A DNA stretch of 64,000 nt from Yersinia canariae (GTDB taxonomy: Bacteria; Pseudomonadota; Gammaproteobacteria; Enterobacterales; Enterobacteriaceae): contig NZ_CP043727.1 of the NCBI RefSeq assembly GCF_009831415.1, positions 3,658,001 through 3,722,000 of the forward strand. The letters run 5' to 3'. The notes under the pieces were generated by a model that was given only the letters and a program-made list of their open reading frames with translations, searched no databases and was not told the DNA's origin. Positions 1 through 64,000 of this stretch are shown piece by piece (the first letter of the stretch is position 1; every line of letters begins with the position of its first letter). The translations under genes were made by a program, and so were the position numbers.

Positions 1-1
1 T

Positions 2-391
2 CGCCCATTGGAGCAACAAGGTATCTTAGTGCGCCGCTCACGCGAACAGCTTGAGATGGAAATCGATAAATTCACCATTATCGAACGGGATAATTTAACC
101 ATTGCATGCGCAGCACTTTATCCATTCCCTGAGGAACAAATCGGTGAAATGGCCTGTGTTGCTGTACACCCGGATTACCGCAGTTCATCCCGAGGGGAAA
201 TGCTGTTAAAACGGGTCGCGAATCAAGCCCGCCAGATGGGCCTTAAAAAACTGTTTGTATTAACCACCCGCAGTATTCACTGGTTCCAGGAACGCGGTTT
301 TACTCCTGCAGAAGTGGAAGTATTGCCGATTCAGAAGCAAGAATTATATAACTACCAACGCCGCTCAAAAATTATGTTGGCTGATTTGTAG
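2..391 (+). CDS. argA: N-acetylglutamate synthase, C-terminal part (5' end outside window)
   Basis: Only the last ~129 residues are present; the frame is open through the left edge, so the gene starts outside the window. ArgA makes N-acetylglutamate from glutamate and acetyl-CoA, the first step of arginine synthesis, in the cytoplasm. The visible part is the GNAT acetyltransferase domain, with [18 protein letters not shown] (acetyl-CoA-binding loop region) and [17 protein letters not shown]. Similarity to the E. coli ArgA C-terminus (443-residue protein) is very close from memory, including the tail YNYQRRSK. It converges on recD, with a strong hairpin terminator between them. The internal TTG at position 8 is not a real start. 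Confidence 0.95.
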
Positions 392-406
392 TAGCCGCGC
401 ATCACA

Positions 407-436
407 CCAAGGGGGCTAACATCCCCCTTGGTTTTA
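407..436 (+). terminator. Rho-independent terminator after argA
   Basis: A perfect 9-bp stem, CCAAGGGGG / CCCCCTTGG (407-415 and 423-431), with a 7-nt loop, is followed by TTTTAT. It sits 15 bp after the argA stop and just past the recD stop, so it may work for both converging transcripts. Confidence 0.8.
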
Positions 437-441
437 TAAAA

Positions 442-2325
442 TCATCTCAGCTCATTCAAACGTTCCACCAATCCGCTAAGTCGTAGGGTGGGTGTACGAA
501 TCGCATGGCCCAACACCGTATCACTGCTATACAGAGTTAAATGCTGCCGGGCGCGAGTGATGGCGGTATAGACCAATTCTCGAGTTAATACTGGCATGAA
601 ACTATTGGGCAATACCAAGGCGGTATGTTCAAACTCAGATCCTTGGGATTTATGAACTGTCATGGCATAAGCAGTCTCATGGCGGGGAAGACGGCTCGGT
701 TGCACGGATTTTATATTGCCATCTGGTAACTGGAAATGTACCCGCAGCTCACCTTGAGTATCATGCAAAGCAATACCAATATCGCCATTGAATAGGCCAA
801 GAGCGCTGTCATTCAGCCCAATCATCACCGGCCGGCCAACATACCAACGCCCTGATGGTCCTGGGGGGCGCTCAATTAACCGCTTGTGGTGCAAGAGCTG
901 TTCAATTCGCTCATTTAAGCCGCTGACACCAAATGGCCCGGAGCGTAATGTGCACAATAGTTGGTAGCGACCAAACTCTGCCAGCACATCGACAGCCCGC
1001 GCACCTGCTGTCGCCAGCTCCAGATAATGCTGATAACCGGCAACACAATCTTCCAGCAGTACCTGATAGTCTTCTGAATCGTCCAGAGAGAAACGTTCAA
1101 TATCTGAATATGCTCCGTTTAAAACGGATAATGCATCCCGATACCTCCCAGCATTCACGGCTAAAGCAAGCTGCCCAATGCCGGACTTTTCATCAAAACG
1201 ATAGCTTTTACGCAGCAAACACAAACTATCACGGACATTGACGGTATCGGTTTGCACATCACCAATCGGGATATTTCCCGTCAATATGCATCCTGTTAAG
1301 CGGGTTAATTGTTCAGCTCGAGATTCGCTATAGCCCAACTCAGCAAAACGGCAGATATCCCCTAGAACAGCGCCTGCTTCCACCGAGGCCAATTGATCAC
1401 GGTCACCGAGAAAAATCACCTGAGCTTTGGCTGGCAATGCCGCAATAAGCCGCGCCATCATAGGTAAATCCACCATTGATGCTTCATCAACCACCAGCAC
1501 ATCAAGATTTAAGGGATTCCCACGGTGATAACGAAGGCGCTGACTATTGGGTTGTGCGCCCAACAAACGGTGCAATGTGGACGCCTGGTCCGGAAATAGC
1601 TTGCGCTCATGCTCAGTCAGCGAAAGTTGGCGAATAGCGTTACCCAGTGATTCGGTCAAGCGGGCAGCAGCTTTACCGGTTGGGGCGGCAAGTTGGATAC
1701 GTAAACGTTGCCCCTGACTGAGTTGTATCAACGCAGTCAATAACTTGGCGACAGTCGTCGTTTTACCCGTTCCTGGCCCACCGGAAATCACAGAAATACG
1801 GCGGGTCGCAGCAACAGCAGCAGCCACTTTTTGCCAATCGACCTCAGTATCCGCCAGCCCAAATAGACGGTCGAGCGTCTCTCTTAGTAATACTTCATTT
1901 ACGTCTCTGGCATCGTTGATAAATGACGCGGTATTGTCACTGGCAATAAAGCGCACCACATCCCCTTCGTATTGCCACATCCGTTGTAGATACAAGCGGC
2001 TATTTTGCAAAACTAGTGGTGTTGGTTGTGAGCCATCACTGACTGCTGAAGAGTTGTTGAGTGCCTGTATCCACTGTAATTGATCCGGCGTACCAGCCGC
2101 CTGCCATAGCGCTTGTGATAGCACCGGCTGCCGCCCGCCAAATAGCTGATCGGGCTGTAAATAACTCAGCGGCAGACACACATGCCCAGCACCAGCTTCA
2201 GCACTGAGAACAGCTGCGGCCAATTGCAGCATCGGGGCGTTGTCACCCGCTATCATGCGCGAGAACTGAACATCCAGCGGGCGTAGTAAGTGGTCACGAA
2301 CTGCCTGCTCCAGTAATGTCATCAT
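442..2325 (-). CDS. recD: RecBCD enzyme subunit RecD (exonuclease V alpha, 5'-3' helicase)
   Basis: This is the fast 5'-3' helicase motor of RecBCD, which processes double-strand breaks for recombination and degrades foreign linear DNA. The protein has 627 residues (E. coli about 608). An N-terminal RecC-contacting domain covers about residues 1-120. Walker [10 protein letters not shown], is at about 182-190 and Walker B, VVDEAS, at about 278-283. GDRDQL follows at about 307. The C-terminal motor motifs [10 protein letters not shown] and [10 protein letters not shown] are present. The ATG overlaps the recB TGA by 4 bp (ATGA), typical of translational coupling. It is the last gene of the recC-ptrA-recB-recD cluster. 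Confidence 0.97.
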
Positions 2326-5300
2326 ATTGATGTGTCCTCACCGGCTCTGGCGGTATCGCTTTTGTCACTCATATGCAGATCTGCCTCACGGCCACTGAAT
2401 AAACAATCCATTCCCTCAATAAGCTCCCGTTCAGGTCGGCAGCTAAAAATACCATTCCCCGGACACTGGCTATCAACACCACGTAGGAAGAGATAAATAA
2501 CGCCCCCAAAATCGCGTTGATAATCATAATTACCCAGCCGATGGCGTAAATAACGGTGTAACGCCAGGGTATAAAGTTGATATTGCAAGTCATAGCGATG
2601 CTCAGCCATAGCTTGAGCCATCGCCTCATCGGTATAGGCGGTGCTGTTTTCACCTAACCAATTTGATTTGTAATCTAATAAGTAATACTTCCCATGCCAG
2701 CAGAAAACCAAGTCAATAAACCCTTTCAACATCCCTCGGACTTGCTGAAAATCCAACACCGGGCATTGACGGGAAAGCGGGTCATAGCGCTTGATTAAGG
2801 TATCTAATTCTTTCGCGTGTAGCAGTTGCTCAATCGGCAAATAAAATTGCAACTCAGCCTGTTTGCTGTGTGCGGACAATCCCGCCAATCTCACACCAGT
2901 TTCATTCAGGGGCGCTTGTATAATGTCATTTAGCCATTGATACAACATAGGTGACCAGTGATCGCCAAAGCCTTGTTGCTGTAGTTGCTCTGTCAGCCAG
3001 TCTTGCTCAATAGGCTGACTGAAATCCAGTGATTCAAGTAAATCATGCAGGAAAGTCCCCGGAGCTGCACCTCGGGGGAAGGTATGAGGAGTTAACTGAG
3101 ATTCTGTTATTAATGCCTGCTCACCAACAGCATCAGTATCCAGCCGTGGTAATAGTTCCTGTAATGGCGTATTGAGCGCCAGTGATGTACTACTTTTGCT
3201 CGAACCATGCTGTTGTAGGCCGGAATAACTGGTGACACGCCAAAAATCTTGTATTTGGCGGCTAAACTGGCGCGCAGCCAGTGTGGGTAATTCTGCCAAC
3301 TGGGGCTGCCAAGGCGTTTCATCTAACTGTCCGGCGTGTGAAACAGAGATATCCCCACCTGCCAACACGGTTAATTCTGCAAGGTTATCAGCCAGATACT
3401 GCGCATCACCCACCTTACCCCGCTGCACCAGATAACCTAACGCACTCAGGTGCATGTCACTTTCACCCTGTTTTTTTCGCCCACCTTTAATCAGCGGAGC
3501 AATACCAACACTGCAATGATAAACCGCGCGAGTGAGTGCGACGTATAGTAGCCGTAAGTCTTCAGCCAGGCGCTCTTCCTCCGCCAAAGCCTGGCTCTCT
3601 TCATCAGCATTCAGGTCCAGTAATGCCTCAAAGCTATGACGATCATGATAGAGCACGTCCTGCTGCTGTCGGAAATTACCCACAAAAGGTAGCCACACCA
3701 GCGGATACTCTAGCCCTTTCGATTTATGTATAGTAATAACCTGCACCAAATGGCGGTCACTTTCCAAACGCAGTTGTTGATTATCGGACTGATGGTTGGG
3801 TTGTGCTATTTGTTGTGCTAGCCAACGGATGAGTGCGTGCTCACTATCAAGCTGAGATGCCGCTTCTTGCAATAACTCGCCCAAATGCAGCAAGTCGGTC
3901 AGTCGCCTTTCCCCACCCTGGGTTGCTAGCAGGTTTTCAGCTAAATGGCGGCGAGCCATAATCTCTCGTAGCATCGGGAGCACCCCACGGCGCTGCCAGT
4001 GCTGGCGGTAACCATCAAACTCATCAACCAAAGCATCCCAAGCCCGCTCATCGTGATTCAAACCATCTAGCATTTGTGCGTCCAACCCCATCATGCCGGT
4101 TGCCATGGCGCTACGTAATGCCCGCTCCTGCTCAGGAGCCAGAGCTGCTTGCAATAGCCACAGTAAATCCTTGGCCTCGGCAGTATCAAATACACTGTCA
4201 CGATTAGATAAATAAACAGATGGGATTGCCAATGCACTGAGGGCATCGCGGACCAACGCAGCTTCTGCCCGGCTGCGCACCAATATAGTGATATCAGATG
4301 CCTGAACCGGCCTTGAGTTGCTGGCTGTCACTAATTGTGCCTGCCCCTTCTGGCCAGCAGTGAGCCAGTCGCGTATTTGAGCAGCACACTGTCGTGCCAT
4401 TAATTGTTGGTACTCACTAACCCCAACACCCTCGCCCGGCTGCAACCAGAAAGACAATGCGGGTTGTTTTTTGCCTTTTATTTCAAATGATAACCGCTTA
4501 TTTCTTTCCGCAGGTGTGACGTTGATAAAGGGGATTTGTTTAAACAAAAAAGGAACATCGACTAAACTAAAAAGCCGGTTCACTGACTGCACCATCGGAA
4601 AAGATGAGCGCCAATTGGTCTCAAGTGTGTAGTGGGCACTTACTTCAGAGCGAGCACGGATATAAGTGAAAATATCAGCGCCGCGGAAAGCATAAATAGC
4701 CTGTTTGGGATCCCCAATCAGCAATAAACCACACTCTCCTTGCCCACCATAAAGTGTGTGAAAAATACGATATTGTTGCGGGTCAGTGTCTTGAAACTCA
4801 TCAATCATAGCGACGGGATAACGAGAGCGAATAGATTGAGCTAACAATTCTCCACCCGGCTGCTGCAATGCCGCATCCAATTTACTGAGCAGATCATCAA
4901 ACCCCAGTTCAGCACGTTGCCGTTTTTCTTGTTGTACCGAGGCTCGTATCTCACTGATTGCTCGAGCTAAAATCAGGTCTCTGAGTGTCAGAGGTTGCTC
5001 AAATATACGGTCTATGGAACTGAATAAATCGTGTTGTGGGGCTACGCCTTTTTTTGTTTTTTCAAACAAGACTGACTGGCGAAATTTCTCCAACTCTTTG
5101 GGTAACTGATAATCACCGGTTTCTTGCTCAGCCCAAAGCCCCACTTTTTCTAGCCAGTTAGGTAAATACCGGGCACTGTAGCTGCGTTTATCAACACCAG
5201 ACCCACTAATCAACGCTTCTAACTCTGGAGCCGCTGCACGCCATTGTGTTTTAAGCTCATCAATTTGCACCACTATCTGTTGATGCCGGCTGAATATCGT

Positions 5301-5951
5301 TTCATCCTCACCGGGCGCTTGCCGAAATTTCGGTGTTTCACCTTGCAAGTAAGCAGAAAGATCTTTAAGTAATGCCTCCGGCCCACTCCATTCCTGGCTA
5401 ATCGCTCTGGCAATGGCCAACGGGAGCGGATAACAATGGCGTCGCCAGAAATCAGCACAAGCTTGCCGACGCAATGGCAGTTCGTCTTGCACCAAGGTCT
5501 GTTCGAACAAAATGCCAGATTCAAATGCATTGTTAGCGAGCATTCTCTGACAAAAACCGTGAATAGTATAAATTGCCGCTTCATCCATTTGGCGCTCAGC
5601 CGCCAGCAATTGTGCTGAGGCCTCACTCAAATCAATGATTTCAGCTAGCAAAGCCTGATGCATTGGGTCATCACTGACTCCCCGCACGCACGCGATTCGC
5701 AACTGATGAATATTGTCACGAATTCGCCCTCTTAACTCCTCCGTTGCTGCCTCGGTAAAAGTCACCACCAGGATTTCTTCAACCATTAAGGGGCGGCTAA
5801 ATGCTGCATTACCCCCCAAGCCAAGCAGCAATCTGAGATAGAGAACCCCGATGGTAAAAGTCTTACCAGTACCAGCAGAGGCCTCAATCAGCCTCTCACC
5901 ATACAAGGGGAGCGTTAGCGGCTCCAGCCGCTGGGGAGTCATTGATGTCAT
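2322..5951 (-). CDS. recB: RecBCD enzyme subunit RecB (3'-5' helicase and nuclease)
   Basis: RecB is the slow helicase and the only nuclease of RecBCD, and it loads RecA after Chi recognition. It has 1209 residues from the chosen start. Walker [10 protein letters not shown], is at about 24-32, followed by UvrD-type helicase motifs ([38 protein letters not shown]). The C-terminal nuclease domain has GFIDLVF and the catalytic DYK at about 1093-1095, matching E. coli D1080/K1082. The start at 5951 was chosen because its ATG overlaps the ptrA TGA (ATGA) and leaves an N-terminus like E. coli; the frame is open further upstream inside ptrA, but that extension has no support. Confidence 0.97.
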
Positions 5952-8839
5952 GGAGCCAATACCTTCTGCGGTAAAGTCGCTTGCAAGGCTGACGTGGTTG
6001 GGTAGGTCGTCCATCCTTTAAGCACAGCATACCCACCGGTCGTTTGCCCTTGGCCTTTAACCTGAGAAAGCAGTGCCAAACCTTGTGGTTTGATAACAGC
6101 TTGCTGGAAGAAATCTGCCAATGCAGTGTTCGTCAGCAGTTTCACCTGAGTAATCATTTTCTCACGGCTATCAAACGCAAAATTATTGCGATTAAAATCA
6201 TTACTGTAGCGGCTGGCTTCTTCATCTAGCGTTTGAGGGCGTTGCAGTAATTGGTTGATTAGTGCTTGTTTATATTGTTCAAAATCAGCCGGTTTCATTT
6301 CACGCAGACGCTTTTCAGCTTGTGGATAGAAAGCAAGATAGCGCTGATACAGATAATCGGGCTGCTTACTATTACTTTGCAGTAAGAAACCTAAGCCCCA
6401 TTGGCGACCAACTGACATTGGGAAGGCAAATACCGCGTAGCCGAGTTGCTCTGCTGTGCGCAGTTGATCATAGAACCACGGCTGTACAATTTGCCCCAAC
6501 AAAGCGCTGTATGCCATACCTTCAATTTCTGTATAACCTGTTGGCACATAGACGGCTGCCAGCGCAGCATCAGAGCTGCTGCTAAGCCGTTCCATATTGG
6601 CAAGCTGCGCTTTATCAACCACGACATCCTCGCCAGTCCACCAGATTGTCCCAGTCAAACTGAGTTGTTTTTTCAATGACTCGGTTAAAGAAATCACCTG
6701 CTGGGCTGTCATATTACCTACCGCCAAGACTTCTACCGCTGACTGCTTGAGTAAGCCATCGCGATAAGTCACAACATCTTGCACACTGATGCTGTCCAGC
6801 AATTTACGCCGCTCGCTGCGTTCGGAATAAGGGATATGAGACAGTAACTTAGCTGGCTGAATGGCCAATTCATAAGCCTTGCCCTTCTCGGCGACTTCCA
6901 GTTGCTCACGATACCAAGACTTAGCTTGTGCCAATTGATCTTTTGTTGGAGTGAAGCTGGAATAACCCTCAACTAAAGAAGTCAGCAACTGCGGCATCCG
7001 CTGAGTGAAGCCATTTGCACTGACATACAAACCATTATTTGGCGCGGTTGAGAAGCTGATTCCACCTATTGAGGCCTGATAACTCAGCTCATCAAGTGAT
7101 AACCCAGCCAGATAATCAGTCAAAGCAAAAAGAACCTGATGACGGGCGGTGTCCAGAGCATGTGGGTTACGAAAAGCAACAGAGATATCGGCTTTCGGTT
7201 CGTCAGCAAAGTACTGACTTGGCATGTAGAACACCCGTAACCCTGGCTGTTCTGTAACTTTCTGCGGCCGGGTAATATTTTTATCCGCTTTAATTAAAGA
7301 GAAGTTATCCGGAATGTAAGGGTTAAGAGTCGGTAAACTCAGCGTGATATCTTTGCCCAGTTTTTGCCATTCTTGCCTCTCTTGTGGGCTTATTTTATTG
7401 ACCTGATAAGGGGCATCAACAAAATAGGCGACTTTGTTATGAGGTTCTTCTGGGCTGACAAACCAAATACGGGCATTTTCTGGTGTCATTTCAGCCAGTC
7501 GCGCAGCAATGGCTTTCGGATCATAGTGATCAGCCAGATAAGGGGCATCAAGCACATGCTCGACAGGCACCCGCAGCATCATATCCACTAGCCACTCGAT
7601 GTAATCCATATCCCGCGTGATTGAGGGATAGCGGAAATCCAGATTCAATACATGGGCGATTTCATCAAAATAGCTCTTTTCAATGCCATCTTTGTGCAGC
7701 ATGTTGATGTAATCAAAAATGGCGGCAACCACGACATCACGATTGGCCAACCCTTTATCGGTAAGTGATACAGAAATGGAGAATACGCCGCCATTCCTAT
7801 CTACCATGGGGTCAGCCCCAGCATTGATTGCATCTGCCAACCCTTGTTTTTGCAGCCAGTCAGATAAGGTGTCTTTGCTACGATTTCCTATCAAATAACT
7901 AATATAGGTATCTGTTTTACTACGGAACTCTGCACTGTTGTTGTCAATGCGAAAATCTACTTTTAGCTGTTTGCGAGGTTGAGCAGGAACATAGTGGATA
8001 ATAATGCCGGTTTGATCCGGTGTGACCGCCGGTACTGTAATTGGTGGTACTTTCGCATCCCGATTAGGAATTCGGCCAAAGGTATCAGCCGCTAATTGTG
8101 CTAATTGTTCCAAAGACTGATTGCTATAGAGCACACCCACCATCAGGTTGGCGGAGTAATAATGATGATAGAAACTCAAAAGTTCATCATGTAGTTTGCC
8201 ATCTGGCTTATCTTTAAGTGTATCCAGATTGCCGCCGGAAAAACGCGCACTCGGGTGAGCTGGATTAAGCGTTTCCGCATTCACCTGTGCCATACGCATA
8301 CCATCGCGTGAGCGGGCCATCGTCAATTCGGCATTCACCGCGTTGCGTTCGCGGTCGGCATTAATGGGGTCTAACAGCGGCTCCGCAATAGCATCAGCCA
8401 AGCGGTCAACCGCCGGGGCCAATGCATCATTTTCAATTTCAAGATAATAAGCGGTTCGATAAGAAGCCGTACTCGCATTATGGCTACCACCATGCTTTTT
8501 CAAGAACTCAGAGAAACTGCCTGGCTCAGGAAAACGCTTAGAGCCCATCAGTAACATATGCTCCAAATAATGGGCTAATCCCAGTTGATTATTAGGATCT
8601 TCCAGTGACCCGACAGGCAATGCCAAAGCAGCCAAGGATTTGGGTGCCTGCGCATCAGAGACCAGCAACACTGTCATACCATTAGGCAATTTTATTGCCT
8701 GATATTTACGCAGGTCATGTTCACTTTTGTGGATAACCTCTGCCAGTGGTTGCCATGCAGGAGTGTCCGCCCAACTCAGTGGGGCCAACAAACCTAGTAA
8801 GAAAAATATGCCAATGATGCGGGCAAACTGTTTATGCAT
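5948..8839 (-). CDS. ptrA: Protease III (pitrilysin), periplasmic zinc metalloprotease
   Basis: A periplasmic M16-family protease that cleaves small proteins and peptides. It has 963 residues, as in E. coli (962). The first ~24 residues form a signal peptide (hydrophobic IFFLLGLLAPLSW, then ADTP). The inverted zinc motif HYLEH has H90, E93 and H94, and a downstream glutamate in NAELTMARSRDG (about 171) is the likely third ligand. The rest shows the long inactive C-terminal half of pitrilysins. The gene lies between recC and recB, a placement conserved in enterics although the protease has no known role in RecBCD. It overlaps the recB start by 4 bp. A GGGGAG-type ribosome site precedes the ATG. 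Confidence 0.96.
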   Translation of the reverse strand: MHKQFARIIGIFFLLGLLAPLSWADTPAWQPLAEVIHKSEHDLRKYQAIKLPNGMTVLLVSDAQAPKSLAALALPVGSLEDPNNQLGLAHYLEHMLLMGSKRFPEPGSFSEFLKKHGGSHNASTASYRTAYYLEIENDALAPAVDRLADAIAEPLLDPINADRERNAVNAELTMARSRDGMRMAQVNAETLNPAHPSARFSGGNLDTLKDKPDGKLHDELLSFYHHYYSANLMVGVLYSNQSLEQLAQLAADTFGRIPNRDAKVPPITVPAVTPDQTGIIIHYVPAQPRKQLKVDFRIDNNSAEFRSKTDTYISYLIGNRSKDTLSDWLQKQGLADAINAGADPMVDRNGGVFSISVSLTDKGLANRDVVVAAIFDYINMLHKDGIEKSYFDEIAHVLNLDFRYPSITRDMDYIEWLVDMMLRVPVEHVLDAPYLADHYDPKAIAARLAEMTPENARIWFVSPEEPHNKVAYFVDAPYQVNKISPQERQEWQKLGKDITLSLPTLNPYIPDNFSLIKADKNITRPQKVTEQPGLRVFYMPSQYFADEPKADISVAFRNPHALDTARHQVLFALTDYLAGLSLDELSYQASIGGISFSTAPNNGLYVSANGFTQRMPQLLTSLVEGYSSFTPTKDQLAQAKSWYREQLEVAEKGKAYELAIQPAKLLSHIPYSERSERRKLLDSISVQDVVTYRDGLLKQSAVEVLAVGNMTAQQVISLTESLKKQLSLTGTIWWTGEDVVVDKAQLANMERLSSSSDAALAAVYVPTGYTEIEGMAYSALLGQIVQPWFYDQLRTAEQLGYAVFAFPMSVGRQWGLGFLLQSNSKQPDYLYQRYLAFYPQAEKRLREMKPADFEQYKQALINQLLQRPQTLDEEASRYSNDFNRNNFAFDSREKMITQVKLLTNTALADFFQQAVIKPQGLALLSQVKGQGQTTGGYAVLKGWTTYPTTSALQATLPQKVLAP

Positions 8840-8924
8840 TCCGTTTCTCCCCTAACCCCTTAAAATTGCCGCTAAAACATATATTCGGCTTCTGGTATTC
8901 AATATGTACTAAAATGCATAGCTA

Positions 8925-11900
8925 TCACGCCTTATTATGGCGAGCTATTGGTAATAAATAACGTTCAGTTTCGTGTAATATCATGTCGAGATGTTGGTTA
9001 TCCATCTGGCGGAATACTCTTTGTATATAGTTATCCTCACCTTCTCCGGCAATCCGTTGGTCACCTTGCCAAACCTGTAAAAGTTTCATTCGGGCTTTGG
9101 TTTGGGTTTCTTCATCCCACAAAATTTGACCAGAATCACTATCAAAACACTGACTCAACCATGCCCAGCCACTTTTACTCAATAGTAGTAAAGGTTCGCA
9201 CATACCTTGCTGATAGCCACTGATTAACTGCTGTAAATATTGCCGTGCTTCATCGCAATTCAATGGGGCGTACCGCCATGCAGTTCCTTTACGGCCATAC
9301 ATCCGGCTTTCACCTTCACCACCTGCGGCGCAATACACCAAATGTTCAATCCACAATAAAAGCCCATCGACCGCTGTTAATGCCGCTGGCCGCCAACGAA
9401 TTAAACCATCCTCTTGAATCTGATGAATCCACCCCGTAAGAGTGGTATCACCAAATTCAATATTGAGTTCAAGACTGTGACTTTCTTTACGTTCAGCACG
9501 AATTTGTTCAGCTAATGGCACCATTTCCTCTTGCTGGCTTTCCCAATAAAGCTCACCAAAGGAGCCATAGGGAAGGTTGCCCGCAGCACGAGCACGGGTA
9601 AATACAGTATTGATATCACTCCCTTCTATCAGTGCATTCAATAGCTGAGTATTAAACTGATAACGATTAAGGTTATCTAAGGTAAAAGGTTCTTCATCAG
9701 GTAACTCTGTTTCTTCAATAACAAAGTTGACCCCAAGCCGTAATTGAAAGAATGCTCTCACCGGGTGGCGATAGAAGCGAATTAAGTCATCAAGAGTAAT
9801 TTCTGGCACCGGTTCAGGCGGTAAAGGCTGATTAAACTCTGGATGGGCCAACCCCTTGAACTCCGCAGAGGGTAGCCATTCAGCGGCGTAACTCTGTAAC
9901 TCGCTATTAGGAATGAAGTTTTCCGCTGCAAATGGCATGCGAGCATGCCAGCATAGCAAATGATGAATGACCCGTTCGGCACTCTCATCCGCACTGAGCT
10001 CTTCATCACCTGGCAAGTGATAACTTTGTGAAATATATTCAATCAACTCGCTAACCAGAACTGAAGGATAGCGCTTACTGTTGTCTTGAATTGAGCGCCC
10101 AATATAGCTGATATAGAGCTGCTGCTGGGCAGAGAGTAATGCTTCGAGGAACAGATAGCGGTCGTCATCACGGCGGCTACGGTCACCGCGCCGAACTTGT
10201 TTAGCCATCAAATCAAAACCTAACGGCGGTAGTGTTCTTGGGTAAACGCCGTCATTCATCCCCAATAAGCACACCACTTTAAACGGGATAGAACGCATCG
10301 GCATCAGCGTACAGAAATTGATTGGCCCCGCGAGGAAGCGCTGGCTAATACGTTCATTATCCAAGCGCGAAGCCAGTTCATCTCGTAACAGATTCAGCGG
10401 CACGATGTCAGGATACTGGGCTGCAATACCATAGCTGATGACCTTCTGCCATTGCTGCTCAATCAGAACTAACACCGCTTCCGTATCATTATCGGGTTCA
10501 AAGAAGGTATCCAGTAATTGTCGGCATAATGGTAGCCATTCACTGAGGGCGCGAGATTCGCTTAATTGCTGCCGCCACTGGCTCAATTGCATCAACATAT
10601 CCGCTAATTGCCCAGCAAGCTCGGCCGCTAAACCACTGGATTCGTCATAGGGCAAAACTCCTTGCCAATCACCGGCATTGCTGTCCATGGCATAACCAAG
10701 CAGCATGCGGGTCAGGCCAAAATGCCAGGTATGCTGGCCAGTTGCAGGCAGAGACAACTCACGCACATTGTCATCATCTAATCCCCAGCGAATACCTGAC
10801 TCGCCCACCCATTGCCGTAAACGGCGCAACCCATCTTCGGTAATACCAAATTTATTGGCTAAAGCGGGCACTTCCAGCAGAGATAACACCTGTTCAGAAG
10901 TAAAACGGCTCTGGGGCAAATCAAGTAGAGTGATAAAAGCCTGAAGTGCGGGATGTGCCTGGCTGGCCTTGCGGTCTGAAATCGCAAATGGCAAATAGCG
11001 ATCCCCTGTAGCATTACCAAATGTGGCTTGAAGATAGGGGGTATAGCTGTCAATGTCAGCGACCATCACAATGATGTCACGAGGGGTCAGTTCCGGATCA
11101 GCCGCCAATAGCCTCAAAAGATTATCTTGTAAGACTTCAACCTCGCGTTGTGGGCTATGGCACACATGCAGGCTCAGGGAGCGGTCTGCCAGTTCCAATA
11201 CACGTTTTTGATGACTATGAGCTAAGGTTTCTGGTGTGGTACCAATAACAGCGTGATCTTCCAGCTCTAGCATATCATGCTGAAGACCATGTAATAGATT
11301 GTCTGGTTCGATATCGACAAAAGCATGAACCTCTTGGATATCATCAACCTGAGATAATAAATACATGTGGTCACGGCCAAGCCGCCCCCAAGAGGCTAAC
11401 AGAGGGTTACTGAGATTTTGCTCGCCATCATCATTAAATAGCTGTTCGGCCTGTTCAGGGTGACGGAACAGTTTTACTTCCATCGCCTCACGATAATGCC
11501 TACGTTTGCGGCTTTGCAATTTCGCCAAAAAGGCATAATCCTGAATATCCCCCCAAAAATAGCGACATGGGTTAGTAAACATCAGATGAATATCAATGTG
11601 TTTACCTAATGCTTGCAAAGCTTGTAAATAAATTGGAGGCAATGCAGATATACCGCAAATGAATACTCGTTTGGGTAGCCCTGACGGACAAACATCTGAT
11701 TCGAGAAGTGTGCGGATAAAACGCTGATAGAGATTGGCGCGGTGCCATTCTGGTTGTTCTAGCTGGCGGGTATAGCGCGTAAGCTCAACCCATAGCAAAG
11801 CTTGCCACTGCTGGGCATCGTCCAATTTATCAATCAGTTGGCCACGTTCCCAACTCTCAAGCCACTCCGGACGATATACCAGATATTGGTCAAAAAGGTC

Positions 11901-12296
11901 AGCTACCCGTGCCGCCAGTTGATGAATTTTACGTTTATCACTATCGTCACTTAAATAGCGTTTCATGGCAGAGAATACCGGATTTTCCAATAAGTCCGGC
12001 AGTAACCACATGAGCTTCCATGTCATGGCATCTTTGCTAAAGGCACTTTCTTTCGGGATCCCCGGTAGTACTCGGGTAAACATATCCCAGATAAAAGTCG
12101 CAGGCAGCGGAAACTCAATATTAGCCGCAATACTAAATTGTTGGGCCAACTGCATTTGGAGCCACTGGGCCATACCAGGGCTTTGAACAAGCACAACTTC
12201 TTGCTGGAAAGGGTTATCCAACGGTTCTCGTTCTATCAGCGCGGTCGTTAGCGCCTTGAGTAAATCCAATTGATTAGAATGATAAACCGTGAACAT
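8925..12296 (-). CDS. recC: RecBCD enzyme subunit RecC (Chi recognition)
   Basis: RecC holds RecB and RecD together, splits the DNA strands and scans for Chi. It has 1123 residues (E. coli 1122) and opens with MFTVYHSNQLDLLKAL, very close to E. coli. The family has an inactive helicase-like fold, so the lack of a good Walker A motif is expected. The segment SLHVCHSPQREVEVL near residue 375 is a typical RecC block. The ATG has a good ribosome site (AAGGGAG) and an 85-bp spacer separates the gene from ptrA. The upstream spacer carries a perfect DnaA box. Confidence 0.96.
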   Translation of the reverse strand: MFTVYHSNQLDLLKALTTALIEREPLDNPFQQEVVLVQSPGMAQWLQMQLAQQFSIAANIEFPLPATFIWDMFTRVLPGIPKESAFSKDAMTWKLMWLLPDLLENPVFSAMKRYLSDDSDKRKIHQLAARVADLFDQYLVYRPEWLESWERGQLIDKLDDAQQWQALLWVELTRYTRQLEQPEWHRANLYQRFIRTLLESDVCPSGLPKRVFICGISALPPIYLQALQALGKHIDIHLMFTNPCRYFWGDIQDYAFLAKLQSRKRRHYREAMEVKLFRHPEQAEQLFNDDGEQNLSNPLLASWGRLGRDHMYLLSQVDDIQEVHAFVDIEPDNLLHGLQHDMLELEDHAVIGTTPETLAHSHQKRVLELADRSLSLHVCHSPQREVEVLQDNLLRLLAADPELTPRDIIVMVADIDSYTPYLQATFGNATGDRYLPFAISDRKASQAHPALQAFITLLDLPQSRFTSEQVLSLLEVPALANKFGITEDGLRRLRQWVGESGIRWGLDDDNVRELSLPATGQHTWHFGLTRMLLGYAMDSNAGDWQGVLPYDESSGLAAELAGQLADMLMQLSQWRQQLSESRALSEWLPLCRQLLDTFFEPDNDTEAVLVLIEQQWQKVISYGIAAQYPDIVPLNLLRDELASRLDNERISQRFLAGPINFCTLMPMRSIPFKVVCLLGMNDGVYPRTLPPLGFDLMAKQVRRGDRSRRDDDRYLFLEALLSAQQQLYISYIGRSIQDNSKRYPSVLVSELIEYISQSYHLPGDEELSADESAERVIHHLLCWHARMPFAAENFIPNSELQSYAAEWLPSAEFKGLAHPEFNQPLPPEPVPEITLDDLIRFYRHPVRAFFQLRLGVNFVIEETELPDEEPFTLDNLNRYQFNTQLLNALIEGSDINTVFTRARAAGNLPYGSFGELYWESQQEEMVPLAEQIRAERKESHSLELNIEFGDTTLTGWIHQIQEDGLIRWRPAALTAVDGLLLWIEHLVYCAAGGEGESRMYGRKGTAWRYAPLNCDEARQYLQQLISGYQQGMCEPLLLLSKSGWAWLSQCFDSDSGQILWDEETQTKARMKLLQVWQGDQRIAGEGEDNYIQRVFRQMDNQHLDMILHETERYLLPIARHNKA

Positions 12297-12358
12297 GATG
12301 ACTCCCTTAAGGCGCTATGGAGAATATCCATAAATGATTAAACCAACTGACTATCACT

Positions 12359-12367
12359 TGTGGATAA
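12359..12367 (-). promoter_or_regulatory. Consensus DnaA box upstream of recC
   Basis: TGTGGATAA on the plus strand is the exact complement of the 9-mer TTATCCACA. It lies about 63 bp upstream of the recC start, in the 150-bp spacer after ppdC. Whether DnaA acts here is unknown; a single 9-mer can arise by chance. Confidence 0.35.
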
Positions 12368-12446
12368 ATCCTGAGGTTTTATACTCTAACTTGATAATGA
12401 GTGAGTGCAATAGCTTATCTTCATTATCATTTTTATACCTGTACAG

Positions 12447-12845
12447 TTAACTATCGACACTCCCCCGACAAAACCAACGGCTTAATTCTGCCTGCTGCTT
12501 AGGTCGTATTCTCAGGGTAAATGTAAACTCGGTACACTCGCCATCAACTCGATTCGTAAGCTGATGATATCGCCAATTAGGTTTTACTCCCGAGATGGCT
12601 GTTTTTACAGGTTCATCACCACCGCTCTCAATGTGTTGGTGAAGTAAGGACCATGCCTGCCGTTGCTGCCACAAAGAAGAAAAGCCCTGTAAAAGAGCTT
12701 GATGATATTGCAGCAATCCCAAGAGAGAGACTGAGAAAAAAAGTGCTGCAATTAAGGCCTCTGGTAGGCTAACCCCTTGTTGAAAAAAGGGGTGACCTAC
12801 CCCTTTAGCACACTGTGGTTTATTACGGTATCTAGCTAAATACAA
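12447..12845 (-). CDS. ppdC: PpdC-like type IV pilin-like (minor pseudopilin) protein
   Basis: A small protein of about 132 residues with a class III prepilin signal: QQG followed by VSLPE (G24, glutamate at +5) and a hydrophobic stretch, ALIAALFFSVSLLGLLQ. Such proteins are cleaved and methylated by a prepilin peptidase and sit in the inner membrane or pilus tip. It is last in the overlapping set ppdA-ppdB-ygdB-ppdC, the same order and place (before recC) as in E. coli. The start is uncertain: the frame begins with TTG at 12845, overlapping ygdB by 10 bp, and no ATG exists before the pilin motif. The prepilin peptidase encoded at 39802-40632 could process it. Confidence 0.8.
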   Translation of the reverse strand: MYLARYRNKPQCAKGVGHPFFQQGVSLPEALIAALFFSVSLLGLLQYHQALLQGFSSLWQQRQAWSLLHQHIESGGDEPVKTAISGVKPNWRYHQLTNRVDGECTEFTFTLRIRPKQQAELSRWFCRGSVDS

Positions 12846-13303
12846 AATTCATCCCTCTTGTCCGGGCAAAAATCTAACCAACCATGGGCTACCTTCACCA
12901 GTTGGTGACCTCCCCTATCGCTCTTATCTGAATGGAGTTTGACTCGCTGATAAAGCATTAGAGGCAGTTGACCGCCAAAAGTTTGGCTCTCCCCCCTGAG
13001 GATAAAAAAACCGGTCAGTGATGCCGGTTTAACACAGGCCTTCAAGCCAGATTGTGGCTGGTCCTGGCAATGCCATGTTGAACCAATACGCCAAGGCATA
13101 CTAAATAACCAACGCTGATCCATTCCCCAATTCAATGATGAGGTCGCCTGATTAAAAGACCGTAAATGATGTTGCTCCTCGGCAGTAATTTTCTGAATGT
13201 TATCCAAGTGGCGATGTAAGGCTGACAGCAGAAATAAACCCAGGGCAAAAAGGGTGGCAACAGCAGCCAAAGTGCTTGTTCCCCACTGTTTACCTTGCCT
13301 CAT
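12836..13303 (-). CDS. ygdB: YgdB-like protein (DUF2509), pseudopilin operon
   Basis: A 155-residue protein with one N-terminal membrane helix (about 10-30, STLAAVATLFALGLFLLSAL). It resembles E. coli YgdB, a DUF2509 protein encoded between ppdB and ppdC. It lacks the classic G/FTLxE cleavage motif, so it is pilin-like in shape rather than a clear prepilin; GspK-type atypical pseudopilins are a fair comparison. It overlaps ppdB by 4 bp and ppdC by 10 bp, which indicates coupled translation. Four cysteines in the C-terminal part could form disulfides in the periplasm. Confidence 0.8.
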   Translation of the reverse strand: MRQGKQWGTSTLAAVATLFALGLFLLSALHRHLDNIQKITAEEQHHLRSFNQATSSLNWGMDQRWLFSMPWRIGSTWHCQDQPQSGLKACVKPASLTGFFILRGESQTFGGQLPLMLYQRVKLHSDKSDRGGHQLVKVAHGWLDFCPDKRDEFCI

Positions 13304-13923
13304 AAATTATTCCCACGGATGGTATAATTCAGTTGATGGTGTATTGCTGGGTTACCGGTTTTTTGGCCCGTCAGTTGTACTCTATAAACCTGACCCGATG
13401 CTTGCGGTAATCGGTTAACAGAAAAGTGCGTTATGGTGATGTCTCGAGGATCAAATAACTTTTCCCAACCACTGCCCAAACAATTCAACTTACCGCGCTG
13501 ACCTTCTAATGCTTTTTTACGTAACCGGTAGCCAAAATATTCGGATTCCTGATGTTTCTCCCCTTCCCAACGGCCATTACGGTTAAGGTCATAAGCAACA
13601 ATCAAACAAGAGTTGATGGCCTCCGTTGGATAATGGTGTGTTGTAATCGCCTTTCCCTGACACTCTCCATGACAAAATCCAGCCCGCCGCAGATCTTTTT
13701 CCAACGCAGCCATAATCTGGCTCAGTGCTAACTCCAGATGATAATGTTGCTGCAATATGGCTACCTGCTTGTGTAGTTGAGGAAAAGTCTTTGTGGCCGC
13801 CATAATAATCAAGCTGCCAACACTCAATGCCAACATCATTTCTGGCAGGGTAAAGCCGGCGATATCTTTATGCAAAAAGTGACCAGATACTGCGGCTTCC
13901 GGCTTTTTTATCATTACTAACAT
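13300..13923 (-). CDS. ppdB: PpdB-like prepilin peptidase-dependent protein
   Basis: A 207-residue protein with a clear prepilin motif: IAG followed by FTLPEMM (G23, glutamate at +5), then the hydrophobic helix LALSVGSLIIMAA. The long polar leader (22 residues) and the GspJ/PilW-like body fit a minor pseudopilin. E. coli PpdB occupies the same place. It overlaps ppdA by 7 bp and ygdB by 4 bp. The product would be cleaved by a type IV prepilin peptidase; none is encoded in this cluster, but GspO is about 26 kb away. In E. coli the function of the set is poorly defined; a pilus priming role is inferred from related systems. Confidence 0.85.
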   Translation of the reverse strand: MLVMIKKPEAAVSGHFLHKDIAGFTLPEMMLALSVGSLIIMAATKTFPQLHKQVAILQQHYHLELALSQIMAALEKDLRRAGFCHGECQGKAITTHHYPTEAINSCLIVAYDLNRNGRWEGEKHQESEYFGYRLRKKALEGQRGKLNCLGSGWEKLFDPRDITITHFSVNRLPQASGQVYRVQLTGQKTGNPAIHHQLNYTIRGNNL

Positions 13924-14447
13924 ATATGAATCCCTGCTATTGATTGCTCCTCACTGCATAGCCGGATTCGCCCCCGGCTGGAGATAATTAACCGGATACG
14001 CCCAGCCGGGTTACTGAGCATAATATTTCCTGCTTGTGCCGTGTTTCTTATGCCAAAAAAACCTATTTCCTTTTTTAAAGGAATCGCAATAGAAACATCA
14101 GGATAAGGTGGAGTAAATATGTCTTCCTTTAATGAGGAACAGGCTATTGCTGGCTTATTACCACTGCCTAAACATCCCTGTTCGTCTTCCCGCACCCACA
14201 GCAATGCTGTGTTGTTACTGCGATTAGCCTTAGCCTGTAAATGTGTTAAAAAGGCAAGTAACTGGCGAGCACTGTCCGCGAGCCTCTCCCTTTGCCGGTA
14301 ATGGTGCCAATTCTGTGCCCCCCATGTCGCCATAATACCGGCCAAGGCAATGACCAATAACAGCTCAATAAGGCTAATACCTTTTTGTTTTTTAATAATA
14401 TTTCCGCTGATAAAGCGGAGTTTATTGAATCGTAGGATGGTTTTCAT
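13917..14447 (-). CDS. ppdA: PpdA-like prepilin peptidase-dependent protein
   Basis: First gene of the pseudopilin set, 176 residues. The leader ends KKQKG and is followed by ISLIELLLVIALAGIMATW (G23, glutamate at +5), a GspH/FimT-type prepilin start. The body includes CLGSGNKPAIACSS, whose cysteines may pair. ATG at 14447 begins a charged leader typical of these proteins. Transcription of ppdA-ppdB-ygdB-ppdC probably starts in the 267-bp spacer upstream, between this gene and thyA. Family assignment rests on sequence and conserved location before recC. Confidence 0.87.
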   Translation of the reverse strand: MKTILRFNKLRFISGNIIKKQKGISLIELLLVIALAGIMATWGAQNWHHYRQRERLADSARQLLAFLTHLQAKANRSNNTALLWVREDEQGCLGSGNKPAIACSSLKEDIFTPPYPDVSIAIPLKKEIGFFGIRNTAQAGNIMLSNPAGRIRLIISSRGRIRLCSEEQSIAGIHIC

Positions 14448-14648
14448 GGCGTGAGTTTACGTCGTGAAAATTTGAGATCCAGCAGCGGTTAATGAAGGCT
14501 GGAAGTGGTACGCAAAATTTTATTTATAGCGACATAAGTATCGATAAGGATGCGGCGCGGCTCGCATTTTCTTGCCGATGGATGTAGTGGATAAAGTGCA
14601 AAGAATGGCTATTAAAGGGGGGTTGCAGATTAAAAAATGGTGGGTAAA

Positions 14649-14680
14649 TACCCTAAATAATTCGAGTTGCAGGAAGGCGG
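14649..14680. repeat. Fragment of an enteric intergenic repeat
   Basis: The string TACCCTAAATAATTCGAGTT, continuing into GCAGGAAGGCGG, matches what I remember as the opening of a repeat common in Yersinia and Serratia intergenic regions. Only this end is present. A weaker relative, TACCCCAAATAATT, is near 21624-21637. Assignment is from memory. Confidence 0.4.
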
Positions 14681-14685
14681 GTATA

Positions 14686-14709
14686 AACCGGAGCCAAATG
14701 GCTCCGGTT
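14686..14709 (-). terminator. Hairpin after thyA
   Basis: A perfect 10-bp stem, AACCGGAGCC / GGCTCCGGTT, with a 4-nt loop lies 5 bp past the thyA stop. No clear U-run follows on the minus strand, so it may be a weak terminator or an mRNA 3'-end protector. Confidence 0.6.
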
Positions 14710-14714
14710 GAAAG

Positions 14715-15509
14715 TCAGATAGCAATAGGCGCTTTGATGCCAAGGTGAGGATCATACCCTTCAATTTCAAAGTCTTCGAAACGATAGTCAAATAATGAAT
14801 CAGGTTTACGTTTGATAATCAGTTTCGGTAATGCCCGTGGTTCGCGGCTCAATTGCAAGTGAGTCTGATCAATATGGTTGCTGTATAAGTGCGTATCACC
14901 ACCCGTCCAGACAAAATCACCGACGTCCAAATCACATTGCTGTGCCATCATATGCACCAACAATGCATAGCTAGCAATATTAAATGGCAAGCCAAGGAAC
15001 ACATCGCAAGAACGTTGATATAGCTGACAAGACAGCTTGCCATCAGCAACATAAAACTGGAAGAAAGCATGGCACGGTGCTAATGCCATTTGATCCAACT
15101 CACCCACATTCCATGCAGACACAATGATACGGCGGGAGTTTGGGTCTTGCTTGAGCTGTTGCACGACTTTACTTAGTTGGTCAATCTGACGGCCGTCAGC
15201 AGCACCCCAAGCACGCCATTGCTTACCATAAACCGGGCCAAGGTCACCGTTTTCATCCGCCCACTCATCCCAGATTGAGACGTTATTTTCCTTCAGATAG
15301 GCAATATTGGTATCGCCATTGAGGAACCATAACAACTCATGAATGATTGAACGCAAATGGCAGCGCTTGGTGGTTACCAGCGGGAAACCATCTTGTAAAT
15401 TGAAACGCATCTGATGCCCAAAAATCGACAGCGTCCCAGTACCGGTGCGGTCATCTTTAGGGGTGCCTTCTTCCAGCACTTTTTTCATCAAATCCAGATA
15501 CTGTTTCAT
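14715..15509 (-). CDS. thyA: Thymidylate synthase
   Basis: Converts dUMP to dTMP using methylenetetrahydrofolate, the only de novo source of thymidylate. It has 264 residues, exactly the E. coli length. The catalytic cysteine is C146 in [11 protein letters not shown]; the phosphate-binding arginines are in RTGTGT (about 21) and SRRIIVSAW (about 126-127). The ATG follows the lgt TGA by 6 bp, and its ribosome site (GAGGT) overlaps the lgt end, so lgt and thyA are translationally linked. The downstream hairpin ends the lgt-thyA unit. Confidence 0.98.
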
Positions 15510-15515
15510 GTTACC

Positions 15516-16388
15516 TCACGAAAGTTGTTGCGCAGGACGGCGATACGCCCAAATCATCATAATGATACCGGCCAGAATCATAGGCACAGACAGGATCTGC
15601 CCCATGCTGATCACGCCGTCGAACAAGCCAAGCTGGGCATCAGGCTGGCGGAAACATTCCACAATAATACGGAATGCCCCATAACCAATCAGGAACAGGC
15701 CTGAAACACTGCCCATCGGGCGCGGCTTGCGAATAAACAGGTTCAGGATGATAAACAGCACCACCCCTTCCAGAATCATTTCATATAGTTGCGAAGGGTG
15801 GCGAGGCAATACACCGTATTGATTAAAAATCGCCTGCCATTTAGCAGGGTCTGCGGCAACAATCGCAATATCTTCGCCCCGGGAAGTCGGGAACAGCATC
15901 GCCCATGGGGTGTCAGTCGTAACCCTGCCCCACAATTCACCATTGATAAAGTTACCAAGGCGTCCGGCACCTAAGCCAAATGGGATAAGTGGAGCAATAA
16001 AATCAGAAACTTGGAAGAAATGACGTTTGGTGCGGCGAGCGAACCACAGCATCACACAGATAACACCAATCAAACCACCGTGGAATGACATGCCGCCATC
16101 CCATACCTTAAACAGGTACAGCGGGTTATCGAGGAACAACGGCAGGTTATAGAAAAGAACATAACCGACGCGACCACCGACAAACACCCCGAGGAACCCG
16201 GCGTAAAGGAGATTTTCGACTTCGTCTTTGGTCCAGCCGCTACCCGGTTTATTGGCACGGCGAACGGCCAACCACATCGCGAAAACAAAGCCCACCAAAT
16301 ACATCAGGCCATACCAATGCAGGGAAACCGGACCAATTGAGAAAATGACCGGGTCAAACTTAGGAAACGCCAGATAGCTATTGCTCAT
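15516..16388 (-). CDS. lgt: Prolipoprotein diacylglyceryl transferase
   Basis: An inner-membrane enzyme that moves diacylglycerol from phosphatidylglycerol to the lipobox cysteine of prolipoproteins, the first lipoprotein maturation step. It has 290 residues (E. coli 291) and about seven membrane helices. Key blocks are [11 protein letters not shown] (71-81), SFHGGLIGV with H103, and the Lgt signature [15 protein letters not shown] with R143. It is encoded just upstream of thyA and after ptsP with a 134-bp spacer, as in E. coli, and is essential in most enterics. Confidence 0.97.
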
Positions 16389-16522
16389 CTATCACCACGA
16401 AATGTCTATTGTTTTGAGAAGATTATGTTCTTGCCCGGTTAGGGCCACAGGTAGCGCATCATAGCATAGGCCAATGGCGGTCTGGGCGGCACTGAATAGA
16501 AAAGTTCTGTAAACCCGACATT

Positions 16523-18769
16523 CTATTTACCACCGCGAATCAAGCCCCCTAACCCTCGGCGTTCCATAAATGCGGCAGTCAAATGACGTACATCTGTCGT
16601 CATTTGGGCGGCCAATACCCGTTCAGCCAATGCTGTCGCATCCACCAAATCAATATTACGCAGCAGGTATTTAATGCGCGCCACACTGCGGCCATTCATA
16701 CTGAGATTGCGATAACCCAACCCGACCAGCAACAACGCGCCCATCGGATCACCGGCCATTTCACCACATAAGCTCACTTGCAGGCCTGACTGGGTCGCCT
16801 GAGTCAAAATGTGGCTAAGCACTTGTAACACCGCCGGATGCAAGCTGTCATACAGTGAAGCAACACGGGTATTATTGCGGTCCACAGCCAACAAATATTG
16901 CGTCAGATCGTTAGTACCAACCGAGATAAAATCGACTCGCGATTTCAGATACGGCAGCATAAAGATCATGGCCGGTACTTCGACCATCACGCCCAATTTC
17001 GGTTGCGGCAACTCATAGCCCAGAACTTCCTGGACTTCACGCCCCGCGCGATCAATTAGGCGTTTTGCCTCATCAACCTCTTCTAAACTGGTGATCATCG
17101 GCAATAAAATCCCCAAATTGCCGGTCCCAGCATTGGCCCTTAGCATCGCCCTAACTTGGATCAAAAAGATCTCTGGCTGATCGAGAGTGACGCGGATACC
17201 GCGCCATCCCAAGCAAGGGTTTTCTTCACTGATAGGCATGTAAGGAAGTTGTTTATCAGCACCAATATCCAGCGTTCTTAGCGTAACCGGTTTATTGGGG
17301 TAAAGCTGCAACATGCCTTGGTATTGCGCCACTTGCTCTTCCTCAGATGGGAAGCCACTTTGCAGCATAAAGGGGATTTCAGTGCGATATAAACCAACAC
17401 CATCAACTCGCCCTCCTAGCAATTGTTCATGTTCCGGGCTGAGGCCGGCGTTCAGCATCACCTGAATCCGCTCCCCACTTTTCAGAGCCGCGGGCTGTTC
17501 GACATCGTCTTCGGCCAGTTTACTAAGCTCAATCTCTTCAGTAACCAGCCGTTGATATTCTTTGACCAGCACCGGCTCAGGATCAACCAGAACTTCACCA
17601 CGGTAACCATCAACAATCAATAAACGTTGATTAAGTAGCGCGGGTTGAATATCCGCGCCCATTACTGTTGGGATCCCCATGGCGCGGACCAAAATGGCGG
17701 CATGAGAGTTAGCTGCGCCGTCGCGTACGACAACACCGGCCAGACGATCCTGTGGCACTTCAGCCAACAGTGTGGCAGTTAGCTCATCAGCCACCAGAAT
17801 AAAACGCTGAGGCCATTGGCTGGCCCCAGAGGTGCTGTCATCGAGATGGAACAGTAAGCGCTGACCCAATGCTCGCAAATCACTGGCACGCTCGCGCATA
17901 TAGGTGTCTTGCAGGCTAGCAAACTGCGCTGCAAATTGTTCTACCACTTGCTTAACAGCCCATTCGGCCACTGAGCCTGCATCAATTTGCGCGAAAAGTT
18001 CGCGCTTTAGGCGGGCATCATTGAGCAAGTGAGAGTAGAGATCGAAAATCGCCGCGCTCTCTTTTTGTGAGCTGGCGGCAAAACGCTTACTGAAACGGCG
18101 GAATTCAGCCGCAGCCTCTTCCAGCGCTTGGGTTAGGCGTTCGCGCTCTTGGGCTGTATCGAGCGTCGAGGCTTCATAAACCAAATCAAGGGAAGGCTGT
18201 GAAGTATCTTGCCAGCCCTCGGCAACGGCAACACCGGGAGCCGCAGCCAGCGCGCGGATCCGCGTTTGGCGATATTGGCCAAAAATGGCGTTAAGCTGGG
18301 ATTGTGAAAGGATACCTGCCAGTTGAGTGGCCAACGTGACCATGAACGATTCTTCGCTCTCATCAAACTGACGATGTTCACGTTGTTGGACCACCAGCAC
18401 GCCGAGCAACTGACGGCGATAAATAATAGGTACCCCGAGAAACGCCCGGAAGCGATCCTCTTTAACTTGAGGAACATATTTAAAACTGGGGTGACTTTGA
18501 GCATCAGCCAGGTTAATAGGTTCGGCCAGACGCCCTACCAGCCCGACGATCCCCTCATCAAAGGCCAGCGTAATGGTGCGACCACGGGGCTTTTTCAAAC
18601 CCCGTGTCGCCATTAGGTAATAACAACGGCGGTCATTGTCTGCCAGATAAATCGAGCAGACCTCCGTGTCCATCGCCAGACAGGTTTCATTGACCAACAG
18701 CTCTAACGCATCCGTTAGGCCGGTTGCCATCGCCACTTTCTCAACTATTTCTCGCAAACGCGTGAGCAT
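16523..18769 (-). CDS. ptsP: Enzyme I-Ntr, PEP-protein phosphotransferase of the nitrogen PTS
   Basis: Transfers phosphate from PEP to NPr, feeding the regulatory PTS-Ntr chain. It has 748 residues (E. coli 748). The N-terminal GAF domain (about 1-165) is the sensory part that distinguishes it from sugar-PTS enzyme I and binds glutamine or 2-oxoglutarate in E. coli. The phosphorylated histidine is H356 in GAANSHAAIL. The C-terminal PEP-binding barrel has ISVGTNDLTQYLLAVDRN and a cysteine in LCGEMAGDPMGA. It starts 12 bp after rppH, and the two probably share a transcript. Confidence 0.97.
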   Translation of the reverse strand: MLTRLREIVEKVAMATGLTDALELLVNETCLAMDTEVCSIYLADNDRRCYYLMATRGLKKPRGRTITLAFDEGIVGLVGRLAEPINLADAQSHPSFKYVPQVKEDRFRAFLGVPIIYRRQLLGVLVVQQREHRQFDESEESFMVTLATQLAGILSQSQLNAIFGQYRQTRIRALAAAPGVAVAEGWQDTSQPSLDLVYEASTLDTAQERERLTQALEEAAAEFRRFSKRFAASSQKESAAIFDLYSHLLNDARLKRELFAQIDAGSVAEWAVKQVVEQFAAQFASLQDTYMRERASDLRALGQRLLFHLDDSTSGASQWPQRFILVADELTATLLAEVPQDRLAGVVVRDGAANSHAAILVRAMGIPTVMGADIQPALLNQRLLIVDGYRGEVLVDPEPVLVKEYQRLVTEEIELSKLAEDDVEQPAALKSGERIQVMLNAGLSPEHEQLLGGRVDGVGLYRTEIPFMLQSGFPSEEEQVAQYQGMLQLYPNKPVTLRTLDIGADKQLPYMPISEENPCLGWRGIRVTLDQPEIFLIQVRAMLRANAGTGNLGILLPMITSLEEVDEAKRLIDRAGREVQEVLGYELPQPKLGVMVEVPAMIFMLPYLKSRVDFISVGTNDLTQYLLAVDRNNTRVASLYDSLHPAVLQVLSHILTQATQSGLQVSLCGEMAGDPMGALLLVGLGYRNLSMNGRSVARIKYLLRNIDLVDATALAERVLAAQMTTDVRHLTAAFMERRGLGGLIRGGK

Positions 18770-18781
18770 GATCGGCTTAAC

Positions 18782-19309
18782 TTAACCTCTTTTACGGCGA
18801 TAAGCGGGCGGCACCCGTGGTGGAACAGCCTCCTGCACAGGCATTACAGTTGGAGCAAATTCTTTCATTACGCGACGATAAACATCCCGTTTAAAAGACA
18901 CCACCTGACGTACCGGATACCAATAACTGACCCATCGCCAGCCATCAAACTCCGGGGTGCTACTGCGTTGCATGTTGATATCGGCTTCATTACACATTAA
19001 CTGTAGTAGAAACCATCGCTGTTTTTGGCCGATGCATACCGGCTTTGTATCCCAACGCACCAAACGTTTGGGTAATTTGTAACGTAACCAGTTACGGGTT
19101 GAGGCCAGAATTCGGACATCCTTTTTGTTAAGTCCTACTTCTTCAAAAAGTTCACGATACATTGCCTGCTCTGGTGTTTCACCGGGGTTTATCCCCCCTT
19201 GAGGAAACTGCCAGGAGTGCTGACCGTAACGCCTGGCCCACAACACTTCTCCCTGCCGATTACAAATTACGATACCCACGTTCGGGCGGTAGCCATCATC
19301 ATCGATCAC
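18782..19309 (-). CDS. rppH: RNA pyrophosphohydrolase
   Basis: Removes pyrophosphate from the 5' end of mRNA, which triggers RNase E decay. It has 175 residues. The Nudix box runs from GGINPGE through REL to EEVGL (about 38-60), with E53, E56 and E57 as likely metal ligands. The start is GTG at 19309, giving [13 protein letters not shown]. coli rppH also uses GTG and has the same N-terminus. It is the first gene of the rppH-ptsP pair, facing mutH across a 697-bp spacer. Confidence 0.96.
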
Positions 19310-19681
19310 CGGACTACCTCGATAAGCTTAAAACTCAAAGATGCTCTGATTGTTTCACACTAGCAACAGGCGGTAAACCACTGCTTATCTGCCAGTGAAA
19401 CCTGATAACTATGGGATAACTCACAGATATTGGCAAAGTTATAAACACCCTAGGGGTTACACTCCGCATTTTATTCACTTTTTCTGTGGATATAGGTGTG
19501 CAGAACTCTAGGGAAAAGCAGGTACAACTCATTTTAACGCAATTATACGCCAAAAATATCTAAAAAAATAATTGATTAATTTCAATGAAATAACAGGTTT
19601 CCCACAGGTTTTCACGACACTAAAATGTGATCTATATCCGTTTTGGATCCGCAACTGGCTAAAGAATCATCAATGTAGTTT

Positions 19682-19690
19682 TTATCCACA
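19682..19690 (+). promoter_or_regulatory. Consensus DnaA box
   Basis: Exact TTATCCACA, about 317 bp upstream of mutH. It pairs with the opposite-orientation copy 118 bp downstream. Confidence 0.45.
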
Positions 19691-19799
19691 GATAATGAGG
19701 CAAAGTTATGCAAAAAAGAGCAAAACGCGCAAAAAAACCTGCCGTCAAGGCTGTAAATTGAACCAGTGATCGTGATTTACTGGGGTTATCCAACAAATC

Positions 19800-19808
19800 T
19801 GTGGATAA
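19800..19808 (-). promoter_or_regulatory. Consensus DnaA box, reverse orientation
   Basis: TGTGGATAA on the plus strand is the exact complement of TTATCCACA. It lies about 198 bp upstream of mutH, next to TTATCCAAC at about 19786. Confidence 0.45.
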
Positions 19809-20006
19809 ATAGGTGTAAGATCCTGTTCATTATTCCTGTCAGCAGGTGCACAAGATGGTCAGAATAAAAGTATTTACCGCGCATGACACCAGAAAACTTC
19901 CGTTAAATCATGCTATTATTCATTTCTGCTGGGCTGGATAACAATACATCTACAGTCACGTTTATTTCAGCTTGTTTTTTAACCGACTTTAGCAGGTTTC
20001 CATTTT

Positions 20007-20693
20007 ATGTCTGTTTATTCACTGCCCCCAGCTCCCCCCACTAATGAACATCAGCTTTTTCAGCGTGCTGAGGCGTTAGCAGGCTTTACTCTTGGCGAAT
20101 TGGCAATCAGGGCTGGCTGGAACATTCCTGCGGACTTAAAACGTGTTAAAGGCTGGGTAGGCATGTTGCTGGAATTCTATCTGGGGGCTAGCGCGGGCAG
20201 CAAACCTGAACAGGATTTCGCAGATATTGGCATCGAGCTAAAAACCATTCCTGTCAGCGCTCAAGGCAAACCGCTGGAAACTACTTTCGTCTGTGTCGCC
20301 CCACTAACAGGTAATAGTGGTATCACGTGGGAAACCAGTCACGTGCGGCATAAGTTGGCCAAAGTATTGTGGGTGCCTGTCGAAGGGGAACGGCAAATTC
20401 CGTTAGCACAACGCCGGGTGGGAGCTCCTTTATTGTGGAGCCCAAATGAGGAAGAAGAAGAATTACTGCGTCGTGATTGGGAAGAATTAATGGATCTTAT
20501 CGTTTTGGGGAGAGTCGAAACGATAACCGCCCGCCATGGCGAAGTGTTGCAGTTACGGCCGAAAGCGGCCAACAGCCGCGCATTAACTGAGGCCATCGGT
20601 GAGCACGGGCAACCCATCATGACGTTACCTCGTGGTTTTTATCTGAAAAAGACCCTTACCGGCCCGATGCTGTCACGTCACTTTTTGCTTTAA
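20007..20693 (+). CDS. mutH: DNA mismatch repair endonuclease MutH
   Basis: Nicks the unmethylated strand at hemimethylated GATC sites when activated by MutS-MutL, directing repair to the new strand. It has 228 residues (E. coli 229). The restriction-enzyme-like active site D70...E77-x-K79 is seen in [12 protein letters not shown], at the same positions as E. coli; E56 in GMLLEFYLG is the other conserved acid. It stands alone on the plus strand, with ygdQ 87 bp downstream. Its presence implies Dam methylation and a MutHLS pathway, as in other enterics. Confidence 0.97.
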
Positions 20694-20780
20694 CAGACAA
20701 ATCCTATTATTCCGATTAATCAATAAACGCGTATAATTGTATCTTTGTGTTTCCGTAATTTCCGTAAGGTGTAAGGCACT

Positions 20781-21497
20781 ATGTTTGAATGGATTGCCGA
20801 TCCAAATGCTTGGTTGGCGCTAGGCACACTGACTATCCTCGAGATTGTTCTCGGCATAGACAATATTATTTTCCTTTCTTTAGTGGTCGCCAAATTACCT
20901 AAGGCGCAGCAAAACAAAGCCCGTCGTCTTGGTTTGGCCGGAGCAATGTTAATGCGTTTAGCATTACTTGCTTCTATTGCCTGGGTTATCCGCCTGACGG
21001 AGCCGCTATTTACGGTGGCGGGCCATGGTATCTCCATGCGAGATCTCATTTTGCTGCTGGGGGGCTTATTCCTGATTTGGAAAGCCAGCAAAGAAATTCA
21101 TGAAACCATTGAAGGCGGTGACACCGAGCACACCAGCAATGTCAGTTCTTTCTTTGCAGCTATCGTGCAAATCATGCTGTTGGACATCATTTTTAGTTTG
21201 GACTCCGTGATAACTGCTGTGGGGCTTTCAGACCATCTGTTTATTATGATGGCCGCCGTTGTCATCTCCGTGGGTGTAATGATGTTTGCTGCCCGGCCGA
21301 TTGGTGAATTTGTTAACCGCCACCCATCAGTCAAAATGCTGGCTTTATCTTTCCTGATTCTGGTCGGGTTTACACTTATGTTGGAAAGCTTCCAGATTCA
21401 CATTCCGAAAGGTTACATTTATTTCGCCATGTTCTTCTCTATGGGTGTTGAAACCCTGAATCTCATGCGCGGGAAAAAAAATAAGCCGGCGAAGTAA
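20781..21497 (+). CDS. ygdQ: TerC-family inner-membrane protein YgdQ
   Basis: A 238-residue protein with about seven membrane helices and the TerC-family hallmarks: EIVLGIDNIIF near the start (acidic residues inside helix 1) and LLDIIFSLDSVITAVG in the middle. Family members are linked to tellurite resistance or metal export, but YgdQ itself has no firm function. Location between mutH and tas matches E. coli. A ribosome site (AAGGTGTAAGG) precedes the ATG, and a UUCG-loop hairpin follows the stop. Confidence 0.9.
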   Translation: MFEWIADPNAWLALGTLTILEIVLGIDNIIFLSLVVAKLPKAQQNKARRLGLAGAMLMRLALLASIAWVIRLTEPLFTVAGHGISMRDLILLLGGLFLIWKASKEIHETIEGGDTEHTSNVSSFFAAIVQIMLLDIIFSLDSVITAVGLSDHLFIMMAAVVISVGVMMFAARPIGEFVNRHPSVKMLALSFLILVGFTLMLESFQIHIPKGYIYFAMFFSMGVETLNLMRGKKNKPAK

Positions 21498-21514
21498 ATA
21501 AACACCACGTACTC

Positions 21515-21550
21515 CGGGTGTGGTTCGCCACGCCCGTTTCACGCTTTTTT
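21515..21550 (+). terminator. UUCG-tetraloop terminator after ygdQ
   Basis: Stem CGGGTGTGG / CCACGCCCG (one G-U pair) with loop TTCG at 21524-21527, followed by a T-rich tail including TTTTTT at 21545-21550. It begins 17 bp after the ygdQ stop. Confidence 0.7.
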
Positions 21551-21701
21551 CTGCACTTTTGCCTTACGCACTTCCCCCTGCCGCAGTGCTTCGTTATAGT
21601 CGGATAAGGCAAGTTTGACTTATACCCCAAATAATTGGCGCAGCAATGTCAGGCACCATGGGTATTGGCCTGATAATTTCAGACATTAAGGAAGGTCGGC
21701 A

Positions 21702-22742
21702 ATGCAATATCATCGTATTCCCCACAGTTCATTAGAAGTAAGCCTGCTGGGTCTGGGCACCATGACTTTTGGTGAACAAAACAGTGAAGCCGATGCCCAT
21801 GCTCAACTGGATTATGCCGTTGCAGCCGGTATTAACTTGATAGATACCGCAGAAATGTACCCAGTCCCCCCAAAACCGGAAACTCAGGGGTTAACTGAGC
21901 AATACATTGGTAGCTGGATAAAAGCGCGCGGTAGCCGAGACAAAATAATTTTAGCCAGTAAAGTCTCCGGGCCATCACGCGGGAACGATAAGCCCATTCG
22001 CCCCAATATGGCACTGGATCGAAAAAACATCCGTATTGCGCTGGAAGACAGCCTCCGACGCCTAAATACAGATTATCTTGATATTTATCAGCTACATTGG
22101 CCGCAACGAGAAACCAATTGCTTTGGTAAATTGAACTATCGTTACAGTGAACAAACCGCAGTTGTCACCTTGCTCGAGACACTGGAAGCCCTAACCGAAC
22201 AGGTTCGCGCGGGTAAAATCCGCTACATTGGCGTCTCCAATGAAACGCCTTGGGGTGTAATGCGTTATCTGCAACTGGCAGAAAAGCATGATTTACCGCG
22301 TATTGTTTCGATTCAAAACCCCTACAGTTTGCTGAACCGCAGCTTTGAAGTAGGGTTGGCCGAGATAAGCCAACACGAGGGCGTAGAACTGCTGGCGTAT
22401 TCCAGCCTGGCATTCGGCACCCTGAGCGGCAAATACCTCAACGGCGCACAACCCGCCGGGGCGCGTAATACCTTATTCAGCCGATTCACTCGTTATACCG
22501 GGCCACAAGCCCAGCGAGCAATTGCTGAATATGTGGCGCTGGCAAAACATCATGGGCTGGATCCGGCACAGATGGCATTAGCTTTCGTCCGTCAGCAGCC
22601 ATTTGTTGCTAGCACATTGCTGGGCGCAACCTCGTTGGAACAACTGAAAAGTAATATTGATAGTCAGAATGTTGTGCTGGGCCAAGAAGTATTGAATGCA
22701 TTGGAAGAGATTCATACCCGATTTACCTTCCCTGCACCTTGA
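21702..22742 (+). CDS. tas: Aldo-keto reductase Tas
   Basis: An NADPH-dependent aldo-keto reductase of 346 residues (E. coli Tas 346). The N-terminus MQYHRIPHSSLEVSLLGLGT and DTAEMYPVPPKPET (with the catalytic aspartate and tyrosine) match Tas. The later barrel residues QLHWPQRETNCFGKL, with catalytic H, and the NADP-binding tail near LLGATSLEQLKSNI are also seen. In E. coli, extra Tas suppresses a tyrosine auxotrophy; its natural substrate is not settled. AAGGAAGG precedes the ATG. ygdR, which lies between ygdQ and tas in E. coli, is absent here. Confidence 0.95.
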   Translation: MQYHRIPHSSLEVSLLGLGTMTFGEQNSEADAHAQLDYAVAAGINLIDTAEMYPVPPKPETQGLTEQYIGSWIKARGSRDKIILASKVSGPSRGNDKPIRPNMALDRKNIRIALEDSLRRLNTDYLDIYQLHWPQRETNCFGKLNYRYSEQTAVVTLLETLEALTEQVRAGKIRYIGVSNETPWGVMRYLQLAEKHDLPRIVSIQNPYSLLNRSFEVGLAEISQHEGVELLAYSSLAFGTLSGKYLNGAQPAGARNTLFSRFTRYTGPQAQRAIAEYVALAKHHGLDPAQMALAFVRQQPFVASTLLGATSLEQLKSNIDSQNVVLGQEVLNALEEIHTRFTFPAP

Positions 22743-22765
22743 TTTCTACTTGACCCAAAGAGCAA

Positions 22766-22795
22766 AAAGGCCGCTGTGCGGCCTTTCGTTTATGT
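22766..22795. terminator. Bidirectional terminator between tas and lplT
   Basis: Perfect 9-bp stem AAAGGCCGC / GCGGCCTTT with a 3-nt loop (22766-22786). T-rich sequence follows on the plus strand and AAAAAGG precedes, giving U-rich ends for both converging transcripts. Confidence 0.85.
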
Positions 22796-22802
22796 TATCG
22801 GC

Positions 22803-24017
22803 TCATTGAGCCACTTTACGCCGCTGTTGCCGCCACTGCCAACCCCAGAGCAACGCTATCGCCAGAGCGAAAATCACGCCGAAACCAATCCCCACCGCCA
22901 CCACTGGCACACCGAGCTTCACCACCACGGAGAACAAGCCCAGCATCAGCAACATTGCCGTGTTTTCACCAAGGTTTTGCACCGCAATAGCATTACCCGC
23001 ACCGACACTATTTTTACCGCGTTCTTGCAGTAAAGCATTAAGCGGAACCACAAAGAAACCACCCAAAATCCCGATAATAATCAACAGCAAATAGGCCATC
23101 GGCATACTGTGTTGCAGGGCAAAAATCGCGACCGCAACACCAATCAATACCCCTGCCGGTAAACAACGTTTCACGGTTTTCAAGGTGACAAAACGGGCCG
23201 CAGCTCCCGCCCCGACGACAATCCCAATCGCCACCATAGCATTGAGCAGTGTGGGAGTGGCGTTATCTGTAATCCCAAGTGCAATTGGCACCCAGAGCAC
23301 CAGCAGGAAGCGCAATGTTACCCCCGCGCCCCAAAATAGGCTGGTTCCCGCCAGTGAGAAGCGGGTTTCGCCATCGCGCCATAAAATGCGACACGCCGTG
23401 AAGAAACTGCCCGTCATTGCCCGAGGTCGCCATGAATTACCTGACCTGGCGGCAGCTAACCTTGGGATGAACATATTCGCGACCACCGCAATGGCATAGA
23501 CCAACGCACACACGCCCAATGCCGCGCCCAGATGCCAATCAGCCAATATGCCGCCCGCAACCGACCCGAGTAAAATGGCGGCAATGGTTGAAGCCTCCAT
23601 CATGCCGTTGGCTTTCACCAACTGCTCACCGGAGGTGATTTCACCCAAAATGCCATATTTCGCTGGCGAATAAGCCGCAGCCCCTACCCCCACCAGGCTA
23701 TATCCCAAGAACGGATTGAAACCAAAACAGATAACCAGCGCGCCAGCCAGTTTCAAGCCGTTCGCCACCATCATGACCCGCCCCTTGGCAAAGCTGTCGG
23801 CAAATTGCCCAACAAACGGAGCCAGAATGATATAGGTCGCGACAAACGCCATTTGTAATATTGGCTGACTCCAGTCGGGATATAACTGCTGCTTAATTAA
23901 TGCCAATGTAGCAAAAAGCAGAGCATTATCACCAAACGCCGAGAAAAATTGCGCGCAGAGAACCGCGACCATCCCCTTGGATAATAACGGCTTATCGACT
24001 AATTCTTGCTGACTCAT
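22803..24017 (-). CDS. lplT: Lysophospholipid transporter LplT
   Basis: An MFS flippase that brings lysophospholipids across the inner membrane so Aas can re-acylate them. It has 404 residues (E. coli 397) and about twelve membrane helices. It opens [20 protein letters not shown] and contains [15 protein letters not shown]. The conserved partner aas overlaps its ATG by 4 bp. Order here is aas then lplT in map position, but transcription on the minus strand reads aas first, then lplT. Confidence 0.94.
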
Positions 24018-26170
24018 GCGCTCATCTCCGGGTCTTCCGCCATCTTACTTAACGTCACAAAGTCAGGTTTGCCACTCCCCAGCAGAGGCAAGGCTTTCAC
24101 CACCCGAATATCACGCGGCACTGCCAATTCTGGCACACCACTTTCTCGGGCTGCTTTGACTAACTTTTCACGAGCCATTTCACTGTCAGTAGTAAACAAC
24201 ACCAGAGCTTCCCCTTTGGCGCTATCGGTTTTCGTTGCTGCCGCGTGTTGCCCTTCCGGCGAAACACGCAGTGCGAGCTGTTCAACACTCTCCAGTGATA
24301 CCATTTCTCCGGCTAATTTAGCAAAGCGCTTCATCCGGCCACGAATGGCGCAGTAGCCTTGTTCATCAATAGCCACAATATCACCAGTGTCATACCAGCC
24401 CATTTCCTGCTCGCCCTGAGCATTTTCAGCAGATGGCTGCTCCAGTATCCCCGGGTTTTCTACTCGCAAATAACCGCGCATAATATTAGGGCCACGTAAT
24501 TGTAAACGCCCGCCCTGTTCGATACCGGGCACCTGAATCAGCCGGGACTCCATCCCTGGCAGAATGCGGCCCACCGTATTCACTTTTGCCGCCATCGGCA
24601 CATTAATTGCCACGACAGGCGCACATTCAGTGACGCCATAACCTTCCAGAATACGAATCCCAAATTTGTCCTGCCAAATCTGTTTGGTGCTATCAGCTAA
24701 CTTTTCAGCGCCAGCCACCACATAACGCAAGCGGGCAAAATCATACGGATGAGCAAAGCGGGCATAGTTGCCAAGGAAAGTGGAGGTACCAAACAGCACC
24801 GTGCAGTTACGGTCGTACACCAGTTCAGGGACGACCCGATAATGTAGGGGACTGGGGTAAAGAAATACGCGGCTGCCAGTCATCAGCGGTGTAAATAACC
24901 CCACCGTCAGGCCAAAAGCATGGAACAGCGGCAGTGACGACATAAAACGGTCACGCGGTGTGAAATCCGCAATGGTGCGGATCTGCTCGACGTTTGCCAA
25001 TAAACTGGCGTGTGAATGCACCACACCTTTAGGATTACCCTCTGAGCCAGAAGTAAATAAAATCAACGCGCTGTCATCTGCCTGTTGTGGCGTCATTGCT
25101 CGACGAGGGGAAAATAAATGGAATAAAATCCATAACTTATCAGCCAACGTGACCGTATCTTTTAAATCTTCCAGATAGACCCAATTGGCCTCAGTAACCT
25201 GTTCAGGTAAATGTGTCAGTTTGCCTTTTTCCAAGAACTGCCGTGAGGTCACGATAGTCTTTAAAGAAGCCGCAGTAATAGCACTTTTCAGACCCTTAGC
25301 ACCCGAAGTGTAATTAAGCAGCGCCGGGATGCGCCCCCGGAGCGTGGCACCGAAAATCGCCGCAGCCGTGATAGTGGCATTGGGCAAAAGCATCCCAACA
25401 TGCTCTCCCCGAGCAGTAAAACGTTGCAAAATACGGCTGACACCTAAGATTTTCTTTAGCAGCGTTTGATAGCTGTCTTCCTTAAAGGAAATGTCTTCGA
25501 TGCAAGGCTTTAAACGGCCATAGCGCGTTTGTGCTGATAACAGCGCTTCAAATAATGTTTCTCGTGGCACGATAGCCATGCGTGCTGCCATCATAATGGC
25601 GTGTAAGCGCTCACCTGCCAGCACTCGGCGGTCACGGGCACGTGGCGCTCGCGGCATCGGTAAAGTGGTTGCGGGCAGCACATGAATACTGATTTTTGGG
25701 AACCAACGGACTTTTAGGACATCCCCCAATCGCCCAAAACGTGTAAATTCAGGCCCTTCCAGACGGATAGGAACAACAGCAGCCCCTGATTTCGCAGCAA
25801 CAAAGGCTGCGCCATCATAGATTTTCATTAATGAACCGGTGACGGTGATTCGCCCCTCAGGGAATATCACCACTGGTCTGCCCTGTTCGACCATTCTGAC
25901 CAAATGTTTGATTGCCATGGGCTTGGTAGGATCAAGCGCAACAAAATCCACATACTGCCGCAACCAGCGCATATACCAGCTTTCAGTAATGTTGGAGTAG
26001 ACAGCAAACACCGGTTTTATTGGGAGAAACAGCGCTAACAGAGCACCATCAAGGAAAGAGACATGATTGGGCGTAATAATCAGTTTTGGGTGCGAAAACT
26101 GGTCAGTAATGCCATCAATGGTGACGCGAAATAATCCACGAAAAAGAGTACGCAACAAGCGATAAGCCAT
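24014..26170 (-). CDS. aas: Bifunctional 2-acylglycerophosphoethanolamine acyltransferase / acyl-ACP synthetase
   Basis: Re-acylates lysophosphatidylethanolamine in the inner membrane, using acyl groups activated on bound ACP. From the chosen start it has 718 residues (E. coli 719). The N-terminal acyltransferase has NHVSFLD with H36 and D41 (HX4D) and [13 protein letters not shown]. The C-terminal AMP-binding synthetase has [29 protein letters not shown] and GWYDTGDI. The frame opens at a TTG at 26191, but ATG 26170 gives the length and N-terminus expected. It overlaps lplT by 4 bp. Confidence 0.95.
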
Positions 26171-26274
26171 GTCTGTTTCTCTATAAGCCAATGAATATGA
26201 AAAGAACAGGATACTATAATAATGGCTGATTTATCTGTAAGAGGAGGCCGATAATGGGGAGGAAAAAGACAAAT

Positions 26275-26370
26275 AAAAAAAAACCTACGCATCTGCGTAG
26301 GTCGGTGCAAATAAAAAACTGGCTTTAACACACAGCGTATGTTGATTATTCACCAATTAATACCTCTGGG
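26275..26370 (-). ncRNA. omrA: OmrA/OmrB-type small regulatory RNA
   Basis: The minus strand reads CCCAGAGGTATTAATTGGTG at the 5' end, nearly identical to the conserved target-pairing 5' end of E. coli OmrA/OmrB. It closes with the hairpin ACCTACGCA / TGCGTAGGT (26283-26302) and a U-run (26275-26282), also very like Omr. Length is about 96 nt. Location beside aas on the galR side matches E. coli omrAB, but only one copy is present. A plausible -10 (TACAGT) lies 7-12 nt before the first C. In E. coli these RNAs are activated by OmpR and repress outer-membrane protein and curli regulator mRNAs with Hfq. Similarity is recalled, not computed. Confidence 0.87.
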
Positions 26371-26494
26371 ATCACTACTGTATCCGTTTGTGTGAAACCT
26401 CAGCCAGCAGGCAATCGCAACATTTACGTGCAAAGTGTAACCAGGAGTGAACATTGTCAGTAAGCCGAAAAGGTTTGTAATTCATTGCAGTACA
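26371..26494 (-). promoter_or_regulatory. omr promoter region and bisC 3' flank
   Basis: Between the bisC stop and the sRNA start. TACAGT at about 26377-26382 is placed as the -10. Upstream elements such as GTAAATGTTGC resemble OmpR half-sites loosely. No gene is seen. Confidence 0.4.
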
Positions 26495-28753
26495 TTAGTA
26501 CAGCGCCACCTCAACTAAGCAGCTCATCGCATTCGGGCCTTGAGTCAAACGAGAAGTCCCAATATCCAATGTCAAGACATTCGGGTTACCAGATTGCTCA
26601 ACTTGATGTTGTTTGCTACCAAAGCCGGGATCAAACCATGCCCCCGTTGCCATCAAAACCACACCCCGGGTGACACCATCAGTAATGCGCACCCCCGCCA
26701 GACAATTACCGCGCAAATTACTCACTTTCACTTGGCTGCCTTCAGTAATTGCACGGCTGGCCGCATCTTGTGGATGCATAAAGAGCGTTTCGCGACCTGC
26801 AGTTTTATTCCCCTGCGCCAATGGCGCCGGATCAAGCTGGCTATGCAAGCGATCACTCGGCTGAATAGAGATCAAATGCAGCGGCCACTGCTCTGCCTGC
26901 GGTGCTCCCAGCCATTCAACCGGGGGTTTCCATTGTGCATGCGGGGCAAAATCCTCATATTGATAGCTGGCGATTTTTTCACTGAATAATTCAATTTTGC
27001 CACTCGGTGTCTGAAGTGGATTAACCTGAGGGTCGGCGCGGAAAGCATCAAAGAAAACAAACTCTTTCTGCGGGGCCGGTAAATCCACATGACCCCGTTG
27101 CCAGAATGTATCAAAATCAGGCCACTCCACTCCATGGGGCAATTGCGCAGCACCGCACTCTTGATAGATATGCTTGATCCACGCCATTTCATCTCGCCCC
27201 TCAGTAAAGGTATCGCGATAACCTAGCCGCTCAGCCAAATCGGCGAAAATATCAAAATCGTGCCGTGCTTGATGTTGTGGCGCAATCGCCTGATGCATTG
27301 CTAATACATAGCGATCCCGTGACGAGCCCCCAATATCATTGCGCTCCAGCGAGCTGGTTACCGGCAACACGATATCGGCCATTTTAGCCGCGGGTGTCCA
27401 CCAGATATCTTGCACAATCACGGTATCGGGTTTTTGCCAACCCTCCACCAGCCGGTTCAATTGCTGATGATGGTGAAAAGGATTCCCGCCCGCCCAATGC
27501 ACCAGATGAATATCTGGATAGGTATGGGTTTCCCCCTGAAATTGATAAGGCTGCCCCGGCTGCAGCAACATGTCACAAATACGCGCGACGGGAATAGCCA
27601 ATCCTGATGGATTTTTCCCCACCGGCATACTCGGCCCGGGGGTATCAATTCGTGGATTACCGACACCATTCATTGAGCCGTGACCAAAGGAGAAACCGCC
27701 GCCCGGCAAGCCGACTTGCCCTAACATGGCGGATAGCGCGATGACCATCCAGTAGGGTTGCTCACCGCGGTGGGCGCGCTGAACTGAATAGGAACAGGTC
27801 ATAAAGCTGCGCACACCAATAAGTTGCTGTGCTAACTGGCTAATTCTTGCCGCCGGGATACCGGTAATCTCACTGGCCCAGTCGGGTGTTTTCGCTATGC
27901 CGTCATTCACCCCGCGAATGTAATCAGCCAATTGCTCATAACCCACACAGTGGCTAGCCAGGAAAGCCTTATCTTCGCCGCCAACCCGCTGAATTTCATA
28001 CGCCAGCGCCAGCATCAATGCCACATCAGTATTCGGGCGAATGGGGATCCATTCCGCATTCACAAAGTCTGGGCAATCATCTCGCATCGGGCTGATGTTA
28101 ATCACCGGAGTGCCTTTTTGTACCAATTTCTCCAGCCAAGGTTTTAATGAATGTTCAGCCGAGCCACCAGACGATACTTGAGCATTTTTCAGTGCCAGCC
28201 CACCAAATGCGATAAACAGTTCGCAGTGCTCCACCACACTTGGCCAAGAGGTCACCCTGCCAGTCAGTGGGCTAAAAGTCCCTATCACATACGGCAAGAA
28301 AAACTGCGCCGAACCCCAACTGTAGTTACCGAGTTGGTCAACACCACCACCGCCACTGAAATAAAAACGCCGGACTAATGAACGGGCGTGATGTAAACGC
28401 CCAGCAGAAGACCAGCCATAGGAGCCAGTAAATAGCCCTGAAGGGCCATATTTATCTCGGACACGGCGATTCTCTTGCGCGACTAAATCCAGCGCGACAT
28501 CCCAGTCCACTTCAACAAAATCTTCCCGTCCACGTAAAGTTCGATCACTTTTTTCCCGCTGCTGCAACCACGAACGGCGCACCGCCGGTTTACGAATACG
28601 TTTATCGGAATACACCATTGGGGTAATTGAATCCAATAGCGGTGAAGGATTGGGGTCATCGGCAAACGGCTCGCAGCGGATTAATTTGCCATCTTCAACG
28701 ACTGCAGTGTAAGCGCCCCAGTGGGCAAGCTGGGGGTAACGGGTGATGGACAT
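26495..28753 (-). CDS. bisC: BisC/TorZ-type molybdenum oxidoreductase, probably biotin sulfoxide reductase
   Basis: A DMSO-reductase family enzyme of about 752 residues that binds bis-MGD. GSYGWSSAGRLHHARS holds the likely serine Mo ligand (S121 counting from the TTG at 28768). WAGGNPFHHHQQLNRL and VLPVTSSLERND are standard cofactor-domain blocks. There is no Tat signal and no N-terminal Fe-S cysteines, so a cytoplasmic BisC (biotin or methionine sulfoxide reduction) fits better than periplasmic TorA/TorZ/DmsA. ATG 28753 is preferred over the TTG at 28768. The gene lies between the omr sRNA and galR, where E. coli has none. Exact substrate is uncertain. Confidence 0.85.
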   Translation of the reverse strand: MSITRYPQLAHWGAYTAVVEDGKLIRCEPFADDPNPSPLLDSITPMVYSDKRIRKPAVRRSWLQQREKSDRTLRGREDFVEVDWDVALDLVAQENRRVRDKYGPSGLFTGSYGWSSAGRLHHARSLVRRFYFSGGGGVDQLGNYSWGSAQFFLPYVIGTFSPLTGRVTSWPSVVEHCELFIAFGGLALKNAQVSSGGSAEHSLKPWLEKLVQKGTPVINISPMRDDCPDFVNAEWIPIRPNTDVALMLALAYEIQRVGGEDKAFLASHCVGYEQLADYIRGVNDGIAKTPDWASEITGIPAARISQLAQQLIGVRSFMTCSYSVQRAHRGEQPYWMVIALSAMLGQVGLPGGGFSFGHGSMNGVGNPRIDTPGPSMPVGKNPSGLAIPVARICDMLLQPGQPYQFQGETHTYPDIHLVHWAGGNPFHHHQQLNRLVEGWQKPDTVIVQDIWWTPAAKMADIVLPVTSSLERNDIGGSSRDRYVLAMHQAIAPQHQARHDFDIFADLAERLGYRDTFTEGRDEMAWIKHIYQECGAAQLPHGVEWPDFDTFWQRGHVDLPAPQKEFVFFDAFRADPQVNPLQTPSGKIELFSEKIASYQYEDFAPHAQWKPPVEWLGAPQAEQWPLHLISIQPSDRLHSQLDPAPLAQGNKTAGRETLFMHPQDAASRAITEGSQVKVSNLRGNCLAGVRITDGVTRGVVLMATGAWFDPGFGSKQHQVEQSGNPNVLTLDIGTSRLTQGPNAMSCLVEVALY

Positions 28754-28944
28754 GGCTATCTCAGACAATTAAATAGATCATAAAAGTAACATTTACCCGG
28801 CAATATGCCCAAAGCACAATTTTGACTAAACATAATCGTTTTAGACTAAGCGGGCGGGCGCTGATGTGTTGTTCTGTGGTTTTTTCTCGCCAAGTTGCGA
28901 TCATCCCCCCTTGCGGACAGCTTCGTTTTCCGCAAAACTGAGTG

Positions 28945-28960
28945 ATGTAAGCGATTACCC
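28945..28960 (+). promoter_or_regulatory. GalR-type operator upstream of galR
   Basis: ATGTAAGCGATTACCC matches the gal operator palindrome GTGTAANCGNTTACAC with mismatches only near the ends, including the central CG. It lies 20 bp before the galR ATG, so negative autoregulation is the likely meaning. It may also affect the divergent bisC gene. Confidence 0.6.
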
Positions 28961-28980
28961 TGAAAATCTCTGGAAGAAAA

Positions 28981-29997
28981 ATGGCCACTATTAAGGATGT
29001 TGCCAAGCTGGCGGGTGTTTCCGTCGCGACGGTATCTCGTGTTATCAATAATTCGCCCAAGGCCAGTGAAACATCAAGAAAGGCAGTATGTAACGCCATG
29101 GAGCAGTTACAATACCACCCAAATGCCAATGCTCGGGCGCTGGCTCAACAATCGACAGAAACCGTGGGTATGATTGTTTCTGATGTATCAGACCCTTTCT
29201 TTGGCTCTATGGTCAAAGCGGTTGAGCAAGTAGCTTATGCCACCGGTAATTTTCTGTTAATTGGTAACGGTTACCATGACGAGGAAAAAGAGCGGCAGGC
29301 GATCGAACAATTGATTCGCCATCGCTGCGCTGCGCTGGTCGTTCATGCTAAAAAATTATCTGACGAAGAATTGACGTCATTAATGGTGCAGATCCCCGGT
29401 ATGGTGTTGATTAACCGCACATTACCGGGCTTCGAAACTCGCTGTGTTGCACTCGATGATCGTTATGGTGCCTGGCTGGCAACCCGCCATCTGATTCAGC
29501 AAGGGCATAAACGAATAGCAATTATTTGCTCCAATCATCAAATTTCTGATGCCACCGATCGCCTACAAGGTTATCTGGATGCTCTGGAAGAGTTTGGTAT
29601 TCAGGTTGATGACCGCTTAATTTCCTACGGTACGCCGGATGAAATCGGCGGCGAACAAGCTATGACCGACTTACTTGGCCGAGGCAGAAACTTCACTGCG
29701 GTCACTTGTTATAATGATTCCATGGCCGCTGGAGCATTGTCGGTGCTCAGTGATAACAGTATCGAAGTGCCGCAAGAGATCTCACTGATCGGTTTTGACG
29801 ATGTATTGATCTCCCGTTATCTGCGCCCCCGGCTGACCACCATTCGCTACCCGGTGGTGGCGATGGCGACACAGGCGGCTGAATTGGCATTGGCACTTGC
29901 CAACAACACGCCACTGCCCGAAATCACCAATATGTTCAGCCCAACACTGGTGCGACGCCATTCTGTCGCCAGCCTACAAACACCAACAGATGGCTGA
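28981..29997 (+). CDS. galR: Galactose operon repressor GalR
   Basis: A LacI-family repressor of galactose uptake and use, released by galactose. It has 338 residues. The N-terminal HTH and hinge, MATIKDVAKLAGVSVATVSR to NANARALAQQ, are almost identical to E. coli GalR. The sugar-binding domain contains VSDPFFGSMVKAVEQVAY and ISLIGFDDVLISRYLRP. The gene sits divergent to bisC and 18 bp from the lysA end, in the conserved galR-lysA-lysR arrangement. Confidence 0.95.
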   Translation: MATIKDVAKLAGVSVATVSRVINNSPKASETSRKAVCNAMEQLQYHPNANARALAQQSTETVGMIVSDVSDPFFGSMVKAVEQVAYATGNFLLIGNGYHDEEKERQAIEQLIRHRCAALVVHAKKLSDEELTSLMVQIPGMVLINRTLPGFETRCVALDDRYGAWLATRHLIQQGHKRIAIICSNHQISDATDRLQGYLDALEEFGIQVDDRLISYGTPDEIGGEQAMTDLLGRGRNFTAVTCYNDSMAAGALSVLSDNSIEVPQEISLIGFDDVLISRYLRPRLTTIRYPVVAMATQAAELALALANNTPLPEITNMFSPTLVRRHSVASLQTPTDG

Positions 29998-30015
29998 GGC
30001 GTTGGCTTTCTATCA

Positions 30016-31278
30016 TTAAAGCAACTCTAATGCGATAAGCTCTTCGATAGTTTGGCGGCGGCGGATTAAGCGCGGCTGCCCCTGCTCGAATAAGACCTCC
30101 GGTAATAATGGGCGGCTATTATAGTTTGAAGACATGGATGCGCCATAAGCCCCGGTGTCGTGGAATACCAGATAATCGCCAATTTTGGTGGCTGGCAATG
30201 CACGGGTCTCTAATCCGCCCCCCGCTTCCTGAGTAAACACATCGCCTGACTCGCAAAGTGGGCCGGCAACAACAGTATCAATCAGCGGTTCAGCAGCAAG
30301 TGAGCGCCCGTCAGCTGGCAATAATGAAATATGGTGATAACTGCCGTACATCGCGGGCCGCATCAAATCATTAAAGCCGGCATCCACCAAAACATAGTGC
30401 CGACGCCCCATATTTTTCACCGCCCGAACTTGCGCGATTAACACACCCGATTCCGCCACCAGGAAGCGGCCGGGTTCAATTTCAAGACTGATTGGGTGGC
30501 CAAAATGTGCGGCAATTCGCTCACGGGCGCTGTTCCATAAGCCGTAATAATGCTCGGTATCAATCTCATCATCGCCAAATTGATACGGAATAGACAACCC
30601 GCCACCGGCGGAAATAGCACTGATATCCTGCCCCAGAGAGATAACCTGTGCCACCATGGCATCGCAGACCTGTTCCAGATGTTGATAATCAACACCGGAG
30701 CCAATATGCATATGGATGCCCACCAGTGTTAAGCCATATTTCTGAATTTTATCAATAGCTTGCGGCAAATCTTCATGCCAAATACCGTGTTTGCTGTTTT
30801 CACCGCCGGTATTGGTTTTCTGACTGTGCCCATGTCCAAAACCTGGATTGACGCGCAACCAAACCGGGTGACCGGGCGCATGTTGCCCCAGTTGGTCGAG
30901 CATGTCGATGGAACCCGCATTCACGGGAATGTTTAATTCTGTCACCCGCAGTAATGTGGCCTGATCCAGTAAATCTGCTGTGAAAACAATCTCAGCAGGC
31001 TCTTGTCCCGGTTGAAAACCGGCCTGTAGTGCGCGCTCAATCTCACCCAACGATACCGAGTCGACTTTAACCCCTTGTTCGCGCATCAAACGCAAAATAT
31101 GAATATTTGAACATGCTTTCTGCGCAAAACGGATCACATCAAAATGGCGTAATTGATTGATCTTTTGGCTAATAATATCACCATCATAAGCCCAAACCGG
31201 GCAGCCAAAACGCTCAGGCAAGGCAATGAGATTGTGGGCAGTCAGTGCCGTAGAGGTATCGTTAAGTGCGCGCGGCAT
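30016..31278 (-). CDS. lysA: Diaminopimelate decarboxylase
   Basis: Last step of lysine synthesis: meso-diaminopimelate to lysine plus CO2, PLP-dependent. It has 420 residues (E. coli 420). The PLP lysine is K54 in FAQKACSN; HMHIGSG and the glycine-rich SAGGGLSIP bind cofactor; CESGDVF supplies the cysteine across the dimer. The divergent lysR lies 167 bp away, the classic activator arrangement. Confidence 0.97.
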   Translation of the reverse strand: MPRALNDTSTALTAHNLIALPERFGCPVWAYDGDIISQKINQLRHFDVIRFAQKACSNIHILRLMREQGVKVDSVSLGEIERALQAGFQPGQEPAEIVFTADLLDQATLLRVTELNIPVNAGSIDMLDQLGQHAPGHPVWLRVNPGFGHGHSQKTNTGGENSKHGIWHEDLPQAIDKIQKYGLTLVGIHMHIGSGVDYQHLEQVCDAMVAQVISLGQDISAISAGGGLSIPYQFGDDEIDTEHYYGLWNSARERIAAHFGHPISLEIEPGRFLVAESGVLIAQVRAVKNMGRRHYVLVDAGFNDLMRPAMYGSYHHISLLPADGRSLAAEPLIDTVVAGPLCESGDVFTQEAGGGLETRALPATKIGDYLVFHDTGAYGASMSSNYNSRPLLPEVLFEQGQPRLIRRRQTIEELIALELL

Positions 31279-31445
31279 AAGTCTTTCCTAATAATGGGTG
31301 AGCAAAATAATGGGCGAAAATAACGGTTTCGCTGATGGGTTATTATTAACAACAGAGTGGTTGTTAGGAAAATATCTATTTACCCTTAGTCTATTCATTT
31401 ATGATATGGGTTAGATGACTTTTTCACCACCGCAGGAGCGCTGTG

Positions 31446-32387
31446 ATGCCCGCAATTTCTTTACGACAAATAGAAATTTTTCATGGGGTTATGACCACGG
31501 GTAACCTAACTGAGGCGGCATTATTGCTCCAGACATCACAACCTACCGTCAGCCGTGAGTTGGCCCGCTTTGAGCAATTAGTCCAATTAACACTGTTTGA
31601 TCGCGTGCGGGGGCGTCTTTATCCCACCGTGCAAGGTTTGCGTTTATTTGAAGAAGTTCAGCGCTCTTATTATGGGCTTGATCGGATCAAACAAGCCGCC
31701 GAGGGAATTCGTCAATTTCAACATGCGCAGCTTTCTATTGCATGCCTGCCGGTATTTTCGCAATCACTGCTACCTGCCGTGTGCAAACCCTTTATTGACC
31801 GCTATCCAGAAGTGAGTCTGAGTGTTATTCCGCAGGAATCGCCTTTACTAGAAGAATGGCTTTCAGCCCAGCGACATGACCTTGGCCTGACGGAAAATAC
31901 GCAGACACCCGCAGGCACGGTGCGCCATGCATTGATGACGGTGAATGAAGTTTGTGTATTACCCAGTTCTCACCCATTGCGGGAAAAAATGGTTCTAACA
32001 CCACAAGATTTCCAGGGCGAGAACTTTATCAGTCTGTCAGTCACTGACAGTTATCGCCAGTTACTGGATAATCTCTTTGCTGAACAAGGCATTAACCGCA
32101 GATTAGTCTTGGAAACTCACAGCGCTGCATCAGTTTGCGCCATGGTACGAGAGGGGGTGGGTGTCTCAATTGTTAACCCATTAACTGCGCTGGATTATAT
32201 TGGCAAAGGAGTGGGTGACGGTGTTTGCGTGCGGCCATTTAGTGTTGAGATTCCTTTTACTATCAGCTTGATACAACCAATACACCGCCCCTCATCTAGC
32301 TTGGTCGATACCTTTATCGAGCATTTGAAACAGCAGGCAATCACCTTCCAACAACGGCTGGCTGCGGTGATTGCCCAACAATATTAA
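31446..32387 (+). CDS. lysR: Transcriptional activator LysR of lysA
   Basis: The founding member of the LysR family: it activates lysA when diaminopimelate is present. From ATG 31446 it has 313 residues (E. coli 311). The HTH includes LTEAALLLQTSQPTVSREL; the co-inducer domain includes LSIACLPVFSQSLLPAVCKP and ETHSAASVCAMVREGVGVS, all close to E. coli LysR. A GTG just before the ATG extends the frame by one codon. It converges on an MFS gene 8 bp downstream. Confidence 0.95.
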   Translation: MPAISLRQIEIFHGVMTTGNLTEAALLLQTSQPTVSRELARFEQLVQLTLFDRVRGRLYPTVQGLRLFEEVQRSYYGLDRIKQAAEGIRQFQHAQLSIACLPVFSQSLLPAVCKPFIDRYPEVSLSVIPQESPLLEEWLSAQRHDLGLTENTQTPAGTVRHALMTVNEVCVLPSSHPLREKMVLTPQDFQGENFISLSVTDSYRQLLDNLFAEQGINRRLVLETHSAASVCAMVREGVGVSIVNPLTALDYIGKGVGDGVCVRPFSVEIPFTISLIQPIHRPSSSLVDTFIEHLKQQAITFQQRLAAVIAQQY

Positions 32388-32395
32388 TCTGTTAT

Positions 32396-33556
32396 TTAAG
32401 CTGATGTGACCTTACTGGCGCGTGCGCGGGAAAAGGTAAACAGGCATAGCAGTAACCCCATCATCGCCAGTGCGGCGGCAGCCAGCGGGACAGTCGTCAA
32501 ACCCAACCCTTGAGTAATCACCACACCACCGACCCATGCCCCCAGCGCATTGCCGACATTAAAAGCCGCAATGTTCAGTGTTGAGACCAGGTTGGGCGCT
32601 TTTTTGCCATAAGTGACCACATTAATTTGCAAGGCGGGCACGGCCGAGAATGCCGCAGCAGACCACAAGAATAGTGTCACTTCCGCCGCTAATAATGAGT
32701 AGCTTGTCCAACTAAATAGGGCGGAAAATATCGCAATGAGCAAGAACGTCATCGTCAGACTCACGGGTAAACGCCAATCGGCCAGCCGCCCACCGACAAT
32801 ATTCCCCAACGTCAGGCCCACGCCCATCAACAACAATGTCCAACTGATACCATGTTCAGAAACCTGAGTGACTTCAGTCAAAATTGGCGCGATATAAGTA
32901 AAGAGAGCAAACATGGCGGCGGCAAAAAAGACCGTCATCAGCAAAGATAACCAGATGCCGCCACCGCGCAGAGCAGCAATTTCCTTACGTAACTCGGTAG
33001 GTGCTTCCTCCTGAGAAGAAGGCAATTTGCGATAGAGTGCGGCTAATGAGAATAAGCCGATGACTGAGACAACCCAGAATGTCGAGCGCCAACCGAAAGC
33101 TTGCCCCAAAGCCGTGCCCAAAGGTACGCCCAGCACATTGGCGAGTGTCAGGCCGGTAAACATCAAAGCCACCGCTGACGCCCGTCTATTCGGGGCCACC
33201 AGATTCGAGGCAACCACAGCACCAATACCAAAGAAGGCCCCATGGCTCAGCGCCGTAATAACCCGAGCTAACATCAAGAAATCATAGCTGTAGGCCAGCG
33301 CGCACATCAGGTTACCGACAATAAAGATCACCATTAATAACAATAGCGTCTTTTTACGCGGTAATTTGGCCGTCAGTACCGCCATGATAGGTGCGCCGAT
33401 AGCCACTCCCAGTGCATAACCACTGATGAGCCAACCAGCGGTTGGAATCGAGATGTGCAAATCACCCGCCACCTGAGGCAACAACCCCATAATGACAAAC
33501 TCAGTGGTACCAATAGCGAAAGCACTCAGTGCTAATGCCAGCAGCGCAACAGGCAT
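32396..33556 (-). CDS. MFS transporter of the AraJ/SotB/YdhP type
   Basis: A drug:proton or sugar efflux-type major facilitator of 386 residues with twelve predicted helices. FAIGTTEFVIMGLLPQVAGD is the typical opening of the AraJ/YdhP/SotB group, and ALSHGAFFGIGAVVASNLV is also conserved. Substrate cannot be read from sequence. GGGAGC precedes the ATG. It lies downstream of a LysR-type gene on the same strand with a 427-bp spacer, so co-regulation is possible but not shown. Confidence 0.85.
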   Translation of the reverse strand: MPVALLALALSAFAIGTTEFVIMGLLPQVAGDLHISIPTAGWLISGYALGVAIGAPIMAVLTAKLPRKKTLLLLMVIFIVGNLMCALAYSYDFLMLARVITALSHGAFFGIGAVVASNLVAPNRRASAVALMFTGLTLANVLGVPLGTALGQAFGWRSTFWVVSVIGLFSLAALYRKLPSSQEEAPTELRKEIAALRGGGIWLSLLMTVFFAAAMFALFTYIAPILTEVTQVSEHGISWTLLLMGVGLTLGNIVGGRLADWRLPVSLTMTFLLIAIFSALFSWTSYSLLAAEVTLFLWSAAAFSAVPALQINVVTYGKKAPNLVSTLNIAAFNVGNALGAWVGGVVITQGLGLTTVPLAAAALAMMGLLLCLFTFSRARASKVTSA

Positions 33557-33983
33557 AATAAAAGCTCCCAGTCAGATAATATCTTCCCATCGCAGGCAAC
33601 AGGCAGATCAAATTATTGCCAGTAATTATCAATTAACCGGCACATTGTAGTGAGTAAAAGAAAGGCAAAAGAATCGGGCCAATGGCTGAATAATCCAGCA
33701 ATAACCCTATAATTTATAATTATTTAATTTCTCAACTTGCTATACCCAATCGATTTCAACCTGACGGGTATAAATAGAAATAGCATGAGTTGATGAAGCA
33801 TGACTAGTCGTGAACAGAGTTATAACTAGCATGATAAGCAATTTCCCCTTATTTTTGCTGATAACCTAATGAAATAAGAAATAAATTCGCGACATCGCTG
33901 ATAATAAAAATATGTTTGAGAATGTTACGGACATCATTCTGACTCCCGCGATTCATATGAGAGCCGCCAACACCGCAGTGGTT
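33557..33983. other. 427-bp spacer between MFS and LysR genes
   Basis: No gene is seen. It must hold the MFS promoter. TATACCC and GGGTATA form a spaced inverted repeat at about 33741-33772. The rest is AT-rich and unremarkable. Confidence 0.5.
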
Positions 33984-34880
33984 TCAAATAGGCAGAGGGT
34001 GGGTGGCAAACCACTCCACCAAGAAATCCAACATCGCCCTTAATGTGGCCGGCATTTGTCGGCGTGAAGTATAAATGCCATAAATCCCCATCGCCTGTGG
34101 CTGATAATCCGGCAATAATCTTATTAACTCTCCATTGGCGATATAAGGTGCTGCTGAGTAACTGGGTTGCAAAGTGATACCGGCCCCTTCTAATGCACCA
34201 CTGAGCAAAACGACCGACTCATTGGCGCTTAGATTTCCCCCTACTGCAACAGATGATTTAACGCCTTGCTGCTCAAAGTGCCATAAACTTTTGCCAAAAT
34301 AGGAGTATGTCAGGCAGTTGTGAATGGCCAAATCTTGTGGGTATTTTGGTATTCCCTTGGCGGATAGATAACCTGGCGAGGCACAAACAACGGAATGACA
34401 AGTAGAAAGCCGGCGAGCAATTAAGTTTGGGTCTAAATCATTAGTAATGCGCAATGCCAAATCAATGCGCTCTTCCACCAAATTGACCGCTCGATTATTC
34501 ATTTGTAAATCTACCGCGACCAAAGGATGACGGCGCAAATAGTCCGCGACAGCAATCACCAATGCACTTTGTCCGAGAGATTGAGAACAACTGAGACGCA
34601 ACAAACCTCGCAATTCATCATTTTCCTGACCCTCAATTAAATCCATATCCTTAGCAAATTCAAGCATATGCCGACAACGTGCAAGAGTCGCCTCGCCAGC
34701 ATGGGTCAGACTCAATTTTCGCGTTGTCCGATGTAATAAACGTGCCCCGGCCCATTGCTCCATCTCGGCCAAATAACGGGTCACCATTGCCCGCGACATC
34801 TCCAAGGCCTCTGCGGCGGCAATCATACTGCCCCGCTCAACAATGGCGACAAAAACCTCAGCTGCGGTGATCCTATCCAT
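33984..34880 (-). CDS. LysR-family transcriptional regulator
   Basis: A 298-residue regulator with the usual N-terminal winged HTH (MDRITAAEVFVAIVERGSMI, then AAEALEMSRAMVTRYLAEME) and a periplasmic-binding-like effector domain (LSCSQSLGQSALVIAVADYL). It resembles the group that controls divergent oxidoreductase or detoxification genes. It is divergent from the exported metallo-beta-lactamase-fold gene across 100 bp, so regulation of that gene and the following DsbA-like gene is the natural inference. The inducer is unknown. Confidence 0.88.
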   Translation of the reverse strand: MDRITAAEVFVAIVERGSMIAAAEALEMSRAMVTRYLAEMEQWAGARLLHRTTRKLSLTHAGEATLARCRHMLEFAKDMDLIEGQENDELRGLLRLSCSQSLGQSALVIAVADYLRRHPLVAVDLQMNNRAVNLVEERIDLALRITNDLDPNLIARRLSTCHSVVCASPGYLSAKGIPKYPQDLAIHNCLTYSYFGKSLWHFEQQGVKSSVAVGGNLSANESVVLLSGALEGAGITLQPSYSAAPYIANGELIRLLPDYQPQAMGIYGIYTSRRQMPATLRAMLDFLVEWFATHPLPI

Positions 34881-34980
34881 GATTAGCTCGATTTAAGCAA
34901 CAAATAATTGCCTATTATCGGGTTTTTCTATCGATATAAGCAATCTATTATCTAGCCCATACCCAGTCACTCACAGGAAA

Positions 34981-35874
34981 ATGAACATGCTAAATAAAAC
35001 TCTATTACCAATGGCCTTTGCTGGCCTAACAGCTTTCGCTGCCATATCAACAGCTAATGCTGCTGAACAGCTCAAAATGGAAGTCTATAACCCCGGAGAA
35101 AAAAGCATCTTCCCTGTTTCCTCTGAAATTATCAGTGGTAAAACGGAAGTAGCCCTGATCGATGCGCAATTTCAGCGCAATGATGCCGAAGAGTTGGTGA
35201 AAATAATTCAGCAAAGCGGTAAAAAACTGACCACGATTTATATCAGCCAAGCAGACCCTGATTTCTATTTCGGTCTGGATGTTATTACCAAGGCATTCCC
35301 ACAAGCCAAAGTGATCGCAACACCGCAAACCATTGAAGAAATTAAAGCAACCAAAGACGGGAAAATGGCCTATTGGGGGCCAATTTTGAAAGAAAATGCC
35401 CCGTCACAAATTATTGTGCCGCAAGCGCTGCAAGGTAATAGTTTCACTGTCGACGAGGAAAAAATTAATGTCGAGGGTTTAGATGGGCCATCACCAGAAA
35501 AAACCTTTGTCTGGATCCCATCATTAAAAGCAGTTGTCGGGGGAGTTGCCGTTTCAGGTAATATTCATTTATGGGTTGCGGATACTCAGACCTCCGAGTC
35601 ACGCCAAAACTGGCTGACAACACTGGAGAAAATCAAAGCATTAAAACCGGTCACTGTTGTTCCGGGGCATTATCTTGATAACGCACCACAAACATTGGAA
35701 TCAGTCACCTTTACTCAACGCTATTTGACGACGTTAAATGCGGAAATTCCTAAAGCAAAAGACTCTGCAGAACTGATTGGCGCAATGAAAAAACATTATC
35801 CTGAGCTGAAAGATGAATCTAGCCTGGAATTAAGCGCTAAGGTGCTTAAAAACGAAATGAAATGGCCGCAATAA
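34981..35874 (+). CDS. Exported metallo-beta-lactamase-fold protein with degenerate metal site
   Basis: A 297-residue protein with a Sec signal peptide (about 1-28, cleavage near TANA-AEQ). The body has the MBL fold pattern, but the HxHxDH zinc motif is replaced: IYISQADPDFYFG aligns with the usual THxHPDHYFG, giving Q90, D92 and F95 where histidines are expected, with D94 kept. The later HLW (GNIHLWVAD) and PGH motifs remain. It is therefore probably not a normal two-zinc hydrolase. It is divergent from a LysR regulator and 62 bp upstream of the DsbA-like gene, likely one transcript. Function unknown. Confidence 0.82.
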   Translation: MNMLNKTLLPMAFAGLTAFAAISTANAAEQLKMEVYNPGEKSIFPVSSEIISGKTEVALIDAQFQRNDAEELVKIIQQSGKKLTTIYISQADPDFYFGLDVITKAFPQAKVIATPQTIEEIKATKDGKMAYWGPILKENAPSQIIVPQALQGNSFTVDEEKINVEGLDGPSPEKTFVWIPSLKAVVGGVAVSGNIHLWVADTQTSESRQNWLTTLEKIKALKPVTVVPGHYLDNAPQTLESVTFTQRYLTTLNAEIPKAKDSAELIGAMKKHYPELKDESSLELSAKVLKNEMKWPQ

Positions 35875-35936
35875 AAACTATTAATACTAATCGTCACTAA
35901 ATTTTTACGTCAGAAAAGATAATTGAGGAAGATACA

Positions 35937-36581
35937 ATGACCGCCACAAAGTTACATTACATTTTTGATCCACTGTGTGGCTGGTGCTACGGTGCTGCGC
36001 CACTGGTACAAGCTGCACAAAATATTCCTAATCTTGTGCTGGTATTACACGGCGGCGGAATGATGTCTGGGGCGAATCGTCGCCAGATAGATAGCCAATG
36101 GCGTGGTTATGTTATGCCTCATGACCAGCGTATTGCCCAACTTACTGGGCAAATTTTTGGTGACGATTATTTTAATAATTTACTGAATGATACTTCGGCA
36201 ATAATGGATTCCACTCCGCCTATTGCTGCTATCCTGGCCGCTGACAAACTTACAGGCCAAGGTGCAGAAATGCTTCATCGCATCCAACATGCCCATTATG
36301 TCGAAGGGCAACGTATAGCGGATACGCCGGTATTAACGGCGCTGGCTACGGAAATTGGGCTAGACCGCGACTCATTTATTAATGGCTACAATATAGCGCT
36401 GGCAATATCCAGCCAGCATATTGCTGAAAGCCGTGCATTACTGGCTAAAGTACACGGGCACGGTTTCCCCACATTTGCATTAGAAGACGAACAGGGGAAA
36501 ATAACTCCCCTACCGGCAAGCGAATATTATGGAAACCCGTCTGACTGGCGTGAATGGCTAAAAAATATTATCTCACATTAA
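35937..36581 (+). CDS. DsbA/FrnE-family thioredoxin-fold protein
   Basis: A 214-residue protein with no signal peptide. The redox motif CGWC (C14-C17) is at the N-terminus in FDPLCGWCYGAAP, followed by the helical insertion and a cis-proline loop, HGFPTFAL. This is the cytoplasmic DsbA-like/FrnE group, with possible 2-hydroxychromene isomerase-like fold. GAGGAAG precedes the ATG. Its position after the exported MBL-like gene, under a divergent LysR regulator, suggests a stress or redox module. Its end overlaps the converging chemoreceptor gene by 4 bp. Confidence 0.87.
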   Translation: MTATKLHYIFDPLCGWCYGAAPLVQAAQNIPNLVLVLHGGGMMSGANRRQIDSQWRGYVMPHDQRIAQLTGQIFGDDYFNNLLNDTSAIMDSTPPIAAILAADKLTGQGAEMLHRIQHAHYVEGQRIADTPVLTALATEIGLDRDSFINGYNIALAISSQHIAESRALLAKVHGHGFPTFALEDEQGKITPLPASEYYGNPSDWREWLKNIISH

Positions 36582-38251
36582 AAACTCACCACGGCCTCGT
36601 CATTAATATGTTGAGGAGGCCGTACTGTAGCGGGTAAACAAAAGCGGGCTACAGATTGATTAAGCTGAAATATTTGCTGTTGTAAAACTTCAGAGGCGCG
36701 GGTGGATTGGTCGACTAATTCAGCATTCAACCTTGTTACCTCATTAATCATGCCCACCCGCTCAGTGATATCTTCAATTCCTTTACTTTGCTCATGTGAT
36801 GCGGCCGATATTTCGGCCATCAAATCAGTCACTTTTATGACCGCATCAATGATAGCGCGTAAATTATCACCAGATCGCCCTACCAGACCAGCTCCAGCCG
36901 AGATGTATTTTGACGAGTTATCAATAAGCCGCTTAATATTTAGCGCTGAGTTGCCACTCTGATGCGCCAGCATCCCGACTTCCCGTGCAACCACAGAGAA
37001 CCCGCGCCCGTGTTCCCCTGCATGGGCGGCTTCAATCGCAGCATTTAACGCCAGAATATTGGTCTGAAAAGCCACCGATTCAATTAAAGTGATAATTTCA
37101 GCTATCTGCTGAGAGCCCTCGGAAATATCAGTCATCGAACTCACCACACTAGACATCATATCCCCGCCCTGACTGGCGATATTTTTGGCTTCATTCGCCA
37201 AATGATTCGCCTGGCCTGCACTCATTGAATTCTGCTTTACGCGCTCGGTAAGTTGATGCATGTTTAATGTTGTGGCGGCCAATGACTGTGTTTGCGATTG
37301 TGTTTGCTCAGAAATACGATGACTATCTGCGGCTATTTGATTCACACCAGACAAGATAATATCGACACCTCCACGCACCTGACTAACCAATGCCACTAAT
37401 CCTTGCTGCATTTGATATATGCTATCAGCCAATTGCCGAACCTCCCGGCTCGTAAAAGCGCTATGCTCAATCTGGCGAGATAAATCACCTGCCGCAATAA
37501 CATGAATTTGGGAAATAAGATAATTGAGTGGCCTAATAACCCAGCGAGTCACACCTAACCAGACAGAGCAAGCAAGACATAATAAAATAGCCAAAGCTAT
37601 AATAACGGCCTGCTTTGCCGAAGACAGTGAAGAAAGTAATTGGCTATCCATAACTGCGCGATTATTTTCGCTATCCTGCAAATAGCTGTAATATTTTTCG
37701 GTAAAATCACTTTGAAAACCCTGGATAGGGACTTCAAAGAAAACATCAATATTGTTATTTTTGACCAGCCCTTGCCCAAGTTCCATTAAGCCCTGATACA
37801 ACTGCTGATAACTTTCCTTCAGAGCAATAAATTCCGGTCGTTCATCATGAGCAGAAAGCAGTAACAACTGACGGTAATCGTTCTGTGACTGCTGCATAGA
37901 TTGCATCGCTTCACTCAAAAGGCTATGCCAACTCCCTTCAGATCCAGTCTCTTTGTCCTCCATATAATAGATTCCGGCCCGATTGAGTTTATCGCTGGCA
38001 ATTAATAATTCCATTCTGGCACGATCCATTAATACTTCTTGCTGATGGCTGTGGTGTGTTTTCTCAATATTGCCTTTTGTATTATCTAATATATGAGATA
38101 AATACCCTATAGAAATAAATTGTAGTAAAGAGAAAAGGCTAATAACCAAAATAAGACCCGATAAGATGCCAAACTTCCCATTGGTAAATGAACTTATATA
38201 TTTAACACCAGGCATAAATCTCATAACAAAACAGCCAGCACGAGATAACAT
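36578..38251 (-). CDS. Methyl-accepting chemotaxis protein
   Basis: A membrane chemoreceptor of about 557 residues. TM1 (around FGILSGLILVISLFSLLQF) and TM2 (around QAVIIALAILLCLACSVW) enclose a periplasmic helical-bundle sensor. A HAMP domain follows (WVIRPLNYLISQIHVIAAGD), then a signalling coiled coil with the hairpin IEAAHAGEHGRGFSVVAREV, the CheA/CheW contact. There is no C-terminal NWETF-type CheR tether. The frame opens at a TTG at 38284; ATG 38251 is preferred. The ligand is unknown. Confidence 0.9.
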   Translation of the reverse strand: MLSRAGCFVMRFMPGVKYISSFTNGKFGILSGLILVISLFSLLQFISIGYLSHILDNTKGNIEKTHHSHQQEVLMDRARMELLIASDKLNRAGIYYMEDKETGSEGSWHSLLSEAMQSMQQSQNDYRQLLLLSAHDERPEFIALKESYQQLYQGLMELGQGLVKNNNIDVFFEVPIQGFQSDFTEKYYSYLQDSENNRAVMDSQLLSSLSSAKQAVIIALAILLCLACSVWLGVTRWVIRPLNYLISQIHVIAAGDLSRQIEHSAFTSREVRQLADSIYQMQQGLVALVSQVRGGVDIILSGVNQIAADSHRISEQTQSQTQSLAATTLNMHQLTERVKQNSMSAGQANHLANEAKNIASQGGDMMSSVVSSMTDISEGSQQIAEIITLIESVAFQTNILALNAAIEAAHAGEHGRGFSVVAREVGMLAHQSGNSALNIKRLIDNSSKYISAGAGLVGRSGDNLRAIIDAVIKVTDLMAEISAASHEQSKGIEDITERVGMINEVTRLNAELVDQSTRASEVLQQQIFQLNQSVARFCLPATVRPPQHINDEAVVSF

Positions 38252-38334
38252 TATTTTCACACTTAGCGATGATTGATATATCAATATTACTCGTCAAACA
38301 TGACAGAAATATTTCAATAAATAGAATGATATAC

Positions 38335-38811
38335 TCATCTGTCAATGCGAGACAGTAAACGTAGACTATTAACAGGATGCCCCTGAGATTGTTCCGTCAA
38401 AAGAGTATTATCGCTCAATCGGTAAAAAATAGGATAGCTTACCGCATAAGGCGTATTTAAGAAGTCATACAAATAACGGTCTTTACCGCCGTCAATAGAT
38501 AAAGATAATACTTTACCAATGAAAATATTCTTCTTAGCGTCTACTACATTAAAAATAATATTACGCCTGGCTTTGATATTGTCATTTTCATCATATACAT
38601 CTGCGGATGAGCTTATTTTTCGTTTCATCACGCTAACTCTTGAATGGACATGATAAATCTCCTGTTCATGTTTAAAATCATAATTAACCTCCCAGTACCC
38701 CTCTATATCTTTCATTGGATGAATATAAGCATAAACCCTTCCAAGCTCATACCCCCCTCCTGCCCCCAGAAAAATACCTAAGCACAATATTTTCGTTATT
38801 TTTTTTCGCAT
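38335..38811 (-). CDS. Small membrane-anchored protein, possible ToxS/PsaF-like partner
   Basis: A 158-residue protein with an N-terminal hydrophobic segment (about 7-25) and a mostly beta-looking periplasmic domain (IEGYWEVNYDFKHEQEI and beyond). I do not recognise a named family with certainty. Its size, topology and 16-bp overlap with the upstream ToxR-like gene parallel ToxS and PsaF, which stabilise their membrane regulators. That role is inferred from context. It is last in the AT-rich secretion island. Confidence 0.65.
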   Translation of the reverse strand: MRKKITKILCLGIFLGAGGGYELGRVYAYIHPMKDIEGYWEVNYDFKHEQEIYHVHSRVSVMKRKISSSADVYDENDNIKARRNIIFNVVDAKKNIFIGKVLSLSIDGGKDRYLYDFLNTPYAVSYPIFYRLSDNTLLTEQSQGHPVNSLRLLSRIDR

Positions 38812-39455
38812 GCTAGTACCCCATACTGGTATTTACAGGCAATATATTCACCATTTTTTTGTTTCTTTAAAAAAACATAAGGATCTTTATTATAGGCATT
38901 TAAAAAACCCTTATCGCTAGCCTCATTTAAACCAACTAATATCGGTAGTTTTTTAACACTAATAATATTAACCTGATAGCTGTAATAAGTTATATAGAAT
39001 GACACCAATAAAAAAAGACAAGAAATTATAAAAATAGAAATCCTCCCTAAAACAGGAATGGGAACTGAGGGTAATTTAATAAGGTTATCTTCAAAATCAC
39101 CTAGGAGATTGATATTAGGCAGCAGCGGACTTGTTGATGACCCCTTAGCAATAAATTCAGGTTTAATACCAATACAATATCCTTTCTTGGGGATTGTAAT
39201 AACTAACTCATGATCTTTGTCATCAAGAGCATTGCGCAAATTACTAATGGTTTGTGTTAACGTATTATCGGTAACATAACTTCCCTCCCATACTTTCTCC
39301 TCAATATCCTCACGAGAAAGAGCAACCGGATAGTGAGAGCATAGCAAGGACAATAATTCTGATTCTTTATTTCTTATCTTGACTATCCCATCCCCTTTAC
39401 TAAGAGTTCTTTTGAGTGGAGTAAAAATAATATTTCCTATAATTATTTCATTCAT
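38796..39455 (-). CDS. ToxR-like transmembrane transcriptional regulator
   Basis: A 219-residue protein: N-terminal winged helix (about 5-100) with NKESELLSLLCSHYPVALSR and YVTDNTLTQTISNLRNAL and IPKKGYCIG, the OmpR/ToxR DNA-binding pattern. One membrane helix (about 138-157, GRISIFIISCLFLLVSFYI) leads to a ~60-residue periplasmic tail with two cysteines. The frame opens 63 bp upstream, but that adds a hydrophobic start wrong for a cytoplasmic DNA-binding domain; ATG 39455 is chosen. It overlaps the partner gene by 16 bp. PsaE/MyfE and ToxR are the closest functional comparisons. It probably senses an envelope signal and may control the gsp genes. Confidence 0.82.
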   Translation of the reverse strand: MNEIIIGNIIFTPLKRTLSKGDGIVKIRNKESELLSLLCSHYPVALSREDIEEKVWEGSYVTDNTLTQTISNLRNALDDKDHELVITIPKKGYCIGIKPEFIAKGSSTSPLLPNINLLGDFEDNLIKLPSVPIPVLGRISIFIISCLFLLVSFYITYYSYQVNIISVKKLPILVGLNEASDKGFLNAYNKDPYVFLKKQKNGEYIACKYQYGVLACEKK

Positions 39456-39801
39456 TCCATTTCTCACACTTAAAAGTATAACTTGAGAAAATAACAGAAA
39501 TAATAGAGATAACAACATTAGGTCTTAACTCAAGGAGATAAGAAAACAAAAAATAAGAATTACAACCAAAATTTAAAAGAAAATAAAAAACTCAACAATA
39601 AAGTCTATCAAGAAAACTCAATGAGTAATAAAAACAAACATTAAATGAAAAGTAAAAAATCAGCAAAGAAATTAACATGATAAATAAACAACCATAGTTT
39701 GTATGAAATTACAGCCACTCAACTTCATTACGGAATAACTCATGAATAAATGAGAAAAAACAAAACACCATAATCTTTGATAGTGGCTACAACAGTCATT
39801 A
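39456..39801. other. AT-rich spacer between gspO and the ToxR-like gene
   Basis: 346 bp with no credible gene; a 66-codon frame inside it lacks a ribosome site. Very A-rich on the plus strand. It should hold the promoter for the ToxR-like pair. No terminator after gspO is obvious. Confidence 0.5.
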
Positions 39802-40632
39802 TTAAAAAAATAAATTGATATATTTACCAATAAAAAGATATCCAACCCCAGCAAGAGAAATATAAGGACCAAAAGCTATATAATCAGTTTTCTTATTAAA
39901 TGAACAATTGATAATAATATATGCAATGATCCCAAAAAAAGAAGAAAGCAAAACCAAATAAGGAATGGCAGTTATGCCAAACCAAGCGCCTAAGGCTGCC
40001 ATTAACTTAAAGTCACCATATCCCATCCCATCAATATTCTTGAGTAATTTAAACATAACGTAAGGGAACCATAAGAATATATATCCCGCTGCTGCTCCCA
40101 TGACTGAAAGTGACAACGACGAAAAGGTATTATTTATATTAAGAATAAGCCCACACCACAGTAATGATAATGTAATACAATCAGGGAGAAGATAATGCTC
40201 AAGATCAATAAAAGTCAGAACAATAAGAGCCCAAACCAATAATAAACTACAAAAAATCAAGTAAGTATCTTTTACAAAAAAAACAGTAACCAAAGTTAAA
40301 ATAGCTGTCAATAACTCTACAAAAATATATCTAGGATTTATTTTCTGATGACAACATTTAGTCATACCACGCAAAAATAACCAACCGAACACAGGAATGT
40401 TATATCTAAGCGGTAAATCGCGATAACAATCTGGACAAAAAGATTTTGGAAAACATAAATTAAATCTATTTTTAAAAATATTTTGTTTTTTATGACTCAT
40501 TCTACTTTGAGGTACAGTATCAAAAATCATAATAGGAAGACGATAAATAATAACATTTAAAAAACTTCCAACACAGAGCCCAAGTACAGAATAAAATAAA
40601 AAGTGAGTTAAGTAATCTATATTATAAATCAT
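39802..40632 (-). CDS. gspO: Type II secretion prepilin peptidase GspO
   Basis: An A24-family membrane aspartyl peptidase that cleaves and N-methylates pseudopilins. It has 276 residues and about eight helices. The catalytic aspartates are in TFIDLEHYLLPD and GMGYGDFKLMAALGAW. The N-terminal cytoplasmic loop has CPDC, but the second pair is altered: RGMTKCCHQK in place of RGxCxxC. Such changes occur in some active homologues. It is the last gsp gene and the only prepilin peptidase in the window, so it may serve both the gsp pseudopilins and the ppd set. The ribosome site is weak. Confidence 0.92.
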   Translation of the reverse strand: MIYNIDYLTHFLFYSVLGLCVGSFLNVIIYRLPIMIFDTVPQSRMSHKKQNIFKNRFNLCFPKSFCPDCYRDLPLRYNIPVFGWLFLRGMTKCCHQKINPRYIFVELLTAILTLVTVFFVKDTYLIFCSLLLVWALIVLTFIDLEHYLLPDCITLSLLWCGLILNINNTFSSLSLSVMGAAAGYIFLWFPYVMFKLLKNIDGMGYGDFKLMAALGAWFGITAIPYLVLLSSFFGIIAYIIINCSFNKKTDYIAFGPYISLAGVGYLFIGKYINLFF

Positions 40633-40648
40633 TATTATATATACCTTG

Positions 40649-41119
40649 CTATAGTTTCCTAAGAATGATTATATTGCCGCTGATATAATCGCTGTCTTTG
40701 ATGAAATTTATATCGACATGACTGACTTCAATACTTGCGATCTGTGATAGTGCAAAGACAACATTAATAAATAGAGTAAAATCCGCGTTTTCAACGCGAA
40801 CTAAAATAGAGTCACGCGACAAGTCACTAATTTCAAACTCAGGAAAATGCTCACTAAACAATATTAACAAAGTGCTATTAACACTTTCACTATAAGGATG
40901 ACCAACACTATGGTTAGAATGTTTTTTCATTTGATACATATCGGCAAAAGATGAATGATTCATAATTTTATTTTTTAGTGAAAAGTATTCCTCTGATAGT
41001 TTTTTATTTTCAAATAAATTAAACAAAATAAATCCAGAAAAGATAGCAGTCATAACCAAGACAAAGACTACTTTAAAGTCTCTAAATACAAAATAAGGAG
41101 ATATTCTTTTAGAATTCAT
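40649..41119 (-). CDS. gspM: Type II secretion assembly platform protein GspM
   Basis: A 156-residue inner-membrane protein: short cytoplasmic N-terminus, one helix (about 17-35, VVFVLVMTAIFSGFILF), then a coiled stretch and a ferredoxin-like periplasmic domain (ILVRVENADFTLFINVVFAL). It is recognised from size, topology and position after gspL (4-bp overlap) rather than strong identity. GspM pairs with GspL to hold GspE at the membrane. Confidence 0.82.
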   Translation of the reverse strand: MNSKRISPYFVFRDFKVVFVLVMTAIFSGFILFNLFENKKLSEEYFSLKNKIMNHSSFADMYQMKKHSNHSVGHPYSESVNSTLLILFSEHFPEFEISDLSRDSILVRVENADFTLFINVVFALSQIASIEVSHVDINFIKDSDYISGNIIILRKL

Positions 41120-42291
41120 AATAAGTATTTAAATATAATATTTCTTGTTCCGTCATCGTTAATTGTTTCATCAACATTTAGATACTGTTTTTCTTCACTT
41201 ATAACATTTAACCCCATGCCATTCTCATCCGATTTATTTATATTAAAACTAATTTCACTCTGTTCATTATCAAAAGAAATACTATTTATAACGATATTCA
41301 GATCACCTACAAGCAAATGTGTAGCGTGCAATAATCTAATGAAGTCAGGTTTAATAACACTATAACCTCGATAATCAACTTTATCATTAATACTCTCATT
41401 ATCCATAGACTGCTGTAGTAGTGGGTATTGAACATGGATATCTTGTAAAGATTCATTTAGCATATGAATATCTCGTAATATATTATTTTTATCAACCCAA
41501 GAATTAAAAAAAATAACTATCGATAATAAAAAAAACAAGTTAACCGTTCTAAAAAATGAAAAGGTTTTAATCATCTGTTTATCATGTCGATGATATCGCC
41601 CACTTAATAAATTAGCACTATTATTATCAATGTTATCGGCCATAATGCGTAACACATCGCAATAATCTGCTGAATGGGCGTTTTCCTCTCTACTATTAAT
41701 AGAAATAAATATATTTTCATCACCAGAAAAATAGGATGATAAACATAGGCTATCAAATATATCATCCCTGAGTACAAATCCTGATTCTCCACTATCTCTT
41801 ATTAACCATTCATTATTCAGCTTAATAGAAAAGTATTTATCACCGTCAAATGGCAGTGTTAATACATCTGGTATCATAACGTTTGTATATATACCGACAT
41901 CCTTTAGCCACCCCAACCAAAGATTCATTAATTTATGTTCAATTGCTGTTATATAACAAAAAAAATCGTCCGATTTTAATACCACAATATGAAAATCGTC
42001 TATATTACTTACAATGGTAGGCTCAATAGAAAATGCTATAGAAGATTCTTTATTTAAAATTTTTTTACTTATTAACTTAATCCTCCTAAAAATAACAAAA
42101 CTCGATGAAACTAGAACCGTCACATTATAATTAAAAAATGAAGAAAGACTTTTCAACTCAGAATAGTTATTTATACGGCCACATTGTTTATTTTTTCTCT
42201 CCCCTGTGATCGAATACCAATAGACGGGGTCACTTATGTCACTACCAAGCCTAATAATCAGTGTTCCCAGGGGGGGACTACTTTTATTCAT
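41116..42291 (-). CDS. gspL: Type II secretion protein GspL
   Basis: A 391-residue bitopic protein. The cytoplasmic domain (about 1-245) is of the actin-like GspL type that binds GspE; opening LGTLIIRLGSDISDPVYWYS is characteristic. A single helix (about 247-263) leads to a periplasmic domain that should pair with GspM. The ATG has a GGAGG site and overlaps gspK by 8 bp. Divergence is high, so assignment relies partly on gene order. Confidence 0.85.
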   Translation of the reverse strand: MNKSSPPLGTLIIRLGSDISDPVYWYSITGERKNKQCGRINNYSELKSLSSFFNYNVTVLVSSSFVIFRRIKLISKKILNKESSIAFSIEPTIVSNIDDFHIVVLKSDDFFCYITAIEHKLMNLWLGWLKDVGIYTNVMIPDVLTLPFDGDKYFSIKLNNEWLIRDSGESGFVLRDDIFDSLCLSSYFSGDENIFISINSREENAHSADYCDVLRIMADNIDNNSANLLSGRYHRHDKQMIKTFSFFRTVNLFFLLSIVIFFNSWVDKNNILRDIHMLNESLQDIHVQYPLLQQSMDNESINDKVDYRGYSVIKPDFIRLLHATHLLVGDLNIVINSISFDNEQSEISFNINKSDENGMGLNVISEEKQYLNVDETINDDGTRNIIFKYLL

Positions 42292-43240
42292 TAAAGCTAA
42301 ACCTCCGCCGCAACACAGTGATATCTTTTCCTTTCACATGGAAAAGACTTGTCAATTGGTAATCCTCACCTTCCATACCCAATTTAAAAACAGATATAAA
42401 GTAGTACTCATCATGCGTGAAATATAAAATCCTATTTTCTAGTAATTTATTTATCATATCGGTATCAACGAATGAACTCTTCAGAAGAAAATCTAAGAAA
42501 GACTCAACAGTTACCCACCCTTTATCAGGTTTAGATAGTAATATTTTAGAAGTATCACTTTCATTGATCTCATTCATGAGAACCGCTTGTATTAACTTAC
42601 TATGTTTATCTTCAAGCATATTTATATTAATTAGTAATGTATTATCGATTCTGGAACAAAACAGCGGTGCTATTTGTAAAAAAACCTCATCTCCAATATT
42701 GAGTGACTTATCAATTGAATTATTCAGTTGTAGATAGTTTTCTAAAGAATGATGCTCATGAGCCATACTCCCGAGGATAGAATCGGCCGGAGAAGAATGA
42801 GCGAAATTTGTTATGATTTTATTGAGTACTGATGAAGTTATATTGTTTAGCTGTAAGATGTATTTTAACACTAGCCAAGGATAGAGTGCATTATTATCAA
42901 TATTTGTCGAGTAATAATTAATAGTATTTATATTAAAACAATTGGTCATATCAATTAATCTATAACTTATCTCTTTGTTATTTAGCATGATAATATTCTG
43001 AGAGTTTATAAACAGATCTGAAAATCCGACTAAATATTCTTGAGTTGAGTATTTTTTAAAGTAAAAATTTGAAAAAAAATCTTCTGCACCTAGTAATAGG
43101 TGTTTTTCAAATTGTCTTTTTTTGCTATTTCCAACCAAAAAAATGGTCTCGGATAGATAAAAATAAGTGGTAGAAAGCATTATACTCATCAGCAAAATGG
43201 TAGATAAAACAAGTAACAAAGCAATACCCCGTTGTTGCAC
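42284..43240 (-). CDS. gspK: Type II secretion minor pseudopilin GspK
   Basis: The large minor pseudopilin at the pseudopilus tip, 318 residues. The start is GTG (43240) with AAGGATGAG upstream. The leader is only MQQRG, followed by IALLLVLSTILLMSIML without the usual glutamate at +5, as is normal for GspK. The long alpha-domain insertion and the sequence LIDMTNCFNINTI (the GspK block that normally reads as a D-N metal region) are present. It lies 14 bp after gspJ and overlaps gspL. Confidence 0.9.
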   Translation of the reverse strand: MQQRGIALLLVLSTILLMSIMLSTTYFYLSETIFLVGNSKKRQFEKHLLLGAEDFFSNFYFKKYSTQEYLVGFSDLFINSQNIIMLNNKEISYRLIDMTNCFNINTINYYSTNIDNNALYPWLVLKYILQLNNITSSVLNKIITNFAHSSPADSILGSMAHEHHSLENYLQLNNSIDKSLNIGDEVFLQIAPLFCSRIDNTLLININMLEDKHSKLIQAVLMNEINESDTSKILLSKPDKGWVTVESFLDFLLKSSFVDTDMINKLLENRILYFTHDEYYFISVFKLGMEGEDYQLTSLFHVKGKDITVLRRRFSFNE

Positions 43241-43254
43241 TATCTCATCCTTAA

Positions 43255-43842
43255 TTAAATAGTATAATTTAATAAAATGAAAACCTTTCTTACTACTCCG
43301 ATATTTTCCAGCGAAATAACCAACTCAACGCCCTCAGGTAGATAGGCTGACTCATTCCACTCCTTTAACCATCTATTTTTATGATAGACTTGGATATGAA
43401 ATGCCGTAACACCATCAATAACTTTAGAAATCTTAGGTTGTTTTTTATTTATTCCATACGACAGCTTTTCTAAACTATTATTTCTTAATCTATACCCTAG
43501 TGTTTGTGATCGAGAATAATAATTAGTATTAGTGCTAATGTCGCATAAAAATAAAATACCAAAATCATCACTTTCCAAGAGAGACTTACCTATTTTAACT
43601 CCACTATTCAGTATATTATTATCTTGTGGGTCAGAGTATATAATAGCATGCGAAATATCCTGCTCTAGTATATCAAAAACTCTTTGCAATCTATTCATTT
43701 GTTTTAATTTTTTATTAACTATAACACTTCCTTTACTGGTAACCATGATGGATTGGTAAACAGTTAAACTTATCAAAGTAAAAATCATCAGAGCCAATAG
43801 AACCTCCAATAATGTAAAACCTCGGATAAATTTTTTATTCAT
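43255..43842 (-). CDS. gspJ: Type II secretion minor pseudopilin GspJ
   Basis: A 195-residue pseudopilin from ATG 43842: MNKKFIRG, then FTLLEVLLALMIFTLISL (cleavage after G8, glutamate at +5). The body has LGYRLRNNSLEKLSYG and GVTAFHIQVYHKNRWLKEW, typical of GspJ. The longer frame from 43923 would bury the motif and run far into gspI; the chosen ATG overlaps gspI by 8 bp with AAGGA a little upstream. Forms the tip complex with GspI and GspK. Confidence 0.92.
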   Translation of the reverse strand: MNKKFIRGFTLLEVLLALMIFTLISLTVYQSIMVTSKGSVIVNKKLKQMNRLQRVFDILEQDISHAIIYSDPQDNNILNSGVKIGKSLLESDDFGILFLCDISTNTNYYSRSQTLGYRLRNNSLEKLSYGINKKQPKISKVIDGVTAFHIQVYHKNRWLKEWNESAYLPEGVELVISLENIGVVRKVFILLNYTI

Positions 43843-44197
43843 CAATGACACGGTATCCTTCAAGGATAAATTCAGGAGCATTACTATTTTCGTGGCTATG
43901 GACTTCAACCGTAATAATTCCAATGGACTTAATTATTTTTTCTCGTGATTGCCAATACCATATTTTATTACTAATAAAATCACTACCCTGTAGCCAATTT
44001 TCAGTTTGTTCTACCTTTGTCAGATTAATTTCTACTAAGACATTATCTGCTACCCAAGAGGCCATTATTTTATTTTCTAGTGTTTTCACACGTATAAGTT
44101 GTTCACTCATAATGGCCATAATACCTATGCCAACAATAGAAAAAATGGCCATTGCGAGTATAGACTCTAATAATGTAAAACCCGTGCAATATCGCAA
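43835..44197 (-). CDS. gspI: Type II secretion minor pseudopilin GspI
   Basis: A 120-residue pseudopilin: MRYCTG, then FTLLESILAMAIFSIVGIG (cleavage after G6). The conserved GspI block ASWVADNVLVEINL follows. The start is TTG at 44197; no ATG lies before the motif, so the TTG is probably real. It follows gspG after 54 bp; gspH, which normally lies between them, is missing. Confidence 0.9.
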   Translation of the reverse strand: MRYCTGFTLLESILAMAIFSIVGIGIMAIMSEQLIRVKTLENKIMASWVADNVLVEINLTKVEQTENWLQGSDFISNKIWYWQSREKIIKSIGIITVEVHSHENSNAPEFILEGYRVIDE

Positions 44198-44232
44198 ATT
44201 GATACCTATTTATAATTCAATAAAATCTCATA

Positions 44233-44267
44233 AGTTATTAGTTATTAGTTATTAGTTATTAGTTATT
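44233..44267. repeat. Five tandem copies of a 7-bp repeat across the gspG stop
   Basis: AGTTATT occurs five times in a row with no mismatch (44233-44267). On the minus strand it codes the last residues of GspG (ITNN) and its TAA, and fills most of the gspG-gspI spacer. Slippage by one unit changes spacing by 7 bp. Confidence 0.95.
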
Positions 44268-44701
44268 GAACTCTCAACTAAAGATGTGGACCAATTTCCT
44301 ATATCATCGTCAGTCCCTACTTCTCTATCAGGCCCGGTAGAGAATATATCAATCTCTTCATGTCGACCAGGGTTATTCATTTGATAAGAGTTCCCCCATG
44401 GATCTTTTGGTAATCGTTTAATATAACCGCTCTTAGGATATATTCGAGGCAGTGGTAAATCTATCGGCTTCACAACTAATGAAATAAGGCCTTGTAACTC
44501 AGTTGGATAATAACCATTATCCAATTTGTACATATCTAATGTGTTCTCTATAGCAGCAATATCGCTTAATGCCTTTTGCTGGTCAGCTCTATTCTTATTG
44601 GACATCACACTGGGGATTGTCAGGCTAGCAAGCAAACCTAATATGATAATAACCACCATCATTTCTAATAATGTAAAACCATACGATTTTATATTTACCA
44701 T
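44252..44701 (-). CDS. gspG: Type II secretion major pseudopilin GspG
   Basis: The main pseudopilus subunit, 149 residues. MVNIKSYG is followed by FTLLEMMVVIIILGLLASLT (cleavage after G8, glutamate at +5). The GspG signature PKDPWGNSYQ and the calcium-site region GPDREVGTDDDIGNW are both present. AAGGATAACC precedes the ATG. The C-terminal residues are written by the heptamer repeat at 44233-44267. Confidence 0.97.
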   Translation of the reverse strand: MVNIKSYGFTLLEMMVVIIILGLLASLTIPSVMSNKNRADQQKALSDIAAIENTLDMYKLDNGYYPTELQGLISLVVKPIDLPLPRIYPKSGYIKRLPKDPWGNSYQMNNPGRHEEIDIFSTGPDREVGTDDDIGNWSTSLVESSITNN

Positions 44702-44720
44702 GGTTATCCTTAGATGAAAA

Positions 44721-45929
44721 TCAAAGAATTAGATCATTCATTTCCAATATTGGTTGAAATATTGCCAAAACAATAAAGAATATAAACCCCGCCATAAATA
44801 GCATTATTATAGGCTCTAGCAATATTATAAATATATTTATCTGATCAACTATATCTTGCTCTAGCATGCCTGTTATTTTCTCCAAAATAATATCTAATTT
44901 GCCACTGCGTTCACCGGATGCGATCATATGTGAAATCATAGGAGAAAAGACATGGCTATTAGCCAAAGACACTGACAGACTCCCTCCTTCGCTAACTAGT
45001 TTAAGAGCACACTCTAGTTGTTGTTTAATATATAAATTAGTCACTACGCCACCACTAATTTCCATTGTTTTGATCAAACTTACACCATTTGAATTTAAAA
45101 TAGCCATCATCCTCAAGTATCGAGATATATTTAACTTAAATAGTGTATTTCCTAATATTGGTAACTTTAAGTAATAATACTCGAACAGTATATTTATCTT
45201 TTTCATCTTAGATATACCGTACCCTCCCATAAACAACACAGCAAAACCTGCAATAATAAATAGAATATTATCCTCAAGCCAATAGCTACTTACCATAAGA
45301 ATACGTGTGGATAATGGTAGCGTTTTATCATAAGAAACAAACTGTTCAATTATATTTGGAATTATTACAGATAAAAGTATACCGATAAGACCGATAGATA
45401 TTATAATTAAAATTATCGGATATATTAATGCCTGAGCTATTTTATTTTTTATCTTATATACTTGCTCAATATGATCGGCAAGATTAGATAAAACCTCACT
45501 TAAGTTCCCCGAGAGTTCACCAGCCGCAATCATGGATCTGTAGAGAGAATTAAAAACTGTTGGGAATTGCGAGAGTGAATCAGAAAGTGAATAGCCTTCA
45601 AGGATTTTTTTTCTTACCTCATGAATCACACTATTGACATGACTCTTCTCACTTTGTTTCTCAATTAACTCTAACGCCTCATTCAGAGGGATTGCCGCAT
45701 TGACTAAAATAGACAATTGTCTGGTAATTAAAATAAGATCTATATGACTTGTTTTTTTTAAAACCTTTATAAATCTGGCGTATGAACTTACATGTTTAAT
45801 CTTTACACTTAATAAATACAGTTTTCTTTGATAAATAATATGTCTGGCTGTTAATAAATTTTCAGCCTCAACATTGCCTTTTACCTTCCCCCCTTTAGCA
45901 TCGATGGCCGTATAATTAAATACAGGCAT
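44721..45929 (-). CDS. gspF: Type II secretion inner-membrane platform protein GspF
   Basis: The polytopic platform protein that works with the GspE motor. It has 402 residues, with two repeated cytoplasmic domains (LILITRQLSILVNAAIPLNE, then LRMMAILNSNGVSLIKTMEI) and three membrane helices, the last at LFMAGFIFFIVLAIFQPIL. Start ATG 45929 has AGAGGATAAGT and overlaps gspE by 14 bp. Confidence 0.96.
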   Translation of the reverse strand: MPVFNYTAIDAKGGKVKGNVEAENLLTARHIIYQRKLYLLSVKIKHVSSYARFIKVLKKTSHIDLILITRQLSILVNAAIPLNEALELIEKQSEKSHVNSVIHEVRKKILEGYSLSDSLSQFPTVFNSLYRSMIAAGELSGNLSEVLSNLADHIEQVYKIKNKIAQALIYPIILIIISIGLIGILLSVIIPNIIEQFVSYDKTLPLSTRILMVSSYWLEDNILFIIAGFAVLFMGGYGISKMKKINILFEYYYLKLPILGNTLFKLNISRYLRMMAILNSNGVSLIKTMEISGGVVTNLYIKQQLECALKLVSEGGSLSVSLANSHVFSPMISHMIASGERSGKLDIILEKITGMLEQDIVDQINIFIILLEPIIMLFMAGFIFFIVLAIFQPILEMNDLIL

Positions 45930-47421
45930 ACTTATCCTCTAAGCTTACTCTCATTACTTCCTCTATTGTTGTAAGGCCCACCATCACTTTATCAATCCCA
46001 TCTTGCTCTATGCTACGCATATATCCCTTAGCTAAGATAGTTAAATCAAGTTCACTTTTTCCTTTATAAATACCCTCCCGAAAATTATTATCAATAATCA
46101 GTATTTCATGCAAGGCTATCCGCCCACGATAGCCTACTTTATTACATATGTTACAACCGACAGAATGAAACCCGTATCCTTCCTCCGCTATTTCTTCATT
46201 AATACAAAATTCTTGTAAAATATCTTGTCGATGGAAACATTGCTGCCGGCATCCAGTACATAATCGGCGAACCAGCCGCTGGGAGAGTACCGCCAACAAT
46301 GAACTTGATAACATGAATGGCTCAACCCCCATATCTTTGAGTCTGGTTACAGCACCAATAGCACTATTAGCATGTAATGTTGATAAAACTAAATGTCCTG
46401 TTAAAGAAGCTTGTACTGCTATTTGTGCAGTTTCTACATCTCGAATTTCACCGATAAGAATAACATCAGGATCTTGGCGCAATATTGCTCTCAGACTACG
46501 CGAAAACGTCATATCAATCTTCGTATTAACCTGAGTCTGGGAGATTCCCTCTATATCAAACTCAATGGGATCCTCCACTGTCATAATATTTCTTTCACTT
46601 GCATTTATTCCCATTAAAGCAGCATACAGTGTGGTGCTTTTGCCCGCCCCTGTGGGCCCAACAATCAATATAATGCCATGAGGTTTAAGGACTAATGACT
46701 TCATTAAATGACAGTTTTTTTGTGACATCCCTAAAGAGTCTAGATCTAGTTTAAGACTGTTCTTATCCAATAGCCGCATGACCACACGCTCACCATGATT
46801 CACTGGCAGTACTGAAACTCGCACATCCAAAGCTTTCCCAGCCAAACTTAGTGCAATGCGACCATCCTGTGGGATCCTTTTCTCAGCAATATCTAACTTT
46901 GCCATGATTTTAATCCGCGACACTAATAATAACGCCACCCGCCGTTGTAGTTCTAATATGTTTTTTAATACACCATCAATACGAAATCGTATAATAATCT
47001 TCTCTTCGAAAGATTCTATATGTATATCTGATGCCAACTCCTTAATTGCCTCAGCTAAAATTGTATTGATTAATTTTATTACGGGCGCTTCATTATCACT
47101 ATCGAGTAAGTCCCCGCTAACGGGAAACTCACTATTAAATGAGTAAATAGCTATTTCTTCACTTATAGAATTCATTATTTTATGTGATTGCACAGAGCTA
47201 TTTTGATATACAGTTGTAAGACTATTTTCAAACTCAGTATCAGTGACGAAATGAAGCCCAACAGGCCTATTCCCGACTCTGTTACCTTCAAGTATTGCCT
47301 CAAGAGAAGCTGACTTACGGCAGATGAGCTGATAGCCATGCTCAACGGGTGATAATATTACACCATTATCCTTTGCCCAACTAAATTTTAATGGTAGTGA
47401 TTCTGCTTTATCTCGGCTCAT
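45916..47421 (-). CDS. gspE: Type II secretion ATPase GspE
   Basis: The cytoplasmic motor that drives pseudopilus growth. It has 501 residues. Walker A, GPTGAGKST, is at about 255-263; the Asp box TVEDPIE at 281-287; Walker B in ILIGEIRD at about 321-328; the His box in TGHLVLSTLHAN at about 341-352. A four-cysteine zinc site is formed by CTGC (388-391) and CNIC downstream, as in true GspE and PilB. It overlaps gspD and gspF by 14 bp each. Confidence 0.97.
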   Translation of the reverse strand: MSRDKAESLPLKFSWAKDNGVILSPVEHGYQLICRKSASLEAILEGNRVGNRPVGLHFVTDTEFENSLTTVYQNSSVQSHKIMNSISEEIAIYSFNSEFPVSGDLLDSDNEAPVIKLINTILAEAIKELASDIHIESFEEKIIIRFRIDGVLKNILELQRRVALLLVSRIKIMAKLDIAEKRIPQDGRIALSLAGKALDVRVSVLPVNHGERVVMRLLDKNSLKLDLDSLGMSQKNCHLMKSLVLKPHGIILIVGPTGAGKSTTLYAALMGINASERNIMTVEDPIEFDIEGISQTQVNTKIDMTFSRSLRAILRQDPDVILIGEIRDVETAQIAVQASLTGHLVLSTLHANSAIGAVTRLKDMGVEPFMLSSSLLAVLSQRLVRRLCTGCRQQCFHRQDILQEFCINEEIAEEGYGFHSVGCNICNKVGYRGRIALHEILIIDNNFREGIYKGKSELDLTILAKGYMRSIEQDGIDKVMVGLTTIEEVMRVSLEDKYACI

Positions 47422-49405
47422 GATTTACTCCCACCATCGCATAGAACTTTACTATGTCATTTTTAAGTTCATTAAAAACGTCATAGTTTATTTTATTTGA
47501 CACTATTCCAATTGGACGTCTTATATCTGTATTAACAGAATGTAGGTTACTATGTTCTGTGTATTTATTTGCAGTTACTTGACTATAGTCACTTGTCTCT
47601 CTCAGTATCGTTGGCCTAATAAAGAGAATCAGATTGCTTTTTTCAATCTTTTCTTTACTTTGCCTAAATAATCCACCGATCAAAGGTATGTCCCCTAAGA
47701 ATGGAACCTTATTTATTACCTTATTAAGTTTTTTATCTAGCAATCCGCCCACGACTACAGTTTCTCCGCTTTTAACCAATACTGCATTATTAACAACCCG
47801 CTTATTAAAAACTGATCCTAGGTTATTAGCATTAACATCAGAATTATCAGCTACACTTGATACTTCTTGTCGAATTTCCAGCAGGACTGAATCACCTTTA
47901 TTTATCTGTGGCTTGACCTTCAACATGACACCCACAGATTGTCTTGAAATCGAGTTATAGACTTTGTCTGTTGCCGTTGTTTGCGACGAGGTCAATACAG
48001 GAACCTCTTGCCCGACATTAAATTCAGCCTCCATATTATCCAATGTAACAATACTCGGAGTTGCTAGAATATTATTATTTGAATTGGTAGCTAATGCAGT
48101 AAAAAGACCATTCCAATTTCCTTTATAAAAGCCCGAAGTTAATCCGGAGATCGCCAGTGGTATAGAGTCTCCAATATTATTATTCTCGTTTCTACTCTCT
48201 GATTTATTGAGAAAATTAACTCCGCCGTGAAATTTATTAGCCCATTGAATACCAAGATTGAGACCCTCTCCATTCTGGGTTTCAACTATAATTGCTTCCA
48301 CCAACACTTGGGCACGTCTTATATCCAGTTTTTCAATAACCTGATCTAATTCTTTCATTAGCCGGGGATGGGCAGTAATGACTAAAGCATTTGTTTGGTC
48401 GTATGCCTTAATGGACATATTCGTGATGTTATTCTTCCCTGTCATTTTCCCAGGTTTATTGCTTTGGACTCCGAGACTGACACCATTCAAGACATCCAAT
48501 AACTTTGATGCCTGAGCATATTTCATATAAATAACTTTAGTACTTCCATCACTGTCTTGTTGATGGTCAAGCTTCTTTATTATTTGCAGCGCTCTTTTTC
48601 TGACATGGTGCTCACCACTGATTAAAATTGAATTTGTTCGTTCATCTGCAATTACGTGTCCAACATTCAATGACTCTGATTTGGCCGTCATATTTACTGG
48701 ATTTATGACTTGATTGACTAATTTAATAATATCTGCCGCAACTGCATGATTCAGTTGATAGAGTTCAACTTCGCTATCTCCCGGCTGGTCTAATGTACTA
48801 ATTATAGTATATAAGCGATTGACTACTGCTGCGCGCCCTGTAATTAATATTACATTTGAGGGGTCATAATGAATAATACTGCCCGACTCTGAATTATCAT
48901 TGAGCTGACGAAGTAACGGCGCCAGTTTTTTAGCTAATATATGTTTAAGTTTAAATACACGATTAATAAGTTCGTCGCCATGGGTTTCACCTTCATTCTT
49001 TTGCAGAGGAGCAACCGAACTTTTTGCGCGTTTTGCGGGTATAACCTTTAAGATATTATTGGGCATTTCAACTACTGTATAGCCATAGACATCAAGTACA
49101 TTTAAAAAGAATTGATAGTATTTTTCTTCGTCTAACTGCTCATAGCTACGAACACTGACTAGCCCTTGAACTTTAGGATCTATAATTATAGTTTTATTGA
49201 TGTTTTTACTTACAGTATGGATAAATTCTTTTATATTAACGTCTCTAAAAGAGACAGAAAAAGTTGCATTATTACCATATGACTTCATAGGCAAGGTGGT
49301 CGCTAGAATTATCACTCCAAATAAATAAATATAAAAACGCTTAAATATCATAAAAGAAGGAGCAAATTCAATATACTTTATTAAGATTTTATTATTGCAA
49401 TGCAT
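47408..49405 (-). CDS. gspD: Type II secretion outer-membrane secretin GspD
   Basis: The outer-membrane channel, 665 residues. Domains: long N-region signal peptide (cleavage near KSYG-NN, about residue 44), N0 (FSVSFRDVNIKEFIHTVS), N1-N3 repeats, and the secretin core with VGQEVPVLTSSQ, GVMLKVKPQINKGDSVLLE and VPFLGDIPLIGGLFRQ. ATG 49405 is chosen because AAAGGGG lies just upstream; ATG 49351 would give a shorter signal but has no ribosome site. The C-terminal tail after the core is about 60 residues and could be the pilotin-binding end; no gspS is seen. Confidence 0.96.
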   Translation of the reverse strand: MHCNNKILIKYIEFAPSFMIFKRFYIYLFGVIILATTLPMKSYGNNATFSVSFRDVNIKEFIHTVSKNINKTIIIDPKVQGLVSVRSYEQLDEEKYYQFFLNVLDVYGYTVVEMPNNILKVIPAKRAKSSVAPLQKNEGETHGDELINRVFKLKHILAKKLAPLLRQLNDNSESGSIIHYDPSNVILITGRAAVVNRLYTIISTLDQPGDSEVELYQLNHAVAADIIKLVNQVINPVNMTAKSESLNVGHVIADERTNSILISGEHHVRKRALQIIKKLDHQQDSDGSTKVIYMKYAQASKLLDVLNGVSLGVQSNKPGKMTGKNNITNMSIKAYDQTNALVITAHPRLMKELDQVIEKLDIRRAQVLVEAIIVETQNGEGLNLGIQWANKFHGGVNFLNKSESRNENNNIGDSIPLAISGLTSGFYKGNWNGLFTALATNSNNNILATPSIVTLDNMEAEFNVGQEVPVLTSSQTTATDKVYNSISRQSVGVMLKVKPQINKGDSVLLEIRQEVSSVADNSDVNANNLGSVFNKRVVNNAVLVKSGETVVVGGLLDKKLNKVINKVPFLGDIPLIGGLFRQSKEKIEKSNLILFIRPTILRETSDYSQVTANKYTEHSNLHSVNTDIRRPIGIVSNKINYDVFNELKNDIVKFYAMVGVNHEPR

Positions 49406-49440
49406 AACAACCCCTTTATGGAGAACTTAGGGTATGATTA

Positions 49441-49977
49441 TTATAATATCACCAAGGAGTAGTATGATTTATCCTCTTTAATTATAATTTTATCCTTTAA
49501 TATTCTCACTATAGTAATATTAGTATCACTCTCTATTTCGTCATGAATTAAATATAACCTTTGTTTACCGTTAACTTCTATAATTGCAATCGATTTATCG
49601 CTCTCAGAATATACTAATACACCGACCAACTTCAAACCACCGGTATAGATTGGTGAATTTATAATGTCGACATCTTCCTTCTTTACATTTTTTAACTCTT
49701 TATCTCTTCTTTTAAATAGGTCACTGTTTTTAATTTCATTAGTCATTTTAGTATTATTGATCAAAGTATAACTTTCTACGCTTTCACCTTCATATAGTTG
49801 TGGAGGGGTTCTTTTCTGTGAGTTCATTACTGTTTGAATAAAAACATTAACTTGATAGAGGATACATAATATTATAATAATATCCAGTATATATCCTCTT
49901 CCATTAACTAATCTTTGATAGGGTGTTATGACTATTCGATTAAAAAGTGATAACACCCTGACCTCTCTCTTATTCAC
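49441..49977 (-). CDS. gspC: Type II secretion protein GspC, short form without PDZ domain
   Basis: A 178-residue inner-membrane linker between the platform and secretin. One helix (about 29-47, YILDIIIILCILYQVNVF) and an HR domain (about 90-175, KLVGVLVYSESDKSIAIIEV) are seen. The C-terminal PDZ or coiled-coil domain of most GspC proteins is missing. The start is GTG at 49977 with a poor ribosome site. It lies 40 bp after the winged-helix regulator and 35 bp before gspD. Confidence 0.88.
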   Translation of the reverse strand: MNKREVRVLSLFNRIVITPYQRLVNGRGYILDIIIILCILYQVNVFIQTVMNSQKRTPPQLYEGESVESYTLINNTKMTNEIKNSDLFKRRDKELKNVKKEDVDIINSPIYTGGLKLVGVLVYSESDKSIAIIEVNGKQRLYLIHDEIESDTNITIVRILKDKIIIKEDKSYYSLVIL

Positions 49978-50017
49978 AATACATTCAGTATATATCAGAA
50001 TAATAAATTATCTATTT

Positions 50018-50434
50018 CTAATAACCAATAAACCTATCACTCATTTTATTAGACACCATCGAATTCAGTATCCCAGAATCTAATCTAAGACCATATCTGT
50101 TAATGGTTTTGACGATCCCGTCGGGAATACCTGCATTCTTCAAATGTACTCTAAATTTATGTATCAATTGATGATAATTATTATCAGAAATGCTTTTATG
50201 ATTTTCATACCAGACAACCTTAATAATGTCTTGTTTCCTATTTACATCATTAAATAAACACATAACCAATCTCTTTTGTTTTTCATTAATATCTATAGTT
50301 AATTTCTTAGAGTGGAAATGTATTTTGTTCATACAGCAATCCAGTGATATCTCTTTTTCATAATCAATCACCCCTTTTCCATTAATATCAATGAACTTAC
50401 TACCAGAAACAACAGAGACTGTATCAACATACAT
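50018..50434 (-). CDS. Soluble ToxR/OmpR-type winged-helix regulator at head of gsp operon
   Basis: A 138-residue protein without membrane helix. The C-terminal two thirds read as a ToxR/CadC-class winged helix: EKQKRLVMCLFNDVNRKQDI, DNNYHQLIHKFRVHLKNAGI and IVKTINRYGLRL. No receiver domain is present, so it is a stand-alone DNA-binding protein. AGGGG precedes the ATG. As first gene before gspC, it probably acts on this operon, and an inverted repeat (50477-50495) lies just upstream of its start. The exact family name is not known to me. Confidence 0.8.
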   Translation of the reverse strand: MYVDTVSVVSGSKFIDINGKGVIDYEKEISLDCCMNKIHFHSKKLTIDINEKQKRLVMCLFNDVNRKQDIIKVVWYENHKSISDNNYHQLIHKFRVHLKNAGIPDGIVKTINRYGLRLDSGILNSMVSNKMSDRFIGY

Positions 50435-50476
50435 AAATAACCCCTACAAATATATTCACTCAGTTAATATAAATAA

Positions 50477-50495
50477 ATCACACTGCACATGTGAT
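50477..50495. promoter_or_regulatory. Inverted repeat before the winged-helix regulator
   Basis: ATCACA, 7 bp, TGTGAT: a perfect 6-bp dyad 43 bp upstream of the regulator ATG. The half-sites are in the reverse order of a CRP site, so a different protein is more likely, possibly the regulator itself. Confidence 0.4.
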
Positions 50496-50876
50496 AAGAG
50501 AACTAGTGATTAGCATTGCATTTACTTAATGAATAAAACCAATTAAATTATATTTTTTGATTATATTTAATGTATTAAAATTAATTTTAATGTAAAAACA
50601 CACTCCCAATCCGGGTATAACGAAAAAAGCGATAGTGTATGATGATAAAATTAAACATAACATTACCAACCATATTCAAATAGCCCAGACCAATGAGAGA
50701 TGGCATTTACATTTAGAATATTTATATCTTGCTATATTCATCTCGAAAACCACAGGTAATCACTGAGTTAACTTACAATAATAATTAAAAAATTCAAGAA
50801 ATAAATATCATTTAATAATATCAAATCAAGTTATTTACTATTGACACATAATAATAACATTGCATGTTATCTTTAT

Positions 50877-50958
50877 CTATAATTCTTATTTATTGGTTGT
50901 CTGGCTAGCATAATCATTAAATAACTTAAACATACCCATTATTCTATATGGGTTTTTC
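50877..50958 (+). ncRNA. Candidate small RNA (promoter plus terminator, no ORF)
   Basis: TTGACA (50841-50846), an 18-bp gap and TGTTAT (50865-50870) make a strong sigma-70 promoter on the plus strand. About 60-85 nt later the dyad ACCCAT / ATGGGT (50934-50953) is followed by TTTTT. The predicted transcript of about 82 nt has no ATG and lies between two minus-strand genes, antisense to the likely leader of the gsp operon. Not a known RNA to me. Confidence 0.4.
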
Positions 50959-51084
50959 TATCTTATCGTGCAAGCTTTGCTTTAATCATATAACCATAAA
51001 ATTTAATCACCACCAAGCATCTTATATCAATAAAAAAGATCACAGGATAAATAAATTAATATTAACACGTAAATGAATTTCTGA

Positions 51085-51114
51085 TATTCCCCTTGATACA
51101 ACGCAAGGGGAATA
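51085..51114 (-). terminator. Hairpin downstream of carbonic anhydrase gene
   Basis: Perfect 11-bp stem TATTCCCCTTG / CAAGGGGAATA with an 8-nt loop, 15 bp past the stop. No U-run follows on the minus strand, so termination strength is uncertain. Confidence 0.55.
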
Positions 51115-51129
51115 GTAAAACACGAGTTA

Positions 51130-51885
51130 TTACATGAAGAACTCGACTTCACCACCATTTAGGTTATACATACTACCGATTATTTTTACTTTCCCTTCTT
51201 TCTCTAATTTATTAATTATTTCACTATTTTTTCGGATCTCTTCGATAGTATGCTTCACATTATTCTTCGCAACAGCATCAACATACTTTTCATTCTTGCT
51301 ACTCTTCTCACCATCAAACTGAGTTGCCTCAATCGCAGGCTTAATTTTATTCAGTAGGCCAGTCAAATTACCAAGCTCAACATGATCAATTGCACCCTTG
51401 ATAGCGCCGCAAGCTGTATGTCCCATCACCACAATGACTTTTGCTCCCGCAGCTGCGCAAGCAAATTCCAGACTACCTAATAAATCATCATTAGAAATGT
51501 TGCCGGCAATCCTAGCATTGAATGTTTCACCAATTCCTGTGTCCAGAACAATTTCAGCAGGTGCTCGGGAATCAATACAACTCAGAATAACTGCGGCCGG
51601 GAATTGTCCATCAGCGCTACTTCGCTTTTGCGCCAGATAATCGTGTTGCTGCATTTTTCCTGAAACGAATCTTTTATTACCTTGCTTCAATCCTTCCACT
51701 ATCTGATCTGGGGTTAATTTATTCCGCTCTTCTTGTGTTAGGGAGGCAGCATATGATATTTGAGGTAGCCCTAGTCCAATCCCGCCTATAACACCCGCGG
51801 CGGTAATGCCTAAAGCTGCTTTTAGCACGTTCCGTCGGCTACTGGGATGGCTATCTTCTGAACAACAACCCGTTAGCTTACTCAT
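51130..51885 (-). CDS. Tat-exported beta-class carbonic anhydrase
   Basis: Interconverts CO2 and bicarbonate. It has 251 residues. The beta-class zinc ligands are C103, H156 and C159 (LSCIDSR and MGHTACGAIKG), with the D105-R107 dyad. The N-terminus is a twin-arginine signal: SSRRNVLKAALGITAAG with RR at 17-18, then a long hydrophobic stretch and ISYA-AS. So it folds in the cytoplasm and is moved to the periplasm, unlike housekeeping Can. It borders the type II secretion island, which can pass on Tat-exported proteins, so it is a possible substrate; this is inference. Confidence 0.92.
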   Translation of the reverse strand: MSKLTGCCSEDSHPSSRRNVLKAALGITAAGVIGGIGLGLPQISYAASLTQEERNKLTPDQIVEGLKQGNKRFVSGKMQQHDYLAQKRSSADGQFPAAVILSCIDSRAPAEIVLDTGIGETFNARIAGNISNDDLLGSLEFACAAAGAKVIVVMGHTACGAIKGAIDHVELGNLTGLLNKIKPAIEATQFDGEKSSKNEKYVDAVAKNNVKHTIEEIRKNSEIINKLEKEGKVKIIGSMYNLNGGEVEFFM

Positions 51886-52034
51886 ACTCTCTCCTTGAAA
51901 CTATTGTTGTTATTTTCGATACTGCATACTTAATGAGCAGCCTATTAAATGTAGTACATCCCATTTGTTTTACGCGATGGCCGATGTAGAGATTGTGAAA
52001 AATCAATCTATGCTCAAATTTCTTATCATTCGCG

Positions 52035-52418
52035 TTATATACCGCGATGAAGCTCTTGATGATGGTCTCTCATCCATTGCGCCAATGAGTCCAGTGTTGG
52101 CTGCAATGTTTTTCCTAACAGGGTAATTTCATATTCAACCCGTGGTGGCACTTCGGCATAAACCTTGCGATGCACCAAACCACGTTGCTCAAAGGCTCGC
52201 AGTTGCCGGGTAAGCTCTTTTTGGGTAATAGGGGCAATTGCCCGCTGTAGCTCACCAAATCGGATGGGGGCAGCAGTCACAATCAAACGATAGAGAATTG
52301 GAATTGCCCACTTCCCAGCAATAAGTTCAACAAATTGCACCATCGGGCATTTTTCTTCGGCAATGTCATTGTCGAGTACCAATTTATTTTTAGGTGTGAG
52401 GGGCTGATAGGCTGTCAT
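52035..52418 (-). CDS. HxlR-family transcriptional regulator
   Basis: A 127-residue winged-helix protein. The HxlR pattern is clear: CPMVQFVELIAGKWAIPILY with one conserved cysteine (C24), then RFGELQRAIAPITQKELTRQ and PPRVEYEITLLG. Members such as YodB, QorR and HypR sense quinones, aldehydes or disulfide stress through that cysteine. It is divergent from an SDR-MDR oxidoreductase pair across 102 bp, the standard regulator-target layout. Confidence 0.92.
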   Translation of the reverse strand: MTAYQPLTPKNKLVLDNDIAEEKCPMVQFVELIAGKWAIPILYRLIVTAAPIRFGELQRAIAPITQKELTRQLRAFEQRGLVHRKVYAEVPPRVEYEITLLGKTLQPTLDSLAQWMRDHHQELHRGI

Positions 52419-52446
52419 TAGATTCCTGTTGCATCATTAGTATCAA

Positions 52447-52486
52447 ATTGGTACCTACTATACTTTAGATACTTTTGTATTAAAAA
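52447..52486. promoter_or_regulatory. Possible HxlR operators
   Basis: Around 52439-52486 the spacer has GTATCAAATTGGTAC (a GTA/TAC dyad) and then TACTATACTTTAGATAC, resembling the paired dyads bound by HxlR-type regulators. Assignment is by pattern only. Confidence 0.35.
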
Positions 52487-52520
52487 TGGTCTTCCACTGC
52501 TATTAATTGGATGACTCACC

Positions 52521-53270
52521 ATGAATCGTTTAAAAGATAAATATGCGCTGATTACAGGAGGTACCAGCGGTATCGGCCTGGAAACGGCACGTCAGTTTCT
52601 TGCCGAGGGGGCGACTGTTGCGATAACGGGCCGAAATGAAGCGGCATTACAAGCGGTACATGCCGAACTCGGGGGCCTCGTTTTGCTAATCAAGAGTGAT
52701 GCCAGCAATGTCACTGATCAATCTCAACTGGCTGTTAAGTTAGCTAAAAACTGGCCACGTCTGGATATTGTCTATATCAATGCTGGTGATGTTACACACA
52801 ATCCCATAGAGGAATGGGATGAAACCAGTTTTGAGCGAGTTCTATCAACCAATCTGAAAGGCCCTTTTTTTCTGCTGCAATCATTATTACCCCTGCTGGC
52901 TAACCCCGCATCTATCATTCTTTGCGGTTCGGCCAGTGTCCATATTGGTTTGCCTCAAAGTAGTGTCTATGCTGCCAGCAAAGCGGGGTTGCTCTCTCTT
53001 GCCAGAACTTTGTCCGGAGAGTGGGCCGAAAGAGGGATTCGGGTCAATGGGTTAAGTCCGGGGCCAACGCAAACTCCCGCACTACAAAAACTGGGCTTAT
53101 CGGGCAGTGAAGAAGAAAAGCTAACTGAGCAAATCCGCCAACTGGTGCCGATTAAAAGAATGGGGACACCGGCTGAAATTGCTCATGCGGCGGTATTTCT
53201 GGCTTCGGATGAATCGAGTTTTGTCGTGGGAACGGAGTTTCGTGTTGATGGGGGAGTTAGCAGCCTTTAG
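52521..53270 (+). CDS. Short-chain dehydrogenase/reductase
   Basis: A 249-residue classical SDR. The cofactor motif TGGTSGIG is at 12-19, NAG at 87-89, N111, catalytic S137 in CGSAS, and YAASK with Y150 and K154. The tail GGVSSL after FRVDGG is typical. R38 after the second strand (TGRNE) suggests NADP preference. It is probably controlled by the divergent HxlR regulator. Substrate unknown; detoxifying reduction of a carbonyl is plausible. Confidence 0.92.
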   Translation: MNRLKDKYALITGGTSGIGLETARQFLAEGATVAITGRNEAALQAVHAELGGLVLLIKSDASNVTDQSQLAVKLAKNWPRLDIVYINAGDVTHNPIEEWDETSFERVLSTNLKGPFFLLQSLLPLLANPASIILCGSASVHIGLPQSSVYAASKAGLLSLARTLSGEWAERGIRVNGLSPGPTQTPALQKLGLSGSEEEKLTEQIRQLVPIKRMGTPAEIAHAAVFLASDESSFVVGTEFRVDGGVSSL

Positions 53271-53379
53271 CGACAAATTATTGTCAATAAATTAGTCACT
53301 TACTGAACATATTGTCTTCAAAATAAATTAGGTGCAGATTGAGAGTATTATTTAATATGGCACACTAAAATGAGGCGAT

Positions 53380-54351
53380 ATGATGAAGGCCGCAATCGTT
53401 AAGACGTTGGGAGAGGCCCCTGTCTTGGGGCAATTTTCTGAGCCACTGATCCTGTCGGGTGAAACAGTGGTGAATGTGACTATGGCGGGTATCAAACAAC
53501 TTGATCGCGCCATTGTTAGAGGAACTCATTATTCAAGTCCGAAAATACTGCCCATCATTCCGGGCACCGATGGCATTGGTTTTCTAGCGGACGGCTCGCG
53601 CGTTTATTTTGCTTCATTCCGCCAACCTTTTGGCGCGATGGCTGAAAGAGCGGCTGCATCCTGGTATGTGCCAGTACCGACCGAAGTTGATGATGCGACG
53701 GCAGCAGCGTTGATTAACCCCGCGTTAGCTGCATGGTTGCCCCTTGACTGGCGAGCTAAAATCGAACCGGGTGAGACCGTGCTAATTCTGGGGGCCACCG
53801 GAACGTCAGGCAAACTGGCTATTGCCGCCGCACGACATTTTGGTGCAGGCCGGATTGTCGCCGCGGGTAGGCGTCAGGAAGTACTAGCAACTCTGGGGGC
53901 TGATGCCACGGTAGACCTGACATTACAGGGGGCGGAACTCACAGAGGCCTTTGCCCAAGCAGCCGGGCCAGCGGGCTATCATGTGATTGTGGATTATATT
54001 TGGGGGCCAGCGACCGAAGCACTTTTTGCCGCACTGACTCGCCATGATTTGACGTCTCATGCCAATGAATCAGGCCGTAGCATCCGCTTAGTGAATGTTG
54101 GCTCAATGGCCTCTCCGACACTACAACTGCCCTCCGCCGTTTTACGCAGTGCCGATCTGCAAATTCTGGGCAGTGGTACCGGGAATTTCCCACCGATTCC
54201 TGAATTAAAGCGGATCGTGACTGATATTTTCAGCCTTGCTGCGCAACAAAAACTGATTATCGAGACACAGACTCATAAGTTGGAAGAAATATCTGAAGTC
54301 TGGAATATGAATAAAAACAGTGATGTACGCTCTGTACTGTCCATCAAATAA
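53380..54351 (+). CDS. MDR-family quinone-reductase-like oxidoreductase
   Basis: A 323-residue medium-chain dehydrogenase/reductase. The Rossmann motif is ILGATGTSGKLAIAAA (about 138-153). The catalytic zinc cysteine and histidines of alcohol dehydrogenases are absent, so it is a zinc-free NADPH quinone or enone reductase type. MM at the start leaves 53380 and 53383 both possible. 109 bp after the SDR, likely same regulon. Confidence 0.88.
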   Translation: MMKAAIVKTLGEAPVLGQFSEPLILSGETVVNVTMAGIKQLDRAIVRGTHYSSPKILPIIPGTDGIGFLADGSRVYFASFRQPFGAMAERAAASWYVPVPTEVDDATAAALINPALAAWLPLDWRAKIEPGETVLILGATGTSGKLAIAAARHFGAGRIVAAGRRQEVLATLGADATVDLTLQGAELTEAFAQAAGPAGYHVIVDYIWGPATEALFAALTRHDLTSHANESGRSIRLVNVGSMASPTLQLPSAVLRSADLQILGSGTGNFPPIPELKRIVTDIFSLAAQQKLIIETQTHKLEEISEVWNMNKNSDVRSVLSIK

Positions 54352-54354
54352 GGT

Positions 54355-54395
54355 CTAACACGGGTTGAGCAATTATGCGCATCAACCCGTGTTAG
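54355..54395. terminator. Long hairpin between MDR gene and cbpM
   Basis: A perfect 14-bp stem CTAACACGGGTTGA / TCAACCCGTGTTAG with a 13-nt loop fills the 49-bp gap between converging genes. It can act on both transcripts although no U-run follows. Confidence 0.7.
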
Positions 54396-54400
54396 TCACG

Positions 54401-54706
54401 CTAAGATGCTTGAACAAAACGGTCAAGTTGCCGGCGTAGTTGGCTGTTTTCTTTCTTTAACTGCTCAATTCTCTCCAGCAGAGTCAACGTCATGGCGACA
54501 CCAGACCAGTCCAAATCCAGCTCATTTTGCAAGCGCCGGGCACGTTTAAGGCAGTTCAATGCATCCGCATCAAATATCCAAACCGTATCTGTCGGCTCTA
54601 ATGGCACAATCACACCCAGCCCGACGACCTCGACCAATTCATCCTGCATGATCCCCGTTGACTGGCATAATTCAGTCACGGTGTAAGTGATTTCTATTTC
54701 AGCCAT
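54401..54706 (-). CDS. cbpM: Chaperone modulator CbpM
   Basis: A 101-residue protein with a MerR-like helical body: ITYTVTELCQSTGIMQDELV near the start and LDLDWSGVAMTLTLLERIEQ, a CbpM signature region, then a coiled coil. CbpM binds the CbpA J-domain and blocks both co-chaperone and DNA-binding activity in E. coli. It starts 6 bp after cbpA, matching the cbpAM operon. Confidence 0.95.
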   Translation of the reverse strand: MAEIEITYTVTELCQSTGIMQDELVEVVGLGVIVPLEPTDTVWIFDADALNCLKRARRLQNELDLDWSGVAMTLTLLERIEQLKKENSQLRRQLDRFVQAS

Positions 54707-54712
54707 AATCTG

Positions 54713-55663
54713 TTACTCCCATCCAGTCCGAGGATTAAATGCCGCCTGCTCTGACAGTTGTTGCCACAGCGCCCGCGTTTTCTCGTCTGGTTTCGGTGGC
54801 ATGACCACTTTGAGGATTGCGTACAGATCGCCCGTTCCCTTTTTACTGACCAGACCTTTGCCTTTAATGCGCAAGCGCTGGCCACTTTGGCTCCCCGCCG
54901 GGATAGTTAAGGCAATTTTCCCTGTCAGTGTCGGTATCTCAACACTGGCACCCAATGCCGCTTCCCATGGAGCTAACGGCACCACTATTTGTAAATTCTG
55001 ACCATCAATATCAAACAACGGGTGTGGTGCAATGCGAATAATTAGGAACAAATCGCCATTAGCTCCCCCCGCGATACCGGGAGCCCCTTGCCCTTTAAGA
55101 CGGATGCGTTCGCCATCACCCACACCCGCCGGTATTTTAACTTTTAGTGTCTTAGAGGTTTCAGCACCAGAGAAACCAGATGCATCAATAGTCGGTATCT
55201 TGTAAGAGATTGAGCGGGTCTGCTCAGTTAACGTTTCTTCTAAAAAGATGGGAAGTTCCATCTCAAGATCCTGCCCGCGCACCCCATGAGAGGCTCGATG
55301 AGATGAGTGTTGCGCTGAAGCACCGCGCTGACCAAAGAAAGACTCGAAAAAATCTGAGAAGTCATGCGCGCCACCGTCAGTGCTACTGTGCCACTGCTGA
55401 CTACCGCTATTGTAGGCCGCTTGCTGTCGACCAAACTGGGGGTCATTACGGTGTAATCTTAATTCGTCATATTCAGCACGTTTTTCAGCATCTTTTAATA
55501 CTTCGTAAGCCTCGGCAACTTCTTTAAACTTACTTTCAGCATCAGCTTCAGAACTCACATCGGGGTGGTACTTACGGGCCAGCCTGCGATAGGCTGTTTT
55601 TATCTCTTTTAGGGAAGCCGTGGGTTCAACACCCATGACGGCATAATAATCTTTAAATTCCAT
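54713..55663 (-). CDS. cbpA: Curved DNA-binding protein CbpA, DnaJ-type co-chaperone
   Basis: A 316-residue class-II J-protein and nucleoid protein. J-domain 1-70 with HPD at 33-35 ([19 protein letters not shown]), a G/F-type linker (about 75-125, [14 protein letters not shown]), then two C-terminal substrate-binding domains with [16 protein letters not shown] and [16 protein letters not shown]. No zinc-finger domain. E. coli CbpA has 306 residues. Encoded with its modulator cbpM. Confidence 0.96.
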
Positions 55664-55855
55664 GCGGTAATATCCTTAAATTCAATGTTCGATTAGGTAT
55701 ATCCCCACCAGACTTAGATAAAACCTATTTATGTCTATTTTCAATTTTTTCAACCCCAGCAAGTGGGTAAACCTAACAGTAAACTATAGCGCTAACTGTC
55801 TATTTGTGGGCTAGCAGTGTCTATTTGTATAAAATGACATATTCATTCTTAAGCA

Positions 55856-56938
55856 TTACAAATCATACAACTGATCGGTAGACTTGCTGGCCGCAGGCGA
55901 GGTTCTTTTCTGATTAACCTGTTTCACCGACGAACGGACCACTAACTTCCCCTGTAAAAGGGTATTGCTGAAGGGGGCATCGGGTCGCAATAAACGCCGT
56001 TGCAATAGCTGAATAGCCTCAGCCCCCAATTCATCACGCGGGACATGTACCGCCGTCAGCGCAATATCATGAATTTCTGCCAAATTAAAACCATCCATAC
56101 TCATGACTGAAATACTCTCTGGCACGTTTATATTCAATTTATTCAGCGCATTAACGGCCCCCACCGCCATATAATCGCCACCCGCCAAAATAGCCGTGGG
56201 CAATTGGCGGCTATCTTCACAGCCAGTAATAAAGGCGGTAATTGCCAGCTCGGCTTCCTCTGCACCAAAACCATGAGTGGTCACCAGATGTTGGTTATCG
56301 TCAAAATGCATATTATTGCTGGCGAATGCTTCTTTAATTCCCACCAATCGTAATTCCATGGTGTTACGCCGTAAGCATTGCAATGTTAAAATACGCCGAT
56401 GCCCTTGCTGTATCAGATAGTTGGCAGAAAATTCGCCGATCAATTGATGGTCAGGGGAAACACTATCCAGTGACATTTCTTTGTCGCGGCAGTTAATTAA
56501 TACTGACGGTTTATGCACTCCAGCCGCCAATGTATGAATGCGAGGATCGTCGATGCCAATGATAATGGCCGCTTCCGTCTGAGGATTGGTCATTTTTTCC
56601 AGAAACAGAGAAATATCGCTGTGAGTTTCGGATAAACCGCAGTAGCGAATCATCACTTCATGTTGGCTGACTGCTTCAGTTATTCCCTGAATGACTTTGT
56701 AATAAAAAATATCGGTTCGCACATCAAAGGCTCGGTGCGGCGCAAATACCATAATGTTATTTAGCATTAATCGGCCGCTAGATAAATTTTGCAAAATTCC
56801 CTGTGACTGCGCATAAGCCATGACCCGCTGTTTTGCCTTCGCGCTGGTATTCGCTTTACCGGCTAATACTCTGGATACTGTGCTAATTGAAAGGCCAGTC
56901 TGATTAGCTATTTCCTGTATTTTTAGCTTTCCATTCAT
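55856..56938 (-). CDS. LacI-family transcriptional repressor of the glycosidase locus
   Basis: A 360-residue LacI-type protein. HTH and hinge: KLKIQEIANQTGLSISTVSR, VLAGKANTSAKAKQRV. The effector domain has IIGIDDPRIHTLAAG and ISVMSMDGFNLAEIHDIAL. It is divergent from the MFS-GH31 genes across 372 bp that contain two matched dyads, so local repression lifted by a sugar is likely. The inducing sugar is unknown. Confidence 0.92.
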   Translation of the reverse strand: MNGKLKIQEIANQTGLSISTVSRVLAGKANTSAKAKQRVMAYAQSQGILQNLSSGRLMLNNIMVFAPHRAFDVRTDIFYYKVIQGITEAVSQHEVMIRYCGLSETHSDISLFLEKMTNPQTEAAIIIGIDDPRIHTLAAGVHKPSVLINCRDKEMSLDSVSPDHQLIGEFSANYLIQQGHRRILTLQCLRRNTMELRLVGIKEAFASNNMHFDDNQHLVTTHGFGAEEAELAITAFITGCEDSRQLPTAILAGGDYMAVGAVNALNKLNINVPESISVMSMDGFNLAEIHDIALTAVHVPRDELGAEAIQLLQRRLLRPDAPFSNTLLQGKLVVRSSVKQVNQKRTSPAASKSTDQLYDL

Positions 56939-56964
56939 TTTGTGATCTCTCTCAAATTAGCAAA

Positions 56965-56978
56965 TGAAAAAATTTTCA
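56965..56978. promoter_or_regulatory. Operator-like dyad 1
   Basis: TGAAAA-AA-TTTTCA, a perfect 6-bp dyad (7 bp with flanking A/T), 27 bp upstream of the repressor start. Matches dyad 2 in its half-sites. Confidence 0.6.
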
Positions 56979-57041
56979 TAGCCGATCATTAGCTTATTTA
57001 GGGCGCTGAAAATGATAAATGCTGAATTATCACTCAGCTTA

Positions 57042-57055
57042 TGAAAATTTTTTCA
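57042..57055. promoter_or_regulatory. Operator-like dyad 2
   Basis: TGAAAA-TT-TTTTCA, the same half-sites as dyad 1, with centres 77 bp apart. Suited to a looping LacI tetramer or to two dimers. Confidence 0.6.
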
Positions 57056-57197
57056 AAAAAAGGCGTATTAAAGCCAATTTAAGCTAGTTACCTTGTTTTG
57101 GTAAACCAATTTTAAAAACTTATCAGTCCGGTTATTGTGGATTAAAAATAAAAATACTAACAATATCAATTAAGTATATTTTATCCGATGATTTTAG

Positions 57198-57213
57198 TGT
57201 GAGCGAAATCACA
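57198..57213. promoter_or_regulatory. Perfect CRP-cAMP site
   Basis: TGTGAGCGAAATCACA fits TGTGA-N6-TCACA exactly. Its centre is about 105 bp before the MFS start, consistent with catabolite activation of the transporter-glycosidase operon. Confidence 0.8.
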
Positions 57214-57310
57214 TTAAAACTCAGCATAATCTTAATAACCCAAAATAGATCTTACCAAAACAATAAGTTGGTCGGGGTAATTTGCTACCGACTAACACCA
57301 GGAGGCTGGG

Positions 57311-58618
57311 ATGAGTGTTGAGATTAATCAATCCGCAAAGGTTGTCGGGCGACGGAAAATAAAATCATTACGCTGGTGGATGCTGGCGCTATTTCTGCTT
57401 GGGGTCACAGTTAACTATATTACGCGTAACTCTCTGGGTATTTTGGCCCCTGAGTTAAAAACCAGTTTGAATATGACCACTGAACAATATTCATGGATAG
57501 TGGCATCATTCCAATTGGCTTATACCGTATTTCAGCCGCTCTGCGGTTGGTTGATAGATGTTATCGGTTTAAAAATGGGGTTCCTGATTTGCGCCAGTGT
57601 TTGGGCGGTGGTGTGTATGATGCATGCCGGAGCGGGCACCTGGTTCCAATTAGCCGTGTTGCGCTTCTTTATGGGCAGTGCGGAAGCGGCGGCAACACCG
57701 GCAAACGCCAAAGCCATTTCCGATTGGTTCCCGAAAAAAGAGCGCCCAATTGCGGCGGGTTGGGCTGGCGTGGGCTTTTCTATCGGCGCGATGTTAGCAC
57801 CACCGATTATCGTGCTGGCCCATGTGGCTCTCGGCTGGCAAGGTGCATTCCTCTTCTCTGGCGCCTTAGCCATGGTGTGGGTGCTGTTATGGTGGCGTTT
57901 TTACCATTCACCGGATACTCACCCCAATCTGAGTAAAGAAGAGTTTGAACTGATTCATCAGGATAATGAGCCAGTGTTACCACGCTTACCATTCCTTAAA
58001 TCGTTAGCCATCCTCAGTAAAAATAAGAAATTCTACGGCATTGCCATCCCCGCTTTCTTGGCGGAGCCAGCTTGGGCCGTGTTTAGCTTCTGGGTTCCGC
58101 TATATTTGGCGACCGAGCGCGGGATGGATTTAAAACAAATCGCCATGTTTGCCTGGCTGCCCTTCCTTGCGGCAGATATCGGGAGTGTTGCCAGTGGCTA
58201 CTTAACCAAACTTTATCAGAAATGGTTCGGTTGCAGCCGTATTAACTCCGTAGTGGCCAGTTCGGTTACTGGTGCCTTCATGATGGTTTCGCTGGCCTTC
58301 GTGGCCGTCACCAAAGACCCGTATCTGGCGATTGCATTAATTTCCATTGGTGGTTTCGGCCATCAGGTTATTTCCTGCATGCTTAGCGCCTTAGTCGTTG
58401 ACTCCTTTGATAAAAACCAAGTGGCTACCGTCAACGGGCTACGCGGTTCTTCCGCCTGGATAGCCAGTTTCCTATTTACATTATTGATAGGAGCCGTGTC
58501 CGACACCATCGGCTTTAACCCGCTATTTATCGCCATGGGCTTCTTCGATTTGATTGGTGCCGTGTTCCTGGTTGCCTTGTTTACTGAGCGCCGTAATAAA
58601 AACCAACCGGCTGCCTAA
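57311..58618 (+). CDS. MFS transporter of the anion:cation symporter type (ExuT/DgoT-like)
   Basis: A 435-residue transporter with twelve predicted helices. VNYITRNSLGILAPELK near residue 38 and WFPKKERPIAAGWAGVGFSI (about 139-158) are typical of the hexuronate and galactonate transporter group. It is followed 28 bp later by a GH31 glycosidase and is divergent from a LacI repressor, so its substrate is likely an acidic or alpha-linked saccharide that the enzyme splits. That pairing is the basis of the inference. Confidence 0.88.
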   Translation: MSVEINQSAKVVGRRKIKSLRWWMLALFLLGVTVNYITRNSLGILAPELKTSLNMTTEQYSWIVASFQLAYTVFQPLCGWLIDVIGLKMGFLICASVWAVVCMMHAGAGTWFQLAVLRFFMGSAEAAATPANAKAISDWFPKKERPIAAGWAGVGFSIGAMLAPPIIVLAHVALGWQGAFLFSGALAMVWVLLWWRFYHSPDTHPNLSKEEFELIHQDNEPVLPRLPFLKSLAILSKNKKFYGIAIPAFLAEPAWAVFSFWVPLYLATERGMDLKQIAMFAWLPFLAADIGSVASGYLTKLYQKWFGCSRINSVVASSVTGAFMMVSLAFVAVTKDPYLAIALISIGGFGHQVISCMLSALVVDSFDKNQVATVNGLRGSSAWIASFLFTLLIGAVSDTIGFNPLFIAMGFFDLIGAVFLVALFTERRNKNQPAA

Positions 58619-58646
58619 TGCTATGCCCTTTAAGAGATGAGCTGTG

Positions 58647-61022
58647 ATGAAAACATTAAAGAACTGGTTGTTACTCAATGAATATCCCGACCACCTGGAA
58701 CTGCTGGTCGATGACCGCCATATATTTTGTCTATATGTTCTGGAGCCAAACCTCTGCCGGGTACTGATTAAGCGCAATGGTAAGCTGGCACTGAACCGCA
58801 CCTGGAGCATTGCGCCGCAAGGGGATGTTCCATGGTCTGGGCGCGATCGCCTGAGTGTCGCGGGCTTCTCGGTGCCGGGTTATCAATTGGAACATCATGG
58901 GCAGCAATTGATCGTGACCACTGATTGCTTGCGAGTCACTATTCATCAACCGCTGTATTTGGCATGGGAATATAAAAATCAGCACGGCGAATGGCAACCG
59001 CTGGCCGCGGATAGGCCGACCAGTGCTTATTTACTCAGCCCGACAGGAGAAGCGATTGCTCACTATCAGCGCCGCTATCCTAATGAGCAGTATTATGGGC
59101 TGGGTGAAAAAGCCGGTGACCTTAACCGCGCTGGCCGCCGTTTTGAAATGCGCAATTTAGATGCTATGGGCTACAACGCCGCCAGCACTGACCCACTTTA
59201 TAAGCATATTCCCTTTACCATCACTCGCCGTGATGATGTCAGCTTTGGTTTGTTTTATGACAATTTAAGTAGCTGCTGGCTGGATTTGGGTAATGAGATT
59301 GATAACTACCACCTGGCCTATCGCCGTTATCAGGCGGAGGCCGGCGACCTTGATTACTATATGTTCCTCGGCCCGAAAGTATTGGATGTGACGAAAGCCT
59401 TTGTACGCCTGACCGGTAAAACACAGTTTGGCCCCAAATGGAGCCTCGGCTACAGCGGCTCCACCATGCACTACACTGACGCCCCCGATGCTCAAGTGCA
59501 ATTGCAAAAGTTCATTACTTTGTGTCAGCAGCATGATATCCCGTGCGACTCATTCCAACTTTCGTCCGGCTATACCTCCATCAACAATAAGCGCTATGTC
59601 TTTAACTGGAATTACGACAAAGTGCCACAGCCCAAGGTGATGAGTCAGGCATTCTTGCAGGCCGGTATTAAGTTAGCGGCCAATATCAAACCATGTTTAT
59701 TGCAAGATCACCCAAAATATCAGGAGGTTGCACAGTGCGGGCTCTTTATCCGTGACGGTGAAACCGGGCTACCGGAGCGCTCTTCATTTTGGGATGACGA
59801 AGGTTCTCATCTTGATTTCACCAACCCGGACACCGTGGTGTGGTGGCAGGAAAACGTCACTCAGCAATTGCTGGAAATGGGGATTGGTTCCACCTGGAAT
59901 GACAATAATGAATACGAAGTGTGGGATGGTGAAGCGCAATGCAATGGATTCGGTGAATCAATTGCTATTAAACATATCAGACCGGTGATGCCTTTACTGA
60001 TGATGCGCGCATCAATGGAAGCTCAACAGACATTCGCGCCCGATATGCGCCCATATCTCATATCACGCTCTGGCTGTGCTGGAATGCAGCGCTATGCCCA
60101 AACCTGGAGTGGTGACAACCGCACCAATTGGCAAACACTGCGCTACAACATCCGCATGGGGCTAGGCATGAGCCTGTCCGGGCTTTATAACTTAGGCCAT
60201 GATGTCGGTGGTTTTTCGGGTGATAAACCCGACGCTGAGTTATTTATCCGCTGGGTACAAAACGGTGTTATGCATCCAAGGTTTACTATTCACTCATGGA
60301 ATGACGACAGCACAGTAAATGAGCCGTGGATGTACCCCGCCGCCACGCCGATGATTCGCGATGCGATGGTGTTGCGCTATCTGCTATTGCCTTATTTTTA
60401 CACGCTGCAATGGCAAGCTACTCATGATGATGAACCGATGTTGCGCCCAACTTTCCTCGATCATGAGCACGATAGCCGCACGTTTAAAGAAAATGACGAC
60501 TTTATGCTGGGCCGTGATTTGTTGGTCGCCAGTGTGGTGGAGTCGGGCCAACGCCAACGCGAGGTCTATCTGCCGGATAATAATGTTGGTTGGTACTGTT
60601 TCCATACCGGCCAATGGTATAGCGGCGGGCAAACCATCATTTTAGATGCGCCGCTGGAGCGCCTACCTCTGTTAGTCCGAGCGGGCGCTGCGCTGCCACT
60701 GTCACGGCGGATTGCTTATGTGAATGCCGCACAAGACACCCAGCGAGAACTGGCACTCTATCCGACTAAAGGGGGCGGCCAATCCAGCGGCATGCTATTT
60801 GAAGATGATGGCGAAAGCCACCGTTGGCAGCAAGGCCATGCATTGTGGCTAAGCTGGCAGGTGAAGACCGATAATCACCGCATTGATATCACTTTTGAGC
60901 GCACAGGGAGCTATCAGCCCGCCTGGCATGAATTGGTGATTAATCTGCCCGAACATGAACAGCGCGAGTTATATATCAACGGGGTTGCCAGTCATCAATT
61001 ACAGCTGAGTCTTCTTGGTTAA
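58647..61022 (+). CDS. Glycoside hydrolase family 31 enzyme (alpha-glycosidase)
   Basis: A cytoplasmic 791-residue GH31 enzyme. The N-terminal beta-domain ends near YYGLGEKAGDLNRAGRRFEM; the barrel contains the nucleophile region GSTWNDNNEYEVWDG (aspartate of WND) and the acid/base region QTWSGDNRTNW. A C-terminal beta-domain carries LPLLVRAGAALPL. No signal peptide. WNDNNE differs from the WxDMNE of common alpha-glucosidases and YicI, so the specificity may differ. The GTG one codon upstream is less likely than ATG 58647. Confidence 0.9.
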   Translation: MKTLKNWLLLNEYPDHLELLVDDRHIFCLYVLEPNLCRVLIKRNGKLALNRTWSIAPQGDVPWSGRDRLSVAGFSVPGYQLEHHGQQLIVTTDCLRVTIHQPLYLAWEYKNQHGEWQPLAADRPTSAYLLSPTGEAIAHYQRRYPNEQYYGLGEKAGDLNRAGRRFEMRNLDAMGYNAASTDPLYKHIPFTITRRDDVSFGLFYDNLSSCWLDLGNEIDNYHLAYRRYQAEAGDLDYYMFLGPKVLDVTKAFVRLTGKTQFGPKWSLGYSGSTMHYTDAPDAQVQLQKFITLCQQHDIPCDSFQLSSGYTSINNKRYVFNWNYDKVPQPKVMSQAFLQAGIKLAANIKPCLLQDHPKYQEVAQCGLFIRDGETGLPERSSFWDDEGSHLDFTNPDTVVWWQENVTQQLLEMGIGSTWNDNNEYEVWDGEAQCNGFGESIAIKHIRPVMPLLMMRASMEAQQTFAPDMRPYLISRSGCAGMQRYAQTWSGDNRTNWQTLRYNIRMGLGMSLSGLYNLGHDVGGFSGDKPDAELFIRWVQNGVMHPRFTIHSWNDDSTVNEPWMYPAATPMIRDAMVLRYLLLPYFYTLQWQATHDDEPMLRPTFLDHEHDSRTFKENDDFMLGRDLLVASVVESGQRQREVYLPDNNVGWYCFHTGQWYSGGQTIILDAPLERLPLLVRAGAALPLSRRIAYVNAAQDTQRELALYPTKGGGQSSGMLFEDDGESHRWQQGHALWLSWQVKTDNHRIDITFERTGSYQPAWHELVINLPEHEQRELYINGVASHQLQLSLLG

Positions 61023-61061
61023 TCCTTTGGCCGGCGGGGAGCGACACCGCCAGCTACCTCA

Positions 61062-61092
61062 AGCGGGTTCGATTACTGAACCCGCTGATTTT
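61062..61092 (+). terminator. Terminator after GH31 gene
   Basis: Perfect 9-bp stem AGCGGGTTC / GAACCCGCT with a 7-nt loop, then GATTTT. It ends the MFS-GH31 operon 40 bp past the stop. Confidence 0.65.
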
Positions 61093-61107
61093 CAATAATC
61101 AGCTGAC

Positions 61108-61524
61108 TTAGCGCAGTAGCTTTAATGCACCGGTTAATGAACGCACCCATTTCTCCGGCCCCACCAATCCCAGGCCATCCAACTGTTCATCAGCCAGGGA
61201 GCGCAACGGAAACGCCTCTTCATAATCCTGAAAACTGTGCATTGAGCGAGCAAAAGCCGGGAAAGGCACAATCGCCCGTTCATGACTGGCCGCCAAAGCT
61301 TTCAACAACACCGCTCTCATTTGTGAAGCATCCGCCTGCAAAATAGGCACTGGCAATTTTGAGCTAACATCAATTTCTTTCCCTGTCGAATCAGACAATA
61401 CCGTCCCCGCCAATTGTGGAAATTTTGCGGCTAAACCAATCCCCACGGCGCTGGTAGTATTAGCAATCACACCAATAGGAAGTTCAGGATTAACAATAAT
61501 TGCGATCCGCATTTGTTCTGCCAC
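61108..61524 (-). CDS. DUF2000-family protein
   Basis: A 138-residue protein of the DUF2000 type, recognised from IAIIVNPELPIGVIANTTSA and PFPAFARSMHSFQDYEEAF. The fold is peptidyl-tRNA-hydrolase-like in family descriptions, but no function is established. The start is GTG 61524, with AAGGA about 8 nt upstream; ATG 61512 is the alternative. It is divergent from an Lrp/AsnC-type regulator across 133 bp, which may control it. Confidence 0.82.
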   Translation of the reverse strand: MAEQMRIAIIVNPELPIGVIANTTSAVGIGLAAKFPQLAGTVLSDSTGKEIDVSSKLPVPILQADASQMRAVLLKALAASHERAIVPFPAFARSMHSFQDYEEAFPLRSLADEQLDGLGLVGPEKWVRSLTGALKLLR

Positions 61525-61657
61525 AGTTCATATCCTTTTGCCGATAATATATGCAAAAGATAATATCGCGCGCGCGCGGGTAAGTGCTTTCTTTTATCAG
61601 CCTCATTCAGCTAATATTGGTAAATCATACCCACACAAAATAATAATCAGGTAGAAA

Positions 61658-62128
61658 ATGCCATCACCACTGATAACACCGGCAGATATCAAAATCTTAA
61701 AGCAATTACAACGCGCAGGCCGGATGACTAACCAAGAACTGGCCGATAAAGTTGGGATGGCAACCTCCCCATGCTGGCGGCGGGTGCGGCAACTGGAAGA
61801 AAGCGGCGTCATTACCGGCTATCAAGCCAACATTGATCGGCGGAAAATCGGTTTAGGGATTTTGGCCTTTATTCGGGTGAAAATTGATAGCCACAGTGAA
61901 GAAGAAGCGAAATTGTTTGAAGCGCAGGTCGGGGCGTTAAAGCCGGTGATTGCTTGCTACGCGGTCGCGGGAGATGCGGATTTCTTGTTGCAAGTGGTGG
62001 CGGAAGACCTCGACAGTTTCTCCACTTTTGCAATGTCAGTTATCCGCCGACTCTCCGGGATTAAAGAGATGCAAACGACATTCGTCCTGCGCGAAGTAAA
62101 ACCACTGGATCATTTACCGCTGGAATAG
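61658..62128 (+). CDS. Lrp/AsnC-family transcriptional regulator
   Basis: A 156-residue regulator. HTH: DIKILKQLQRAGRMTNQELA, then VGMATSPCWRRVRQLEESGV, ITGYQANIDRRKIG. The C-terminal RAM ligand domain has ACYAVAGDADFLLQVVAEDL. Local target is probably the divergent DUF2000 gene; members of this group often respond to amino acids. AGGTAG precedes the ATG. Confidence 0.92.
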   Translation: MPSPLITPADIKILKQLQRAGRMTNQELADKVGMATSPCWRRVRQLEESGVITGYQANIDRRKIGLGILAFIRVKIDSHSEEEAKLFEAQVGALKPVIACYAVAGDADFLLQVVAEDLDSFSTFAMSVIRRLSGIKEMQTTFVLREVKPLDHLPLE

Positions 62129-62142
62129 GCGACGATAAAAAC

Positions 62143-63387
62143 CTACGCCGCCAGAACCCTGTTTCGCCCCGATGCTTTGGCGCGGTAAAGTGCCTCATCC
62201 ATGCGTTTGAACAAACTATCAGTGTCTTCACCCACTTGATGCTGCGCAACCCCAAGACTTACCGTCAGTTGCGGTAAGTTAGGCTGGCAGATCATTTGAA
62301 TAGTTTCCCTAATAGATTCAGCCAATTGCAATGCTCCGTCCAAATTAGTCAAGGGCAGAAGAATAGCGAACTCCTCCCCTCCCCAGCGGAAAACAATATC
62401 ACACTCACGGATGATGGATTCTAGCGTTCGGGCCAAGAAAATCAGGACTTCATCGCCTTTATGATGCCCAAGTTGATCATTAATATTTTTGAAATGGTCG
62501 ACATCCAATAGGATCAAACTGAAAATCTGGCCATAGCGCTGGCTCTGGGCATGTGCTTGTTCGACCAACGGGAAAAACTGGCGGCGATTACCTAAGTCTG
62601 TCAGTGGATCATGCAGAGCGGCACGCTCCAATGCTTGTTCAAGCCGCTTTTGTTCCGTGATGTCATGAATAATACAAAGCATCAATCTTATGCCATCCAA
62701 CTCGACTGGGCCCGCATAGGTCTGGACGTGACGGGTATTTCCATCCGCTAACTTATGAATAAAATTGAGCGGCTTATGCCCACCCGGCAGTTTGGCGACC
62801 TCATTCATTACCGGCAATACATCCTTCCCCATACTATTGATTTCCCAGGTATGCTTCATGCACATTTCATCCCGCGAATAGCCATAGAAACGGGTTGCTG
62901 CTTGATTAGCATCCACAATTAGCCCCTCTCGCGAGGGATCAATAAGTAACATCGGAGCCGTATTAGTACTAAAAAATTGTTCGTAAAAACTCTGTTCGCT
63001 GCGGGAATAGGGTTTTGCCAATCGCCGTGCGCTGGTGGGCTGGGTTACCACGCTTTCTGAAATATAAATCCCTTCAAAAAGAATCACCGCACCATAAGGC
63101 TCTAACTGCGTTAAGGAGAGCCGGCAACTGAGAGGAAAGGCATTTTTTTCTGTCTGAATAGTCCAAATCTCGACAATTTGGTCATCAACAGCCAAGGCAG
63201 GAAGATAGGCACTCAAATGCTGCTGTGCATGAGCTGAAAAGCGCCCGTTACGCAGTATCGGCAGTTGAACGTCGCCGGCAATTTTACGAGCTTCCTTGTT
63301 AGCAAAAAGTATTTCCTGATTATGAGGCAAGGCAAACCAAATCGGCGTACTCAATAGATTTAATGCATCTAAGTCAGTTACTAACAT
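62143..63387 (-). CDS. PAS-GGDEF diguanylate cyclase
   Basis: A 414-residue protein that makes cyclic di-GMP. No membrane helix or signal peptide is evident. Residues about 10-110 resemble a first PAS-like domain; a clear PAS/PAC is at about 132-248 (NQAATRFYGYSRDEMCMKHT, ending MLCIIHDITEQKRLE). The GGDEF domain covers about 255-414 with LILLDVDHFKNINDQLGH and the active GGEEF at 336-340. An RxxD inhibitory site (R327-D330) stands five residues before it, so product inhibition is expected. The sensed signal is unknown. Confidence 0.93.
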   Translation of the reverse strand: MLVTDLDALNLLSTPIWFALPHNQEILFANKEARKIAGDVQLPILRNGRFSAHAQQHLSAYLPALAVDDQIVEIWTIQTEKNAFPLSCRLSLTQLEPYGAVILFEGIYISESVVTQPTSARRLAKPYSRSEQSFYEQFFSTNTAPMLLIDPSREGLIVDANQAATRFYGYSRDEMCMKHTWEINSMGKDVLPVMNEVAKLPGGHKPLNFIHKLADGNTRHVQTYAGPVELDGIRLMLCIIHDITEQKRLEQALERAALHDPLTDLGNRRQFFPLVEQAHAQSQRYGQIFSLILLDVDHFKNINDQLGHHKGDEVLIFLARTLESIIRECDIVFRWGGEEFAILLPLTNLDGALQLAESIRETIQMICQPNLPQLTVSLGVAQHQVGEDTDSLFKRMDEALYRAKASGRNRVLAA

Positions 63388-63640
63388 AGGAATACCGAAG
63401 GATATTTGGCATCAGAATAGAATACAGCTAATTTCCTTGGATTCACTATATTTCGATTGATACCGTTATCCCTTATTTTTCGGATTGATTGCAAAAAGGG
63501 CTGACCGCAGGATGTAGCAGTGATTGGTTTTGACGGGATTAGCTCAGACCTGACAGTTACCGGTTATTTACACAGGTAAATGACTGATCAACGACAACCC
63601 CGTTCATCTCTTCGATATTACGAAGGATCAGAGACATGAG

Positions 63641-63673
63641 CAGGTAACATCAAAAAAAACAGTATGTTACCTG
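63641..63673. repeat. Perfect inverted repeat with A8 loop
   Basis: CAGGTAACAT and ATGTTACCTG pair perfectly around a 13-nt loop holding eight A residues. It lies 12 bp past the autotransporter stop. On the minus strand the U8 is in the loop rather than after the stem, so this is not a canonical terminator. Confidence 0.7.
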
Positions 63674-63684
63674 ACAATTAGCCC

Positions 63685-64000
63685 TTAGAAGTTATATTTC
63701 ACCCCTAACATCACGGCGGTATCGCTGTAGCCTTTGTTGCCCACCTGCTGACCAACATTGCCCCAGAGATTTACATTCTTATTGATCTGGCCTTCAACAC
63801 CCAGCTTCAGTTCACCAATATTGGCAGCACCGGCTTGTTTCACCGTCATGCCGTCCATGGTAGTACCAAAGTCTTTGGTGTTATGGATCCAGTTGGCTTC
63901 CACAAACGGCTGAAATACCCGGTCTTTACCTTTATCCTGATCGGCGTAGCCGTTCATAAAGGCTTTCACTCCGAGGCGGGTCTGGATATTACCATCACCT
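63685..64000 (-). CDS. Autotransporter beta-domain, C-terminal end (partial)
   Basis: The last ~105 residues of a type V secreted protein; the frame is open through the right window edge. VFQPFVEANWIHNTKDFGTT is the conserved AIDA-type beta-barrel block, and the final strand ends GVKYNF, with the terminal phenylalanine needed for BAM insertion. LKLGVEGQINKNVNLWGNVG is also typical. The passenger domain is outside the window, so its role (adhesin or other) cannot be read. The GTG at 63969 is not the true start. Confidence 0.9.
   Translation of the reverse strand, partial: GDGNIQTRLGVKAFMNGYADQDKGKDRVFQPFVEANWIHNTKDFGTTMDGMTVKQAGAANIGELKLGVEGQINKNVNLWGNVGQQVGNKGYSDTAVMLGVKYNF

What the first reader, a model, noticed from the sequence alone, without database searches (positions are those of the whole stretch)
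38335..50434. Type II secretion island bracketed by two different ToxR-family regulators
An AT-rich block of eleven gsp genes begins with a soluble winged-helix protein (50018-50434) and is followed by a ToxR-like membrane regulator plus a small membrane-anchored partner (38335-39455), all on one strand. ToxR/ToxS and PsaE/PsaF pairs are known to govern virulence factors by sensing the envelope. Two such proteins around a secretion machine suggest dedicated environmental control, perhaps a relay in which the membrane protein switches on the soluble one. The base composition differs by eye from the flanking backbone, pointing to transfer. It may correspond to the second Yersinia type II system (Yts2), but regulation through these proteins is not something I know to be described.
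Basis: partly seen in the sequence, partly recalled or inferred. Interest (0 to 1): 0.7.

Follow-up and report, generated by a model that had tools for sequence, protein, structure and literature searches.

The report
Yersinia secretion locus with membrane sensor
This is a known Yersinia protein-secretion gene cluster whose upstream switch is already described, but its far end carries a ToxR/ToxS-type membrane sensor pair that is kept across the genus, even in some species that have lost the secretion machine, so the sensor probably serves more than that machine.

The parts
50018..50434 (-). pypC: soluble wHTH regulator, 138 aa
   Evidence: Trans_reg_C 13.8 bits, below cut-off; 90-99% identical in 15 of the 19 Yersinia relatives that have it, 76-83% in the other 4
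50435..51129 (-). 695-bp AT-rich pypC upstream region with conserved blocks at about -395..-320 and -140..-1
   Evidence: alignments of 15 genomes and 17 genomes
49921..49958 (-). hairpin GGGTGTTAT...ATAACACCC over the likely gspC start (GTG at 49956-49954), SD-like GAGAGG just upstream
   Evidence: found by pattern in 16 of 23 loci; in those 16, 94.2% of cells pair and 3 pairs have changes on both sides; present in the 3 machine-less loci; control statistics moderate
49441..49977 (-). gspC (true start probably 49956; inference)
   Evidence: T2SSC 49.4 bits; where tblastn matches start and the aligned start region
47408..49405 (-). gspD secretin
   Evidence: ORF; homologues in Yersinia
45916..47421 (-). 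gspE ATPase
   Evidence: ORF; synteny
44721..45929 (-). gspF
   Evidence: ORF; T2SSF in genome scan
44252..44701 (-). gspG major pseudopilin
   Evidence: ORF; N_methyl in genome scan
43835..44197 (-). gspI
   Evidence: TIGR01707 62.5 bits
43255..43923 (-). gspJ
   Evidence: TIGR01711 112.3 bits
42284..43240 (-). gspK
   Evidence: NF037980 73.5 bits, below its 130 cut-off; T2SSK 18.8, below 24.2
41116..42291 (-). gspL
   Evidence: T2SSL 134.7 bits
40649..41119 (-). gspM, assigned by position
   Evidence: no Pfam or NCBIfam match; Yts2 GspM described as of low homology (PMC3521999)
39802..40632 (-). gspO prepilin peptidase
   Evidence: Peptidase_A24 87.4 bits; one of two A24 matches found in the genome
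38796..39455 (-). ToxR-like membrane-tethered regulator (219 aa): wHTH, TM helix 135-160, periplasmic domain with Cys207/Cys216
38335..38811 (-). ToxS/VtrC-like partner (158 aa): TM helix 2-30, lipocalin-like barrel; start codon inside the ToxR-like Cys codon

Best explanation
The locus is the Yts2 type II secretion system with two layers of transcription control. PypC, a soluble wHTH protein, is the known local activator. At the 3' end sits a co-component sensor of the ToxR/ToxS-VtrA/VtrC class: a membrane-tethered wHTH regulator and an overlapping, probably translationally coupled partner with a lipocalin-like periplasmic barrel. Inferred working: the two periplasmic domains pair, the partner reads an envelope signal (small hydrophobic ligand, pH or disulfide state) and shields the regulator from proteolysis, and the cytoplasmic wHTH then activates AT-rich promoters. 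Because the cassette, pypC and gspO survive where gspC-M is gone, its targets are probably not only the machine genes. Shown here: gene content, predicted fold class, genus-wide linkage, constraint after loss of the machine for pypC, gspO and partner. Inferred: heterodimer, signal, targets. From print: PypC action on yts2.
Against: No conserved site shared by the pypC and toxR upstream regions. Periplasmic-domain and partner distances do not correlate beyond phylogeny (partial -0.09; 378 of 500 permutations as high). The ToxR-like frame is interrupted in 4 of the 24 Yersinia genomes in which it was found (G010, G011, G014, G022), one of them machine-less, and the partner in G022. The best Foldseek E is only 2.4e-3. 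The regulator model is weak (pLDDT 75, pTM 0.47). No expression data here.
Confidence: 0.6

Rival explanations
1. Relay: the membrane pair switches on pypC, and PypC switches on gsp.
For: pypC has a long AT-rich upstream region with conserved blocks; pypC and cassette are kept together in the 3 machine-less Yersinia loci; published PypC autoregulation and yts2C activation (PMC3521999).
Against: No conserved shared motif: AACTSARTGADTA occurs without mismatch upstream of both genes in the window, but it was built from those very sites and the toxR-side copy is not conserved. Cassette frames open without pypC in G015 and at the locus of G127.
Confidence: 0.25
2. Neighbour only: the cassette serves a remote regulon (adhesins, pili) and its place beside gsp is historical.
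For: Retention without gspC-M in G011, G016, G024, and of parts of the module in L056, L058, L059, L060 outside the genus; in the 16 loci measured the gspO-toxR gap is 162-673 bp in 15 and 3157 bp in one, room for a separate promoter.
Against: Same order, with single genes missing, in 18 Yersinia loci that hold the machine and in L057 from another genus. Regulator distances follow some gsp genes beyond phylogeny (periplasmic domain with gspO 0.32, 13 of 500 permutations; DNA-binding domain with gspE 0.29, 11 of 500; two of nine comparisons).
Confidence: 0.3
3. The machine-less loci are decay in progress, so retention says nothing about function.
For: ToxR-like frame broken in G011 and in the loci L058-L060; G015 shows ongoing erosion by an IS1-like element (identified by eye).
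Against: G024 and G011 share the junction, so the loss probably predates their split, yet partner, pypC and gspO remain constrained between them.
Confidence: 0.15
4. gspO is kept because it is the cell's general prepilin peptidase, independently of the regulators.
For: The window genome has two A24 matches, this GspO and a short one that by size and place looks Tad-type, and three N_methyl matches outside this locus. Locus gspO was not found in 5 of 23 scorable Yersinia genomes (G001, G007, G009, G010, G012) and all 5 have another GspO at 43-46% identity; 5 of the 18 with locus gspO do.
Against: G011, G016 and G024 keep it although they have another GspO. In G005, whose only GspO this is, the match holds one stop. 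Few independent events.
Confidence: 0.6

Closest known systems
Yts2 type II secretion system with PypC (Y. enterocolitica; PMC3521999)
   Same: gsp cluster, gspH absent in several species, odd GspM, pypC at the 5' end
   Different: the 3' regulator pair is not mentioned in section 7 of that review; ToxR has 0 occurrences in the paper
ToxR/ToxS and VtrA/VtrC co-component systems (PMC9214523)
   Same: domain order, Cys pair, start codon inside the Cys codon, lipocalin-like partner
   Different: no sequence match of the partner profile to any solved chain and no convincing Pfam family in 32 members; linked to a T2SS
PsaE/PsaF (PMC8407435, passages seen)
   Same: membrane wHTH with two periplasmic Cys, overlapping partner ORF, same genus
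   Different: regulates psaA; PsaF's periplasmic region has nine His, this partner five after residue 30 (2-8 in 32 relatives)
Y. pseudotuberculosis BZ17_3564/3565 and BZ17_3283/3282 (PMC9214523 Table 1)
   Same: unassigned cassettes of this class; one of them may be this pair
   Different: identity not resolved here; 'T2SS' and 'type II secretion' have 0 occurrences in that paper's main text

Membership tests
ToxR/ToxS-VtrA/VtrC co-component cassette | OmpR-type wHTH at the N terminus | tested here: met
   PF00486 60 bits vs 26.2 cut-off; Foldseek CadC, ToxR top
ToxR/ToxS-VtrA/VtrC co-component cassette | single TM helix followed by a C-terminal periplasmic domain | tested here: met
   model helix 135-160, then strand-helix-three strands; prediction only, pLDDT 75; topology not tested
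[quoted passage not shown]
   C207 and C216 in at least 90% of 33 proteins; a disulfide was not tested
ToxR/ToxS-VtrA/VtrC co-component cassette | partner ORF overlapping, start codon inside the Cys codon | tested here: met
   window (frame translated) and TGC/TGT at that place in 24 of 24 loci printed, 5 of them duplicate records; L034 left out because its partner match does not begin at residue 1
ToxR/ToxS-VtrA/VtrC co-component cassette | partner with N-terminal TM helix and lipocalin-like barrel | tested here: met
ToxR/ToxS-VtrA/VtrC co-component cassette | heterodimer that senses a signal and acts on DNA | not testable with these tools
   needs biochemistry
FidL-like subfamily | conserved disulfide in the partner; FidL sequence match | tested here: not met
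   0 Cys after residue 30 in the window partner, 0-3 in 32; no FidL family among the Pfam hits of 32 members at E <= 0.5
PsaE/PsaF pair | sequence relation of the partner to PsaF, His-rich pH sensor | not tested
   PsaF sequence not compared; only His counts taken
Yts2 T2SS | gsp cluster preceded by PypC, gspH absent in several species, atypical GspM | tested here: met
   description in PMC3521999. The name pypC rests on position and description; the published PypC sequence was not compared
Yts2 T2SS | no gspS | not tested
   no gspS search was run

The most novel reading that the evidence does not exclude
PypC, GspO and the co-component pair form an old regulatory module whose main business is not the Yts2 machine: the machine is a disposable client, lost at least once and probably twice in Yersinia and again in symbiont-like relatives, while the module lives on under purifying selection and steers other surface or secreted factors from an envelope signal.
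Probability: 0.33. Interest if true: 0.65.

Novelty: new member of a known kind. Interest (0 to 1): 0.42.

Why it matters
The 2012 review reports only weak yts2 transcription at 27 C, no growth condition that raises it and no known substrate (PMC3521999, section 7). A conserved envelope sensor encoded inside the locus gives a concrete handle for finding that condition. The species that kept the sensor but lost the machine are natural tests of what else it controls.

Tried and rejected
Shared DNA motif: AACTSARTGADTA matched upstream of pypC twice and of toxR once in the window (the pattern was made from these sites, so its count against shuffles is circular), but the toxR-side copy is absent in relatives; dropped as a relay site. 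Promoter scan: 76 sites against 75.8 expected; terminator-like 12 against 4.6 (sd 2.4), none used as evidence. Mirror-tree of periplasmic domain and partner: negative; two of the other eight comparisons, with gsp genes, rose. Rfam: no match at gathering score in 36000-52500. Intramembrane-protease role of GspO on the regulator: considered, not pursued, because five Yersinia loci with the regulator lack gspO and a housekeeping role fits better. FidL membership: not met. Partner against PADLOC: no match. Solved-structure sequence search with the partner profile: no hit.

Limits. The hairpin rows were chosen by a pattern that demands both arm ends; 7 of 23 loci did not match and were dropped (G001, G006, G009, G012, G116, G194, G237), though most of those seven fold some other hairpin there. 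On the 16 kept, 14 of 500 shuffles reach the pairing, 88 of 500 the double changes, 420 of 500 the number of pair types, 28 of 500 the covariation score, and one slid version equals that score (0.151 against 0.150). The hairpin overlaps the probable gspC start, so coding constraint may contribute. Genes with under 80% coverage or a stop were dropped from the dN/dS counts as listed; dS is saturated for part of the pairs. Whether the machine was lost once or twice is not settled: four trees need two changes, but starred branches force only one.
Full report
What is there. On the minus strand from 50434 down to 38335 the window carries a 138-aa soluble regulator, eleven gsp genes (C, D, E, F, G, I, J, K, L, M, O), a membrane-tethered wHTH regulator and a membrane-anchored partner. 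Pfam confirms C, I, J, L and O above cut-off and K below it; M has no match and is named by position. No gspH lies between G and I. GC is 0.27-0.40 per kb from 38 to 51 kb, 0.40 in the next kb and 0.42-0.53 in the rest of the window; GC3 is 0.22-0.32 in 14 island genes against 0.34-0.48 in 8 flanking genes. No tRNA lies in the window.

Identity and prior knowledge. The genome is a 4.71-Mb Yersinia whose partner protein is closest (83%) to one that databases give to Y. hibernica (P0002); its own name was not established. The cluster matches Yts2 as reviewed in PMC3521999 (abstract, section 7 and search passages seen): gspH missing in several species, a GspM of low homology, and the regulator PypC at the 5' end. 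That review says that PypC overproduction raises yts2C transcription fourfold and that PypC belongs with PypA and PypB in the network controlling hreP. The one original paper that I looked up was not held. So one of the two regulators, and its control of the machine, is in print. A search for pypC with Yersinia gave that review alone; Yersinia, type II secretion and ToxR-like together gave two papers, on other genera by their titles (listing only). I saw no report of the 3' pair at this locus.

Distribution. In 60 genomes (25 Yersinia) the partner is found in 25 of 25 Yersinia and 0 of 35 others. The ToxR-like orthologue is found in 24 of 25; G002's contig ends at the partner. It is interrupted in 4 of the 24 (G010, G011, G014, G022) and cut by a contig end in G018. 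PypC at 76% or more is found in 20 of 25; of the five without it, four have contig ends inside the locus and one, G015, has gspD cut next to a transposase ORF that looks to me like IS1, followed by ars-like genes. The machine stands beside the pair in 18 genomes, is missing in 3 (G011, G016, G024) and cannot be judged in 4 (G002, G014, G017, G018). The best GspD left in the three is 51% identical, beside another PypC-like gene in G016 and so presumably Yts1. A search of 392 family genomes at E <= 1e-25 found the regulator in 11, five of them outside Yersinia in four genera. L057 has a whole pypC-gsp-cassette cluster. L059 and L060 keep pypC, gspO and the partner with gsp remnants and a broken regulator. 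L058 has a broken pypC and regulator with the partner. L056 keeps gspO, regulator and partner only. A database entry named as the symbiont Williamhamiltonella (Hamiltonella) is 47% identical to the regulator. Small genome sizes suggest that some of these hosts are symbionts; this is inference.

Retention under constraint. G024 and G011 share a deletion junction (225 and 226 bp between pypC and gspO) that differs from G016's (139 bp). Four gene trees need two changes of the label, though starred branches force only one. Between G024 and G011 dN/dS is 0.05 for pypC, 0.12 for the partner and 0.24 for gspO, against 0.07 for hxlR and sdr, so selection probably continued after the loss. The regulator is interrupted in G011 and could not be counted there; between G016 and G024 it is 0.20. 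Across the core Yersinia, median identity is 0.93 for PypC (17 genomes), against 0.75-0.90 for five flanking genes, 0.43 for GspC, 0.39 for GspL, 0.58 for the regulator and 0.57 for the partner. PypC is thus far more conserved than most of the machine it is known to control.

gspO. The window genome has two A24 matches, this GspO and a short one that looks Tad-type, and three N_methyl matches outside the locus. Of 23 scorable Yersinia genomes, 5 lack gspO at the locus and all 5 have another GspO; of the 18 with it, 5 do. A housekeeping prepilin-peptidase role explains its retention more simply than any link to the regulators, though G005's only GspO match holds one stop.

Regulatory DNA. The pypC upstream region has conserved blocks at about -395..-320 and -140..-1. 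Over the likely gspC start lies a hairpin (49921-49958), found by pattern in 16 of 23 loci. In those 16, 94.2% of cells pair, against 36-70% when slid; three pairs change on both sides, and all three machine-less loci have it. The covariation score is not better than in one slid version, so the evidence for selection on pairing is moderate. The exact pattern occurs once in each of 6 of 27 genomes. It could hold the gspC start in a stem or end the pypC message. No motif shared by the pypC and toxR upstream regions is conserved.

Transfer. The low GC recurs at this locus in the 20 relatives measured and the dsbA-mbl side of the site is common to them, so the island has been there since the genus arose or nearly so.

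Verdict. A known secretion locus with a known 5' regulator, plus a ToxR/ToxS-class cassette that I did not find described here. The relay and dedicated control are not shown, and the distribution argues for a wider role of the regulators.

Noticed in passing
window 49921-49958: Hairpin at the probable gspC start (GTG inside the 5' arm, SD-like GAGAGG upstream), also present in loci that lost gspC; possible translational switch or message end, evidence moderate.
   Followed up: partly
L018 12001-14803: In the nearest relative (G015) gspD is cut next to an IS1-like transposase ORF and ars-like genes follow; pypC and gspC were not found while gspE-O and the cassette remain.
   Followed up: partly
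L056 16431-17165: A GspO of 244 aa that appears to lack the cysteine-rich cytoplasmic stretch (A24_N_bact only 19 bits) but keeps the peptidase domain, beside an open regulator pair and no secretion genes at the locus.
   Followed up: no
P0092 (database protein): The Y. pestis entry of the ToxR-like protein ends in residues that resemble the partner's N terminus, so the gene looks broken there.
   Followed up: no
P0094 (database protein): A full-length relative of the regulator (47%) is recorded from the symbiont Williamhamiltonella (Hamiltonella) defendens.
   Followed up: no
G002, G014, G017, G018 at this locus: Four draft assemblies break inside the AT-rich island and no Yts2-type GspD or PypC was found elsewhere in them; sequencing drop-out or real loss cannot be told apart.
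   Followed up: no
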